From an uncultured Clostridia bacterium (GTDB lineage: Bacteria > Bacillota > Clostridia > Christensenellales > Aristaeellaceae): 40,535 nt of DNA. The stretch spans positions 1 to 40,535 of the forward strand of contig CAMVHE010000022.1 in the NCBI GenBank assembly GCA_947167215.1, given 5' to 3'. Position numbers and translations under genes: made by a program. Shown piece after piece: positions 1-40,535 of this stretch (within the stretch, counting starts at the first letter, position 1; every line of letters begins with the position of its first letter). The notes under the pieces were generated by a model that ran no database searches, was not told the DNA's origin, and worked only from the letters and a program-made list of their open reading frames with translations.

Positions 1-441
1 AAACCGGTTGGCATGTTCGCGATTCAGTCCGACAATATCCAGCAGTTTGGCAACTCTGTTCTGACGCTCGGCCGCATCATACAGACCGTGTATTTCCATG
101 CCTTCCGCGATGATGGAGCCGACGGTCATTCTCGGATCAAGAGAAGCGTAAGGATCCTGGAAGACAATCTGTGCCTTTTTGGCAAAGGCAAAGCGTTCTT
201 TGCGGTTTGCAAGATTGACGGCTTTTCCATCATAGTAGAGGGTGCCTTTGGTAGGGGGATAAATCCCCATCATTGTCCGTCCCAGGGTGGATTTGCCGCA
301 ACCTGATTCGCCTACCAGACCAAGCGTTTCCCCTTTATGGATTTCCAGCGTAACATCTTCGACCGCATGCAGAATCCGACCGCCGGAGACTTTAAAGTAT
401 TTACTGAGATGTTCAGCACGAACCAGAACCTTTTCTGTCAT
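1..441 (-). CDS. oppF: Oligopeptide/dipeptide ABC transporter ATP-binding protein OppF (partial, C-terminus outside window)
   Basis: This is the second ATPase of an oligopeptide importer, hydrolysing ATP on the cytoplasmic face of the membrane. The first 147 codons are visible and stay open to the left edge. The translation has a Walker A motif GESGCGKS and a Q-loop with [14 protein letters not shown], typical of OppF/DppF. The ABC signature and Walker B lie beyond the window. The start is the ATG at 441, which overlaps the stop of oppD in an ATGA, so the two are probably translationally coupled. It closes an oppA-B-C-D-F gene order. Assignment to this subfamily rests on synteny plus motif; the peptide specificity cannot be read. 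Confidence 0.9.
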
Positions 442-1451
442 GAGCGGTCACCTCTTTCTGCGGCAGAAGGACAATCCGGATGAAGGAGCCAGCAGGAAGC
501 ATAATGTCCTTCTCCGTTCAGAGTAAACTGAGGCGGCTGCTCTTCCTTGCACAGCTGCATGCAATGGCGGCATCTGGCTGAAAATCCGCATCCCTTGGGA
601 GGATCCAGAAGATCCGGAGGAGTGCCGGGAATGCTCATGAGCGGCTCACGCTTGGTGCTGTCTACCTGGGGCAGACTGCGAAGAAGCGCTTCCGTATAGG
701 GATGGCGGTGCTCGTAGAAGATTTCACGAACGGTACCGGATTCCACAATTTTACCGGCATACATGACGGCAACGCGGTCAGCAATACCGGCTACAACGCC
801 AAGGTCGTGGGTAATCAGGATGATTGCCGTGTTCATCTGGTTCTTGCGCTCCACCAGTAGCTGCATGATCTGTGCCTGGATGGTCACGTCAAGGGCGGTG
901 GTAGGTTCATCCGCTATGAGCAGCTTTGGCTTGCAGGAGAGGGCCATGGCGATCATGGCACGCTGACGCATACCGCCGGAATACTCATGAGGATACTGCC
1001 GTGCCCGCTCTCTGGGATTGGGAATGTGCACCTCATTCAGATAATCGACTGCCTGCTGTTTTGCCTCGGTACGGCTGACTTTGGCATGCAGGCGAACAGA
1101 TTCCACGACCTGTTTTCCAACCTGCTTGGTGGGATTCATACAGGTCATGGGATCCTGGAAGATCATGGCAACTTCCTTGCCGCGTATGCTCTGCATCTGC
1201 CGCTCTGAAGCGGAAACAATATCGTGGCCGGCGAGATCGATCTCACCATGGGTGATACGGGCAGGCGGCATGGGATTCAGTTTCATGATGGTCTGCGCAG
1301 TTACGCTTTTTCCGCAGCCGGATTCCCCGACGACGGCAAGCACTTCACCGGCATCTACGTGGAAGGAGACTCCACGGACTGCCTGCACTTCTCCGGCATA
1401 CGTGTCAAAGGAAACGTGCAGGTCATTTACGGTTAAAATTCTTTCGGCCAT
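438..1451 (-). CDS. oppD: Oligopeptide/dipeptide ABC transporter ATP-binding protein OppD
   Basis: First ATPase of the peptide importer, 337 residues. Visible motifs are Walker A GESGCGKS near residue 42, a Q-loop [10 protein letters not shown], the ABC signature YSGGMRQR, Walker [14 protein letters not shown] and an H-loop [14 protein letters not shown]. The C-terminal part has the Cys-bearing oligopeptide-transporter extension ([14 protein letters not shown]), which in OppD/DppD/DppF proteins often carries an iron-sulfur cluster. The start ATG follows a GAGGAGG site, three bases after the stop of oppC. It would work with OppF as a heterodimer on the OppB/OppC channel. Confidence 0.93.
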
Positions 1452-1454
1452 GGT

Positions 1455-2411
1455 CTACCTCCTCAGTTTGGGATCAAAGGCGTCCCGCAGGCCGTCTCCG
1501 AACATGTTGAATGCCAACATGGTAAGACTGATGCAGATGGCAGGAATAAAGAGCTGTGACGGATACATCCGGAAGTTTTCGATACCTGCCTGTGCAAGGG
1601 AACCCCACGAGCACATGGGTAGCGGAATGCCAAGTCCCAGGTAGCTGAGGTAAGCTTCCGAGAAAATCGCTGCAGGGATAGCCAGTGTCACACGGACAAT
1701 GACGACGGACAGGGTATTCGGAAGCAGATGCCTTGCAATGATGCGGGTGGCACTGGCACCCATCGCTTCTGCTGCAGTAATGTATTCCTGCTGTTTAAGA
1801 GCGACAATCTGACCACGTACCAGCCTGGCCATGGGAATCCAGCCGACAAGGGAATAGGCTACGATAATGGTAAACATTCCGGGGCGCATGATCATCATCA
1901 GAAGTATGACGATAATCAGGTAGGGAATGCCGTTGATGATTTCGAGAATACGCATCATGATGATATCCAGCGTTCCACCGAAATATCCGGAAATGCCGCC
2001 ATAGACGCTGCCAAGGATGAGGTCAACGAACGCGCTGACAAGTGCAATTGTCAGAGAAATACGTCCTCCCATCCATACCCGGGTAAAAATGTCACGTCCC
2101 AGAGTATCCGTGCCGAAGATGTGCTTATGACCGACTCCGGGAGCAGAATCATCATTGCAGACGGTACCCATCGGGGCATTGGTATGGGAATAATGCTGTT
2201 CACGGAAGTCAAAGGGGGAGAAAACAGGGGCAAAGATAGACATGAGAGCCAGGATAAGGATGATGATGAGGCATAAAAGAGCGACGCGGTTCTTGACGAG
2301 ACGGCGAATGGCGTCCTGCCAGAAGGTCAGACTCGGGCGGGTGATAGCCTCACGGTCCTGAGCACTTTCTCCGACCCAGGTGAAGCGAGAAGAATCAATA
2401 TGCTTTTCCAT
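1455..2411 (-). CDS. oppC: Oligopeptide/dipeptide ABC transporter permease OppC
   Basis: Membrane subunit of the peptide importer, 318 residues. It has a cytosolic N-terminal stretch, an N-terminal membrane segment (VALLCLIIILILALMSIFAP) of the OppC_N type, the motif FGTDTLGRDIFTRVWMGGRISL typical of OppC/DppC, and the EAA loop AAEAMGASATRIIARHLLPN that docks the ATPase. About six membrane segments are visible, the usual number for the family. The ATG at 2411 has a GGAGGG site and lies one base after the oppB stop, so it is part of the same transcript. Confidence 0.93.
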   Translation of the reverse strand: MEKHIDSSRFTWVGESAQDREAITRPSLTFWQDAIRRLVKNRVALLCLIIILILALMSIFAPVFSPFDFREQHYSHTNAPMGTVCNDDSAPGVGHKHIFGTDTLGRDIFTRVWMGGRISLTIALVSAFVDLILGSVYGGISGYFGGTLDIIMMRILEIINGIPYLIIVILLMMIMRPGMFTIIVAYSLVGWIPMARLVRGQIVALKQQEYITAAEAMGASATRIIARHLLPNTLSVVIVRVTLAIPAAIFSEAYLSYLGLGIPLPMCSWGSLAQAGIENFRMYPSQLFIPAICISLTMLAFNMFGDGLRDAFDPKLRR

Positions 2412-2412
2412 G

Positions 2413-3348
2413 TTATCCCTCCAACTTTACGCGCGGGTCGATGAATCCATACAGCAGGTCGACGACGAGGGTGCAGAGAATAAGCAGGCCGCCATAGAAG
2501 ACTACGGTACCGGAAATCATGGTGTAATCGAGGTCTTTAATGCTGATGACGAAATATTTGCCAAGACCAGGAATGTTGAATATGCTCTCGATAACAAAGG
2601 TACCCGTAAGAACAGATGCAACTGTGGGGCCCATGATGGTGACCACCGGCATGATGGCATTGCGCAGTGCATGACGGAAGATGATCTGACGTTGGGATAA
2701 ACCTTTGGATTTTGCAGTTTTAATGTAATCAGAACTCAGTACATCCAGCATGCTGGTACGCATAAGCCGGGAAACCGTTGCCAGTGAACCGAGTCCCAGT
2801 GCAAAGGCAGGAAGCAGGGTATGCTGGAGAGTGCCCCATCCCTGGATGGGGAACAGTGTAATACGGAAGGCCTTGCGTAACTGCAGACCAAGGGAGTACT
2901 GAAGAAGTGCACCCAGGATAAAGCTGGGGACAGAGACGCCGATCATGGCGATAAACATGGAAAAGCTGTCCATAAATCCGCCGCGCTTGACGGCAGCTAC
3001 CGCGCCTAACAGAATACCGATGATGACAGCGAAGATGAGTGCGCGGATACCCAGATCAGCGGAAACCAGGAAAGATTCAGAAATGATTCCTGTGACATCG
3101 CGGTTGTAGACGATGGACATTCCCAGGTCGCCGCGAATGCAGTTTCCGATATAGGTGATATACTGAATAAACACAGGCTTATCAAGGCCGTATTTGGCGT
3201 TCATGTTGGCAAGTGTGGTGGCTGATACCGTCTTGTCTCCCAGGAACGGATCACCCGGCAGCATGCGCATCATAAAAAACGTCAGCGAAATAAGAACGAA
3301 AAGAGTGAGTACCGCATACGCAAGACGTTTCACAATGTAACGTAGCAA
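2413..3348 (-). CDS. oppB: Oligopeptide/dipeptide ABC transporter permease OppB (TTG start)
   Basis: Membrane subunit of the peptide importer, 311 residues. The N-terminus MLRYIVKRL followed by a membrane helix, the MRMLPGDPF motif and the EAA loop KTAKSKGLSQRQIIFRHALRN are hallmarks of OppB/DppB. I place the start at a TTG at 3348 because a perfect AAGGAGG site sits seven bases upstream and no in-frame ATG has comparable support; the frame begins directly with the family N-terminus. It pairs with OppC to form the channel. A strong hairpin lies between oppA and this gene, which may set the high SBP to permease ratio common in these operons. Confidence 0.92.
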   Translation of the reverse strand: MLRYIVKRLAYAVLTLFVLISLTFFMMRMLPGDPFLGDKTVSATTLANMNAKYGLDKPVFIQYITYIGNCIRGDLGMSIVYNRDVTGIISESFLVSADLGIRALIFAVIIGILLGAVAAVKRGGFMDSFSMFIAMIGVSVPSFILGALLQYSLGLQLRKAFRITLFPIQGWGTLQHTLLPAFALGLGSLATVSRLMRTSMLDVLSSDYIKTAKSKGLSQRQIIFRHALRNAIMPVVTIMGPTVASVLTGTFVIESIFNIPGLGKYFVISIKDLDYTMISGTVVFYGGLLILCTLVVDLLYGFIDPRVKLEG

Positions 3349-3372
3349 TGCTATTCCTCCTTGTCATAAAGG

Positions 3373-3405
3373 AAGAAGAGCGGCAAAACAATTGCCGCTC
3401 TTCTT
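3373..3405 (-). terminator. Intra-operon hairpin between oppA and oppB
   Basis: A perfect 14-bp inverted repeat (arms 3373-3386 and 3392-3405, five-base loop) lies just after the oppA stop on the minus strand. Only a short, interrupted T-run follows, so it may act as a partial terminator or as a 3' mRNA stabiliser. Such hairpins after a binding-protein gene commonly make the binding protein more abundant than the membrane parts. The repeat is seen directly; the role is inferred. Confidence 0.75.
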
Positions 3406-3427
3406 AACATGGTATTAGTTGAAAAGA

Positions 3428-5137
3428 TCAGTCGGCGAGCTTGGTATAGATCATGTTGAGTGCCTGGAACGGTTTACGGGCAAAGCCTTCCACCAGTTTC
3501 TCGGAAGCAACATAATCTTCATAGCGCCAGTATACCGGGATGATCGGCAGATCACGCTGCAGAATGAACTCGGCCTGAACGAACATCTGCTCACGCTTTA
3601 CAGCGTCAAGTTCGGTCTTCGTGGCTTCAATAAGTGCATCATACTCGGGATTGGAATAACCGGTGTGGTTGTTTCCGTTCGTGGTGGTGAAGAGCTCAAG
3701 ATCGGTCATCGGATCGTTGTAGTCCGGACCCCAGCCGCCCATGAACATATCGAACTCAAGAGCGTTGCGACGTGCACGGGATTCGGTGATGGTCAAAACT
3801 TCAATGCCGAGTTCAATGCCAAGAGCCTTGCGGACCTGTTCCTGAACAACCTGGGACAGGAGCTCGTTCTGAGTTCCTTCGGAAGTCATGAGAACAACCT
3901 TGATCTGAGAAGCATCGGTGTAGCCCAGCTCCTCGAGAGCAGCAGGCAGATAGCTCTTTGCGGTTTCAGGATCTGCATGAGGTGCATAGAGGCCTTCGCC
4001 ATTGTTTGCAGCAACAACTGCTTCGCCGAAGGTTTCGGTGTTTACGCCGCTGATGCCATAGGTGACGGCAGGAGAGACGATATTGTCGTTCTTATGAACG
4101 GTATCAATGATCTGCTGACGGTCAATCGCGGCAGAGATGGCCTTGCGGAGGCTGGGACTGCGCATATCGGAGGTCTCCGTGGTGTTTACCCAGAAGAAGT
4201 AGGAATAGCCGCCCGGATAATTGATGGTCTCATAGCCTTCTGCCTTGAAAGCAGCGCGCTGGTCGCCGGTGATGTCGAACACGTCGAGCTCGCCGCCCTG
4301 GAAGGCGTTCATCTGAGCGTTGCTGTCGGTGTACTTCTGGAAGATGATCTTCTGAAGTTCTACATTCTCAGCATCCCACCAGGCATTGTTCTTTACGACG
4401 GTAACAGAGTTCTCAAGAACCCAGTCAGTCATGTAGAAAGCACCATTGTAGAGGAGTTTGTCGGGAGCGGTACCGAAGGCATCAGCGCCGACTTCCTCAT
4501 AGAAGGGCTGGTATACAGGAGCCATGACCTCGAACTTCACATACTGGAGGAAGTAAGGCAGGTAGTTCTCCAGTTCGCAGACCAAAGTCAGGTCATCAAC
4601 GGCGTGGAAGCCAACCTGGTCCAGGGTAACTTCAGGAGCGCCCTCGACACCGGATGCATAGTCATAATAGGCCTGTGCATTCTTGAAGACGGTCGCAAAT
4701 GCATAATACTCTGCAGCATTGGCAGGATTGAGCAGTTCGCTCCAGCCAAATACGAAGTCTTTGGCAGTAACGTCAGCAACTACTTCGCCCTTGCTGTTGA
4801 CCCACTTCATGCCAGGACGCAGATGGAAGGTCCAGGTAAGGCCGTCTTCAGAAGATTCCCAGCTTTCAGCAGCACCAGGAACGATGCTGTTGTCTTCAGG
4901 ACTCAGTTTGACAAGGTTGTCAAAGATGTGACGGTCGATGGAAAACTCGTTGCTGTAAGTCTGAAGGATAGGATTCATCTTGCTCATTGTGGTGATCTGA
5001 ACGGTGATGGCACCTTTTTCAGATGTACCAGGATAAAATCCCATGCCAGCGTTTGGGTTGACATCAGCTACTGCGCTCATCGCAAGCATGAGCAGCATTA
5101 CAAGGCTGACCAGCAGGGCAAACAGTCGTTTCTTCAT
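3428..5137 (-). CDS. oppA: Oligopeptide-binding protein OppA (ABC solute-binding protein family 5)
   Basis: Extracellular receptor of the peptide importer, 569 residues. It starts with a signal peptide (MKKRLFALLV..., cleavage probably after AVA near residue 24). The body shows SBP_bac_5 hallmarks: a PATWESSEDGLTWTF-like stretch (here AESWESSEDGLTWTFHLRPG), KDFVFGWSELLNPANAAEY, LRKAISAAIDRQQII and MFMGGWGPDYNDPMT. It opens the opp operon, preceded by AAGGAGG and a minus-strand promoter at 5215-5243. There is no lipobox cysteine, which is odd for a monoderm binding protein. The ligand class (peptide) is inferred from family and operon; nickel or other ligands are possible in this family. Confidence 0.92.
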   Translation of the reverse strand: MKKRLFALLVSLVMLLMLAMSAVADVNPNAGMGFYPGTSEKGAITVQITTMSKMNPILQTYSNEFSIDRHIFDNLVKLSPEDNSIVPGAAESWESSEDGLTWTFHLRPGMKWVNSKGEVVADVTAKDFVFGWSELLNPANAAEYYAFATVFKNAQAYYDYASGVEGAPEVTLDQVGFHAVDDLTLVCELENYLPYFLQYVKFEVMAPVYQPFYEEVGADAFGTAPDKLLYNGAFYMTDWVLENSVTVVKNNAWWDAENVELQKIIFQKYTDSNAQMNAFQGGELDVFDITGDQRAAFKAEGYETINYPGGYSYFFWVNTTETSDMRSPSLRKAISAAIDRQQIIDTVHKNDNIVSPAVTYGISGVNTETFGEAVVAANNGEGLYAPHADPETAKSYLPAALEELGYTDASQIKVVLMTSEGTQNELLSQVVQEQVRKALGIELGIEVLTITESRARRNALEFDMFMGGWGPDYNDPMTDLELFTTTNGNNHTGYSNPEYDALIEATKTELDAVKREQMFVQAEFILQRDLPIIPVYWRYEDYVASEKLVEGFARKPFQALNMIYTKLAD

Positions 5138-5181
5138 GGTGTATCCTCCTTAAATCTATTGTAGTCACAGCCTTCATTTTC

Positions 5182-5210
5182 TTGTCAGTGCTTCGTGGCT
5201 ATGCTATAAT
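5182..5210 (+). promoter_or_regulatory. Sigma-A-type promoter for the sigma-like gene
   Basis: TTGTCA at 5182-5187 and TATAAT at 5205-5210 are separated by 17 bases, facing right toward the gene at 5321. It sits back to back with the oppA promoter on the other strand. The leader to the start codon is about 100 bases and AT-rich. Confidence 0.7.
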
Positions 5211-5214
5211 CAGT

Positions 5215-5243
5215 AATATAACATACTTTGAAATAAAATGCAA
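5215..5243 (-). promoter_or_regulatory. Sigma-A-type promoter of the opp operon
   Basis: On the minus strand TTGCAT (5238-5243) and TATATT (5215-5220) are separated by 17 bases, giving a start near 5208 and a leader of about 70 bases before oppA. The -10 boxes of the two divergent promoters are only four bases apart, so their polymerase footprints must overlap. Confidence 0.65.
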
Positions 5244-5320
5244 GAGAAAATCTTTAAAAATTCATTTTTAAAGTTAGAGAGTCTGTTTTGGAGCATATTA
5301 TTGCACTTTAAGGAGGAACA

Positions 5321-5965
5321 ATGCCCGATAATTCTATTTATAGAGGCTTCGATTCCGTATATGCTGCGGAAAGTGCTTCTGTTTACCGCCTCTGTTTTCT
5401 TATTGCGCGAGATCCGGATGAAGCCCACAAACTGACTTTTGATTCCTTCCTCCGTCTTGGAGGCATGAAGGAGGATGACCTTCGGGATCCCCGGATGGTC
5501 TTATATCGCAATGCGGTAATTCTGTGCGAGGATTGGATGGCCAGGAAAATCCGGAAAAAACCGTACATTTCCGAGAACGGGAAAAAGCCTTTTCCGTTTC
5601 CTTATGAGGATAACATGAAACCCTTCCTCCTCTCTTCCTACGCCAGGCGCATGGCGCTGGGATTATGCTGTGCCGGTATGTCGCCGGAAGAGGGAAGAAA
5701 GCTTGCAGGCTACATGGTTTCCCGCAAAATGCGGAAGTTGAAGGATGAGGAGATGCAACTTGCAAAAAAGATGATCCCTCCCGAAGATGAAATATCGCTG
5801 CTGACAGATCAGATTTATGAACGCTTTGCCCAAAGAAATGTGAGGGTGGAAAATGCCATCCACGGCGTAAAATCCGCTTTTGACCGTGTTGCTCCCTATC
5901 TGGCATTTCTGGTGCTTCTGTTTTTCGCCTTCTGTTTCTGGTTCGTCCGCACGAAGATGTCCTGA
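5321..5965 (+). CDS. Degenerate ECF-sigma-like protein with a C-terminal membrane anchor
   Basis: The 214-residue product is not a family I can name with certainty. Residues 19-48 resemble sigma-70 region 2 of ECF factors (a tyrosine-rich helix, then DPDEAHKLTFDSFLRLGG where ECF factors have an acidic 'AEDLTQETFLR' motif). Residues 105-150 could be a worn region 4-like helical part. Residues 190-209 (VAPYLAFLVLLFFAFCFWFV) form a clear membrane helix ending two basic residues before the C-terminus, so the bulk would be cytosolic and tail-anchored. The start ATG has a perfect AAGGAGG site. The next gene is 33 bases downstream in the same direction. It could instead be an anti-sigma-type or unrelated regulator; key DNA-contacting residues are not evident. 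Confidence 0.5.
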   Translation: MPDNSIYRGFDSVYAAESASVYRLCFLIARDPDEAHKLTFDSFLRLGGMKEDDLRDPRMVLYRNAVILCEDWMARKIRKKPYISENGKKPFPFPYEDNMKPFLLSSYARRMALGLCCAGMSPEEGRKLAGYMVSRKMRKLKDEEMQLAKKMIPPEDEISLLTDQIYERFAQRNVRVENAIHGVKSAFDRVAPYLAFLVLLFFAFCFWFVRTKMS

Positions 5966-5998
5966 AACTGGAATATACTGGAATGGAGGAATTTTTCC

Positions 5999-6610
5999 GT
6001 GGCAGGTTATCAGATAAAAATCATGCTGCATGGAACAAAGCCGCCGGTATGGCGCCGGGTCATTATTCCGGCGGGTATTACCTTTTCCCAGATGCACAGA
6101 GTGATTCTTGCCGCCATGGGACCCTTGGGAAATCCTCCTTATTTCAGTATATTCGGGGGAGGCAGGGACATGATGTCACGGCAGGAAATTGTTTTTGCAG
6201 ATGTTTCTGAAAAGAATGGAGGGCGTCTTCTTTCGGAATTTCCCGGAAACATGCTGAATGCAGAAGACTATCGGATTGACGATTACCTGGAGCTATACGG
6301 AAAATTCCGTTTTACTTGCGGGGACGGAGATGACTGGCTGCAGGATATAATGATGGAAAAGAAACTGGAGGACTGGAAAAAGAATTCACCGGTTCTGATG
6401 AAGCTGAAGGGGCGCAGCCCGTCAGGAAAAGGGGAGGGCGATTCCGCTCTCATGGATAAACCTGAAACGCCGTTTCGACAGGAGAAGGCAGAGATCGCCG
6501 GGAAGGACGATAATATAACTATTTCCGCCTCCTGTGATGAAAACCGAGTATATGAACAGAAAATCCGGAAAGCTGTTTCGGAGCTGCATTTTAGAAAAAG
6601 ACACAAATAA
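5999..6610 (+). CDS. pRiA4b ORF-3-family-like protein (GTG start)
   Basis: The 203-residue product begins with YQIKIMLHGTKPPVWRRVII, followed by a His-containing segment and a 'FRFTCGDGDDWLQDIMMEK' block. This matches the plasmid pRiA4b ORF-3 domain pattern (lkItL, PPiWRR, then YdfGDdW-h-i-lek). No biochemical role is established for the family. The C-terminal ~80 residues are polar, Lys/Glu-rich and probably disordered. GTG at 5999 is chosen because GGAGGA lies nine bases upstream and the domain begins immediately. It is very likely co-transcribed with the sigma-like gene before it. Confidence 0.65.
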   Translation: MAGYQIKIMLHGTKPPVWRRVIIPAGITFSQMHRVILAAMGPLGNPPYFSIFGGGRDMMSRQEIVFADVSEKNGGRLLSEFPGNMLNAEDYRIDDYLELYGKFRFTCGDGDDWLQDIMMEKKLEDWKKNSPVLMKLKGRSPSGKGEGDSALMDKPETPFRQEKAEIAGKDDNITISASCDENRVYEQKIRKAVSELHFRKRHK

Positions 6611-6898
6611 AGAGGGAAAAGCTGTCAACGGAAATGGCATTCCTGAATCCGGCGACGCAAGGAATCTGTTTTTCCCATTGCGTTGCACGAAAATGCCTCT
6701 GCATTCCCCTGAACTGACTCGGGCACGCAACCGGCGGGGGTTCGGAGTATTCCAATTGTTACCTTATGAGCTTGGACCGTTTCAAAAATGTTAAATCCAT
6801 GTGAACATATTCAGAAAACATTGACGCTTTTTTCATAAAATGGTAGGATAATTCATTGTGAAGAAGATCTCTCTTGCACAGAAAGGGTGAGTATCCTG
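6611..6898. other. Intergenic stretch with a promoter, no gene seen
   Basis: No coding frame with a ribosome site is visible. A weak hairpin (arms ATTCC/GGAAT near 6640-6665) followed by a T-run may terminate the upstream pair. A promoter for the following gene lies at 6821-6849. Confidence 0.4.
6821..6849 (+). promoter_or_regulatory. Promoter of the secreted Cys-repeat protein gene
   Basis: TTGACG at 6821-6826 and TAGGAT at 6844-6849 are separated by 17 bases. The leader to the ATG at 6899 is about 43 bases. Confidence 0.6.
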
Positions 6899-7696
6899 AT
6901 GAGAAAAACTGTCTTTTGCTTTGTTTTGATGATGATATGTACTTTGACTTGCCTTCCCTCACCGGCAGAGGATGAACATATTTACGGTGCCTGGGTAACC
7001 CTCCGGTCTCCTACCTGTACGCTCGAAGGACATCAGAAACGCTACTGCAGACATTGCGATCACTGGGAGCAGCGTTATACAAAAAAGCTTCCGCATACAG
7101 TGGAAGAACACTACATTGTGAAAGAACCCACCTGTACGGAGGAAGGGGTCCAGGGTGCATATTGTACGGTCTGTGGCAGCTATCTCCGGACCAAAATCGA
7201 TAAACTCGGGCATGACTGGGTTACCGTCAGTTCGACGATTCCTGCAACCTGCAACAGCAAAGGCAAAGGAACCCAGGAATGCTCCCGCTGTGGAAAGACC
7301 AGAACGGGAGAACTTCCAAAGCTGACCCATGAATGGACAGAATGGAATGTGACCTCTGAACCTTCAGGAAAGAAGAAAGGCACGCGGGAAAGAAGCTGTA
7401 CGCTTTGCGGCAAAACGGAAAAGGAAACCTTCTATGAGGAAGGAACGCTTTATGAAGGAATGCCTGCAAATGAAGAAGTTATCAAGCTGCAGACCATGCT
7501 GAAGGACCTTGGCTTCTATACAGGCAAGATTAACAGCGGAACCTTTGGAGGCCTTACCGGTAAAGCTGTAGCAGCTTTCCAGAAGCGCAACGGACTGAAG
7601 AGCACGGAAGTTGCTGATCCTGAAACTTATTCCCTTATAACAATGGCATGGGAGTATAAAACGGGACGAAGTGCAGATTCCATTATTCAGAAGTAA
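6899..7696 (+). CDS. Secreted protein with CxxC ribbon-like repeats and a peptidoglycan-binding domain
   Basis: The 265-residue product has a signal peptide (residues 1-23, ending SPAED). Four imperfect repeats of roughly 35-45 residues follow to about residue 180, each built on 'C-x3-G-x5-C-x2-C' (CTLEGHQKRYCRHC, CTEEGVQGAYCTVC, CNSKGKGTQECSRC, and a last unit that has lost its first Cys). Conserved 'GH/TH-x-W' spacers link them. Residues ~190-250 (VIKLQTMLKDLGFYTGKINSGTFGGLTGKAVAAFQKRNGL) are a PG_binding_1 domain. It is probably cell-wall bound; whether the Cys pairs bind zinc is unknown. ATG 6899 is preferred over the in-frame GTG 6887 because AAAGGGTGAG overlaps the latter. It has its own promoter and terminator, so it is monocistronic. 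Confidence 0.75.
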   Translation: MRKTVFCFVLMMICTLTCLPSPAEDEHIYGAWVTLRSPTCTLEGHQKRYCRHCDHWEQRYTKKLPHTVEEHYIVKEPTCTEEGVQGAYCTVCGSYLRTKIDKLGHDWVTVSSTIPATCNSKGKGTQECSRCGKTRTGELPKLTHEWTEWNVTSEPSGKKKGTRERSCTLCGKTEKETFYEEGTLYEGMPANEEVIKLQTMLKDLGFYTGKINSGTFGGLTGKAVAAFQKRNGLKSTEVADPETYSLITMAWEYKTGRSADSIIQK

Positions 7697-7702
7697 GAGT
7701 AG

Positions 7703-7727
7703 GATGCATGGCAACATGCATCTTTTT
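7703..7727 (+). terminator. Rho-independent terminator after the Cys-repeat gene
   Basis: Arms GATGCATG (7703-7710) and CATGCATC (7715-7722) with a GCAA loop are followed by TTTTT. It lies a few bases past the stop codon at 7696. Confidence 0.85.
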
Positions 7728-7762
7728 CTTGCTGTCGGCAGCAAAAGATGAGCAAAACTGCG

Positions 7763-7791
7763 TTGACAAATGCATTCTCTATTTTTATAAT
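7763..7791 (+). promoter_or_regulatory. Consensus sigma-A promoter of the BTAD regulator
   Basis: A perfect TTGACA (7763-7768) and perfect TATAAT (7786-7791) are separated by exactly 17 bases. The start of transcription would be near 7798, giving a ~29-base leader with a GGGGGTGAG ribosome site. This is the strongest promoter in the window by eye, unexpected for a regulator gene. Confidence 0.85.
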
Positions 7792-7826
7792 GTGAAAGTA
7801 ATAACAATGCGGACGGGGGTGAGACT

Positions 7827-9014
7827 GTGAGTACTGAAATAAGGATTCAAATGATGGGTTCTTTTTCGATAGATGTGAATGGGGAAGCATATGATACACT
7901 GGCCACAAAAAGCCGCAAGGGCGTCAGCCTCATCGAGTATCTGATTCTCCACAGAGGGAAGCCGGTATCTACGCAGCGCCTTATGCGGGAATTGTGGTCA
8001 GAAAGACGCAGTGAGAATCCTGAAAGCGCCATGAAAACCATGGTCAGCAGAACAAGAAATATGCTGAATCAGATTCATCCCGGTCTCGGCCTGAGCATTG
8101 CCTCTGTACAGGGAGCTTACCGTTGGGAAGAAATGCCAGGGGTTACTGTAGATGTGCTGGAAATCTTCCGGATTTTTGAAGAGCTCGCTCAGGGACCATC
8201 TTTTGAAAGGCGTGCAGTGCTCACAGAGCAGCTGCTGAAAGTCTACAAAGGGGATCTTTATGATACGGGGGACTGTCTGAGCGGCATTTCTCAGGTGAAC
8301 TGGTTTCATCGCGAATACCTTGAAGCTGTATACCGCTATCTGGAGGATCTTTCTAAAGCAGAAGAGTACAACCGCATGAGCAATGTATGCCGGACGGCTC
8401 TCAAGGTTGATGATCTGGATGAACAGCTGCATATTGAGCTTATGCGTGCAATGGTTAACCTGAACCGTGCTTCTGAAGCCATTAATGAATATAAGAAAAT
8501 GGCAAAGCAGACGAAAAGGTACTTCGATGCGGAACCCTCAGAAGATATCCGTTCCTATTATGAAGAAATATCCAAGGATAACCAGACCATCCAGTTTAAC
8601 CTGGATGTCATCCGGAACGAACTTGCCGAGAAAGAAGGAGAACGATTTGGTCCCTTCTTCTGTGATTACCGTTCCTTTAAGGAAATATACAATATTGAGA
8701 TGCGCAACCTGGAGCGTCTAGGTTCCACCATGTTCCTGGGCATTATCATGATCGGAGGGCAGGGTGCCAAAGAAAGCTCGGTGAGCCGCGAAAGCGGTAT
8801 GGCAGGTCTGATGGAGATACTGCGCAAGAATCTTCGAAAAGGGGATATTGTTACCCGATTTTCGGATAACATCGTTGCCATGCTCCTCCCGACAGTGAAT
8901 TACAGTACGGGGGGCATGGTGATGGATCGTATTGAAGAACTGTTCCGCAAGGAATATCCCACCAACCTTGCATTCAATACTCGCATCAGTCCCCTTGGAG
9001 GGAATCCGGTTTAA
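7827..9014 (+). CDS. BTAD-domain transcriptional regulator with degenerate GGDEF-like C-terminal domain
   Basis: The 395-residue protein starts with a winged-helix domain of the AfsR/SARP type (residues 1-95: MGSFSIDVNG..., SRKGVSLIEYLILHRGKPVS, then the ESAMKTMVSRTRNML recognition region). A helical bacterial transcriptional activation domain follows (residues ~110-245: VDVLEIFRIFEEL, YKGDLYD, CRTALKVDDLDEQLHIELM). Residues ~270-390 look like a nucleotide-cyclase fold: LMEILRKNLRKGDIVTRFSDNIVAMLLP corresponds to the GGDEF strand-turn-strand, but the signature is replaced by S-D-N-I-V at residues 346-350, so it should be catalytically dead. GTG 7827 has GGGGTGAG upstream. It is monocistronic between its promoter and a terminator. 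The target genes are unknown. Confidence 0.8.
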   Translation: MSTEIRIQMMGSFSIDVNGEAYDTLATKSRKGVSLIEYLILHRGKPVSTQRLMRELWSERRSENPESAMKTMVSRTRNMLNQIHPGLGLSIASVQGAYRWEEMPGVTVDVLEIFRIFEELAQGPSFERRAVLTEQLLKVYKGDLYDTGDCLSGISQVNWFHREYLEAVYRYLEDLSKAEEYNRMSNVCRTALKVDDLDEQLHIELMRAMVNLNRASEAINEYKKMAKQTKRYFDAEPSEDIRSYYEEISKDNQTIQFNLDVIRNELAEKEGERFGPFFCDYRSFKEIYNIEMRNLERLGSTMFLGIIMIGGQGAKESSVSRESGMAGLMEILRKNLRKGDIVTRFSDNIVAMLLPTVNYSTGGMVMDRIEELFRKEYPTNLAFNTRISPLGGNPV

Positions 9015-9017
9015 TCT

Positions 9018-9046
9018 TTCTGAGGTTTATCCTCAGAATTTTTTTT
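9018..9046 (+). terminator. Terminator between the BTAD regulator and the membrane-protein gene
   Basis: Eight-bp stem (TTCTGAGG 9018-9025, CCTCAGAA 9031-9038) followed by an eight-T run. It ends immediately before the ribosome site of the next gene, for which no separate promoter is visible, so the downstream pair may depend on read-through. Confidence 0.85.
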
Positions 9047-9062
9047 GAGAGGGGAAAGTGGA

Positions 9063-10328
9063 ATGCTAACGAAGAAGAGAACGATCTGGATGGTCATTGC
9101 AATAATAACAGCGGTGCTGATATTGACTCCTTCACTGCACTATCTGCCTCCAACACATCCGGTTTCGCTTTTTTCCTATTTATATTCTACTGCTGTACTC
9201 ATCTGGGTGATTGGTTGGTGCGTACAATTTGAGAAGGAAAAGCAGATATTGCATCGTGTGATAGACAGATGCGGATTGCTGCGGCTGAAAACGGCACAGT
9301 TTATCGTAGTTATCGTTACCGCTGTGATTTTCCAGTGTTTTACGATGAAAAATCTCCAGCCCAATTCGATTCTTTCGATGATTTCGGATACCTACTCGCT
9401 TTTTGCACTGGTTCTTTTTATTATGCGAATCCGGGACTGGGTTCGCGCACTTCATAACTGGCTCCAAATGCGGTTTCAGAACTATCGCGTCTTCTATGAG
9501 CAGATAGCAGAGTCCCAGAAACAGAAAAGCCGTATTACCCGTGTCCTCTATGTGACACTTCGTATTCTTACGATGGTATGCGCTGTTGCAATGCTTCTGA
9601 CAGGAGAATATCAGAACTTTTTCCTTTCCCTGCTGACGCTAGTGCTATTTACGCTGCCCGATGTTCTGCAGCGCAACTTTGCGGTTCATCTCCCCACCGG
9701 CTTGGAGACGATTATCTACTGTTTTATTTTTGCGGCGGAGGTGCTGGGAGAAATCAACAACTTCTATGGTCTGATTCCGGGATGGGATACGATACTGCAT
9801 ACCATAAACGGTTTTCTCTGTGCCGCGATAGGGTTTTCCCTGGTCGATATGCTTAACCGCCGTTCTGAGAATATCAGCCTGTCACCGATTTATGTCGCAA
9901 TTACGGCGTTCTGCTTCTCTATGACAGTGGGCGTACTCTGGGAGTTCATTGAATTCTTTGGCGATGCTTTCTTTTTTGTTGACATGCAGAAGGATACGAT
10001 CGTGCAGAGCATCAAAAGCATTGCCATTAATCCCACTGGTGCCAATGTACCGGTACTGCTTTCCGGTATCACACAGATCGATATTGCCATGACCGGAGGC
10101 GAGCATTTCATCATTCAGGGCGGATATCTGGATATTGGCATTGCGGATACCATGAAGGATCTCTTCGTCAATCTGATTGGCGCTGTTGTTTTCAGCACAT
10201 TCGGATACTTTTATATCAAGGAAAGGGACAGGAATACCTTCGTTACGAAATTTATCCCGGTGGTGGAAAAGCAGAAAATACAGGATAAAGAAGAAACTGA
10301 GACGCAGCTGCAAGAGGTGGAGGCATGA
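9063..10328 (+). CDS. Multi-pass membrane protein, DUF2238 (YjdF)-like
   Basis: The 421-residue product has about ten hydrophobic segments. It contains 'GWDTILHTINGFLCAAIGFSLVDML' and 'AFCFSMTVGVLWEFIEFFGD', which match the conserved W-D-x-x-L-H and VLWEFIEF patterns of DUF2238/YjdF proteins, whose function is not known. The C-terminal tail (about 40 residues) is charged and cytosolic. ATG 9063 is chosen because GAGGGGAAAG lies just upstream; the frame also extends to a TTG at 9045 but that falls inside the terminator T-run. It overlaps the next gene by four bases (ATGA), so the two are coupled. Confidence 0.65.
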   Translation: MLTKKRTIWMVIAIITAVLILTPSLHYLPPTHPVSLFSYLYSTAVLIWVIGWCVQFEKEKQILHRVIDRCGLLRLKTAQFIVVIVTAVIFQCFTMKNLQPNSILSMISDTYSLFALVLFIMRIRDWVRALHNWLQMRFQNYRVFYEQIAESQKQKSRITRVLYVTLRILTMVCAVAMLLTGEYQNFFLSLLTLVLFTLPDVLQRNFAVHLPTGLETIIYCFIFAAEVLGEINNFYGLIPGWDTILHTINGFLCAAIGFSLVDMLNRRSENISLSPIYVAITAFCFSMTVGVLWEFIEFFGDAFFFVDMQKDTIVQSIKSIAINPTGANVPVLLSGITQIDIAMTGGEHFIIQGGYLDIGIADTMKDLFVNLIGAVVFSTFGYFYIKERDRNTFVTKFIPVVEKQKIQDKEETETQLQEVEA

Positions 10329-11044
10329 CCTTATTCCTTTCCAGCAGTCCATGCATGGAAGATTCCCTGGCATTAAATCCTGCCAACCAGTTCATTGAGC
10401 GGCTGAAGGCTGCAATTCTTCCATCCTCACGGGCTCTTTTCATCGCTTCGGATCCGCAGGATATCCCTTTCACGGTCCGGATAGCTGAAGATATGCAGCA
10501 CTGCTTTTCTGATGCCGGCATCTGCTTTTCCCGGATGGATATCCTCGACTGCCGCAATGCAGGCCAGGCAGCGGAACTCGTTTGTCATGCGGATGTTATT
10601 TTCCTGGCAGGAGGGCACGTGCCAACACAGAATGCCTTCTTTTCCCGGATTCAACTGAAAGAGCATATGGCATCTTTTAATGGCGTGGTGATTGGCATAA
10701 GCGCCGGAACCATGAACAGCGCAGAGACTGTTTATGCGCAGCCTGAGCTGCCGGGGGAATCCCTCTCTGCGGAATATCAGCGATTTCTGCCGGGGCTGGC
10801 ATTAACCCGCAGGATGATCCTGCCGCACTATCAGAAAATGAAAGATGCGATTCTGGACGGCCGACGTCTGTATGAAGATATTACGTATGGGGATAGCTAT
10901 CAGCAAGTGTTTTATGCTTTGCCGGATGGAAGCTACCTGTATTCAGAGAATGGAAACGAACAGATCATGGGAGAAGCTTACTGTATTTCAGATGGCCGCA
11001 TTGGCAGAATATCGGAGAATGGGCAGGTCTTCATGTTTCAATAA
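10325..11044 (+). CDS. Peptidase E-like protein (family S51)
   Basis: The 239-residue product resembles dipeptidase E and cyanophycinase-type Ser peptidases. The nucleophile motif GISAGTMN places the catalytic Ser at residue 126, and the preceding VIFLAGGHVPTQN block is the second family signature. No signal peptide is present, so it acts in the cytosol; family members cleave Asp-Xaa dipeptides, but the substrate here cannot be told. The start codon overlaps the upstream membrane-protein stop. A strong terminator follows at 11111. Confidence 0.82.
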   Translation: MTLFLSSSPCMEDSLALNPANQFIERLKAAILPSSRALFIASDPQDIPFTVRIAEDMQHCFSDAGICFSRMDILDCRNAGQAAELVCHADVIFLAGGHVPTQNAFFSRIQLKEHMASFNGVVIGISAGTMNSAETVYAQPELPGESLSAEYQRFLPGLALTRRMILPHYQKMKDAILDGRRLYEDITYGDSYQQVFYALPDGSYLYSENGNEQIMGEAYCISDGRIGRISENGQVFMFQ

Positions 11045-11073
11045 CTGCCGCAGAAGTACTCCCGTGCCTTTTA

Positions 11074-11103
11074 TAAGCATGAACAGTCCAAGCATGAACA
11101 GTC
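11074..11103 (+). repeat. 15-bp perfect tandem duplication
   Basis: AAGCATGAACAGTCC occurs twice back to back (11074-11088 and 11089-11103) between the peptidase stop and its terminator. It looks like a recent slippage duplication in untranslated sequence. Confidence 0.9.
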
Positions 11104-11110
11104 CAACAGA

Positions 11111-11148
11111 AAAAAGCAGTATCCGTGAAAACAGATGCTGCTTTTTTT
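11111..11148 (+). terminator. Terminator of the DUF2238-like/peptidase operon
   Basis: A 13-bp stem with one G-T pair (arms 11111-11123 and 11134-11146, ten-base loop) ends in a seven-T run. The A-run on the left arm would also allow partial function on the other strand. Confidence 0.88.
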
Positions 11149-11195
11149 GTCGGTTAGGATTCTTCAGCAAGAGGGATATCGCGTGTTGAGGCAGC

Positions 11196-11256
11196 GCCGC
11201 AGAAAGAATCCGGCAAGAGCCCGAAAGCGGGAATAAGGATTACAGGGGCTGCGGCG
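11196..11256. other. Nested stem-loop element in the gap 11149-11340
   Basis: CGCCGCAG (11196-11203) pairs with CTGCGGCG (11249-11256); inside, AATCC (11208-11212) pairs with GGATT (11237-11241), and CCG/CGG (11221-11230) forms the apical loop. The three stems are collinear and nested, making a 61-base hairpin with two internal loops. No U-run follows on either strand. It may be the 3' end structure of the sulfatase operon transcript or a small RNA; nothing else is seen in this gap. Confidence 0.4.
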
Positions 11257-11340
11257 ATGTTGGAAAAAAGGAAATAAATGACCTGTCTTTCTGGTAACGA
11301 ATGCATTTCTGGGGGAAGAAAGTGACATGGGGCTTTTCAT

Positions 11341-12813
11341 CTAAATGACAAATATCGGGGAGATGAAGGCTCTGCTGCCATTGACTTCCGTCACTTCTGC
11401 CTGATAGTAGTCCCACGGGGTGTGACGCTTATCATCCAGTTCCAGATGAACCTGGCAGGCAGATGCAGGATATGCGGTATGCATCTTAAAGGCATGAGAA
11501 GCCCACGGTTTGAGATGGGCCGAATATCCGGATTCCAGTAATTGCCGGAGGGAAGAGATCTGTTTCTTCCCGTTAAGATCCAGGGTGATCTGTGAAGAAG
11601 GATCGGCCTCGATTTCGAAAACGAAGGCGCAGGTCTGGGGATGCAGCGTACTCTTGTTGCAGACGGTGTCACACCAGAAGAAAGCAGTATTTCGATCCTG
11701 ATGGAAGCCGTTGTTCAAACGATTGGTATTCTCCTCGCTGTTTACCTCGCTGTCATGGGGACTGAGCGCATTGAGTCCCCGAAGATATGGGGTAACGCGA
11801 AGGATGACTCCATCTTCCAGATGCAATGCACCTTCCCAGTGGAACAGGTCCGGGGAGCTGCTCCAGCCCATTTCAATGCGAAGAAGGAATCTGCGGTCTT
11901 TTGCTGCAACGGGCTGGGAGAAAGTCATGGCAATCTTCTGCCCGTTTCGCGAGATCGTAGCGAATTCAATGGGAGCATCTCCTTCTGCGTGAAGAAGAAC
12001 ATGACGGTTATCCGCGGAGAGCATGTCGCCCATCATGGAATGATTCAGAGTAAAGGAACAACGGATGCGGTCCGCATTGACTGCATAGCAGTGGCCTGCC
12101 AGCAGGGATTCCCATATGGATTCCCGACTTTTTTCATTGGCATAAACGGCCGCAAGCCCATCTCCCCAGGAACCGGGAAATCCAGCATGATGGTCGGTAG
12201 AACCAACGAAGGAAAACCGGAATCCGCGTTTTAATCCTTCTGCCACAGTATTGTGTGCATCCAGGGGTCCCATGTCATGGTAATAGGGGAAAGGACCATC
12301 TTCGCGCATTGCAGCTCCATGTTTGGAGACAACCTCAACAATGGGGGAAACAGCGGGATTATACAGGTCCCATGAAATTCCGCGATAGCCTGGAGTATAA
12401 CCGATATGATGCGGTACAGCGATGGAACGATGGCCGCAGTCGTGTACCAGTGCATCCGGAGAATCCCGATAAATGAGGGGGAAATCAGAGTCCGGAGAGA
12501 GGAAATGCCGGTCCCCGTACAGGGAAGAATGCATTTCGTAGGACTGAAAAGTGACAAAATCAGACGTGTTCGCTTCATTTATTCGTTTCTGAACCTGCGG
12601 CCAGTTATCCCTCAGTTTCGCGAAGCCTTCCCGATGAAAATCCACGAGAAAGGCCGTTTCGGGATTTCTGCTGATCATATCCGGCCACATGGCATGCCCG
12701 GTAATGGCACAGAAATCCAGATGAACCCGTGCATTGTTAAGCGCGTTTTCCAGGGAACCGAATCCGTAGGAGATGCCGCAATGGTTATGGAGGTCCCCCC
12801 AATATAGAGTCAT
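11341..12813 (-). CDS. DUF3604-like PHP-type metal-dependent hydrolase
   Basis: The 490-residue product opens with YWGDLHNHCGISYGFGS, where D7, H9 and H11 form a PHP-type metal site, followed by FCAITGHAMWPDM, HHIGYTPG and FVGSTDHHAGFPGSWG with further metal-ligand histidines. This is the DUF3604 pattern within the PHP superfamily. PHP proteins are mostly phosphoesterases; no activity is known to me for this group. The C-terminal ~170 residues look like a beta-rich accessory domain. There is no signal peptide, so it is cytosolic. It is the last gene of the operon, 12 bases after the sulfatase, which suggests it acts on the same substrate or its product. Confidence 0.75.
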   Translation of the reverse strand: MTLYWGDLHNHCGISYGFGSLENALNNARVHLDFCAITGHAMWPDMISRNPETAFLVDFHREGFAKLRDNWPQVQKRINEANTSDFVTFQSYEMHSSLYGDRHFLSPDSDFPLIYRDSPDALVHDCGHRSIAVPHHIGYTPGYRGISWDLYNPAVSPIVEVVSKHGAAMREDGPFPYYHDMGPLDAHNTVAEGLKRGFRFSFVGSTDHHAGFPGSWGDGLAAVYANEKSRESIWESLLAGHCYAVNADRIRCSFTLNHSMMGDMLSADNRHVLLHAEGDAPIEFATISRNGQKIAMTFSQPVAAKDRRFLLRIEMGWSSSPDLFHWEGALHLEDGVILRVTPYLRGLNALSPHDSEVNSEENTNRLNNGFHQDRNTAFFWCDTVCNKSTLHPQTCAFVFEIEADPSSQITLDLNGKKQISSLRQLLESGYSAHLKPWASHAFKMHTAYPASACQVHLELDDKRHTPWDYYQAEVTEVNGSRAFISPIFVI

Positions 12814-12825
12814 GAAAGTTCCTTT

Positions 12826-14343
12826 CTAGTCATGCATGAAAGCAGTGAGCTCCAGCCGGAGATACTGCTCCTCCGGAGCATCGTTCTCTTTCATGAGGGC
12901 AATCATGGCATGGATACATTTTTCTTCAAGCTCGGGATCGTTCAGCGGATGCAGCTGGTGCGGATCTGTCTGAAGATCGAACAGGAGACTTTCCCGGATA
13001 TGGTCTACATTGACATAACCGATTCGTGCATGTGTATCCCTGGTGACCCATGGACCGGAACGGATTTTCATGAGACGACATCCCTTGGTAAAAGAGAAAG
13101 GTTCGGCGAGCTCTGTGGTCTGCATCTCAGCCACTGAAAAGCGATTATATAGATGGGTAGGCATATAGGTGTATTGATAAAGGGGTTCATTTCCGGATTG
13201 TCCTACACCTCGCATGTAGACCGTATTTCCATCCGTAATGCAGACATGACCGCCGTAAACCCCGAAGAGCGCATAATTTCTGACTGGCGAGTCCTGTGAA
13301 ATGGTATCTTCCAGATCATGACCCTGCATATCTCTGGCAGGTTCCTGGCCGAAATAGCGGAGCAGAGTGACCGGAAGGTCAATGGTTTGCACAAGGCTGT
13401 TTCTGCGGCATCCCGCAGTTTCCGGATGACGGGGATCCCAGATGAAAAGAGGGATGAGGGCAGTCTCGTTATACCAGGGCATGATATTCTTTCCCCAGTA
13501 ATCATGCTCATCCAGCAGAAAACCATGATCCGTATTGACAATGAGCATGGTATCCTTCCAGAGATTGTATTCATCCATGAGGTCCAGGACCTGTCCGAGG
13601 TACCGGTCGCACATGGTGATCAGGGCAGCATACGTTTTCCGTACATTCCTGCGTCTTTCCGGATCTTCATCGGCGCGCCCATATCCAGGCCAGTCAAAAG
13701 GATCGTCCTTGTAATCATAGTTATAGAGTGCTTTGTACTCATCAGGAACAAAGAAAGGTTCGTGGGGATCAAAGCATTCAATCTGAAGAAACCAGTTATC
13801 CGCATCCTTGTTCTTCCGGATGAAGTTCATGCTTTTTTGCATGGTTTGCACCTGGGGCATATCTTCTTCTCTGGCAAAGAGGGTGCGGTTGACCTTGTCC
13901 ATCTGCATCTTAAAATCTGCAGCGGTACAGTTGATTTTGTCATATCCCTTCATTGCGTCTACATCCGCGTAGAAAGGGTCGCCCTCCTGCCCGCGGATAA
14001 AATCGAAAGAAGTGTAACGGAAGTGATACGTGGCACCGCCATCTTCCCAATAGTGCTGATGGTCTGTTACAAGGTGGGTATAGATACCGTTGCTGGAAAG
14101 CATTTCTATGGCGGAGTCATCATAGGGTTCGATCGGCCCCCAGCTTCGGTGAAGAAAGTTATAACGACCTGTATGCAGTTCTCTTCTGGCAGGCATACAT
14201 GGCATGCTTCCTACATAGCAGTTGTCAAAAAGACAGGTATGCTCCGCCAAACGACGAAAATTGGGTGCGATTGTATCGTTGCAGCCATAGGGGGGAAGAA
14301 AGTGCCGGTTCAGGGTATCGAACATGAGCATGATGGCTTTCAT
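12826..14343 (-). CDS. Sulfatase-family hydrolase (Cys-type active site)
   Basis: The 505-residue protein belongs to the alkaline phosphatase/sulfatase superfamily. The active-site stretch SMPCMPARRELHTGR contains C49-x-P-x-R and the following T-G, the modification box in which Cys becomes formylglycine. Metal-ligand candidates are D9 (MLMFDTLN) and the later NTDHGFLLDEHDYWGKN. Ala replaces the usual Ser after Pro, as in some arylsulfatase/phosphonate-monoester-hydrolase relatives, so sulfate, phosphonate or phosphodiester substrates are all possible. There is no signal peptide, so it acts in the cytosol on imported material. An anaerobic maturase would be needed; none is encoded in this window. 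It overlaps the DUF4432 stop by four bases. Confidence 0.85.
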   Translation of the reverse strand: MKAIMLMFDTLNRHFLPPYGCNDTIAPNFRRLAEHTCLFDNCYVGSMPCMPARRELHTGRYNFLHRSWGPIEPYDDSAIEMLSSNGIYTHLVTDHQHYWEDGGATYHFRYTSFDFIRGQEGDPFYADVDAMKGYDKINCTAADFKMQMDKVNRTLFAREEDMPQVQTMQKSMNFIRKNKDADNWFLQIECFDPHEPFFVPDEYKALYNYDYKDDPFDWPGYGRADEDPERRRNVRKTYAALITMCDRYLGQVLDLMDEYNLWKDTMLIVNTDHGFLLDEHDYWGKNIMPWYNETALIPLFIWDPRHPETAGCRRNSLVQTIDLPVTLLRYFGQEPARDMQGHDLEDTISQDSPVRNYALFGVYGGHVCITDGNTVYMRGVGQSGNEPLYQYTYMPTHLYNRFSVAEMQTTELAEPFSFTKGCRLMKIRSGPWVTRDTHARIGYVNVDHIRESLLFDLQTDPHQLHPLNDPELEEKCIHAMIALMKENDAPEEQYLRLELTAFMHD

Positions 14344-15275
14344 AGGCGTTCTCCCTTACAGTTTGAAAAAGACAAACGGAGATGGGTGGTATGATACTTT
14401 CCATGTTCCAGTATGGGAAGCAGTTTGCGTTCGCGGGCGCCTTTACGGCCAAGACCCGGGCAGAGACAGGGCTCCATTCCCAGAGCATATCTTGCAGGAT
14501 CCGGATTCTTCCAGATACCCATCCAATCAAAGCCTTTAAAGGAAATCACAGATGCCAGATGAACCTCAGGAGAAACAAGTTTTACGAAACCGTACCGGAG
14601 TTTGGTGTAATAGACGGTTTCCGGCTTTGAGGACGCGGGAAAGGAAGCCAGGACGGTATCTGCCTTTGCTTTGCGACGTGTATCCCTGTTTTCCGCATAT
14701 ACCAGGGGTGCGTCGATTTGGAGTGCAGGAGAAAGAAAGGGGGCACCGAAGTTGATGTGGTACATCATCATGAAAGGGGTGGTGATGCCTTGATTAAATA
14801 CTCTGTCCTGCAAATAGATACCGGTGTTACTTATCATGTAGTTTCTGCAGAGGAGTAAACGTTCCCCCTCGGGGTGCGTTTCCAGAATATTTGCATGAAT
14901 CCGCACGGAATCCTCGTCCTGCTTCTCAAAACAGGAAACTGCAGGCATGTGGCTGATGCAGCCGTGAAGGCCAAATGCACGACCATTTTCCTCGCAGGGC
15001 CTTCCTGCCTGGATAAGTCCGCAGGTAGTTAACATCCCGCCAAAGAAAGAACGGGAAAAGCTTTCCGTGCCTTCACAACGGTAGTCGGGGTCCACCAGTC
15101 CGGCAGCGCGGTTGGTAAAGCTTATCTGAACCCCGTCGTAGAGAACTTCATAGATATCCATACAACGATCCGGAAGCAGTGTAACCGCCATTTTACCGGC
15201 GCGGACAACGACAGCATTCACTGGAAGCGATGTCAGCGGATCAGCAATCTGAATATGCTCGCATTCAGCAGACAT
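14340..15275 (-). CDS. DUF4432 family protein (aldose 1-epimerase-like fold)
   Basis: The 311-residue product has the DUF4432 pattern: VTLLPDRCMDIYEVLYDGVQISF near the N-terminus (the aldose epimerase 'lp-r-GmdI' strand), a central FFGGMLTTCGLIQAG, FGLHGCISHMPA, MMMYHINFGAPFL, and a C-terminal MEPCLCPG. The His/Glu pattern is like galactose mutarotase relatives, which bind sugars. No membrane or signal segment is present. It lies four bases after the ATPase gene and overlaps the sulfatase gene by four bases, so it is firmly part of the operon. Its presence suggests that the imported ester carries a sugar or polyol part. Confidence 0.72.
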   Translation of the reverse strand: MSAECEHIQIADPLTSLPVNAVVVRAGKMAVTLLPDRCMDIYEVLYDGVQISFTNRAAGLVDPDYRCEGTESFSRSFFGGMLTTCGLIQAGRPCEENGRAFGLHGCISHMPAVSCFEKQDEDSVRIHANILETHPEGERLLLCRNYMISNTGIYLQDRVFNQGITTPFMMMYHINFGAPFLSPALQIDAPLVYAENRDTRRKAKADTVLASFPASSKPETVYYTKLRYGFVKLVSPEVHLASVISFKGFDWMGIWKNPDPARYALGMEPCLCPGLGRKGARERKLLPILEHGKYHTTHLRLSFSNCKGERL

Positions 15276-15279
15276 TGTC

Positions 15280-16014
15280 TTACCACCACTTAATCAGCGA
15301 AGTCACCTTTTCGCGAAGATCAATGAAAGCTTCATCTGTGACTTTACGGGGGTAGGGCAACGGATTGATAAGGTTTTCCTTGATGGTTGTCGGCTTGTTG
15401 GTCAGAACCAGGATGCGTTCGGAGAGATAGACGGCCTCTTCAATGTTATGGGTGATAAAAATGACGGTAGTCCCCATTTTCCGCCAGAGGTTAAGAAGCT
15501 CATCTTCCAGTTTAAAGCGCAGTTCCAGGTCCAGCTGGCCGTAAGGTTCATCCATCAGCAGAAGATCCGGTTCCACGGCAAAAGCTCTCGCAATGGCAAC
15601 CCGCTGCATCATGGATGCACTCAGCTGGTTTGGGTAGTATTTGGCGAATTGAGTGAGACCGACCAGTTCAAGCGCACGATCCGTTTTTTCTTCAATTTCC
15701 TTCTTTGGCAGCTTCTTGATCTGCAGACCGAAACTGACATTCTCCCGGACGTTCAGCCAGGACATGGTCGAGTATTCCTGCATGATGTAAGCAAGAGAAT
15801 GCTTTTTCAGGTTAACCGGCTCGTGGTTAATCTGAATGGAGCCTTTGTTGATTTCATAAATACCGGTCATGCTGTTCAGAAATGTTGTTTTACCACACCC
15901 GGTGGGCCCTACGATACAGAGAAATTCACCATCTGCCACCTCGAAGGAGATATCATTCAGAACGAGGAGTTCACCGAAGGACTTGGTAAGATGATCTACT
16001 TGAACACTGCTCAT
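15280..16014 (-). CDS. NitT/TauT-type ABC transporter ATP-binding protein (second copy)
   Basis: The 244-residue ATPase has Walker A GPTGCGKTT, Q-loop MQEYSTMSW, signature LSASMMQRVAIARA (the canonical GG is changed to AS), Walker B LLLMDEPYGQLD and H-loop ITHNIEEAV. These are typical of the nitrate/sulfonate/taurine importer branch (SsuB/TauB/NrtD). ATG 16014 is chosen because GAGGTG ends five bases upstream; a GTG at 16020 overlaps that site. It lies ten bases after the other ATPase gene. The two ATPases are distinct in sequence and probably form a heterodimer. Confidence 0.87.
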   Translation of the reverse strand: MSSVQVDHLTKSFGELLVLNDISFEVADGEFLCIVGPTGCGKTTFLNSMTGIYEINKGSIQINHEPVNLKKHSLAYIMQEYSTMSWLNVRENVSFGLQIKKLPKKEIEEKTDRALELVGLTQFAKYYPNQLSASMMQRVAIARAFAVEPDLLLMDEPYGQLDLELRFKLEDELLNLWRKMGTTVIFITHNIEEAVYLSERILVLTNKPTTIKENLINPLPYPRKVTDEAFIDLREKVTSLIKWW

Positions 16015-16023
16015 AGGCACACC

Positions 16024-16794
16024 TCACTTTGTGGATTCAAAGAGTTCACCGATTTGCTCCCGCAAACGAAGAAACTCCTTGTCAACGTAGTTCCGGGGAC
16101 GGGGGAGGTCGACTATCACTTCATCTTTGACACATGTTGGACAGTTGGTCAGAAGTACGACACGGTCGGCCAGATAAACGGCTTCTTCAATGTTATTCGT
16201 GATAAAGATGACCGTTCGCTTTTCCTGACTCCATATCTGTTCGATTGCCTCCTGCATGGAATAGCGGGTCTGTGCATCCAGATGACCGAAAGGCTCATCC
16301 ATAAGAAGCACTTCGGGATCATTGCAGTAGGCTCTTGCAATGCCGACCCGCTGGCGCATGCCTCCGGACAGATGAATGGGAAAGCTTTTTTCAAAGCCGG
16401 TAAGTCCAACCAGATCAATGAAGTGCTGTGCTTTTGCAAGGCGCTCACTTCTTGGCATATGCTTCATACGCGGGCCAAAGTCCACATTGTGCATGACATT
16501 AAACCAGGGAAAGAGGCCGGTAGTCTGATAAACGACGCCAAGCCTGGGGTTTGGTTTGGTGATTTTCTCCCCGTTAAAGATGACTTCACCCTCCGTGGGC
16601 TGCTGAATGCCTGCAATGATGTTCATGAGCGTAGTTTTACCGCACTGGCCGGGGCCGAGCAGAACCACAAACTCGTTTTCCCGAACGGAAAGATTAAGAT
16701 TTTTTAAGACCTCCAGATGGGTTTCCTTTGTATCAAAGGTTTTTCCTAGATTCTTGCATTCGATAATGGTTCTTACTTGCCCTGCACGTTCCAT
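16024..16794 (-). CDS. NitT/TauT-type ABC transporter ATP-binding protein (first copy)
   Basis: The 256-residue ATPase has Walker A GPGQCGKTT, Q-loop VYQTTGLFPW, a canonical signature LSGGMRQRVGIARA, Walker B LLMDEPFGHLD and H-loop ITNNIEEAV, where Asn replaces the usual His (ITHN). The other ATPase keeps the His but has an altered signature, so the pair shows complementary degeneration. ATG 16794 is preferred over ATG 16803 because the AAAGGAG site touches the latter directly and lies nine bases from the former. It overlaps the end of the permease gene by about 20 bases. Confidence 0.87.
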   Translation of the reverse strand: MERAGQVRTIIECKNLGKTFDTKETHLEVLKNLNLSVRENEFVVLLGPGQCGKTTLMNIIAGIQQPTEGEVIFNGEKITKPNPRLGVVYQTTGLFPWFNVMHNVDFGPRMKHMPRSERLAKAQHFIDLVGLTGFEKSFPIHLSGGMRQRVGIARAYCNDPEVLLMDEPFGHLDAQTRYSMQEAIEQIWSQEKRTVIFITNNIEEAVYLADRVVLLTNCPTCVKDEVIVDLPRPRNYVDKEFLRLREQIGELFESTK

Positions 16795-17567
16795 CTGCAG
16801 CATCTCCTTTCCAGTGCTTTCAGCAGACTGCTGGTGATGAGGCCAACCAGGCCAATCGCAAGCATGCCCACTATAACCTGAGTGGTGTTTGCATAGTTCA
16901 TGCCGTTGAAGATGATCCAGCCGACTCCTTCGTCAGAACGGATCATTTCAGCTGCGATAACAGCACACCATGCTCCGGCAAAGCTGCCCTGCAGGCCGAG
17001 AAAGATATAGGGAACCGTGGAAGGCAGCAGAACGTTAAAGAAAAGCTGAAGTTTACTGGCACCCAGCATCTGGCCGGCTCCCATGAGCAGCGGGTCCACA
17101 TTGAGTGCCCCGTTGTATGTCTGCACCGTGATTCCGACCAGGGCAGTCATACAGATGAGAAAGTACTTGGAGGATTCACCGAGTCCGAACCAGAGAATAG
17201 CCAGCGGAATCCATGCAAGGCCAGGAATGGGGCGTACAATGGAGAAAAGAGGCATGCCGAATGCCCGAAGCGTCTTCGACCATGCCATGATAAGCCCTAA
17301 AGGAATGCCGATTGCAGCACCAAGAAGGAAGCCGGTACCGACACGCCGCAGGCTGATGAGGATATGCTCCAGCATCACGTTTTTGCCGATTGGCTGAGTA
17401 AACGCGGTAAAAAATTGCTGTATGACAACGAAAGGATTGGGAAAGAATTTTCCGATTCGCGGGCTGTTAGAAACGAGGGTCCAGACAGTCAGAAGAAAGG
17501 CAAAAGCCAGAATGGCATAGAAGATGACTTCAAATCTGGAATTCTGAAAACGATGCTTTTTATTCAT
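16773..17567 (-). CDS. NitT/TauT-type ABC transporter permease (second copy)
   Basis: The 264-residue product has an N-terminal membrane helix (VIFYAILAFAFLLTVWTLV), a central GFLLGAAIGIPLGLIMAWSKTL, FSIVRPIPGLAWIPLAILWFGLGESSKYFLI and the EAA-type loop MGAGQMLGASKLQLFFNVLLPSTVPYI, then APPGxxGAW-like GSFAGAWCAVIAAEM. These are SsuC/TauC family hallmarks, with about six membrane segments. It starts inside the stop of the other permease gene (ATGA overlap). Confidence 0.88.
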   Translation of the reverse strand: MNKKHRFQNSRFEVIFYAILAFAFLLTVWTLVSNSPRIGKFFPNPFVVIQQFFTAFTQPIGKNVMLEHILISLRRVGTGFLLGAAIGIPLGLIMAWSKTLRAFGMPLFSIVRPIPGLAWIPLAILWFGLGESSKYFLICMTALVGITVQTYNGALNVDPLLMGAGQMLGASKLQLFFNVLLPSTVPYIFLGLQGSFAGAWCAVIAAEMIRSDEGVGWIIFNGMNYANTTQVIVGMLAIGLVGLITSSLLKALERRCCRWNVQGK

Positions 17568-18346
17568 TCCATATGCCTCCCCTTTACGACTGCATGTTCG
17601 ATGGAACTGAGAAGGAAATTAAGGATGGCACCGATTATCGTGATCATAGCCATGCCCACGATTACCAGATCGACCCGGGCCATCATACGGGCATACTGAA
17701 TCATGTAGCCCAGACCTTTGTCTGCTGCCAGCATTTCTGCAGCAACCAGGGTCATCCATGCGAGGTTCATGGACAGGGATAATCCGGTGAAGATCATAGG
17801 AAGCGCAGAGGGAATGGCAACTTTAAAAAGAATCTGCGTATTGGAGGCGCCGAAGGTCGTGGCGACCCATTTGTGAACATCTCGGGTTTGTTTGATGCCC
17901 TGGTAACTGTTGAGAATACACTGCGTGACGGTGGAAACAAAAATGACAGCTGCTTTTGCCGTGGTGCCGATGCCGAAGAAAATGAGCATCAGCGGGATCC
18001 AGGCGATGGGGGGAATTGGGCGAATGAAATTGAAGAGCGGAGTGACGAAAAGGTCTACCGGACGGTACCATGCCATACATATTCCCACAGGAATGCCGAT
18101 AATTGCACCAAGCAGGAACCCGTAGAGCGCCAGCTGCAGGGAGGCAACGATATGTTCCAGCATGGTTCCACCATCCGGGGAACGCCGCGACAGCTTGTTG
18201 ATGAAGGATGTGACGACTTTCTTGGGCCCTGGAAGCGCCTGTGGCGGGAAGATGCCGGCGCCGTCTGTGATGAGCCACCATGCAAAGAGAAAGAGAACAA
18301 TGCTGAATAGAGAGATCAGCCAATATTTCCAATTCGCTTTTTTCAT
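17564..18346 (-). CDS. NitT/TauT-type ABC transporter permease (first copy)
   Basis: The 260-residue product parallels the other permease: an N-terminal helix (YWLISLFSIVLFLFAWWLI), GFLLGAIIGIPVGICMAWYRPV, FNFIRPIPPIAWIPLMLIFFGIG, a docking loop WVATTFGASNTQILFKVAIPSALPMI and SLSMNLAWMTLVAAEML. Two non-identical permeases with two non-identical ATPases imply a heteromeric importer, less common than the homodimeric Ssu/Tau type. It is separated from the binding-protein gene by a hairpin at 18375-18423. Confidence 0.88.
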   Translation of the reverse strand: MKKANWKYWLISLFSIVLFLFAWWLITDGAGIFPPQALPGPKKVVTSFINKLSRRSPDGGTMLEHIVASLQLALYGFLLGAIIGIPVGICMAWYRPVDLFVTPLFNFIRPIPPIAWIPLMLIFFGIGTTAKAAVIFVSTVTQCILNSYQGIKQTRDVHKWVATTFGASNTQILFKVAIPSALPMIFTGLSLSMNLAWMTLVAAEMLAADKGLGYMIQYARMMARVDLVIVGMAMITIIGAILNFLLSSIEHAVVKGRHME

Positions 18347-18374
18347 GTGAACTACGCTCCAAACCTTAAAAAGA

Positions 18375-18423
18375 GGCAGTCAGCCGACGGGCCGCTTTCC
18401 AATCGGACTGTCAGATGACTGCC
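18375..18423 (-). terminator. Intra-operon hairpin between the binding-protein and permease genes
   Basis: GGCAGTC (18375-18381) pairs with GACTGCC (18417-18423) with further internal pairing; on the minus strand it is followed by TCTTTTTAAGG. It sits just after the binding-protein gene, like the oppA-oppB hairpin, and may lower expression of the downstream genes. Confidence 0.6.
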
Positions 18424-18457
18424 AATGATTTTTTGATGGATAAAACAGGGAAAATGC

Positions 18458-19483
18458 TTACTTAAGTCCTGCAGCCTGGAGAACATCAACCCGCACATTT
18501 GCTTCAATGTCTTCCTTCTGCTCCGGATCAATCTGTTCTGTCATGATATAGAATCCGACAAAGTTTGCCAGGAAGTCAGCTCCGAGTTCCCGGGTTTTAG
18601 TTGCTTCGACGCCGTAATACGGCTTCTGCTCCATGATTGTCCGGGCAGTTTCTTCGGTGATGCTTCCGCCGTTCAGGTGAACCCAGTTGACGTAATTCTC
18701 GGTGGCGAGGTCGGTGTCTGCATTCAATGCATCATAGGCATTTGCCATGACTTTGCAAAGACGGGCAAGGCCTTCAAACTTGGTGGGATCGGAGAAAGCA
18801 GCATTGGAGCAGACAATCTGGGCGGTAGCGGCACAGTTGAGAGAGGTCAGGCTGGCAAGCTCAACATTTCCTTCCTTGACAAGGTCAAAGGAGAAGTTGT
18901 TGGAACAGGTGAGTACATCGCCTTCACCCAGCTGAAATGCCTGATATGCCTGATTGGCATCCATGGAGACCAGCTTGACGTCGTCCGTCGTGAGTCCAAT
19001 GGCTTCAAGGTATTTGACAGTAGCATAATACTGGAGGGTGCCGCTGGTGGTCAGAATGGTTATTCCACGCACGCTGTCCGCATCACCCTTGATTTCCAAA
19101 CCTTCAACAGCGCCGCTGACGCTTGCACAGGCCAGATCAGGACGGGCGATGAGGCTCATGCCGATGGTATCGTTGTTTGTTTCCATGATAAGTTTGGAAT
19201 TCAGGTTGGCAAGCGCGGGAACAGATGCACCGCCGCCGATGATGGCACAGTCAATATCTCCGGAGATCATGGCTTCATTAGCAGGAGCACCGGAGGAGAA
19301 GACCAGATATTCAATCTTTATTCCACCTGCGACATCAAGGCCGTTGTCAACAACGTACTTGACAGGGAAGCCCGTCCATCCGTCCAGAATGCCCATCTTG
19401 ATAGTGATGGGATCTTCTGCCAAAGCACTGAGACAGATGACTGAAAACATGAGTACCAGTACCAATGAAAGAACCTTTTTCAT
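18458..19483 (-). CDS. NitT/TauT-family ABC solute-binding protein
   Basis: The 341-residue secreted receptor has a signal peptide (MKKVLSLVLVLMFSVICLSALA, cleavage before EDP). The mature part starts TIKMGILDGWTGFPVKYVVDNGLD and has ISGDIDCAIIGGGASVPALAN, the NMT1/SsuA-like pattern for small anions such as sulfonates, nitrate or thiamine precursors, followed by a YVNWVHLNGGSITEET helix near the C-terminus. No lipobox is present. An AAAGGAGG site precedes the ATG. It is the first gene of the eight-gene operon, facing a LacI-family regulator. Ligand inferred from neighbours: a small sulfated or phosphonylated compound. Confidence 0.85.
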   Translation of the reverse strand: MKKVLSLVLVLMFSVICLSALAEDPITIKMGILDGWTGFPVKYVVDNGLDVAGGIKIEYLVFSSGAPANEAMISGDIDCAIIGGGASVPALANLNSKLIMETNNDTIGMSLIARPDLACASVSGAVEGLEIKGDADSVRGITILTTSGTLQYYATVKYLEAIGLTTDDVKLVSMDANQAYQAFQLGEGDVLTCSNNFSFDLVKEGNVELASLTSLNCAATAQIVCSNAAFSDPTKFEGLARLCKVMANAYDALNADTDLATENYVNWVHLNGGSITEETARTIMEQKPYYGVEATKTRELGADFLANFVGFYIMTEQIDPEQKEDIEANVRVDVLQAAGLK

Positions 19484-19533
19484 AATGAAAGACCTCCTTT
19501 AATTCTGAGGCATTTTCACGGTATGCCTCTTTG

Positions 19534-19546
19534 CGTGCATTGTAAC
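19534..19546 (-). promoter_or_regulatory. Candidate operator O1 overlapping the operon -10
   Basis: Read on the minus strand the sequence is GTTACAATGCACG, identical to 19704-19716 on the plus strand. Thirteen identical bases in one ~310-base intergenic region next to a LacI-family gene make it a likely binding site. The link to this regulator is inferred. Confidence 0.5.
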
Positions 19547-19568
19547 AGTGATGAATCATTAGTGTCAA
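19539..19568 (-). promoter_or_regulatory. Promoter of the sulfatase/ABC operon
   Basis: On the minus strand TTGACA (19563-19568) and TACAAT (19539-19544) are separated by 18 bases. The -10 lies within a 13-bp sequence (19534-19546) that recurs near the divergent regulator's promoter, so a protein bound there would block this promoter. Confidence 0.65.
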
Positions 19569-19668
19569 TGCAAAGGAAGACGTGAACTTGTGGAAAGACA
19601 ACAAAATACATAATTGTAAATACAGAAAAATAAACATAATTATTTGGGGTGCAAAAATGAAATATCAA

Positions 19669-19728
19669 AATGTAACATTTTACTTAATTGTTACTGATAC
19701 AATGTTACAATGCACGAAATGTAACATT
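19669..19728 (+). promoter_or_regulatory. Candidate operator cluster upstream of the LacI-family gene
   Basis: TGTAACATT occurs at 19671-19679 and 19720-19728, and its reverse complement AATGTTACA at 19701-19709, forming a 28-base inverted repeat at 19701-19728 just upstream of the regulator's -35. The second copy of the 13-bp GTTACAATGCACG (19704-19716) lies inside. The arrangement suggests autoregulation and coordinated control of both divergent promoters. Confidence 0.5.
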
Positions 19729-19732
19729 TTTA

Positions 19733-19762
19733 TTGACGCTCCGTATTTCTGCGGATTATAAT
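19733..19762 (+). promoter_or_regulatory. Promoter of the LacI-family regulator
   Basis: TTGACG (19733-19738) and TATAAT (19757-19762) are separated by 18 bases. The -35 begins four bases after the inverted-repeat operator candidate. Confidence 0.65.
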
Positions 19763-19794
19763 CAAGTGAGATTATCGGAAGGGGAGTCGGAGCA

Positions 19795-20877
19795 ATGGCA
19801 ATCAGCATGAAGGAAATTGCATACATGTGCAACGTCAGCAGGGGAACCGTAGACAGGGTTCTCAACCATCGCGGCGGTGTCAAACCGGAAACGGAACAGC
19901 GGGTACTGGCGATGGCTGCTTCTCTAGGATATGGCGGAACAGCGACTCCGAGGAATTCCCCGAACCGCTTCCGTTCTTTTCAGATTGGCTTTCTCATCAA
20001 TGCGGTTGGTCATGAATACTTCACGGAAATTCTGAACGGCGTCATGATGGAAATTGAGTCCTTTCCGCATGGCGGTGTAACGTGCATTACGCGCCTGTCA
20101 TCCGGTTTTGATGTTGACCAGCAGCTGCAGATGCTGGACGAACTGGAAAATGCGGGAATTCAGGCGTTGGGGATTACTCCTGCCAACCATCCCCGTATTG
20201 CAGAACGCCTTTCCAGATTTTCTGCGAAAGGCATTCCGGTTGTTATTATTTCTTCGCTTCTGGAGCATTTTGAATATTTTTCTTTTGTGGGACCGAATCA
20301 CTACCAGAGCGGTCGTATAGCAGGAGGGTATGCCAAGCGTATCCTTTCCGATTTTTCCTCGATTGCTATTCTTACCGGCAGTACCAATATGCCCGGTCTG
20401 AACCTCCGGGTACAGGGATTTCGGGATGCTTGCGAGTCGGCAAAGCGGCATTTCATTCTGTACGAGCCGATTCAGAGTTTTGATGACGATGTCATCGCCT
20501 ATAAAGCCATGTCCCGCTTTCTCAGCAATCATCGTGATATTTCGCTTTTCTTCTTTGCAGCTGGCGGTTACAGCGGAGGGTTTCAGGCTATTGATGACGC
20601 GGGGATGATAGGTAAAAGCAAGGTAATCGCCTTTGACACGAAGGAAATCTCGGTACAGTACCTTAAGGAAGGGAAAATATCAGCGCTTTTCAGCCAGCAC
20701 CCCCGGCATCAGGGAAAAACCGCGGTAAGGATCATTATGAATTATCTGCTGAATAAGCAGATTCCTTCACAGCGTGAGCACTATGAATCCATTGAGATTC
20801 TGATTGACGAATCCTACTATCCCAATTCGCAGCTGACCAGAAGGTTCCCGGAATCAAATACGAATAAGGAAGATTAG
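19795..20877 (+). CDS. LacI-family transcriptional regulator
   Basis: The 360-residue protein has an N-terminal LacI helix-turn-helix (ISMKEIAYMCNVSRGTVDRVLNHRGGVKPETEQRVLAMAASLGY, residues 3-46), then a periplasmic-binding-protein-like effector domain: FQIGFLINAVGHEYFTEILNGVMME, GIQALGITPANHPRI, IPVVIISSLL, SFVGPNHYQSGRIAGGYAKR and VIAFDTKEISVQYLKEGKISALFSQHPRHQGKTAVRII. Such domains usually bind sugars (ribose, xylose type). It is transcribed away from the ABC/sulfatase operon and shares operator-like repeats with it. The adjacent, convergent alpha-galactosidase could be another target. Effector unknown. Confidence 0.88.
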   Translation: MAISMKEIAYMCNVSRGTVDRVLNHRGGVKPETEQRVLAMAASLGYGGTATPRNSPNRFRSFQIGFLINAVGHEYFTEILNGVMMEIESFPHGGVTCITRLSSGFDVDQQLQMLDELENAGIQALGITPANHPRIAERLSRFSAKGIPVVIISSLLEHFEYFSFVGPNHYQSGRIAGGYAKRILSDFSSIAILTGSTNMPGLNLRVQGFRDACESAKRHFILYEPIQSFDDDVIAYKAMSRFLSNHRDISLFFFAAGGYSGGFQAIDDAGMIGKSKVIAFDTKEISVQYLKEGKISALFSQHPRHQGKTAVRIIMNYLLNKQIPSQREHYESIEILIDESYYPNSQLTRRFPESNTNKED

Positions 20878-20939
20878 CGGCAGTACATTCCTTTGAAGGG
20901 AGTTTTCATTTGGAAGAGGTAGGAAAGGAAAGACGCACT

Positions 20940-20968
20940 GAGGGAAAGCGGAGATTGCCGCTTCCCTC
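20940..20968 (+). terminator. Imperfect hairpin after the LacI-family gene
   Basis: GAGGGAAAGCGG (20940-20951) pairs with CCGCTTCCCTC (20958-20968) with one bulged A. No clean T-run follows, so it may add to the stronger terminator downstream. Confidence 0.45.
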
Positions 20969-21000
20969 CTTTCCATGTGGGAAAGTGTTCTTGAAAAAGC

Positions 21001-21054
21001 AAAAAAGACTTTTACAGTCCCGATATAATACGGGAAACTGTAAAAGTCTTTTCT
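21001..21054. terminator. Bidirectional terminator between convergent genes
   Basis: A perfect 16-bp stem (21003-21018 with 21037-21052) encloses a second CCCG/CGGG stem. A-rich sequence on the left and T-rich on the right give U-runs on both strands, fitting termination of both the LacI-family gene and the alpha-galactosidase gene. Confidence 0.85.
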
Positions 21055-21144
21055 GTTTTCAGATAGCCGTTTCCAGATGGAGAGGTAAATCCTGACGGTA
21101 CACCAAAGCGCTTCTGAAAGAGGAATGCAGGGGCAGAACGGTTC

Positions 21145-23274
21145 TCATGGTGCCGGGTTCCAGACTTCCATGATACTTGCACAGTCTCCTTTCAGAGATA
21201 CGGATATTCCGAAGTTCATCAGTGCTTCGCCGGTCATTATCCTGCCGTCTTCGCATTCATAAGACGCTTCAGAAATCAGGCCGCGCATCCGAAACCTGGG
21301 CAGGATAAGATCCCAGTTATGCATTCCGTGTGCAAAGGCGAATAAGGTAAAGGCCTTCCGGTCCCGCCGGACATATTGGAATACGGTATAGGGATGATCA
21401 TGGGCAGAAGCAATCCGATACACATATGCATTCTGAAGGTCCTTGCGCAGGATTTTAAATCGACGGATAGCCTGTGCCAGAGCTTTCCGTTCCTCTTCGG
21501 AAATGGTCAGAATGTTTAATCCGATGCTCATGGAGCCAGTCATTCCCCAATGAATGCGGAAATCAAGCGGGGTTGCTCGCTGGTGAATAGCATGCTGATG
21601 AGGGGCAATGGTTCCGGCTCCGCCGGCAGTCTTGGGGACAAAGAGCATGGTGAAGCCCTCATGCAGGAGCATTACATCGACGGGATCTGCATTATCCGAA
21701 CGGTTTATTCGATCGGCAAACGGCACCATTCCAAAGTCACAGCGTCCGCCGCCGGATGCACAGTTTTCAAGAAGCAGGTCGGGATATTTTTCATTGAGCT
21801 GCTGCCAGATCATGAGAAGGTTTCTGGTGTAGCGGATGGACAGACTTTTCCGGTCTTCCTTAGGCGCATCTGGCCAGCTCCTTTCCGTTGCGTAACGGTT
21901 CATATCCCACTTGAGATAATCCAGCTTGTTTTCTTCTATCAGTCTGTAAAGCTGCTGGAGCGCCCAGTCCCGTATATCGTCTCTTGCAAGATTGAGCACG
22001 AGCTGATTTCTCTGAAGGGTATGCTCACGATTTGGATCACCGATAATCCAGTCCGGATGAGTGCGGAAGAGATCACTGTCGGGGTTGACCATCTCAGGCT
22101 CTACCCACAGGCCGAACAGAATGCCCCTTTCATGACACCGGTCTGCAATGATCCCAAGGCCGTGGGGAAAACGCTCCGGGTCTGCAAACCAGTCCCCAAG
22201 GCCGGCGTGATCATTCACACGCTTCGGCATCCAGCCGTCGTCGATGACAAAAAGCTCCACCCCAAGGTCCGCACACTGATCCACCATGGCGAGGCACTTC
22301 TTTTCATCAATATCAAACTCAAAAGGATACCAGGAATTATAGATTACCGGAGTTACTCCGTGGGCTTTGTCCTTCTTTCTGCCGCGGGGAAGCAGATAGT
22401 CCAGCTGCCAGTCATAGAAAACCTCGCTCATCCTTTCAAATCCACCGGAGACAAAACCCGCTGTAAAGTGAGGAGTTTCAAACATCTCTCCTGATTTCAG
22501 GGAATAATCTCCAGTCAGATCATTTAATCCGCCGGTGATACTGACCCGCTTTCCATACTGGCTTTCTATCGTGATGTTGAAGTCTCCGCTCCAGTGCAGA
22601 ACACCAAAGAAGACTTCCCCGGAGGTTTCAGTGGTTTTCCCCTCCGGGTCCAGGGCAAAGAAAGGAACCTGCTGAGCAGAGGAGGGAGTAATGCGGTTAT
22701 TCTGCAGTACGATCCGGGACTGTGTCAGCATTAACTGGTTCTTCATATATTCGGAACCCCAGTCACCGGAAAGATGGGTCAGCCGGTACTCTTTCCCCAG
22801 GGGTAAATGCCAGATGGCGCTTTTCAGGGCAGACAGTTCCGTTATTTCCCTGCTTTCGGAGCGAATCACCAGCCAGCGTGATATCAGTGGCAAATCTCCC
22901 CAACCCTGATAATGTGCTTCCACGGAAAATGGATAGAATTCATCCCGAAGACGGATCGTCAGATGGTTTTCCTGAATGGCATGTTCCTGATAGATCAGCC
23001 GGAGGGAACGGCATCCATCCGGTTGTATAACGGATAAGACCGGATCGGAATAATCTCCCGGTTCCAGGGTGGAAATCTCGTAAGAGGAATATATGCTTTT
23101 CTTTGAACAGGAAAGCATTTCCTGAACGATCTGGCCGGCAGAAGCTTCCTGCGAAAGCGAAGGTCCCCAGTAAAGATGCAGAAGCTGGCCTTCGGGAGTT
23201 ACGCGCATCAGATAGGACATTTCCCCGGATGAGATATGGAAATAACGCTGTTTCGCATTCCAGTATATTTTCAT
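21145..23274 (-). CDS. Alpha-galactosidase, glycoside hydrolase family 36
   Basis: The 709-residue enzyme releases terminal alpha-galactose from melibiose/raffinose-type sugars. Family 36 motifs are clear: FVIDDGWM, FGLWVEPEMVNPDSDL, LKWDMNR with nucleophile Asp457, CASGGGRCD, and RSDNADPVD with acid/base Asp527; the 70-residue spacing between catalytic Asps is the family norm. The N-terminal ~320 residues are the beta-supersandwich domain and the last ~80 a beta-sheet domain. No signal peptide, so it is cytosolic. ATG 23274 is chosen by the AAAGGAG site eight bases upstream. No sugar transporter accompanies it, apart from the ABC system next door. Confidence 0.94.
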   Translation of the reverse strand: MKIYWNAKQRYFHISSGEMSYLMRVTPEGQLLHLYWGPSLSQEASAGQIVQEMLSCSKKSIYSSYEISTLEPGDYSDPVLSVIQPDGCRSLRLIYQEHAIQENHLTIRLRDEFYPFSVEAHYQGWGDLPLISRWLVIRSESREITELSALKSAIWHLPLGKEYRLTHLSGDWGSEYMKNQLMLTQSRIVLQNNRITPSSAQQVPFFALDPEGKTTETSGEVFFGVLHWSGDFNITIESQYGKRVSITGGLNDLTGDYSLKSGEMFETPHFTAGFVSGGFERMSEVFYDWQLDYLLPRGRKKDKAHGVTPVIYNSWYPFEFDIDEKKCLAMVDQCADLGVELFVIDDGWMPKRVNDHAGLGDWFADPERFPHGLGIIADRCHERGILFGLWVEPEMVNPDSDLFRTHPDWIIGDPNREHTLQRNQLVLNLARDDIRDWALQQLYRLIEENKLDYLKWDMNRYATERSWPDAPKEDRKSLSIRYTRNLLMIWQQLNEKYPDLLLENCASGGGRCDFGMVPFADRINRSDNADPVDVMLLHEGFTMLFVPKTAGGAGTIAPHQHAIHQRATPLDFRIHWGMTGSMSIGLNILTISEEERKALAQAIRRFKILRKDLQNAYVYRIASAHDHPYTVFQYVRRDRKAFTLFAFAHGMHNWDLILPRFRMRGLISEASYECEDGRIMTGEALMNFGISVSLKGDCASIMEVWNPAP

Positions 23275-23321
23275 AGGAACGTCTCCTTTGAGCAAAAGCG
23301 TTTGTTTTCAGGAGTGCTTCT

Positions 23322-23340
23322 TCCTTCTGAAACAGAAGGA
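23322..23340. repeat. Short inverted repeat upstream of the alpha-galactosidase gene
   Basis: TCCTTCTG (23322-23329) and CAGAAGGA (23333-23340) form an 8-bp stem with a three-base loop in the 206-base gap between the DUF3089 and alpha-galactosidase genes. The same arm sequence recurs in the polA leader hairpin. I see no convincing promoter or other element in this gap. Confidence 0.5.
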
Positions 23341-23480
23341 TCAAGGTGGATGCCGGAATCAGAACGGCTTTCGGTATGGAGGACAGACAGAAGGGAGAAG
23401 AAAGACGTGAGGAAAAACAAACCTACTGATAGGGAAGGAAATCCGTCTTTGAAAGGGAGTGCAGCGGGAAACACTGCGGG

Positions 23481-24404
23481 TTAATCGCGAGGCGGCGGAA
23501 CAGAGGAGGGCGGCTGCTTCTCCAGATAAGCATGAATCCGTTTTCCTACATTCTGCTGGATATTTCGATAGAAAAACTGAAAATCATAGAAGTGATAAAC
23601 TCCATCGGGAAACAGGGTGCCCGGATACTCGGCAGGGTCAATGTCAGGAAGCTTGAGGGTTCCGCGAACAGGATCCCGGTAGGCGCCGGTAAGTGCCGGA
23701 ATCTCTTCCCGGATGGTTCCGTCATAGTTCATGAAACAGGCGCCGAGGTTCAGGGAGGCGTCTGCCGGGGTACTGTCTGTCCGCCAGTTGAGGGGATTAA
23801 TGCCATAAGTTCTGACACCCTGCGGAACGATGCGGGTTTCCGTAATGAAAGGCGCTTCTGAACTGTAACAGACAATTCCGCTGTCGGTTTCATTCTGAGC
23901 CAGCCGGAGCCAGGGAGCTTCTGCAAGATCGTTATCCGTGACGCACCATCCGAACAGGTAGGCAGCCACCAGACGATTCTGTTGCGAAGGCTCTGGAAAA
24001 CAGTGTTTCAGAAGATAGAGAGCCATTTCGGCACCCTGGGAGAATCCGGCCAGAAGAAACGGGCGCTGACTGCAACGGAGGTACTGCTGAAAAGCAGCCA
24101 GCAGATCTGCCCTGGAGACGGCATAGGCGTCTTCATTCTGATCGGCAAACTGCATTGGAAAGGTTATCTGGCGATAAAAGGGGGAGTAAAGCGTACAGTG
24201 ATCGGAAAACAACAGCCGTTCCTGCATCAGGGCGCCAAGAAAGCGCTTTCGCAATTTTGCATCAGCAACATCCATATTGCTGTTCCCGTTGCGCCCCATA
24301 TCCACCGTTGGTGCAATAAGAAATACGTCTGCGGGGCCATTGCCTTCCTGCCACCAGGCCCATTGCTGAGCGGAAGTATAATCCAGAGGAGTAAAGTCTT
24401 GCAT
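23481..24404 (-). CDS. DUF3089 family alpha/beta-hydrolase
   Basis: The 307-residue product has the DUF3089 pattern: DVFLIAPTVDMGRNGNSNMD, LYSPFYRQITF, SRADLLAAFQQYL, and the nucleophile elbow LLAGFSQGAEMAL with a GFSQG Ser. It is a predicted esterase/lipase-like protein of unknown substrate. No signal peptide is visible. It lies 14 bases after proC in the same direction, so it is probably the last gene of the proline operon, although a metabolic link is not obvious. Confidence 0.7.
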   Translation of the reverse strand: MQDFTPLDYTSAQQWAWWQEGNGPADVFLIAPTVDMGRNGNSNMDVADAKLRKRFLGALMQERLLFSDHCTLYSPFYRQITFPMQFADQNEDAYAVSRADLLAAFQQYLRCSQRPFLLAGFSQGAEMALYLLKHCFPEPSQQNRLVAAYLFGWCVTDNDLAEAPWLRLAQNETDSGIVCYSSEAPFITETRIVPQGVRTYGINPLNWRTDSTPADASLNLGACFMNYDGTIREEIPALTGAYRDPVRGTLKLPDIDPAEYPGTLFPDGVYHFYDFQFFYRNIQQNVGKRIHAYLEKQPPSSVPPPRD

Positions 24405-24418
24405 AAATGAACCTCTCG

Positions 24419-25222
24419 TTAGCCCAGCTGACGGGTGCGCTCATAAGCGGCGATTACGGCCTCAAAGACTGCGCTCCGGAATCCATTTTGTTCAAGTGCC
24501 CGCACTCCCTGAATCGTGGAACCGCCGGGAGAACATACCTGATCCTTCAGAATGCCGGGATGCTTTTTAGTCTGCATCTGCAGATCGGCGGACCCGCTGA
24601 GCATGCCGGATGCCAGTTGAATGGCGGTATTTCTCGGCAATCCGCAAGCCACTCCGCCATCTGCGAGGGCTTCGATGAAGAGGTCAGCAAAAGCAGGACC
24701 GCATCCCGCTATTGCGCTTCCGGCATCAAAGAGGTGCTCGGACAGCGGGACCAATGTTCCGGATGCTTCGAGTACATGGAGTAGAATATCCAGATCTTCC
24801 GGGGAGAGCAATGCATTCGGAGTATAGAGAAGAACGCCCTTTCCGATCGCACAGGGGGTGTTTGGCATGATGCGGAGGACAGCACAGTCAAGGCCGGAAA
24901 GGGCGCAGATTTTGTCCATGGTGACTCCTGCCGCCATGCTGATCAGGACAAAGGGAGTTTTCCTGGCCTGCAATATGGGTGCGATTTCGGAAAAAAGGTC
25001 CGCCAGCATCTGGGGCTTGACCCCTAAAAAGATGTACTGTGCATCCCGTGCAACATTCAGGTTATCTGTAGCCAGACACCCCAGATCCGCAGCCAGTGCA
25101 GCAGCTTTCTGCGGTGTCCGGTTGGAAATGAGGATCTGTTCACCGGACACCGATTTGCGGACTGCTCCTGCGAGAGCGGTACCCATGTTTCCCGCTCCGA
25201 TAAAACCAAAGATGTGATCCAC
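24419..25222 (-). CDS. proC: Pyrroline-5-carboxylate reductase
   Basis: The 267-residue enzyme performs the last step of proline synthesis, NAD(P)H-dependent reduction of pyrroline-5-carboxylate. The N-terminal Rossmann motif FGFIGAGNMGTALAGAV, the middle RIMPNTPCAIGKGV and the C-terminal GCGPAFADLFIEALADGGVACGLPR and PGGSTIQGVRALE are all standard. Length matches the family. It lies 11 bases after proA in a proB-proA-proC operon. Confidence 0.96.
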   Translation of the reverse strand: MDHIFGFIGAGNMGTALAGAVRKSVSGEQILISNRTPQKAAALAADLGCLATDNLNVARDAQYIFLGVKPQMLADLFSEIAPILQARKTPFVLISMAAGVTMDKICALSGLDCAVLRIMPNTPCAIGKGVLLYTPNALLSPEDLDILLHVLEASGTLVPLSEHLFDAGSAIAGCGPAFADLFIEALADGGVACGLPRNTAIQLASGMLSGSADLQMQTKKHPGILKDQVCSPGGSTIQGVRALEQNGFRSAVFEAVIAAYERTRQLG

Positions 25223-25233
25223 CTGAAACCTCC

Positions 25234-26481
25234 TTATCGAATCTGGCCGTCGCCATAGACGACATATTTATAACTTGTGAGTTCTTCAAGCCCCATGGGG
25301 CCTCTGGCATGCAGTTTCTGGGTGGAAATGCCGATTTCAGCACCCAGGCCGAATTCGCCGCCGTCCGTAAAGCGGGTAGAAGCATTCACATAGACCGCTG
25401 CAGCATCGATACGGTTCAGAAATGCTTCCGCGGATTCCGGAGAGGAGGTCATGATACATTCGGAGTGCTGCGTTCCGTGGAGCGTGATAAAGTCAATGGC
25501 TTCCTCCAGGGTATCCACGATGCGAACGGCAAGAATCTGGTCGCCATATTCCGTGTCCCAGTCTTCTTCCGCAGCGGCCTTTGCCCGATCTCCCAGCAGA
25601 CTCAGAGCACGGGCATCTGCGCGGAGCTCTACGGCTTTTGTGTCCAGAAGGGGGATTGCTTTTTCAAAAAAGGCAGATGCAATCTGGCTGTTGACGAGTA
25701 CGCATTCCACCGCATTGCAGACCGAGGGCCTGGAACATTTGGCATTAAAGAGGACAGAAGCGGCCATGTTGAGGTCTGCGGTCTCATCGACGTAAATGTG
25801 GCAGACTCCTTCACCGGTACGGATCACAGGAACCGTGGACTCAGCGACAACCGTACGGATCAGCCCTGCGCCTCCGCGCGGTATCAGGACATCAATATAC
25901 TGGTTTAGATGCATGAGAGCCTTTGCACTGTCCCTCGAAGTGTCTGTGATAAGGGAAACTGCACTTTCAGGCAGGCCGGCGGACGCCAGTGCTTCCTGCA
26001 TGATTCCGGTGATGCAGCGGTTGGAGGAGATGGCTTCTTTGCCGCCTCGCAGAATACAGGCGTTTCCGGCTTTCAGACAGAGTACGGCGGCGTCTACCGT
26101 TACATTGGGACGGGCCTCGTAAATAATCCCGATTACCCCCAGAGGCACGCGTTTGCGGACAATTCGAAGCCCATTTGGACGGGTGGTGGTTTTCAGCGTT
26201 TCACCGACCGGATCGGGTAAGGCGACAGCCTCGAGGATGCCATTGACGACGGAGTCAATGCGGCTTTCCGTAAGCGTCAGGCGATCCAGCAGGGACAGGC
26301 GCATGCCGGATGCTTTCGCGGAGGCAATATCTTCAGCATTTGCTGCAAGCCATTCTCCTTTTCTCTTCCGGATAGCATCTGCGATCGCCAGGAGAGCGGC
26401 GTTCTTTTTCTCTGTGGAGGTGGTGGCAAGAATGCGGCTGGCATTCTGGGCAGCCTGTCCCAGCTTGTTCATATCGAACAT
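25234..26481 (-). CDS. proA: Glutamate-5-semialdehyde dehydrogenase (gamma-glutamyl phosphate reductase)
   Basis: The 415-residue enzyme reduces gamma-glutamyl phosphate to the semialdehyde. Recognisable blocks are RPNGLRIVRKRVPLGVIGIIYEARPNVTVDAA, SVLFNAKCSRPSVCNAVECVLV with the catalytic Cys in RPSVCNAVE, and HGTQHSECIMT. The frame extends upstream, but ATG 26481 (MFDMNKLG) gives the family's standard length and follows GGAAAGGGGG; it begins right at the proB stop. Transcription continues into proC. Confidence 0.96.
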   Translation of the reverse strand: MFDMNKLGQAAQNASRILATTSTEKKNAALLAIADAIRKRKGEWLAANAEDIASAKASGMRLSLLDRLTLTESRIDSVVNGILEAVALPDPVGETLKTTTRPNGLRIVRKRVPLGVIGIIYEARPNVTVDAAVLCLKAGNACILRGGKEAISSNRCITGIMQEALASAGLPESAVSLITDTSRDSAKALMHLNQYIDVLIPRGGAGLIRTVVAESTVPVIRTGEGVCHIYVDETADLNMAASVLFNAKCSRPSVCNAVECVLVNSQIASAFFEKAIPLLDTKAVELRADARALSLLGDRAKAAAEEDWDTEYGDQILAVRIVDTLEEAIDFITLHGTQHSECIMTSSPESAEAFLNRIDAAAVYVNASTRFTDGGEFGLGAEIGISTQKLHARGPMGLEELTSYKYVVYGDGQIR

Positions 26482-26482
26482 G

Positions 26483-27289
26483 TTATTCCCCCTTTCCGGC
26501 AATAAAACGGGTACCGATCTCTTTTCCAAGCACAATGTCGTATAAGGATTCGGGATTTTTGCCGTTGGTGATGACCATATCACAGCCGGCTTTCATGGCA
26601 ATGCTGGCTGCAGAAAGCTTGGTAGCCATTCCGCCGGTTCCGCGCCAGGTACCGGCACCGCCTGCCATCTGGAGTATTTCAGGAGTCAAGGCATCCACCC
26701 TGTGGAGAAGCCGGGCATCCGGATGCGTGTGAGGATCAGCATCATACAGCCCGTCGATATCACTGAGCAGTACCAGCAACTCTGCTTCACAGAGACTTGC
26801 AACAATGGCGGAAAGCGTGTCATTGTCGCCAAGAATCTTATGTGCGCCGGTCTCAATTTCCGCAGAGGAAACGGAGTCATTTTCGTTGACAACGGGGATG
26901 ACGCCCATTTCCAGCAGGGAGAAGAAAGTGGCTCTCAGATGCGCTGCACGTATGGGATCATCCACATCGTCCCCTGTGAGCAGAATCTGTGCCATGGAGC
27001 AGTTGTATTCTGAAAAAAACTTATCATAGATGTGCATCATACGGCACTGTCCGACAGCAGCAACCGCCTGCTTGAGACGCAGTTCCCGGGGACGCTCGGG
27101 AAGACCGAGTTTGGCGGTTCCTACCGCAATGGCTCCGGAGGAAACCAGGATGATTTCATAGCCGTTGCCGCGCAGATCCGACAGAACCCTAACCAGATGC
27201 TCCATGCTGCGTAAATCCAGTGTCCCGGAATCATGAGTGAGGGTAGAGGTTCCGACCTTGACAACAATGCGTTGGTTTACGGAAGACAA
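26483..27289 (-). CDS. proB: Glutamate 5-kinase (TTG start, no PUA domain)
   Basis: The 268-residue kinase catalyses the first step of proline synthesis. It has the amino-acid kinase fold: IVVKVGTSTLTHDSG, EIILVSSGAIAVGTAKLG, PVVNENDSVS, DNDTLSAIVA and LVLLSDIDGLYDADP, then GTGGMATKLSAA. No C-terminal PUA domain follows, which is the short form seen in several Firmicutes. The start is a TTG at 27289: GGGAGGG lies just upstream, and the protein begins there (SSVNQRIVVKVGTS) with no suitable ATG. A minus-strand promoter lies at 27324-27352. Confidence 0.95.
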   Translation of the reverse strand: MSSVNQRIVVKVGTSTLTHDSGTLDLRSMEHLVRVLSDLRGNGYEIILVSSGAIAVGTAKLGLPERPRELRLKQAVAAVGQCRMMHIYDKFFSEYNCSMAQILLTGDDVDDPIRAAHLRATFFSLLEMGVIPVVNENDSVSSAEIETGAHKILGDNDTLSAIVASLCEAELLVLLSDIDGLYDADPHTHPDARLLHRVDALTPEILQMAGGAGTWRGTGGMATKLSAASIAMKAGCDMVITNGKNPESLYDIVLGKEIGTRFIAGKGE

Positions 27290-27323
27290 AGGACATCCCT
27301 CCCAAATCAGTTTTATAGGGAAG

Positions 27324-27352
27324 ATTATAGACGTTTCATACTTTTTCTTCAA
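27324..27352 (-). promoter_or_regulatory. Promoter of the proBAC operon
   Basis: On the minus strand TTGAAG (27347-27352) and TATAAT (27324-27329) are separated by 17 bases. The leader is under 30 bases, too short for a T-box or attenuator. Confidence 0.65.
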
Positions 27353-27379
27353 GCAGAAGCAGCAGATTTCCGCATCTCG

Positions 27380-27408
27380 TTGATTTCGGGCAGGGCTTTG
27401 TTTATAAT
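27380..27408 (+). promoter_or_regulatory. Promoter of the thiamine pyrophosphokinase gene
   Basis: TTGATT (27380-27385) and TATAAT (27403-27408) are separated by 17 bases. No TPP riboswitch elements are visible in the short leader. Confidence 0.65.
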
Positions 27409-27448
27409 ACGGACAAATAAGTTCTTTGTATAAAATGGAGATGAGTGC

Positions 27449-28081
27449 ATGCAGAAAAGACGCTGTGTGATCATTGGAGCGGCACCGATTCAGGATATGG
27501 AACGGATTCGTGCCCTGATCCGGAAAGAGGATTATCTTGTTGTGTGTGACGGTGGGCTGTATCATCTGGAGGGCCTGGGCATTAAATCTGACCTCATTAT
27601 CGGTGATTTTGATTCCCATCCCAGACCGGAGACGTCCGTTGAGATGATTACGCTCCCTCACGAAAAGGATGACACGGATACAGCATTTGCAGCAAAGGAA
27701 TGCATGCGCCGTGGATTTGATCATTTCCTCCTGTTGGGAGTGATCGGCCTCAGAATGGATCATAGTCTCGGCAATCTGGGAGTGCTGCAGATGCTGTTTC
27801 ACGCAGGAAAAGAGGCAGTGATTGCAGATGACTATGGGGAGATGCAGATGGTCGGAAGCAGGCCTGCACTGGTAGACAGCTGTTTTCCGTATTTTTCCCT
27901 GTTAGCCATTTCCGGCAAGGCATCCGGTGTGAACGTGCGCAACGCCCTTTATCCGCTCCGGAATGCAGAGATTTTTCCGGATGTTCCTCTGGGAGTCAGC
28001 AATGAACCTTTGCCGGGCAAGACCGCAGAGATTTCCGTGGCAGAAGGAGAACTGCTTCTTCTGCGTATTCTGAATGCCTGA
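27449..28081 (+). CDS. thiN: Thiamine pyrophosphokinase
   Basis: The 210-residue enzyme transfers pyrophosphate from ATP to thiamine. Motifs are VVCDGGLYHLEGLGIKSDLIIGDFDSHP (substrate and metal site), HEKDDTDTAFAAKECMRRG and LLLGVIGLRMDHSLGNLGVL, all typical of the family. Length is normal. In many Firmicutes this gene sits with rpe/rsgA; here it instead leads a cluster of hydrolases. The stop overlaps a possible earlier start of the next frame; the real next start is 28092. Confidence 0.93.
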   Translation: MQKRRCVIIGAAPIQDMERIRALIRKEDYLVVCDGGLYHLEGLGIKSDLIIGDFDSHPRPETSVEMITLPHEKDDTDTAFAAKECMRRGFDHFLLLGVIGLRMDHSLGNLGVLQMLFHAGKEAVIADDYGEMQMVGSRPALVDSCFPYFSLLAISGKASGVNVRNALYPLRNAEIFPDVPLGVSNEPLPGKTAEISVAEGELLLLRILNA

Positions 28082-28091
28082 GGGGGAAAAC

Positions 28092-29870
28092 ATGAGGAAA
28101 CAGATCGGTTTTGTCATCCTTTTCCTGCTAACAGGCTTTGTGATGGCAGTAATTCTGGAACTGGGAAAATTCACGCTGACCGGATGGGCGCTTTTCCTGC
28201 TGCTGATGTTTCTGTTTGCGTTTCTCCACAGGAGGATCCGGAACAGCAGGAGAGGAATCCGTTTTCTTTCGTGGATGGGGCTGTTTCTCTTCTTTGCCGC
28301 TGTTCTTTACGTGTCCTATCCTCCTGTCAGACGCGTTCCGGCAGTATCTGCAGGGAATCCCCGGGTGACACCGGTCCGCCATGTGGAGCAGGGAGATTTG
28401 ACGGGAGTATATACGCAAGACGGAGCAGTGGAGGTATATGCCGGTATTCCCTATGCAAAACCTCCGATTGGGGAGCTGCGATGGAAGAAACCCGAACCGG
28501 CGGAATCCTGGTCGGGAATCTATCCGGCAGATGCTTTTGCTCCGATGGCCATGCAGACACAGAATGCACCCATCATGAGCTCGCTGATGCAGATCATCGG
28601 ATATCATGATTATGAGATTTCGCTGAAGGACAATTACAGGGAGCCGGCCAGCGAAGATGCACTTTATCTGAATATCTGGAAACCCGCAGGGGAGATAAAG
28701 GATGCACCGGTACTGGTATACATCCACGGTGGTTCTCTTCAGACCGGACAGCCGTGGTATGCGGACTACAGTGGGGAGGGACTCGCGCGGGAAGGAATTG
28801 TTGCGGTCAATATGGGATATCGGCTCGGGATATTTGGCTTCTTTGCGGATCCCGAACTGGCAGCGGAATCTCCGATCGGAACCACTGGCAATTATGGTCT
28901 GCTGGATCAGATCATGGCACTGCAGTGGGTCCGGAAAAATATTGCCGCATTCGGAGGAAATCCCGATAATGTGACGCTTGCCGGTGAATCGGCGGGTTCT
29001 GCCTGCGTGTCTGCATTATGTACTTCTCCTCTGGCGGAGGGGCTTTTCAGACGTGCCGTTATGGAAAGCTCAACGGTTTCCGCTCCGGTACCTGCCCATT
29101 CTTTCCGTTCTCTTGAGGAGGCTTATGCAGAGGCGGAAAATACGAAAGAGCGATTCGGGGCAACCGACATCGCTGCGTTAAGAGCGCTGCCGGCGGAACA
29201 GATTGTGGGAGAAATGAACACGCATCACCATATAACAGTGGATGGAGCGGTACTGTCCTGTACTCCATATGAGGCATATGCCTCTGGAATGCATCATGAA
29301 GAAGCGCAGCTTCATGGTTTTAACCGGGAGGAATCCGGTCCTTTCATTCTTTTATCGCAGGCGGATCTGGAGCACTATCCGCAGTATGTGGAGCGGCTTT
29401 TTCCCGGGGAATATGCCGCAAGGGTTCTTGCTGCCTATCCGGCTGCGACGGATGAGGAAGCAAAACGAAACTGGGCGGACATTTACTCTGCGTACTTTTT
29501 TTCCTATGGACATTACTGCCTGATGAGACAGGCACAGAAGAACGGCATCCCATGCTATGTTTATCTTTTTTCCAAAGACAATGGCCGACTTGGAGCGTGG
29601 CACAGCGGAGAAGAAGTATACTTTTATGGCAATATCCCGGAAAGGTCAGGACTGTATGATTCGGAGGACCGCCAGCTGGAAGAACAGATGAATCAGTATC
29701 TGGTCAATTTTGTTCACACGGGGGATCCCAATGACGGGAATGTTCCGCGATGGGAAAACAGCAGCGGACAATACGTGCTGCAGGAACTTGGAAAATCGGT
29801 TCAGGTCATGGATGATCCATTTCTCCCGCTTTATGAGATTATGGACGATATGTTCGAATGGAAGTTATAA
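28092..29870 (+). CDS. Membrane-anchored type-B carboxylesterase
   Basis: The 592-residue protein has three N-terminal membrane segments (within residues 1-80), then a full carboxylesterase type B domain: YAGIPYAKPPIGELRWKKPEP, ALYLNIWKP, VLVYIHGGSLQTG (oxyanion hole), and LAGESAGSA with nucleophile Ser300. Glu413 or Glu414 (NREESGPF) and His504 (GAWHSGEE) complete the likely triad. The substrate is unknown; such enzymes hydrolyse carboxylic esters. An N-terminal triple-span anchor is unusual for this family. ATG 28092 is preferred over 28074 because AGGGGGAA lies between them. The next gene begins nine bases after the stop. Confidence 0.87.
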   Translation: MRKQIGFVILFLLTGFVMAVILELGKFTLTGWALFLLLMFLFAFLHRRIRNSRRGIRFLSWMGLFLFFAAVLYVSYPPVRRVPAVSAGNPRVTPVRHVEQGDLTGVYTQDGAVEVYAGIPYAKPPIGELRWKKPEPAESWSGIYPADAFAPMAMQTQNAPIMSSLMQIIGYHDYEISLKDNYREPASEDALYLNIWKPAGEIKDAPVLVYIHGGSLQTGQPWYADYSGEGLAREGIVAVNMGYRLGIFGFFADPELAAESPIGTTGNYGLLDQIMALQWVRKNIAAFGGNPDNVTLAGESAGSACVSALCTSPLAEGLFRRAVMESSTVSAPVPAHSFRSLEEAYAEAENTKERFGATDIAALRALPAEQIVGEMNTHHHITVDGAVLSCTPYEAYASGMHHEEAQLHGFNREESGPFILLSQADLEHYPQYVERLFPGEYAARVLAAYPAATDEEAKRNWADIYSAYFFSYGHYCLMRQAQKNGIPCYVYLFSKDNGRLGAWHSGEEVYFYGNIPERSGLYDSEDRQLEEQMNQYLVNFVHTGDPNDGNVPRWENSSGQYVLQELGKSVQVMDDPFLPLYEIMDDMFEWKL

Positions 29871-29879
29871 GGTGAAATT

Positions 29880-30959
29880 ATGAAAGCATTCAAGAAGATT
29901 CTTCGATGTGTTGGTATACTGGTGCTGGTTGTTGTGATTGTCTTCGCTGCCCTTCTTGCTTTTCTCAGCCTGACGGAGTATAAGCCGCAGGACAGGGAAA
30001 AGGTCCCCGTTCAGGGAAAGAGTGCAGCTGAAAAGGCTGAACTTGGTGTTCCATATACTGCAGTGACCTGGAATATTGGGTATGGAGCTCTGGGAGACAA
30101 CGCGGACTTCTTTATGGATGGCGGAAAAATGGTGGAAACTGCCACGAAAGAACGCGTTATGCAGAATATCTCGGGAATCATGGAAGCGGTTTCCGTGATG
30201 CAACCGGATTTTGTGCTTTTCCAGGAAGTGGACCAGGACTCCTCCAGGTCCCACCATATCAATGAAAAGGAACAGATTGCGGAATCCCTTTCGGAAATGT
30301 CCAACGTATTTGCAAATAATTTTAAGGCTGCCTTTGTTCCTTATCCTGTTCCGCCCATCGGGAAAGTGGACTCCGGATTGCTGACTTGTTCCTCTGCAGG
30401 AATTCAGGAGGCAGAACGTGTACAGTTGCCGATTCCTTTTGCCTGGCCGATTCGCATGGCAAACCTGAAGCGATGTCTGCTGATTTCCCGGATTCCAGTT
30501 GCTGACACAGAAAAGGAACTGGTACTGCTGAATCTGCACCTGGAAGCCTATGATGACGGAGAAGGCAAGATTGAACAGACGAAGCGGCTGCTTTCGATCC
30601 TCAAACAGGAAGTGGAAAAAGGAAACTACGTCATTGCAGGAGGCGACTTCAACCAGGTGTTTTCTCAGGCACAGGGCATTTATCCCGTGCTTCCGGGATT
30701 GTGGACGCCCGGGATTATTGAAACCGGTGAATTTGAAGAAGCAGGTTTTTCGATGCTGATGGATGCTTCCGTTCCCACGTGCCGTTCCCTGGACCGGCCT
30801 TATAAGGGAGCGGAAAAGGATGCATTCCAGTACTATCTTATTGATGGATTTGTGATGTCCGGCAATATATCCGTTTCTTCGGTTCAGACGATCCAGGAAG
30901 ATTTTACTTGCGCAGATCATAATCCGGTGAAGATGGAGTTTGTTCTGGTGAAGGAGTGA
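29880..30959 (+). CDS. Membrane-anchored endonuclease/exonuclease/phosphatase (EEP) family protein
   Basis: The 359-residue protein begins with an uncleaved signal-anchor helix (residues ~9-30) and an EEP domain. Metal and catalytic residues are recognisable in VTWNIGYGAL (Asn), VLFQEVDQDSS (Glu), NLHLEAYDDGEGK, IAGGDFNQVF (Asp, Asn) and CADHNPVKMEF (Asp-His). The domain would face outward. Families with this fold include nucleases, sphingomyelinases and phosphoinositide phosphatases; the substrate is not readable. It is likely co-transcribed with the esterase upstream and the deacylase downstream. Confidence 0.85.
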   Translation: MKAFKKILRCVGILVLVVVIVFAALLAFLSLTEYKPQDREKVPVQGKSAAEKAELGVPYTAVTWNIGYGALGDNADFFMDGGKMVETATKERVMQNISGIMEAVSVMQPDFVLFQEVDQDSSRSHHINEKEQIAESLSEMSNVFANNFKAAFVPYPVPPIGKVDSGLLTCSSAGIQEAERVQLPIPFAWPIRMANLKRCLLISRIPVADTEKELVLLNLHLEAYDDGEGKIEQTKRLLSILKQEVEKGNYVIAGGDFNQVFSQAQGIYPVLPGLWTPGIIETGEFEEAGFSMLMDASVPTCRSLDRPYKGAEKDAFQYYLIDGFVMSGNISVSSVQTIQEDFTCADHNPVKMEFVLVKE

Positions 30960-30965
30960 AAAGCC

Positions 30966-31511
30966 ATGCAGCTTTACGAGGGACGCCCGGCATCCTGTGA
31001 AGGGCGTCAGGAAAGAGAAATCCGTACTTATGACCTGCTGGATTTACTTTCCATTCCTTATTATCGTACGGACCACGAACCTGCTTCCAACATGGAGGCA
31101 TGCAATGCAATTGATGCTGTTCTGGGGGTTGTTATCTGTAAAAACCTTTTCCTCTGTAATCGGCAGGGAACACGATATTACCTGCTGATGATGCCGGGGG
31201 ACAAGCCTTTCAAAACCCGTGAGCTTTCGCAGCAGATCGGCAGCGCAAGACTTTCCTTTGCGCGGCCGGAGAAAATGCTCCAATACCTGGATATTCTTCC
31301 CGGAAGTGTAAGCATCATGGGACTGATGAATGATCATGATCATCATGTGCAGCTGCTCATGGACAGAGACCTGCTTCAGTCCCCGGAACTTGGATGTCAT
31401 CCCTGCGTGAATACCTCCAGTTTAAGAATCAAAACGCAGGATGTTCTGAACGTATTTCTTCCGTATGTGAAGCACGAACCTATCTTCGTCTCGCTCCTTG
31501 GAACGCCATAA
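30966..31511 (+). CDS. YbaK/ProX-type aminoacyl-tRNA deacylase
   Basis: The 181-residue product matches the prolyl-tRNA-associated editing domain: VICKNLFLCNRQGTRYYLLMMPGDKPFKTREL (with the catalytic-type Lys), LSFARPEKMLQYLDILPGSVSIMGLMND, and GCHPCVNTSSLRIKT with the C-terminal HPCxNT motif. Free-standing members (ProXp-ala/PrdX) deacylate mischarged Ala-tRNA(Pro). It acts in the cytosol, an odd companion for two surface hydrolases, though GAAGGAG overlapping the EEP gene end suggests co-transcription. A strong terminator follows. Confidence 0.87.
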   Translation: MQLYEGRPASCEGRQEREIRTYDLLDLLSIPYYRTDHEPASNMEACNAIDAVLGVVICKNLFLCNRQGTRYYLLMMPGDKPFKTRELSQQIGSARLSFARPEKMLQYLDILPGSVSIMGLMNDHDHHVQLLMDRDLLQSPELGCHPCVNTSSLRIKTQDVLNVFLPYVKHEPIFVSLLGTP

Positions 31512-31520
31512 AGCACGAAT

Positions 31521-31550
31521 GCCCTTTACTTTGCGGTAAAGGGCGTTTTT
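31521..31550 (+). terminator. Terminator after the deacylase gene
   Basis: GCCCTTTAC (31521-31529) pairs with GTAAAGGGC (31536-31544), six-base loop, followed by GTTTTT. Confidence 0.88.
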
Positions 31551-31825
31551 ATATGGAAACATCATGCATTGATTTCTGCAGAGCTCTGAATCAGAGCAGA
31601 TAAAAGGAAGAAGCTGTTCCGTTTACATGGTTCTGCGTCGAAAGTAGAACCAGCAAAGTCAGAGGAAAGAGCCGGGAAAGCAGCTGCTGCAGTCGGGAAT
31701 ATCCTCAGGATTTCCAATCACAGGCATCGTGAAGTACGGTATGAAGGATTCAAGGAAGAACGAAGCATTCCCATTTGGAATTAAATTGCTTTACCGGAAT
31801 TCTATAGATAGTCTACGGTTTTGTA
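31551..31825. other. Gap between convergent operons, no gene seen
   Basis: No frame with a ribosome site and plausible composition is visible. Two short inverted repeats occur: GCTCTGA/TCAGAGC at 31583-31597 and TGGTTCT/AGAACCA at 31628-31652. Neither resembles a tRNA or a known RNA to me. Confidence 0.4.
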
Positions 31826-31853
31826 TAAAAAATGACCTCCGGCAGGAGGTCAT
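31826..31853 (-). terminator. Terminator of the polA operon
   Basis: ATGACCTCC (31832-31840) and GGAGGTCAT (31845-31853) form a 9-bp stem with a GGCA/TGCC tetraloop; on the minus strand a six-T run follows. It lies just past the stop of the binding-protein gene. Confidence 0.88.
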
Positions 31854-31863
31854 GGAAATAGTG

Positions 31864-33438
31864 CTAATCGGTAAAGGAAGCAACACCACGGAACTGCTCA
31901 AGTTCACGAATGTCACGCGCATTGGTGAAAGCGGAACGGGACAGAACTGCACCGGTCCTCCAATAGAGGGGGATATAAGGCATATCTGCCAGGAATTTCG
32001 TCTGTATCTCTTTCATGATGCGCTGGTAATCCGTAGCCAGATAGGCTTTTCGAAGGTTTCCAATCAAATCATTCATTTCATTGGAACGGTAGCGCGTATA
32101 ATTGCAGCTGCCGGTGGAGGAAATGGAGAAACCTGGATCAGGAGAAATATCAAAATTGAATGCAGCAAGTACCAGCGCAAAATCTCCTGACCGGAGCTTT
32201 CCGAGCACATCGTCCCTCGACCAGGTGACAACATTGACCTGGATTCCGACGGCAGCGAGCTGTTCCCGGATCTTATTGGCAGCATTTGTGCGGACGGTGG
32301 AACTGACTTCATCATACACCAGAAGGCGAAGGGTTGGCATGGCTTCATTGTTCCGGTAGCGTTTCCCGTCATCTGCCAGTTTCCAGCCTGCACTGTCCAG
32401 CAGGGAGGCGGCCATCAGGGGATCATACTGATCACGAATTGTTTCTTCATTGCTCAGCCAGGTGCCGGCCGGTATGGGAGTAAATGCAATCGTTGCCATG
32501 CCCTGATAAATGGAGGAAATGAGCTCACTTCGGTTAATTGCGTAATAGATGGCAGACCGGACTGCGTTCTGACCGGCTTCATCGCTTTTGAGAATGGAAT
32601 AGCTGCGGTTGATCAGCAGCACTTCCAGCTGCTTCGTTCTGGCACTGAGCGAGAAGGAACTGAGGGAGCCGGAATAACGCGATGCGTTGATGGAACGGGA
32701 AAGTGCCACGTCGATATCGTGCATGTCAAAGGCCGTCATGACCTCTTCATCGTTTGAATAGATGTTTGCTCGAATATTGCGTATCTGTGGGCTGCGCTGC
32801 CACCATGTGGGATTGGCGGTCAGCCAGATCCCGCTGCCCTTTTCATATCCGTCAAAGCGGTAAGGGCCGGTTCCCATCGGCATCTCATTTCCGACCTGAT
32901 TGGCCGGCAGGATGGGAAAGGTAAGTGCATACAGGGCGCCATAGCTTGGACGCCTCAGCGTAAAGACCAGCCTGGTATCATCCTGTGCTGTCCAGCTTCG
33001 CAGAGAATAGAAAGTGGAGTAGTAAAGACCGCGGTTTGCGAGGTCTACTTCTGAATTGAGCTGGTTGTCAAAGCCGGCTAGCGCATACATGTAGTCGAGG
33101 GTGGCGACAACATCGCGTGCAGTCAGCTTCTGCCCGTTATGAAAGGTAACGTCATCCCGCAGGGTGACGATAAGACGCTGTCCCTCATTGGAGAATTCAT
33201 AAGAATAGGCAAGCTTTGGCTGTGGAACATAATCGTCATCAAGATAGAAAAGTCCTTCATATACCAGGTCCAACAGGGTTACGGCATCACGCTGGTTGAG
33301 CTGCAGCGGCCGCAACTCCAGGGTGTCCGTAGCGACCATCCCGACGATAAGGGATGTGGTGCTTGCCAGGCAGGACAGCGGTATGAAGAGAAGCAGGATG
33401 AAAGCGAAAAAAATGGATAAGAGGGGATGTTTTTTCAT
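31864..33438 (-). CDS. ABC solute-binding protein family 5 (peptide type), orphan
   Basis: The 524-residue secreted protein has a signal peptide (MKKHPLLSIFFAFILLLFIPLSCLAS) and the SBP_bac_5 pattern: LVYEGLFYLDDDYVPQPKLAYSYEFSNEGQRLIVTLRDDVTFHNGQKLTARDVVATLDYM, the GTGPYRFDGYEKG turn and AVRSAIYYAINRSELISSIYQG. A Cys near the signal end does not fit a lipobox (Pro at -3). No permease or ATPase is nearby, so it either feeds another transporter or acts as a sensor. It is 17 bases downstream of the CoaE-transglycosylase gene and ends the polA operon. Confidence 0.87.
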   Translation of the reverse strand: MKKHPLLSIFFAFILLLFIPLSCLASTTSLIVGMVATDTLELRPLQLNQRDAVTLLDLVYEGLFYLDDDYVPQPKLAYSYEFSNEGQRLIVTLRDDVTFHNGQKLTARDVVATLDYMYALAGFDNQLNSEVDLANRGLYYSTFYSLRSWTAQDDTRLVFTLRRPSYGALYALTFPILPANQVGNEMPMGTGPYRFDGYEKGSGIWLTANPTWWQRSPQIRNIRANIYSNDEEVMTAFDMHDIDVALSRSINASRYSGSLSSFSLSARTKQLEVLLINRSYSILKSDEAGQNAVRSAIYYAINRSELISSIYQGMATIAFTPIPAGTWLSNEETIRDQYDPLMAASLLDSAGWKLADDGKRYRNNEAMPTLRLLVYDEVSSTVRTNAANKIREQLAAVGIQVNVVTWSRDDVLGKLRSGDFALVLAAFNFDISPDPGFSISSTGSCNYTRYRSNEMNDLIGNLRKAYLATDYQRIMKEIQTKFLADMPYIPLYWRTGAVLSRSAFTNARDIRELEQFRGVASFTD

Positions 33439-33455
33439 GATAGACTCCTTGACGG

Positions 33456-34793
33456 TCAGTCAATCGAAGGTGTCGGTGAAGGAACCGGGGACGGCGTGGG
33501 GAAATAGTATTTTTCGTACTTGTCCCGTGCTTTTAACACTTTGTCGCAGTATGCTGCAGTATCACTGGTAGGGATGACGTCGAGCGTTATACCATCATGG
33601 CTGTAATCAGGATTGGACAGCCATTTGTCGACATTGCCCTGCCCCGCGTGATAGGCGCATACCATCTTCTTGGGATCATGGCTGAAACGGTTGGCAAGAT
33701 ATGCCAGATACCAAGTACCGAAGGATATATTCGTTTCAGGATCATACAGCAGGTCAAAGGAGTAATCACTGACACTTAAACGATGGGCAATCCATTCGGC
33801 AGTATCTTCCATGATCTGCATGAGGCCCCGGGCACCCAGGCGGCTTTCTGCCTTTGGATTATAGGAAGATTCGCAGAGAATGATGGCAGAAACAAGCGCC
33901 GGATCCAGACCGCGGAGACGGGAATAGGACAGGACAAGATCACCATAATAAAGTGGATGCTGTGCACGCTCTGCTGCTTCCGCCTCAAGACGTCTGCGTT
34001 CTTCCTGCCGGGCGAGGAAATCCCTGGTAATGAAAAAGGCACTGATGCAGAGAACCAGGATCAGAAGGACGGAGAGGGTGAGGCGCAAAGGACGGGGAAG
34101 ACCGGAAAATGGCGAAGGTCTCGGCTTTGGAGGAATCTCCATTTTTTCCGAGACCGTCTCAATCGGTACGCTGCGTACACGGCGACGGGGAATGGACGGA
34201 GGGGAAAGGGAAGCCAGGACCGTCCGGACCAGTACATCCACCTGATCACAGGTTTCTTCAAGCGTGCCATTGGTTGTAATGACAGCATCCGCACGCTTTT
34301 CCTTTTCAGACAGGGGCATCTGGGCAGCAATGCGCTTTTCTGCTTCTTCTGCAGAGAGGGAATCCCGTTCCTGCATCCGTGAAATCTGCAGGTCGTGTGT
34401 GGCACTGACGACCCATACACTGTCATAATCGCTGTCAAAGCCCGCTTCATAAAGGAGCGGGACATCTCCGAAAATGAGACCTTTGGGGGAATCTCCTGCT
34501 TCCAGCATTACCTGCATGCGCTCCCGGATCATGGGATGAAGGATTCCTTCGAGTATGGCACGCTTTGACGGGTCGGAAAAGACGATCTCGGCCAGTTTGT
34601 GACGATCCAGCCGGCCCGTGGCAGTGACAGTACCGGGAAAGGATTCCTCAATGGCAGGCAGTGCCTGACCATGGTCGGCTGTAAGGTCGTGAGAAATCTG
34701 ATCGGCATCCAGTACGGTATAGCCGAGACTGCGCAGATGATTGGCAACGGTCGTTTTTCCGCAGGCAATGGATCCTGTCAGTGCGATTTTCAT
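33456..34793 (-). CDS. coaE: Fusion of dephospho-CoA kinase and membrane-anchored lytic transglycosylase
   Basis: One uninterrupted 445-residue frame holds two enzymes. Residues 1-195 are CoaE, which phosphorylates dephospho-CoA: P-loop GSIACGKTT (7-15), LDADQISHDL, HPMIRERM, DVPLLYEAGFD and RMQERDSLSAEEAEKRIAAQMP. Residues 196-236 are a Pro/Arg-rich linker, 237-256 a membrane helix, 257-285 a charged stretch. Residues ~285-430 are an SLT/Slt70-type transglycosylase with catalytic Glu308 (ILCESSYNPKAES), LGARGLMQIMEDTA and CAYHAGQGNVDKW. The C-terminal tail is Pro/Ser-rich. The kinase would be cytosolic and the transglycosylase outside. It lies 15 bases after polA. In related bacteria I recall these as adjacent genes; the join is unusual. 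Confidence 0.87.
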   Translation of the reverse strand: MKIALTGSIACGKTTVANHLRSLGYTVLDADQISHDLTADHGQALPAIEESFPGTVTATGRLDRHKLAEIVFSDPSKRAILEGILHPMIRERMQVMLEAGDSPKGLIFGDVPLLYEAGFDSDYDSVWVVSATHDLQISRMQERDSLSAEEAEKRIAAQMPLSEKEKRADAVITTNGTLEETCDQVDVLVRTVLASLSPPSIPRRRVRSVPIETVSEKMEIPPKPRPSPFSGLPRPLRLTLSVLLILVLCISAFFITRDFLARQEERRRLEAEAAERAQHPLYYGDLVLSYSRLRGLDPALVSAIILCESSYNPKAESRLGARGLMQIMEDTAEWIAHRLSVSDYSFDLLYDPETNISFGTWYLAYLANRFSHDPKKMVCAYHAGQGNVDKWLSNPDYSHDGITLDVIPTSDTAAYCDKVLKARDKYEKYYFPTPSPVPSPTPSID

Positions 34794-34808
34794 GATGTAC
34801 TCCTTGGC

Positions 34809-37364
34809 TTATTTGGTGTCGAACCAGGACCTGCCGGCGTGAACGTCTGCCAGCAGAGGAACACTGAGTGTGGCCGCATGCTCCATACAGTCGCGAAGCA
34901 GTGCTATGACTTTTTCCGTTTCTTCTTCCGGTGTATCTACGATAAGCTCGTCATGAACCTGGAGAATAAGCTTGGCTCCCAGATGCTCATCCTGTAAACG
35001 GGTATAAACAGCATTCATGGCTATTTTGATGATATCTGCGGCGGTTCCCTGTACCGGGGTATTCATTGCTGCCCGCTCTCCGAACTGCCGTGTATTGTAA
35101 TTGGGGGAGGAAAGCTCCGGAAGAGGCCGGCGCCGTCCGTACAATGTTTCAGAATAGCCGTTTGTTTTGCCCTTGGTGACGCATTCGTCCATGAAACGGT
35201 GAATTGCAGGATATCGGGCAAAATACTTTGCGATGAAGTCTCCGGCTTCCCTGCGGGAAATATGCAGATCCCTGGCGAGACCGAAATCGGAGATGCCGTA
35301 CACGATGCCAAAGTTGACCGCTTTTGCACTGGAACGCATCTGCGGGGTCACTTCCTCCAGGGGAACGCCATATACTTCTGCAGCGGTGCGGGTATGGATG
35401 TCCTGACCGCGAAGGAATGCATCCTGCATGGCAGCATCTCCGGAAAGGTGTGCAAGGATGCGGAGCTCGATCTGTGAATAGTCTGCGTCTACCAGACTGC
35501 AGCCGGGACTGGCGATAAAAGCACGGCGGATCTCCTTGCCCATTTCGGTCCGAACCGGGATATTCTGCAGATTGGGCTCGGAAGAAGAGATGCGGCCGGT
35601 TGCCGCGATCGTCTGGTCAAACCAGCTGTGGATGCGTCCGTTCCGGTCTTTCAGCTTCAGGAGCCCGTCGATGTAAGTGCTCTTCAGTTTGGTGATCTGG
35701 CGGTAAGTGAGAATTTCATTAATGACGGGATGCTTATCTGCAAGATTCTGAAGCGTTTCTGCGTCGGTGGAATACCCGCGCTGGGTTTTGCGCCCTGCCG
35801 GAAGCTGCATTTTGTTGAAGAGCACATCTCCCAGCTGCTGCGTGCTGTTGATATTGAAGTCGCCGACACCGCAGAGTTCAAGGATCCGGGCTTTCAGATC
35901 GGAAATCTGCTGGTCGTAGCTTTTTCCCAGAGAAGACAATACTTCCTCATCTACCAGGAAACCTGCCCGTTCCATAGAAAACAGGGTTTTTGTCAGGGGC
36001 AGTTCAATGGTTTCATAGAGAGATTGCATACCGGCCGCAGTAAGGGCGGAATAGTCCGTCAGATATTTTTCCAGCAGGGAGGAGGCGTTCTCGGGTGCCT
36101 CATATTTTCCCTTCTGAGGAGCCAGCAGATACTGGATGATAAGCTCATCATCATACGGAGCGGAAAGGGACAGGTCATAGGAGGAGAGCTCTGTCATGAG
36201 CTGCTTGGCATTATAGAGGACAAGCTTCCTGTTTCCGGAAAACAGGGAGGAAAAGGTTTTGATGGCATCGAAATAATCAAGGCCGATGCTGAGCAGGTTT
36301 TCTGCGATGGCGACGGTATAGCGTCTGCCGTCAGAGAAGGCAAGCGAAATCTGTCCGCGGAAGCTGAAAAAGGCAAGCGGAATATCCGGATGGGCATCTG
36401 CAAGGGCGATGAGCTCTTCGATATCGGAGATAGCAGACAGAACGGTTTCCTCCTGCCATGGAATGGAGGGAGTACTGGGCTGGGAGGGTGCTGTCTGCAT
36501 TTTGTCCAGCCGGGTAATGATGGAGGTCATGTCCAGCTTTCGGAGCAGATCAAAACCGCCATCGAAGGGCTGCCTCCGACAGTCTTCCAGGGAAACATCA
36601 TCGAGAGGAACATTGCGGTTTATGGTTGCCAGCATTTTGGAAAGAAGGCCGTTGGCGGAACCTTCGATAATCTTTTCCCGCTGTTTTCCTTTCAGGTCCG
36701 CTTCGGCATGGGCGAGGACCTCCTCCAGGGTACCATACGTGGTCAGCAGTTTAACGGCGGTTTTCTCACCGATGCCGGGAATGCCCGGAATGTTGTCGCT
36801 GGCATCGCCCATGAGCCCCTTCAGGTCCGTAATATGTTCCGGGGTGACGCCAAAGTCTTCGAGTACCTTTTCCGGTGTGTAGAGGACGATATCGGTAACT
36901 CCGCGCTTCGTATAGAGCACATGGCTGGTCTCGGAGACAAGCTGCATGGAGTCCCGGTCACCGGTGACAAGCAGAGCATGGATGCCGGCCTCTTCACAGC
37001 GTCTGGCAAAGGTTCCGAGAATATCATCTGCCTCGAAGGTGGCACAGGTCAGAATCCTGACACCCATAGCACTCAGTACTTCACGGATCAGGTCAAACTG
37101 CGGGGCAAGTTCCGGCGCGGTTGCCTTGCGCCCTGCCTTATATGCGTCATATTTCTTATGGCGGAAGGTCGGGCCCTTGAGGTCGAAAGCAACAGCCAGA
37201 TATTCCGGGGAATAATCGTTGACGACCTTTATCATCATGGAAAGAAAACCGAAAACGGCATTGGTATAGATACCGTCACGATTGGTAAGCGGCGGAAGCG
37301 CATGAAAAGCGCGGTGCATGAGGCTGTTTCCGTCAATAATGACGAAAGTTTTGCTTTCTTCCAT
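34809..37364 (-). CDS. polA: DNA polymerase I
   Basis: The 851-residue enzyme fills gaps and removes RNA primers. An N-terminal 5'-3' exonuclease domain (residues 1-290: IDGNSLMHRAFHALPPL, FEADDILGTFARRCEE, VTGDRDSMQLV, GIPGIGEKTAVKLL) precedes a central region where the DxE of proofreading exonucleases is absent (FFSFRGQISLAFSDG), so proofreading is probably lost as in other Firmicutes. The polymerase domain has DADYSQIELRILAHLSGD, RSSAKAVNFGIVYGISDFGLARDL and QVHDELI. ATG 37364 with AGGAAGG is chosen; the frame continues upstream without support. It heads the polA/CoaE-SLT/SBP operon. Confidence 0.96.
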   Translation of the reverse strand: MEESKTFVIIDGNSLMHRAFHALPPLTNRDGIYTNAVFGFLSMMIKVVNDYSPEYLAVAFDLKGPTFRHKKYDAYKAGRKATAPELAPQFDLIREVLSAMGVRILTCATFEADDILGTFARRCEEAGIHALLVTGDRDSMQLVSETSHVLYTKRGVTDIVLYTPEKVLEDFGVTPEHITDLKGLMGDASDNIPGIPGIGEKTAVKLLTTYGTLEEVLAHAEADLKGKQREKIIEGSANGLLSKMLATINRNVPLDDVSLEDCRRQPFDGGFDLLRKLDMTSIITRLDKMQTAPSQPSTPSIPWQEETVLSAISDIEELIALADAHPDIPLAFFSFRGQISLAFSDGRRYTVAIAENLLSIGLDYFDAIKTFSSLFSGNRKLVLYNAKQLMTELSSYDLSLSAPYDDELIIQYLLAPQKGKYEAPENASSLLEKYLTDYSALTAAGMQSLYETIELPLTKTLFSMERAGFLVDEEVLSSLGKSYDQQISDLKARILELCGVGDFNINSTQQLGDVLFNKMQLPAGRKTQRGYSTDAETLQNLADKHPVINEILTYRQITKLKSTYIDGLLKLKDRNGRIHSWFDQTIAATGRISSSEPNLQNIPVRTEMGKEIRRAFIASPGCSLVDADYSQIELRILAHLSGDAAMQDAFLRGQDIHTRTAAEVYGVPLEEVTPQMRSSAKAVNFGIVYGISDFGLARDLHISRREAGDFIAKYFARYPAIHRFMDECVTKGKTNGYSETLYGRRRPLPELSSPNYNTRQFGERAAMNTPVQGTAADIIKIAMNAVYTRLQDEHLGAKLILQVHDELIVDTPEEETEKVIALLRDCMEHAATLSVPLLADVHAGRSWFDTK

Positions 37365-37409
37365 GGAAAAATCCTTCCTCTCTCTACGCAGAAAGAATAT
37401 GTGCCTTCT

Positions 37410-37438
37410 TTCCTTCTGCCGGTTTTCAGCAGAAGGAA
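37410..37438 (-). promoter_or_regulatory. Hairpin in the polA leader
   Basis: TTCCTTCTGC (37410-37419) and GCAGAAGGAA (37429-37438) form a perfect 10-bp stem with a nine-base loop, within the ~90-base leader predicted from the promoter. There is no T-run, so it is more likely a stabilising or regulatory leader structure than a terminator. Confidence 0.5.
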
Positions 37439-37463
37439 GGAGGTGCGTGGGAATTCTCACAGC

Positions 37464-37492
37464 ATCATACCATATTGGACGAAAAATGACAA
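37464..37492 (-). promoter_or_regulatory. Promoter of the polA operon
   Basis: On the minus strand TTGTCA (37487-37492) and TATGAT (37464-37469) are separated by 17 bases. Confidence 0.65.
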
Positions 37493-37498
37493 TGAACA

Positions 37499-37527
37499 GT
37501 GACAGCACAGGAAACATGTTGTATAAT
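37499..37527 (+). promoter_or_regulatory. Promoter of the DUF975-CmpB gene
   Basis: GTGACA (37499-37504) and TATAAT (37522-37527) are separated by 17 bases. Its position rules out start codons upstream of about 37534 for this promoter and supports the GTG at 37573. Confidence 0.6.
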
Positions 37528-37572
37528 TCCCAGGTGCAGAAAGACTTACAGGGATTAAGAAAGGATGTCACC

Positions 37573-39438
37573 GTGGATCGCAAAGAACTCAAGAAGCGTG
37601 CCCGTATCTGTGTCAGAAAGCATTACTTCAAACTGGTGTTTGTCTGTATGCTTGCTGCACTTTTGGGTGTTGAATACACAAATACTTTTGAGCTGATCGG
37701 GGCATACCGTGTTGCTTCCAGAGAAACAGAGAGCCTGGCGGAGAATGGAGCTTTATCGACCGGGGCTTCGGTCAACAGCGGCAACAGCGGTGTCTGGTCC
37801 TATGTTTTAAGCGCGGACATTCCTGGTGCACTCGAAACCGTGCAGAAACGGTTCTCCATGCTTCAGGATGAAGTAGACTATATCGGATCGATTGAACTGG
37901 GACACTCCCGGGGAGTGTTTGCTTCGATTGTCAATCTCTTTTCTTCCGGGCAGATTTCAATGCTTGTGGTGACAATGGTGGATACGATTACCGGCTCTAC
38001 AACGATGACGGTAACCCTTCTGTCGATCCTTGGCTTTGTCATTGCACTTTCGGTTTTTCTGTTTATCATGAATGTATACCGGGTTACCATGAAGCGGGTT
38101 TTTCTGGAGGCAAGACTCTATGATGAAATCCCTGCAGGGCGGTTCCTGTATATCTACCGTATCCGGAAATGGTTCCAGGCGTCCCTTTCCATGCTTCTCT
38201 ACATTTTTCTTGGTTTCCTCTCCCTGAGTTCCATCGTCTTTTACCCCTTTGCCCGGTATATGCTGTTCCTGGTTCCCTATATTGTGGCAGAGAATCCGGG
38301 CATCGGGCCGATTGCAGCAATCCGCCTTTCCTATCGTATGATGAAGGGGCACAAGAGGGAAGCCTTTCTCCTGGAGTGCACCATGCTCGGGTGGCGCCTG
38401 CTGTCTTTTGCCACCGGAGGCCTGGCAGGAATCTTCTTTGTCAATACGTACATCGAATCGACTTTGGCTGAATACTATGTGGCTGTTCGGAAAGCTGCAC
38501 TGGAAAATGCTGTTCCGGGTACGGAATTGCTTCTTGACCGTTATCTTTTTGAAAAGCCGCCCTATTCTGTTCTCAGCGGGGCTTATGCGGAAACCATTGC
38601 TCTCATGCAGTCCTATGAACCGCCGGAGAGGCGTCAGGGCAGATGGGAATTTGTGACGAGAAATCTCGGCATTATTCCTCATGTTGGGAAAAGGGAGAAG
38701 GCATACCGGTTAGAAGCCAGAAAGCAGCTGCAGATTCAGGACTACCAGGATATCGTCGAAGGGAAAATCTATCCCGCAAGGCTGTCCCCGTATATCGAAA
38801 AGCATTTGCCGCGGATTCCCGCAAACATCGATTATATGCGGCACTATTCCGTTCCGGTCCTGATCCTGATGTTTTTTGTTTTCTGCTTCTTTGGCTGGAG
38901 CTGGGAGGTTACGCTGCATCTGCTTGAGTATGGAACATTTGTAAACCGCGGCGTTTTGCACGGGCCATGGCTTCCGATCTATGGAAGCGGAGGATGCCTT
39001 ATCCTGACGCTTCTATACCGGCTGAGGGACAAACCGAAACTGGAATTTGCAGCGATCGTAGTTTTATGCGGTATCGTGGAGTATTTTACCTCCTATTTTC
39101 TGGAACTGCAGTATGGACAGAAATGGTGGGATTACAGCGGTTATTTTCTGAACCTCAATGGCAGAATCTGCGCCGAAGGCTTACTGGTATTTGGTCTTGG
39201 GGGGATTGTGGTGGTCTACTTCGTTGCTCCGGCCATGGACGATATTCTGTCCCAGTTCTCCATAAAAGTCATTGCTCCGGTCTGCATCTTTCTCGTGACC
39301 ATTTTTGCTTTGGATAATGTTTATTCCAGAAGTCATCCCAATACCGGTGAGGGAGTCACGGATATCAATGCCGGCGGAAGCGTGGAGATGCAGGATATCT
39401 CCCAGACAGAAAGGAACACTTATGAAATTGCCGACTGA
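37573..39438 (+). CDS. Integral membrane fusion protein: DUF975 plus CmpB-type putative ABC permease domain
   Basis: The 621-residue protein has an N-terminal DUF975 part (residues 1-~310: RKELKKRARICVRKHYFKLVFVCMLAALL, later YIVAENPGIGPIAAIRLSYRMMKGHKREAFLLECTMLGWRLLSF, the hallmark 'S-x-x-MkGhk' motif) and a C-terminal domain (residues ~420-580) with FFGWSWEVTLHLLEYGTFVNRGVLHGPWLPIYGSGG, the pattern of the putative ABC-transporter type IV (CmpB) family. Around ten membrane segments are present. Neither domain has an established function. GTG 37573 is chosen: AAAGGA lies seven bases upstream and a promoter covers the more upstream ATGs. The 3' end overlaps the next gene by 17 bases. Confidence 0.72.
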   Translation: MDRKELKKRARICVRKHYFKLVFVCMLAALLGVEYTNTFELIGAYRVASRETESLAENGALSTGASVNSGNSGVWSYVLSADIPGALETVQKRFSMLQDEVDYIGSIELGHSRGVFASIVNLFSSGQISMLVVTMVDTITGSTTMTVTLLSILGFVIALSVFLFIMNVYRVTMKRVFLEARLYDEIPAGRFLYIYRIRKWFQASLSMLLYIFLGFLSLSSIVFYPFARYMLFLVPYIVAENPGIGPIAAIRLSYRMMKGHKREAFLLECTMLGWRLLSFATGGLAGIFFVNTYIESTLAEYYVAVRKAALENAVPGTELLLDRYLFEKPPYSVLSGAYAETIALMQSYEPPERRQGRWEFVTRNLGIIPHVGKREKAYRLEARKQLQIQDYQDIVEGKIYPARLSPYIEKHLPRIPANIDYMRHYSVPVLILMFFVFCFFGWSWEVTLHLLEYGTFVNRGVLHGPWLPIYGSGGCLILTLLYRLRDKPKLEFAAIVVLCGIVEYFTSYFLELQYGQKWWDYSGYFLNLNGRICAEGLLVFGLGGIVVVYFVAPAMDDILSQFSIKVIAPVCIFLVTIFALDNVYSRSHPNTGEGVTDINAGGSVEMQDISQTERNTYEIAD

Positions 39439-40228
39439 CATCCAGGAATCGATTATCCTACAGAAGAAACTGGGAATAGCTCTTCCAATGATGATGGATC
39501 TTTCCTCCCTGCTGATATCATTTCCGGTTGGAAAGCATATGGCGCCGAACCGCATCCTGCGCAGCATCTCTCCGGATGCACTGATGGATTATTCGGAAAA
39601 CCTGGCAGGTTCCCTGCTGGTCGGACCGGTGAATCCGGAGAATGTGGAAGCAGTTATCCGGGAGGTCTGGGATTTCCGGAAGGATCATCCGGATGTCTGC
39701 ATACTCCTTCAGGTAATGTATCCGAATTTTGCAGCATTTACAGAGGTTCTGAATTTCGTTCGGAATGCGCCTGTGCAGGGGATTCAGCTTTCCTGCATGC
39801 CTGGAGGCGATCTCTGGAAGGAGCTGCGGGAGAGTACCTGGGAAAACATGGAAGAAAGCATGCTGTTTACTGCAGTGAAGACTGCAAGGGAAGTACTTGG
39901 AGAAGAGGCGGCCGTCCTGCTGACCCTGGGTATGACAGAGTCGGGAATTCGGTCCGGAGAGGAAGACGGATGGGCACTGGAGGCAATACGTCAGCTGCGC
40001 AAGGCATATAAAATTACGGGGGTTATCTTTTCCTTCCCGGAACGGGAGGATTGTCATCCTTATATGCTTGCCTTTGAGCATATGCGCAGATTGCTTTCGC
40101 TTCAGTTTTCTGCCTCGGAGATTCCTCTGTCTGCAGACAGTTTCCGTCTGGTCGGTGATATGGGACCCGCTCTTGCTGCCGGTATGGCTGCCGGCAAAGG
40201 CTGTTCCTTCTGTTTTCTGCAGAATTGA
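39422..40228 (+). CDS. Unrecognised 268-residue cytosolic protein
   Basis: I do not recognise the family. The product begins MKLPTDIQESIILQKKLGIALPM and has alternating hydrophobic strands and helices (SLLVGPVNPENVEAVIREVWDF, DVCILLQVMYPNFAAFTEVL, QGIQLSCMPGGDL, AAVLLTLGMTESGIRSG, ITGVIFSFPE), ending SFRLVGDMGPALAAGMAAGKGC. The periodicity could suit a TIM-barrel such as a flavin- or pterin-binding enzyme, but no decisive motif is seen. No signal peptide or membrane helix. ATG 39422 follows AGAAAGGAAC and overlaps the upstream membrane-protein gene, so it is likely translated from the same mRNA. Confidence 0.7.
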   Translation: MKLPTDIQESIILQKKLGIALPMMMDLSSLLISFPVGKHMAPNRILRSISPDALMDYSENLAGSLLVGPVNPENVEAVIREVWDFRKDHPDVCILLQVMYPNFAAFTEVLNFVRNAPVQGIQLSCMPGGDLWKELRESTWENMEESMLFTAVKTAREVLGEEAAVLLTLGMTESGIRSGEEDGWALEAIRQLRKAYKITGVIFSFPEREDCHPYMLAFEHMRRLLSLQFSASEIPLSADSFRLVGDMGPALAAGMAAGKGCSFCFLQN

Positions 40229-40237
40229 CAGTGGCTC

Positions 40238-40256
40238 CGGATTGGGAATCCGCTTT
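40238..40256 (+). terminator. Weak terminator after the last gene
   Basis: CGGATT (40238-40243) and AATCCG (40247-40252) form a 6-bp stem with a GGG loop followed by CTTTT. Confidence 0.5.
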
Positions 40257-40487
40257 TGAATCTTGCACGTTGCAGAAGATAATCAGATTTCCGCTGTGCT
40301 GGAAACGGGGCAGTTGAATCGGAAAGAGAAGCATCCGCCTGTCTTGCGACTCTGTGCTGTTCCCGCATCTGTGCTCTCGATGGGTCCGGTTATGAGAAGA
40401 GGAAAAGGCAATATGCTCAGAAAGAGAATCCTTTGCCGGGAAACAGAACCGGAATGGAACAGCATTGCTTTTGAAAATGTAAAGGGG

Positions 40488-40535
40488 CTGTGAAAAAAGT
40501 CCCATTCTAATTTAACAACAAAAGTGTCTTGATTT
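40488..40535. mobile_element. Possible left edge of an insertion sequence
   Basis: GGGGCTGTGAAAAAAGTCCC (from about 40484) is a short imperfect inverted repeat followed by AT-rich DNA, a look I associate with the ends of transposase-bearing elements such as IS1182-like ones. The element itself would be outside the window, so this is tentative. From 40257 to 40483 I see no supported gene. Confidence 0.25.

Follow-up and report, generated by a model that had tools for sequence, protein, structure and literature searches.

A candidate LacI-linked operon for carbohydrate-sulfate import and cytosolic desulfation, with an asymmetric NitT/TauT-type importer, in an uncultured Clostridia bacterium

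Bacterial sulfatases have been found with dedicated importers before. In Pseudomonas, the available portion of PMC3596284 places a sulfatase gene in the atsACBR cluster with an importer annotated for sulfate esters; as far as that portion goes, atsACBR-sftR-atsK shares with the locus described here a sulfatase clustered with a sulfonate-type (Ssu/NitT-TauT) importer, but it has one permease gene, one ATPase gene and a LysR-family regulator, whereas our locus has two permease and two ATPase genes, a LacI-family regulator and sugar-type enzymes. In Streptobacillus, ABC import of sulfated sugars is described with a sulfatase predicted to be cytosolic (excerpt of PMC5430744). The glycosaminoglycan uptake genes Smon0120-0127 of S. 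moniliformis, in the same excerpt, resemble our locus in that import is followed by a predicted cytosolic sulfatase, although they comprise two permeases, one ATPase used twice and a GH88 enzyme for a disaccharide ligand, in contrast to the PHP and DUF4432 proteins and the different importer found here. Hence, import followed by cytosolic desulfation is not new in principle, and with these two precedents, as their excerpts present them, our original prediction of a distinct strategy is not supported. More generally, according to the accessible part of a review (PMC9067506), the glycan-degradation machinery of Firmicutes and Proteobacteria in the gut is far less well known than that of Bacteroides.

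The less expected part of the locus is the pump. TauABC and SsuABC belong to related permease and ATPase families, and sister importers of the present one adjoin Xsc; however, our importer scores below the Tau and Ssu cut-offs, has four different subunits and shows complementary motif loss in its ATPases. The retention of a dead ATP site in ABC transporters has mostly been studied in exporters. A consensus ATP site paired with a degenerate one, as predicted here, occurs in the heterodimeric TM287/288 and BmrCD, which are exporters, and among importers in RbsA and NupO, which in the portion of PMC11466899 consulted are type II importers with fused domains that have lost the Walker A lysine. Unlike all of these, our importer is of the NitT/TauT type and is encoded by separate genes, with the Walker lysine and Walker B retained, whereas one ATPase has lost the signature and its partner the H-loop.

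The DNA analysed (the window; 40,535 nucleotides, contig CAMVHE010000022.1) carries eight genes on one strand at 11341-19483 and a divergent LacI gene. All nine ORFs were confirmed (Table 1), in agreement with the gene order and facing regulator proposed originally. Read 5' to 3' from the binding protein gene, the intergenic spacings are +111 (to permease 2), -4, -31, +3, +4, -4 and +12; exact four-base overlaps are thus present as predicted, but they number two rather than several. An Rfam search of the window gave no match.

Table 1. Genes and promoter-region elements of the locus, in window coordinates
Feature	Position	Strand	Remarks
PHP-superfamily metallohydrolase, CehA/McbA- and DUF3604-like	11341..12813	-	Below curated cut-offs; last operon gene
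S1-type sulfatase, C49-x-P-x-R, no signal peptide (predicted cytosolic)	12826..14343	-	PF00884 98.4 bits (cut-off 25); 12-sequence alignment; anSME in genome
DUF4432 galactose-mutarotase-like protein	14340..15275	-	PF14486 180.3 bits (cut-off 32.5); PDB 3ty1, E 5.5e-7
ABC ATPase 1	15280..16020	-	Walker A/B and H-loop His intact; signature degenerate, LSASM
ABC ATPase 2	16024..16803	-	Signature LSGGM intact; H-loop His to Asn; Walker A GPGQCGKT
Permease 1	16773..17567	-	BPD_transp_1
Permease 2	17564..18346	-	BPD_transp_1
Solute-binding protein, distant NMT1/SsuA-like	18458..19483	-	Signal peptide; lipobox not evident by eye
Operator-like palindrome CATTGTAACAGTG, weaker	19538..19550	.	Arms differ at one position
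Promoter-like TTGACA-18-TACAAT, operon	19539..19568	-	11/12 consensus matches; operator-like palindrome overlaps its -10
Operator-like palindrome AAATGTAACATTT	19668..19680	.	Perfect
Operator-like palindrome CAATGTTACAATG	19700..19712	.	One mismatch
Operator-like palindrome AAATGTAACATTT	19717..19729	.	Perfect; immediately upstream of lacI -35
Promoter-like TTGACG-18-TATAAT, LacI gene	19733..19762	+	11/12 consensus matches
LacI-family regulator, Peripla_BP_4 sensor domain, divergent	19795..20877	+	PF00356 HTH 40.4 bits (cut-off 27); PF13407 134 bits (cut-off 35.1)

We propose, with moderate confidence, that these genes form a LacI-controlled carbohydrate-sulfate uptake operon in which the ligand is imported intact and then desulfated in the cytosol. 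The secreted binding protein would capture a small sulfated carbohydrate, and a hetero-tetrameric NitT/TauT-type importer (permeases 1 and 2, ATPases 1 and 2) would deliver it whole to a formylglycine sulfatase that, once activated by anSME, would strip off the sulfate, the likely leaving group; the DUF4432 protein might then bind or interconvert the freed sugar, while the PHP enzyme might hydrolyse another bond of the same molecule. The ligand, the direction of flow and the PHP reaction are what we infer in this scheme. If it is true, some bacteria import sulfated sugars whole and free the sulfate in the cytosol instead of outside, and cross-feeding and community sulfate release would therefore need rethinking for these lineages.

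The sulfatase carries the motif C49-M-P-A-R, of which C49, P51 and R53 are invariant in all 12 aligned sequences, and a signal peptide is absent from every one of them. Together with its PF00884 score, this places it in the S1 formylglycine sulfatase family, and the C-x-P-x-R sulfatase without signal peptide that we had originally described is confirmed. The genome also encodes an anaerobic sulfatase maturase (anSME; TIGR03942, 369.1 bits against a cut-off of 349.45, at G000:C74), whose gene adjoins a second importer and sulfatase set. Among curated NCBIfam models the sulfatase matches PehA best (119.2 bits, cut-off 900), followed by choline-sulfatase TIGR03417 (98.3, cut-off 433), with the PRK13759 arylsulfatase at 91.3 (cut-off 481), all below cut-off. 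Its four best PDB matches are 4upl, 4upi and 2vqr, named as sulfatase or multifunctional family proteins, and 2w8s, a phosphonate monoester hydrolase. The predicted structure, meant for separating it from phosphonate monoester hydrolases, was poor (pLDDT 60.3).

Of the two other enzymes, the DUF4432 protein fully deserves its earlier label (Table 1). For the PHP protein the earlier assignment holds in part: the superfamily fold and conserved metal ligands are present, and the predicted structure backs the fold, but the DUF3604 label was rejected at face value, as the PF12228 score (19.6 bits) falls just under the cut-off of 20.4. The score against CehA/McbA (NF038032) is likewise below cut-off, at 40.2 bits against 80. 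On its own genome the PF12228 profile matched two other places and not the PHP gene of the window, and neither the PHP protein nor the binding protein matched any PDB sequence at E<=1.

The gene neighbourhoods of relatives bear on the ligand. In 19 loci with a close sulfatase (duplicates L004=L027 and L007=L071 merged), an importer gene occurs in 17, namely this importer upstream in seven (two of them cut by contig ends), a CUT1 sugar importer in six and another importer in four; PTS genes adjoin the sulfatase in one locus. Further matches (L043 in G680, L040/L069 at G687:C95, L047, L048, L051, L053 and L044) are unclassified, L040/L069 having been left out because an overlapping spurious ORF displaced the gene. 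TauE lies immediately 3' of the sulfatase in L062 and L082, and CHR gene pairs occur in L062 and L081; the window operon itself contains no TauE or CHR gene, and no sugar kinase or glycosidase. Four sister importers (L118-L121) adjoin taurine-degradation genes, with Xsc (897.6 bits, cut-off 676.4) and alanine dehydrogenase among the neighbours of sister importers. The missing signal peptide, the anSME, the importers at 17 of 19 sulfatase loci and the TauE, CHR and taurine neighbours together argue for cytosolic sulfate cleavage after import, which supports the original import-then-cleave reading, its ligand being the inferred part.

In L007, from a Lachnospiraceae strain (526-35), the set from LacI to PHP recurs whole and in the same order (43-81% protein identity) amid different flanking genes, which points beyond a chance association of the enzymes with the two-permease, two-ATPase set; L008 holds the 3' half only. 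Both were found through the PHP gene, and 8 of the 18 non-window loci lie elsewhere in genomes chosen for that gene; therefore, the locus counts are not frequencies. Of 35 places from another search, 10 were examined, plus the window, L074 and L082. This importer is absent from 18 of 20 PHP relatives within the stretch examined, and the sulfatase also occurs with other importers. Enzymes without the transporter, which we had set beforehand as evidence against the link, were thus encountered; we read this as importer exchange, a better reading than refutation of the import-and-cleave link.

A small non-sugar organosulfate ligand (choline sulfate-like, an aryl or a steroid sulfate), scavenged for sulfur as by Pseudomonas ats, is an unlikely alternative. 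The pairing of a sulfonate-type importer with an alkyl/aryl sulfate sulfatase in Pseudomonas UW4 (portion of PMC3596284), the second-ranked choline-sulfatase match and the taurine genes beside sister importers speak for it, but both the regulator, of the LacI family, and the DUF4432 protein suggest a sugar, the same sulfatase subfamily is served by CUT1 sugar importers in six of the 19 loci and adjoins PTS genes in one, and TauE next to related sets suggests that sulfur is expelled, not retained.

PHP enzymes are often phosphatases, which would suit another, quite improbable scheme, namely that the sulfatase is a PehA/PMH-kind formylglycine hydrolase of phosphonate monoesters or phosphodiesters, acting on an imported phosphodiester or phosphonate with PHP as the phosphatase. 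PehA is indeed the top family match and the nearest solved relatives include such hydrolases, but its score is far under cut-off, and the TauE, CHR and taurine genes near related importers and sulfatases point to sulfur oxyanions. Finally, that the importer takes an unrelated ligand such as taurine, as its four sisters might suggest, with the enzymes in the operon for some other reason, is very hard to credit when a close sulfatase lies directly 3' of the last ATPase gene on the same strand in L062, L063, L065 and L082, when DUF4432 alone intervenes in the window, L007 and L008, and when the window's importer clade (window, L007, L063, L082) is sulfatase-linked in four of four cases, two of which (L007 and L063) had been found by way of the enzymes.

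Returning to the proposed carbohydrate-sulfate importer, its proteins fall short of the curated equivalog cut-offs (TauB 223.2 against 357, SaoA 242.3 against 360, TauC 165.1 against 342). The binding protein is less firmly assigned than originally stated, as no family that it matches reaches its cut-off (NMT1_2 23.2 against 24.7, SsuA family 35.9 against 163.5). Its identity to the binding proteins of the sister importers, L007 excepted, is only 21-31%, so that the ligands may differ. The two permeases and two ATPases represent four distinct lineages, and all four subunits split into the same clades, as co-inherited proteins.

Each of the 15 loci compared pairs an ATPase without a normal ABC signature with another that lacks the H-loop histidine, an asymmetry absent from the original prediction. 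This complementary loss predicts, in a NitT/TauT-type importer, an ATP site that works and another that is degenerate. Judging from the motifs, the canonical site is most likely formed by Walker A, Walker B and the H-loop of ATPase 1 with the signature of ATPase 2, and the degenerate site by Walker A and B of ATPase 2, lacking the H-loop histidine, with the signature of ATPase 1; the two sites would then differ in function. We are evenly divided on whether the importers form an undescribed Bacillota clade of the NitT/TauT type, in which the hetero-tetramer is obligate and one of the ATP sites is dead, and which is specialised in bringing organosulfur anions (taurine and sulfated sugars, and probably sulfosugars as well) to cytosolic enzymes, among them a sulfatase subfamily without signal peptide that is coupled interchangeably to several importer types. 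Among the matches listed in open-licence PMC, for search terms that were in part narrow, no paper dealt with this importer type or with these PHP and DUF4432 proteins as enzymes. As a small test system, the pump would help to explain why a dead ATP site is retained in some ABC importers.

The divergent regulator belongs to the LacI family by both of its domains, and its sensor domain is of the sugar type. The region between it and the operon holds operator-like sites that were not part of the earlier description. Searched with at most one mismatch on both strands of the whole window, AATGTWACATT has three copies, all within the 311-base intergenic region. L007 has one exact and one looser copy in its corresponding region, and a one-mismatch copy outside it at 17177. 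When the whole source was shuffled, chance reached the observed number 5 times in 100 for the window and 24 times in 200 for L007; these weaker both-strand figures supersede a one-strand palindrome count whose expectation (0.043) came from a Markov model built on the intergenic region. The operator evidence rests on the clustering of the palindromes in the promoter region, not on their total number, and it is at these palindromes that the LacI protein would presumably bind.

The PHP protein, the product of the operon's last gene, was used to scan a collection of genomes that is described as covering 84,980 species; this yielded 20 loci. One of these, L007 from Lachnospiraceae bacterium 526-35, has the complete LacI-to-PHP set in an order identical to the window's (identities: LacI 53%, binding protein 78%, permeases 81/77%, ATPases 74/80%, DUF4432 43%, sulfatase 74%, PHP 58%), and L008 (IMSAGC_002) has it from ATPase 2 onwards, up to the contig edge. 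The gene set of the window recurs whole in L007 and as its 3′ part in L008. Given that the flanking genes are unlike the window's, the cassette apparently travels as a single block. Few genomes carry it: among 297 genomes of the same order, 2 encode the PHP protein (E≤1e-10), and among 391 of the class, 3 encode the binding protein (E≤1e-15), the source genome included each time.

An importer gene is coupled to the sulfatase in 17 of 19 distinct loci whose sulfatase shares 34% identity or more with that of the window (window included). A two-permease/two-ATPase importer lies upstream in 7 (the window, L007, L008, the first copy in L062, L063, L065 and L082; contig ends interrupt the L008 and L062 sets), with DUF4432 between importer and sulfatase in the window, L007 and L008. 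Six loci carry a CUT1 sugar importer (L067, L068, L081, L085, L086 and the second copy in L062) and four another type: a CUT2-type permease (PF02653) in L064, a Dpp-type permease in L070, TctA in L083, and PTS EIIC and IIA genes in L084, whose sulfatase is interrupted by a stop codon. No importer was seen at L027, which lies at a contig start, or at L066. Many of the 19 loci come from genomes picked for their PHP gene, a biased draw; a less biased one, from 398 genomes of the phylum, gave 6 loci outside the source genome, with 1 two-permease/two-ATPase importer, 3 CUT1, 1 TctA and 1 PTS. A TauE/SafE exporter gene (Pfam above cut-off) comes right after the sulfatase gene at L062 and at L082, and others occur in the L065, L072 and L073 regions; CHR transporter pairs lie in L062 and L081, and anSME-like genes (anaerobic sulfatase maturase; BLAST match) in L062, L083, L084, L085 and L086. 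The pattern reads as an importer joined to a cytosolic sulfatase, where one importer type can replace another and the sulfur oxyanion is at times exported; the absence of both TauE and CHR genes from the window's operon counts against the main reading.

The sulfatase has the motif C49-x-P-x-R. All 12 aligned relatives keep D9, D272 and H273, which are metal ligands in this family, as well as K285. In 8 of the 12 the first core strand opens with the first Met. At that point L064 and L070 carry an internal ATG and L067 carries a TTG, and the L065 start lies two codons upstream. With start codons so placed, there is no space for a signal peptide. The source genome encodes an anSME (369.1 bits versus a cut-off of 349.45); of 14 control genomes, 12 give loose matches to the model and 2 exceed its cut-off.

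Among the 14 loci compared, each with the full set of two ATPases and two permeases, ATPases 1 and 2 form separate clades, with support 100/100 among themselves and 100/100 and 98/98 when 4 outside ATPases are added, as do permeases 1 and 2 (98/96 and 99/95, with 4 outside permeases). Identical sub-clades recur in all four subunits. The window, L007, L063 and L082 are all sulfatase-linked; among L062, L065, L072 and L073, 2 are sulfatase-linked and 2 have TauE together with sugar-type genes, LarA-like and TIM-like ones among them, as neighbours; within L118–L122, L118–L121 adjoin taurine genes; L117 stands apart from all three. The taurine identification rests on L119 (Xsc 897.6 versus 676.4; alanine dehydrogenase 550.4 versus 391.85), whose Xsc, aminotransferase and alanine dehydrogenase clusters are shared by L118 and L120; L121 has a cut Xsc at its contig end. 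Because all four subunits split into the same sub-clades, the importer is an old hetero-tetramer, co-inherited as a block. The binding protein shares just 21–31% identity with those of the sister importers, L007 excepted, which counts against our reading.

When L074, a further locus of the source genome, is included, the ATPase 1 signature is degenerate in 15 of 15 loci (LSASM, LSVSx, ISSSM or ISASM; LSGG in none), with Walker A, Walker B and the H-loop His intact in all. ATPase 2 has an intact LSGGM and an unusual Walker A (GPG[QRH]xGK), and its H-loop His is replaced by Asn in 14 loci and by Ser in one (L122). Three single-ATPase NitT-type controls (L015, L123, L125) have LSGG and the His. 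Another 32 ABC ATPase reads from other loci included 11 repeat views of the same genes; in the remaining 21, of mixed ABC families, pattern-based reading found an S-x-S signature in 0 of 20 readable and H-loop His loss in 0 of 14 readable. An ATP site in an ABC dimer is built from the Walker motifs and H-loop of one subunit and the signature of its partner, so both losses fall on a single site and the second site stays canonical. Heterodimeric exporters offer well-known cases of degenerate sites. Among importers, the fused RbsA/NupO proteins of B. subtilis are a printed example (PMC11466899); no degenerate-site NitT/TauT-type importer appeared among the matches listed in the open-licence literature.

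Taken together, the most likely scheme is that the ligand would be captured and imported intact, desulfated in the cytosol, mutarotated as a sugar by DUF4432 and hydrolysed a second time by the PHP protein, with the operon induced through LacI. The ligand is probably an organosulfate and, if it is, probably a sulfated sugar, because of LacI, DUF4432 and the CUT1/PTS exchange. Other organosulfur ligands are possible: the importer's taurine relatives leave room for them, and the four sister importers adjoining taurine genes count against the main reading. The sulfatase falls below the curated subfamily cut-offs (choline sulfatase, PehA, arylsulfatase). Since its nearest solved relatives mix sulfatase-family proteins with phosphonate monoester hydrolases, the latter counting against the main reading, sequence alone would accommodate either sulfate or phosphodiester.

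Cytosolic desulfation has a background: P. aeruginosa AtsA is cytosolic, and choline sulfate is imported and cleaved afterwards. The claim of a distinct new strategy is not supported: a sulfatase paired with a sulfonate-type importer is in print for Pseudomonas UW4 (PMC3596284), and import of sulfated sugars followed by desulfation in the cytosol is proposed for Streptobacillus (PMC5430744); a P. aeruginosa table puts a probable sulfatase and the NitT/TauT set PA2327-2329 into one variable region (PMC8274868). New here are the combination, under LacI control, with DUF4432 and PHP; the interchange of importers serving this sulfatase subfamily; and a clade of hetero-tetrameric importers in which one ATP site is predicted to be dead.

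The first intergenic gap of the operon is 111 bases and the later distances are -4, -31, +3, +4, -4 and +12, short or negative spacing that is consistent with a single transcript. The two promoter-like elements are the only matches of their score in the 10.3 kb scanned, where matches of equal or lower score number 21 versus 11.9 expected. AATGTWACATT (at most one mismatch, both strands) has 3 copies in 40.5 kb, all within the 311-base intergenic region, as against 0.61 expected over the window and at least 3 copies anywhere in 5 of 100 shuffles; its core ATGTWACA is confined to the same 3 sites. A looser palindrome overlies the operon's -10, and one perfect copy adjoins the lacI -35. The L007 intergenic region has 1 exact and 1 looser copy; a one-mismatch copy stands far from it in L007, at 17177. 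We infer that LacI may bind these palindromes; the palindrome statistics, computed over whole sources, are modest and count against the main reading.

Coordinates of the operon and of further features in the window and other loci (G000, source genome)
Feature	Position	Strand	Remarks
Operon, 5′ to 3′: solute-binding protein, permease 2, permease 1, ATPase 2, ATPase 1, DUF4432, sulfatase, PHP-type hydrolase	window 19483 to 11341	-	
LacI-family gene	window 19795-20877	+	divergent from operon
Operon promoter-like TTGACA-18-TACAAT	window 19568-19539	-	11/12 consensus bases
lacI promoter-like TTGACG-18-TATAAT	window 19733-19762	+	11/12 consensus bases
Binding proteins without evident lipobox	window 18458-19483, 31864-33438; L028:8301-9917; L062:12572-13834; L029:2176-3186; L074:8996-10225		by eye
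Second importer copy (L062)	G000:C74:1-16927		contig begins inside permease 2
Third importer of the clade (L074)	G000:C14:3000-22500		with binding protein
Importer clade members	L072:1664-19736; L073:2452-19885		
SOR_SNZ (PdxS-type) genes near clade importers	L065:6701-7573; L118:13373-14260		
Second PHP copy (L028)	G000:C26:33810-34928		55% identical; residues 1-372 of 490 matched
Distant PHP paralogue (L006, L029)	G000:C134:5233-6762		27%; directly 3′ of TctA gene (PF01970)
Dephospho-CoA kinase/lytic transglycosylase ORF	window 33456-34793	-	PF01121, 170 bits; C-terminal PF01464, 99 bits
706-aa ORF	window 37318-39438	+	DUF975 and ABC_trans_CmpB (PF06541), single frame

Several further observations concern these loci. 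Downstream of the L062 importer lie a sulfatase with 52% identity, TauE, anSME and two paired CHR transporters; another related sulfatase, the third (40%), is situated behind CUT1 permeases. The L074 importer (ATPase 2 with H-loop Asn, ATPase 1 with LSVST) is followed by a DAO-type FAD oxidoreductase, a Pyr_redox protein and, judged by eye, an SDR-like ORF; this may be a further route for organosulfur compounds. The importers of L072 (beside LarA-like, TIM-like and TauE genes) and L073 (beside LarA-like, PFK, class II aldolase and TauE genes, with a transketolase-like gene below cut-offs) look like parts of a pathway for sulfosugars or C3-sulfonates that includes a LarA-type step. The SOR_SNZ genes come from two genomes, and one of them adjoins taurine genes, a setting that would make use of PLP. 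In the source genome, six binding proteins have a signal peptide and no evident lipobox, unlike the L007 relative.

The PHP protein is CehA/McbA- and DUF3604-like below curated cut-offs. Its second copy sits behind CUT1-like permeases and the match contains an in-frame TAA; the distant paralogue is near a TctC-like ORF (by eye). A CHR gene lies near the PHP gene in L010, and in L015 a PHP relative occurs together with a LarA-like gene. The kinase/transglycosylase ORF of the window has a hydrophobic stretch between its two domains, and is either an odd fusion or adjacent genes without a stop.
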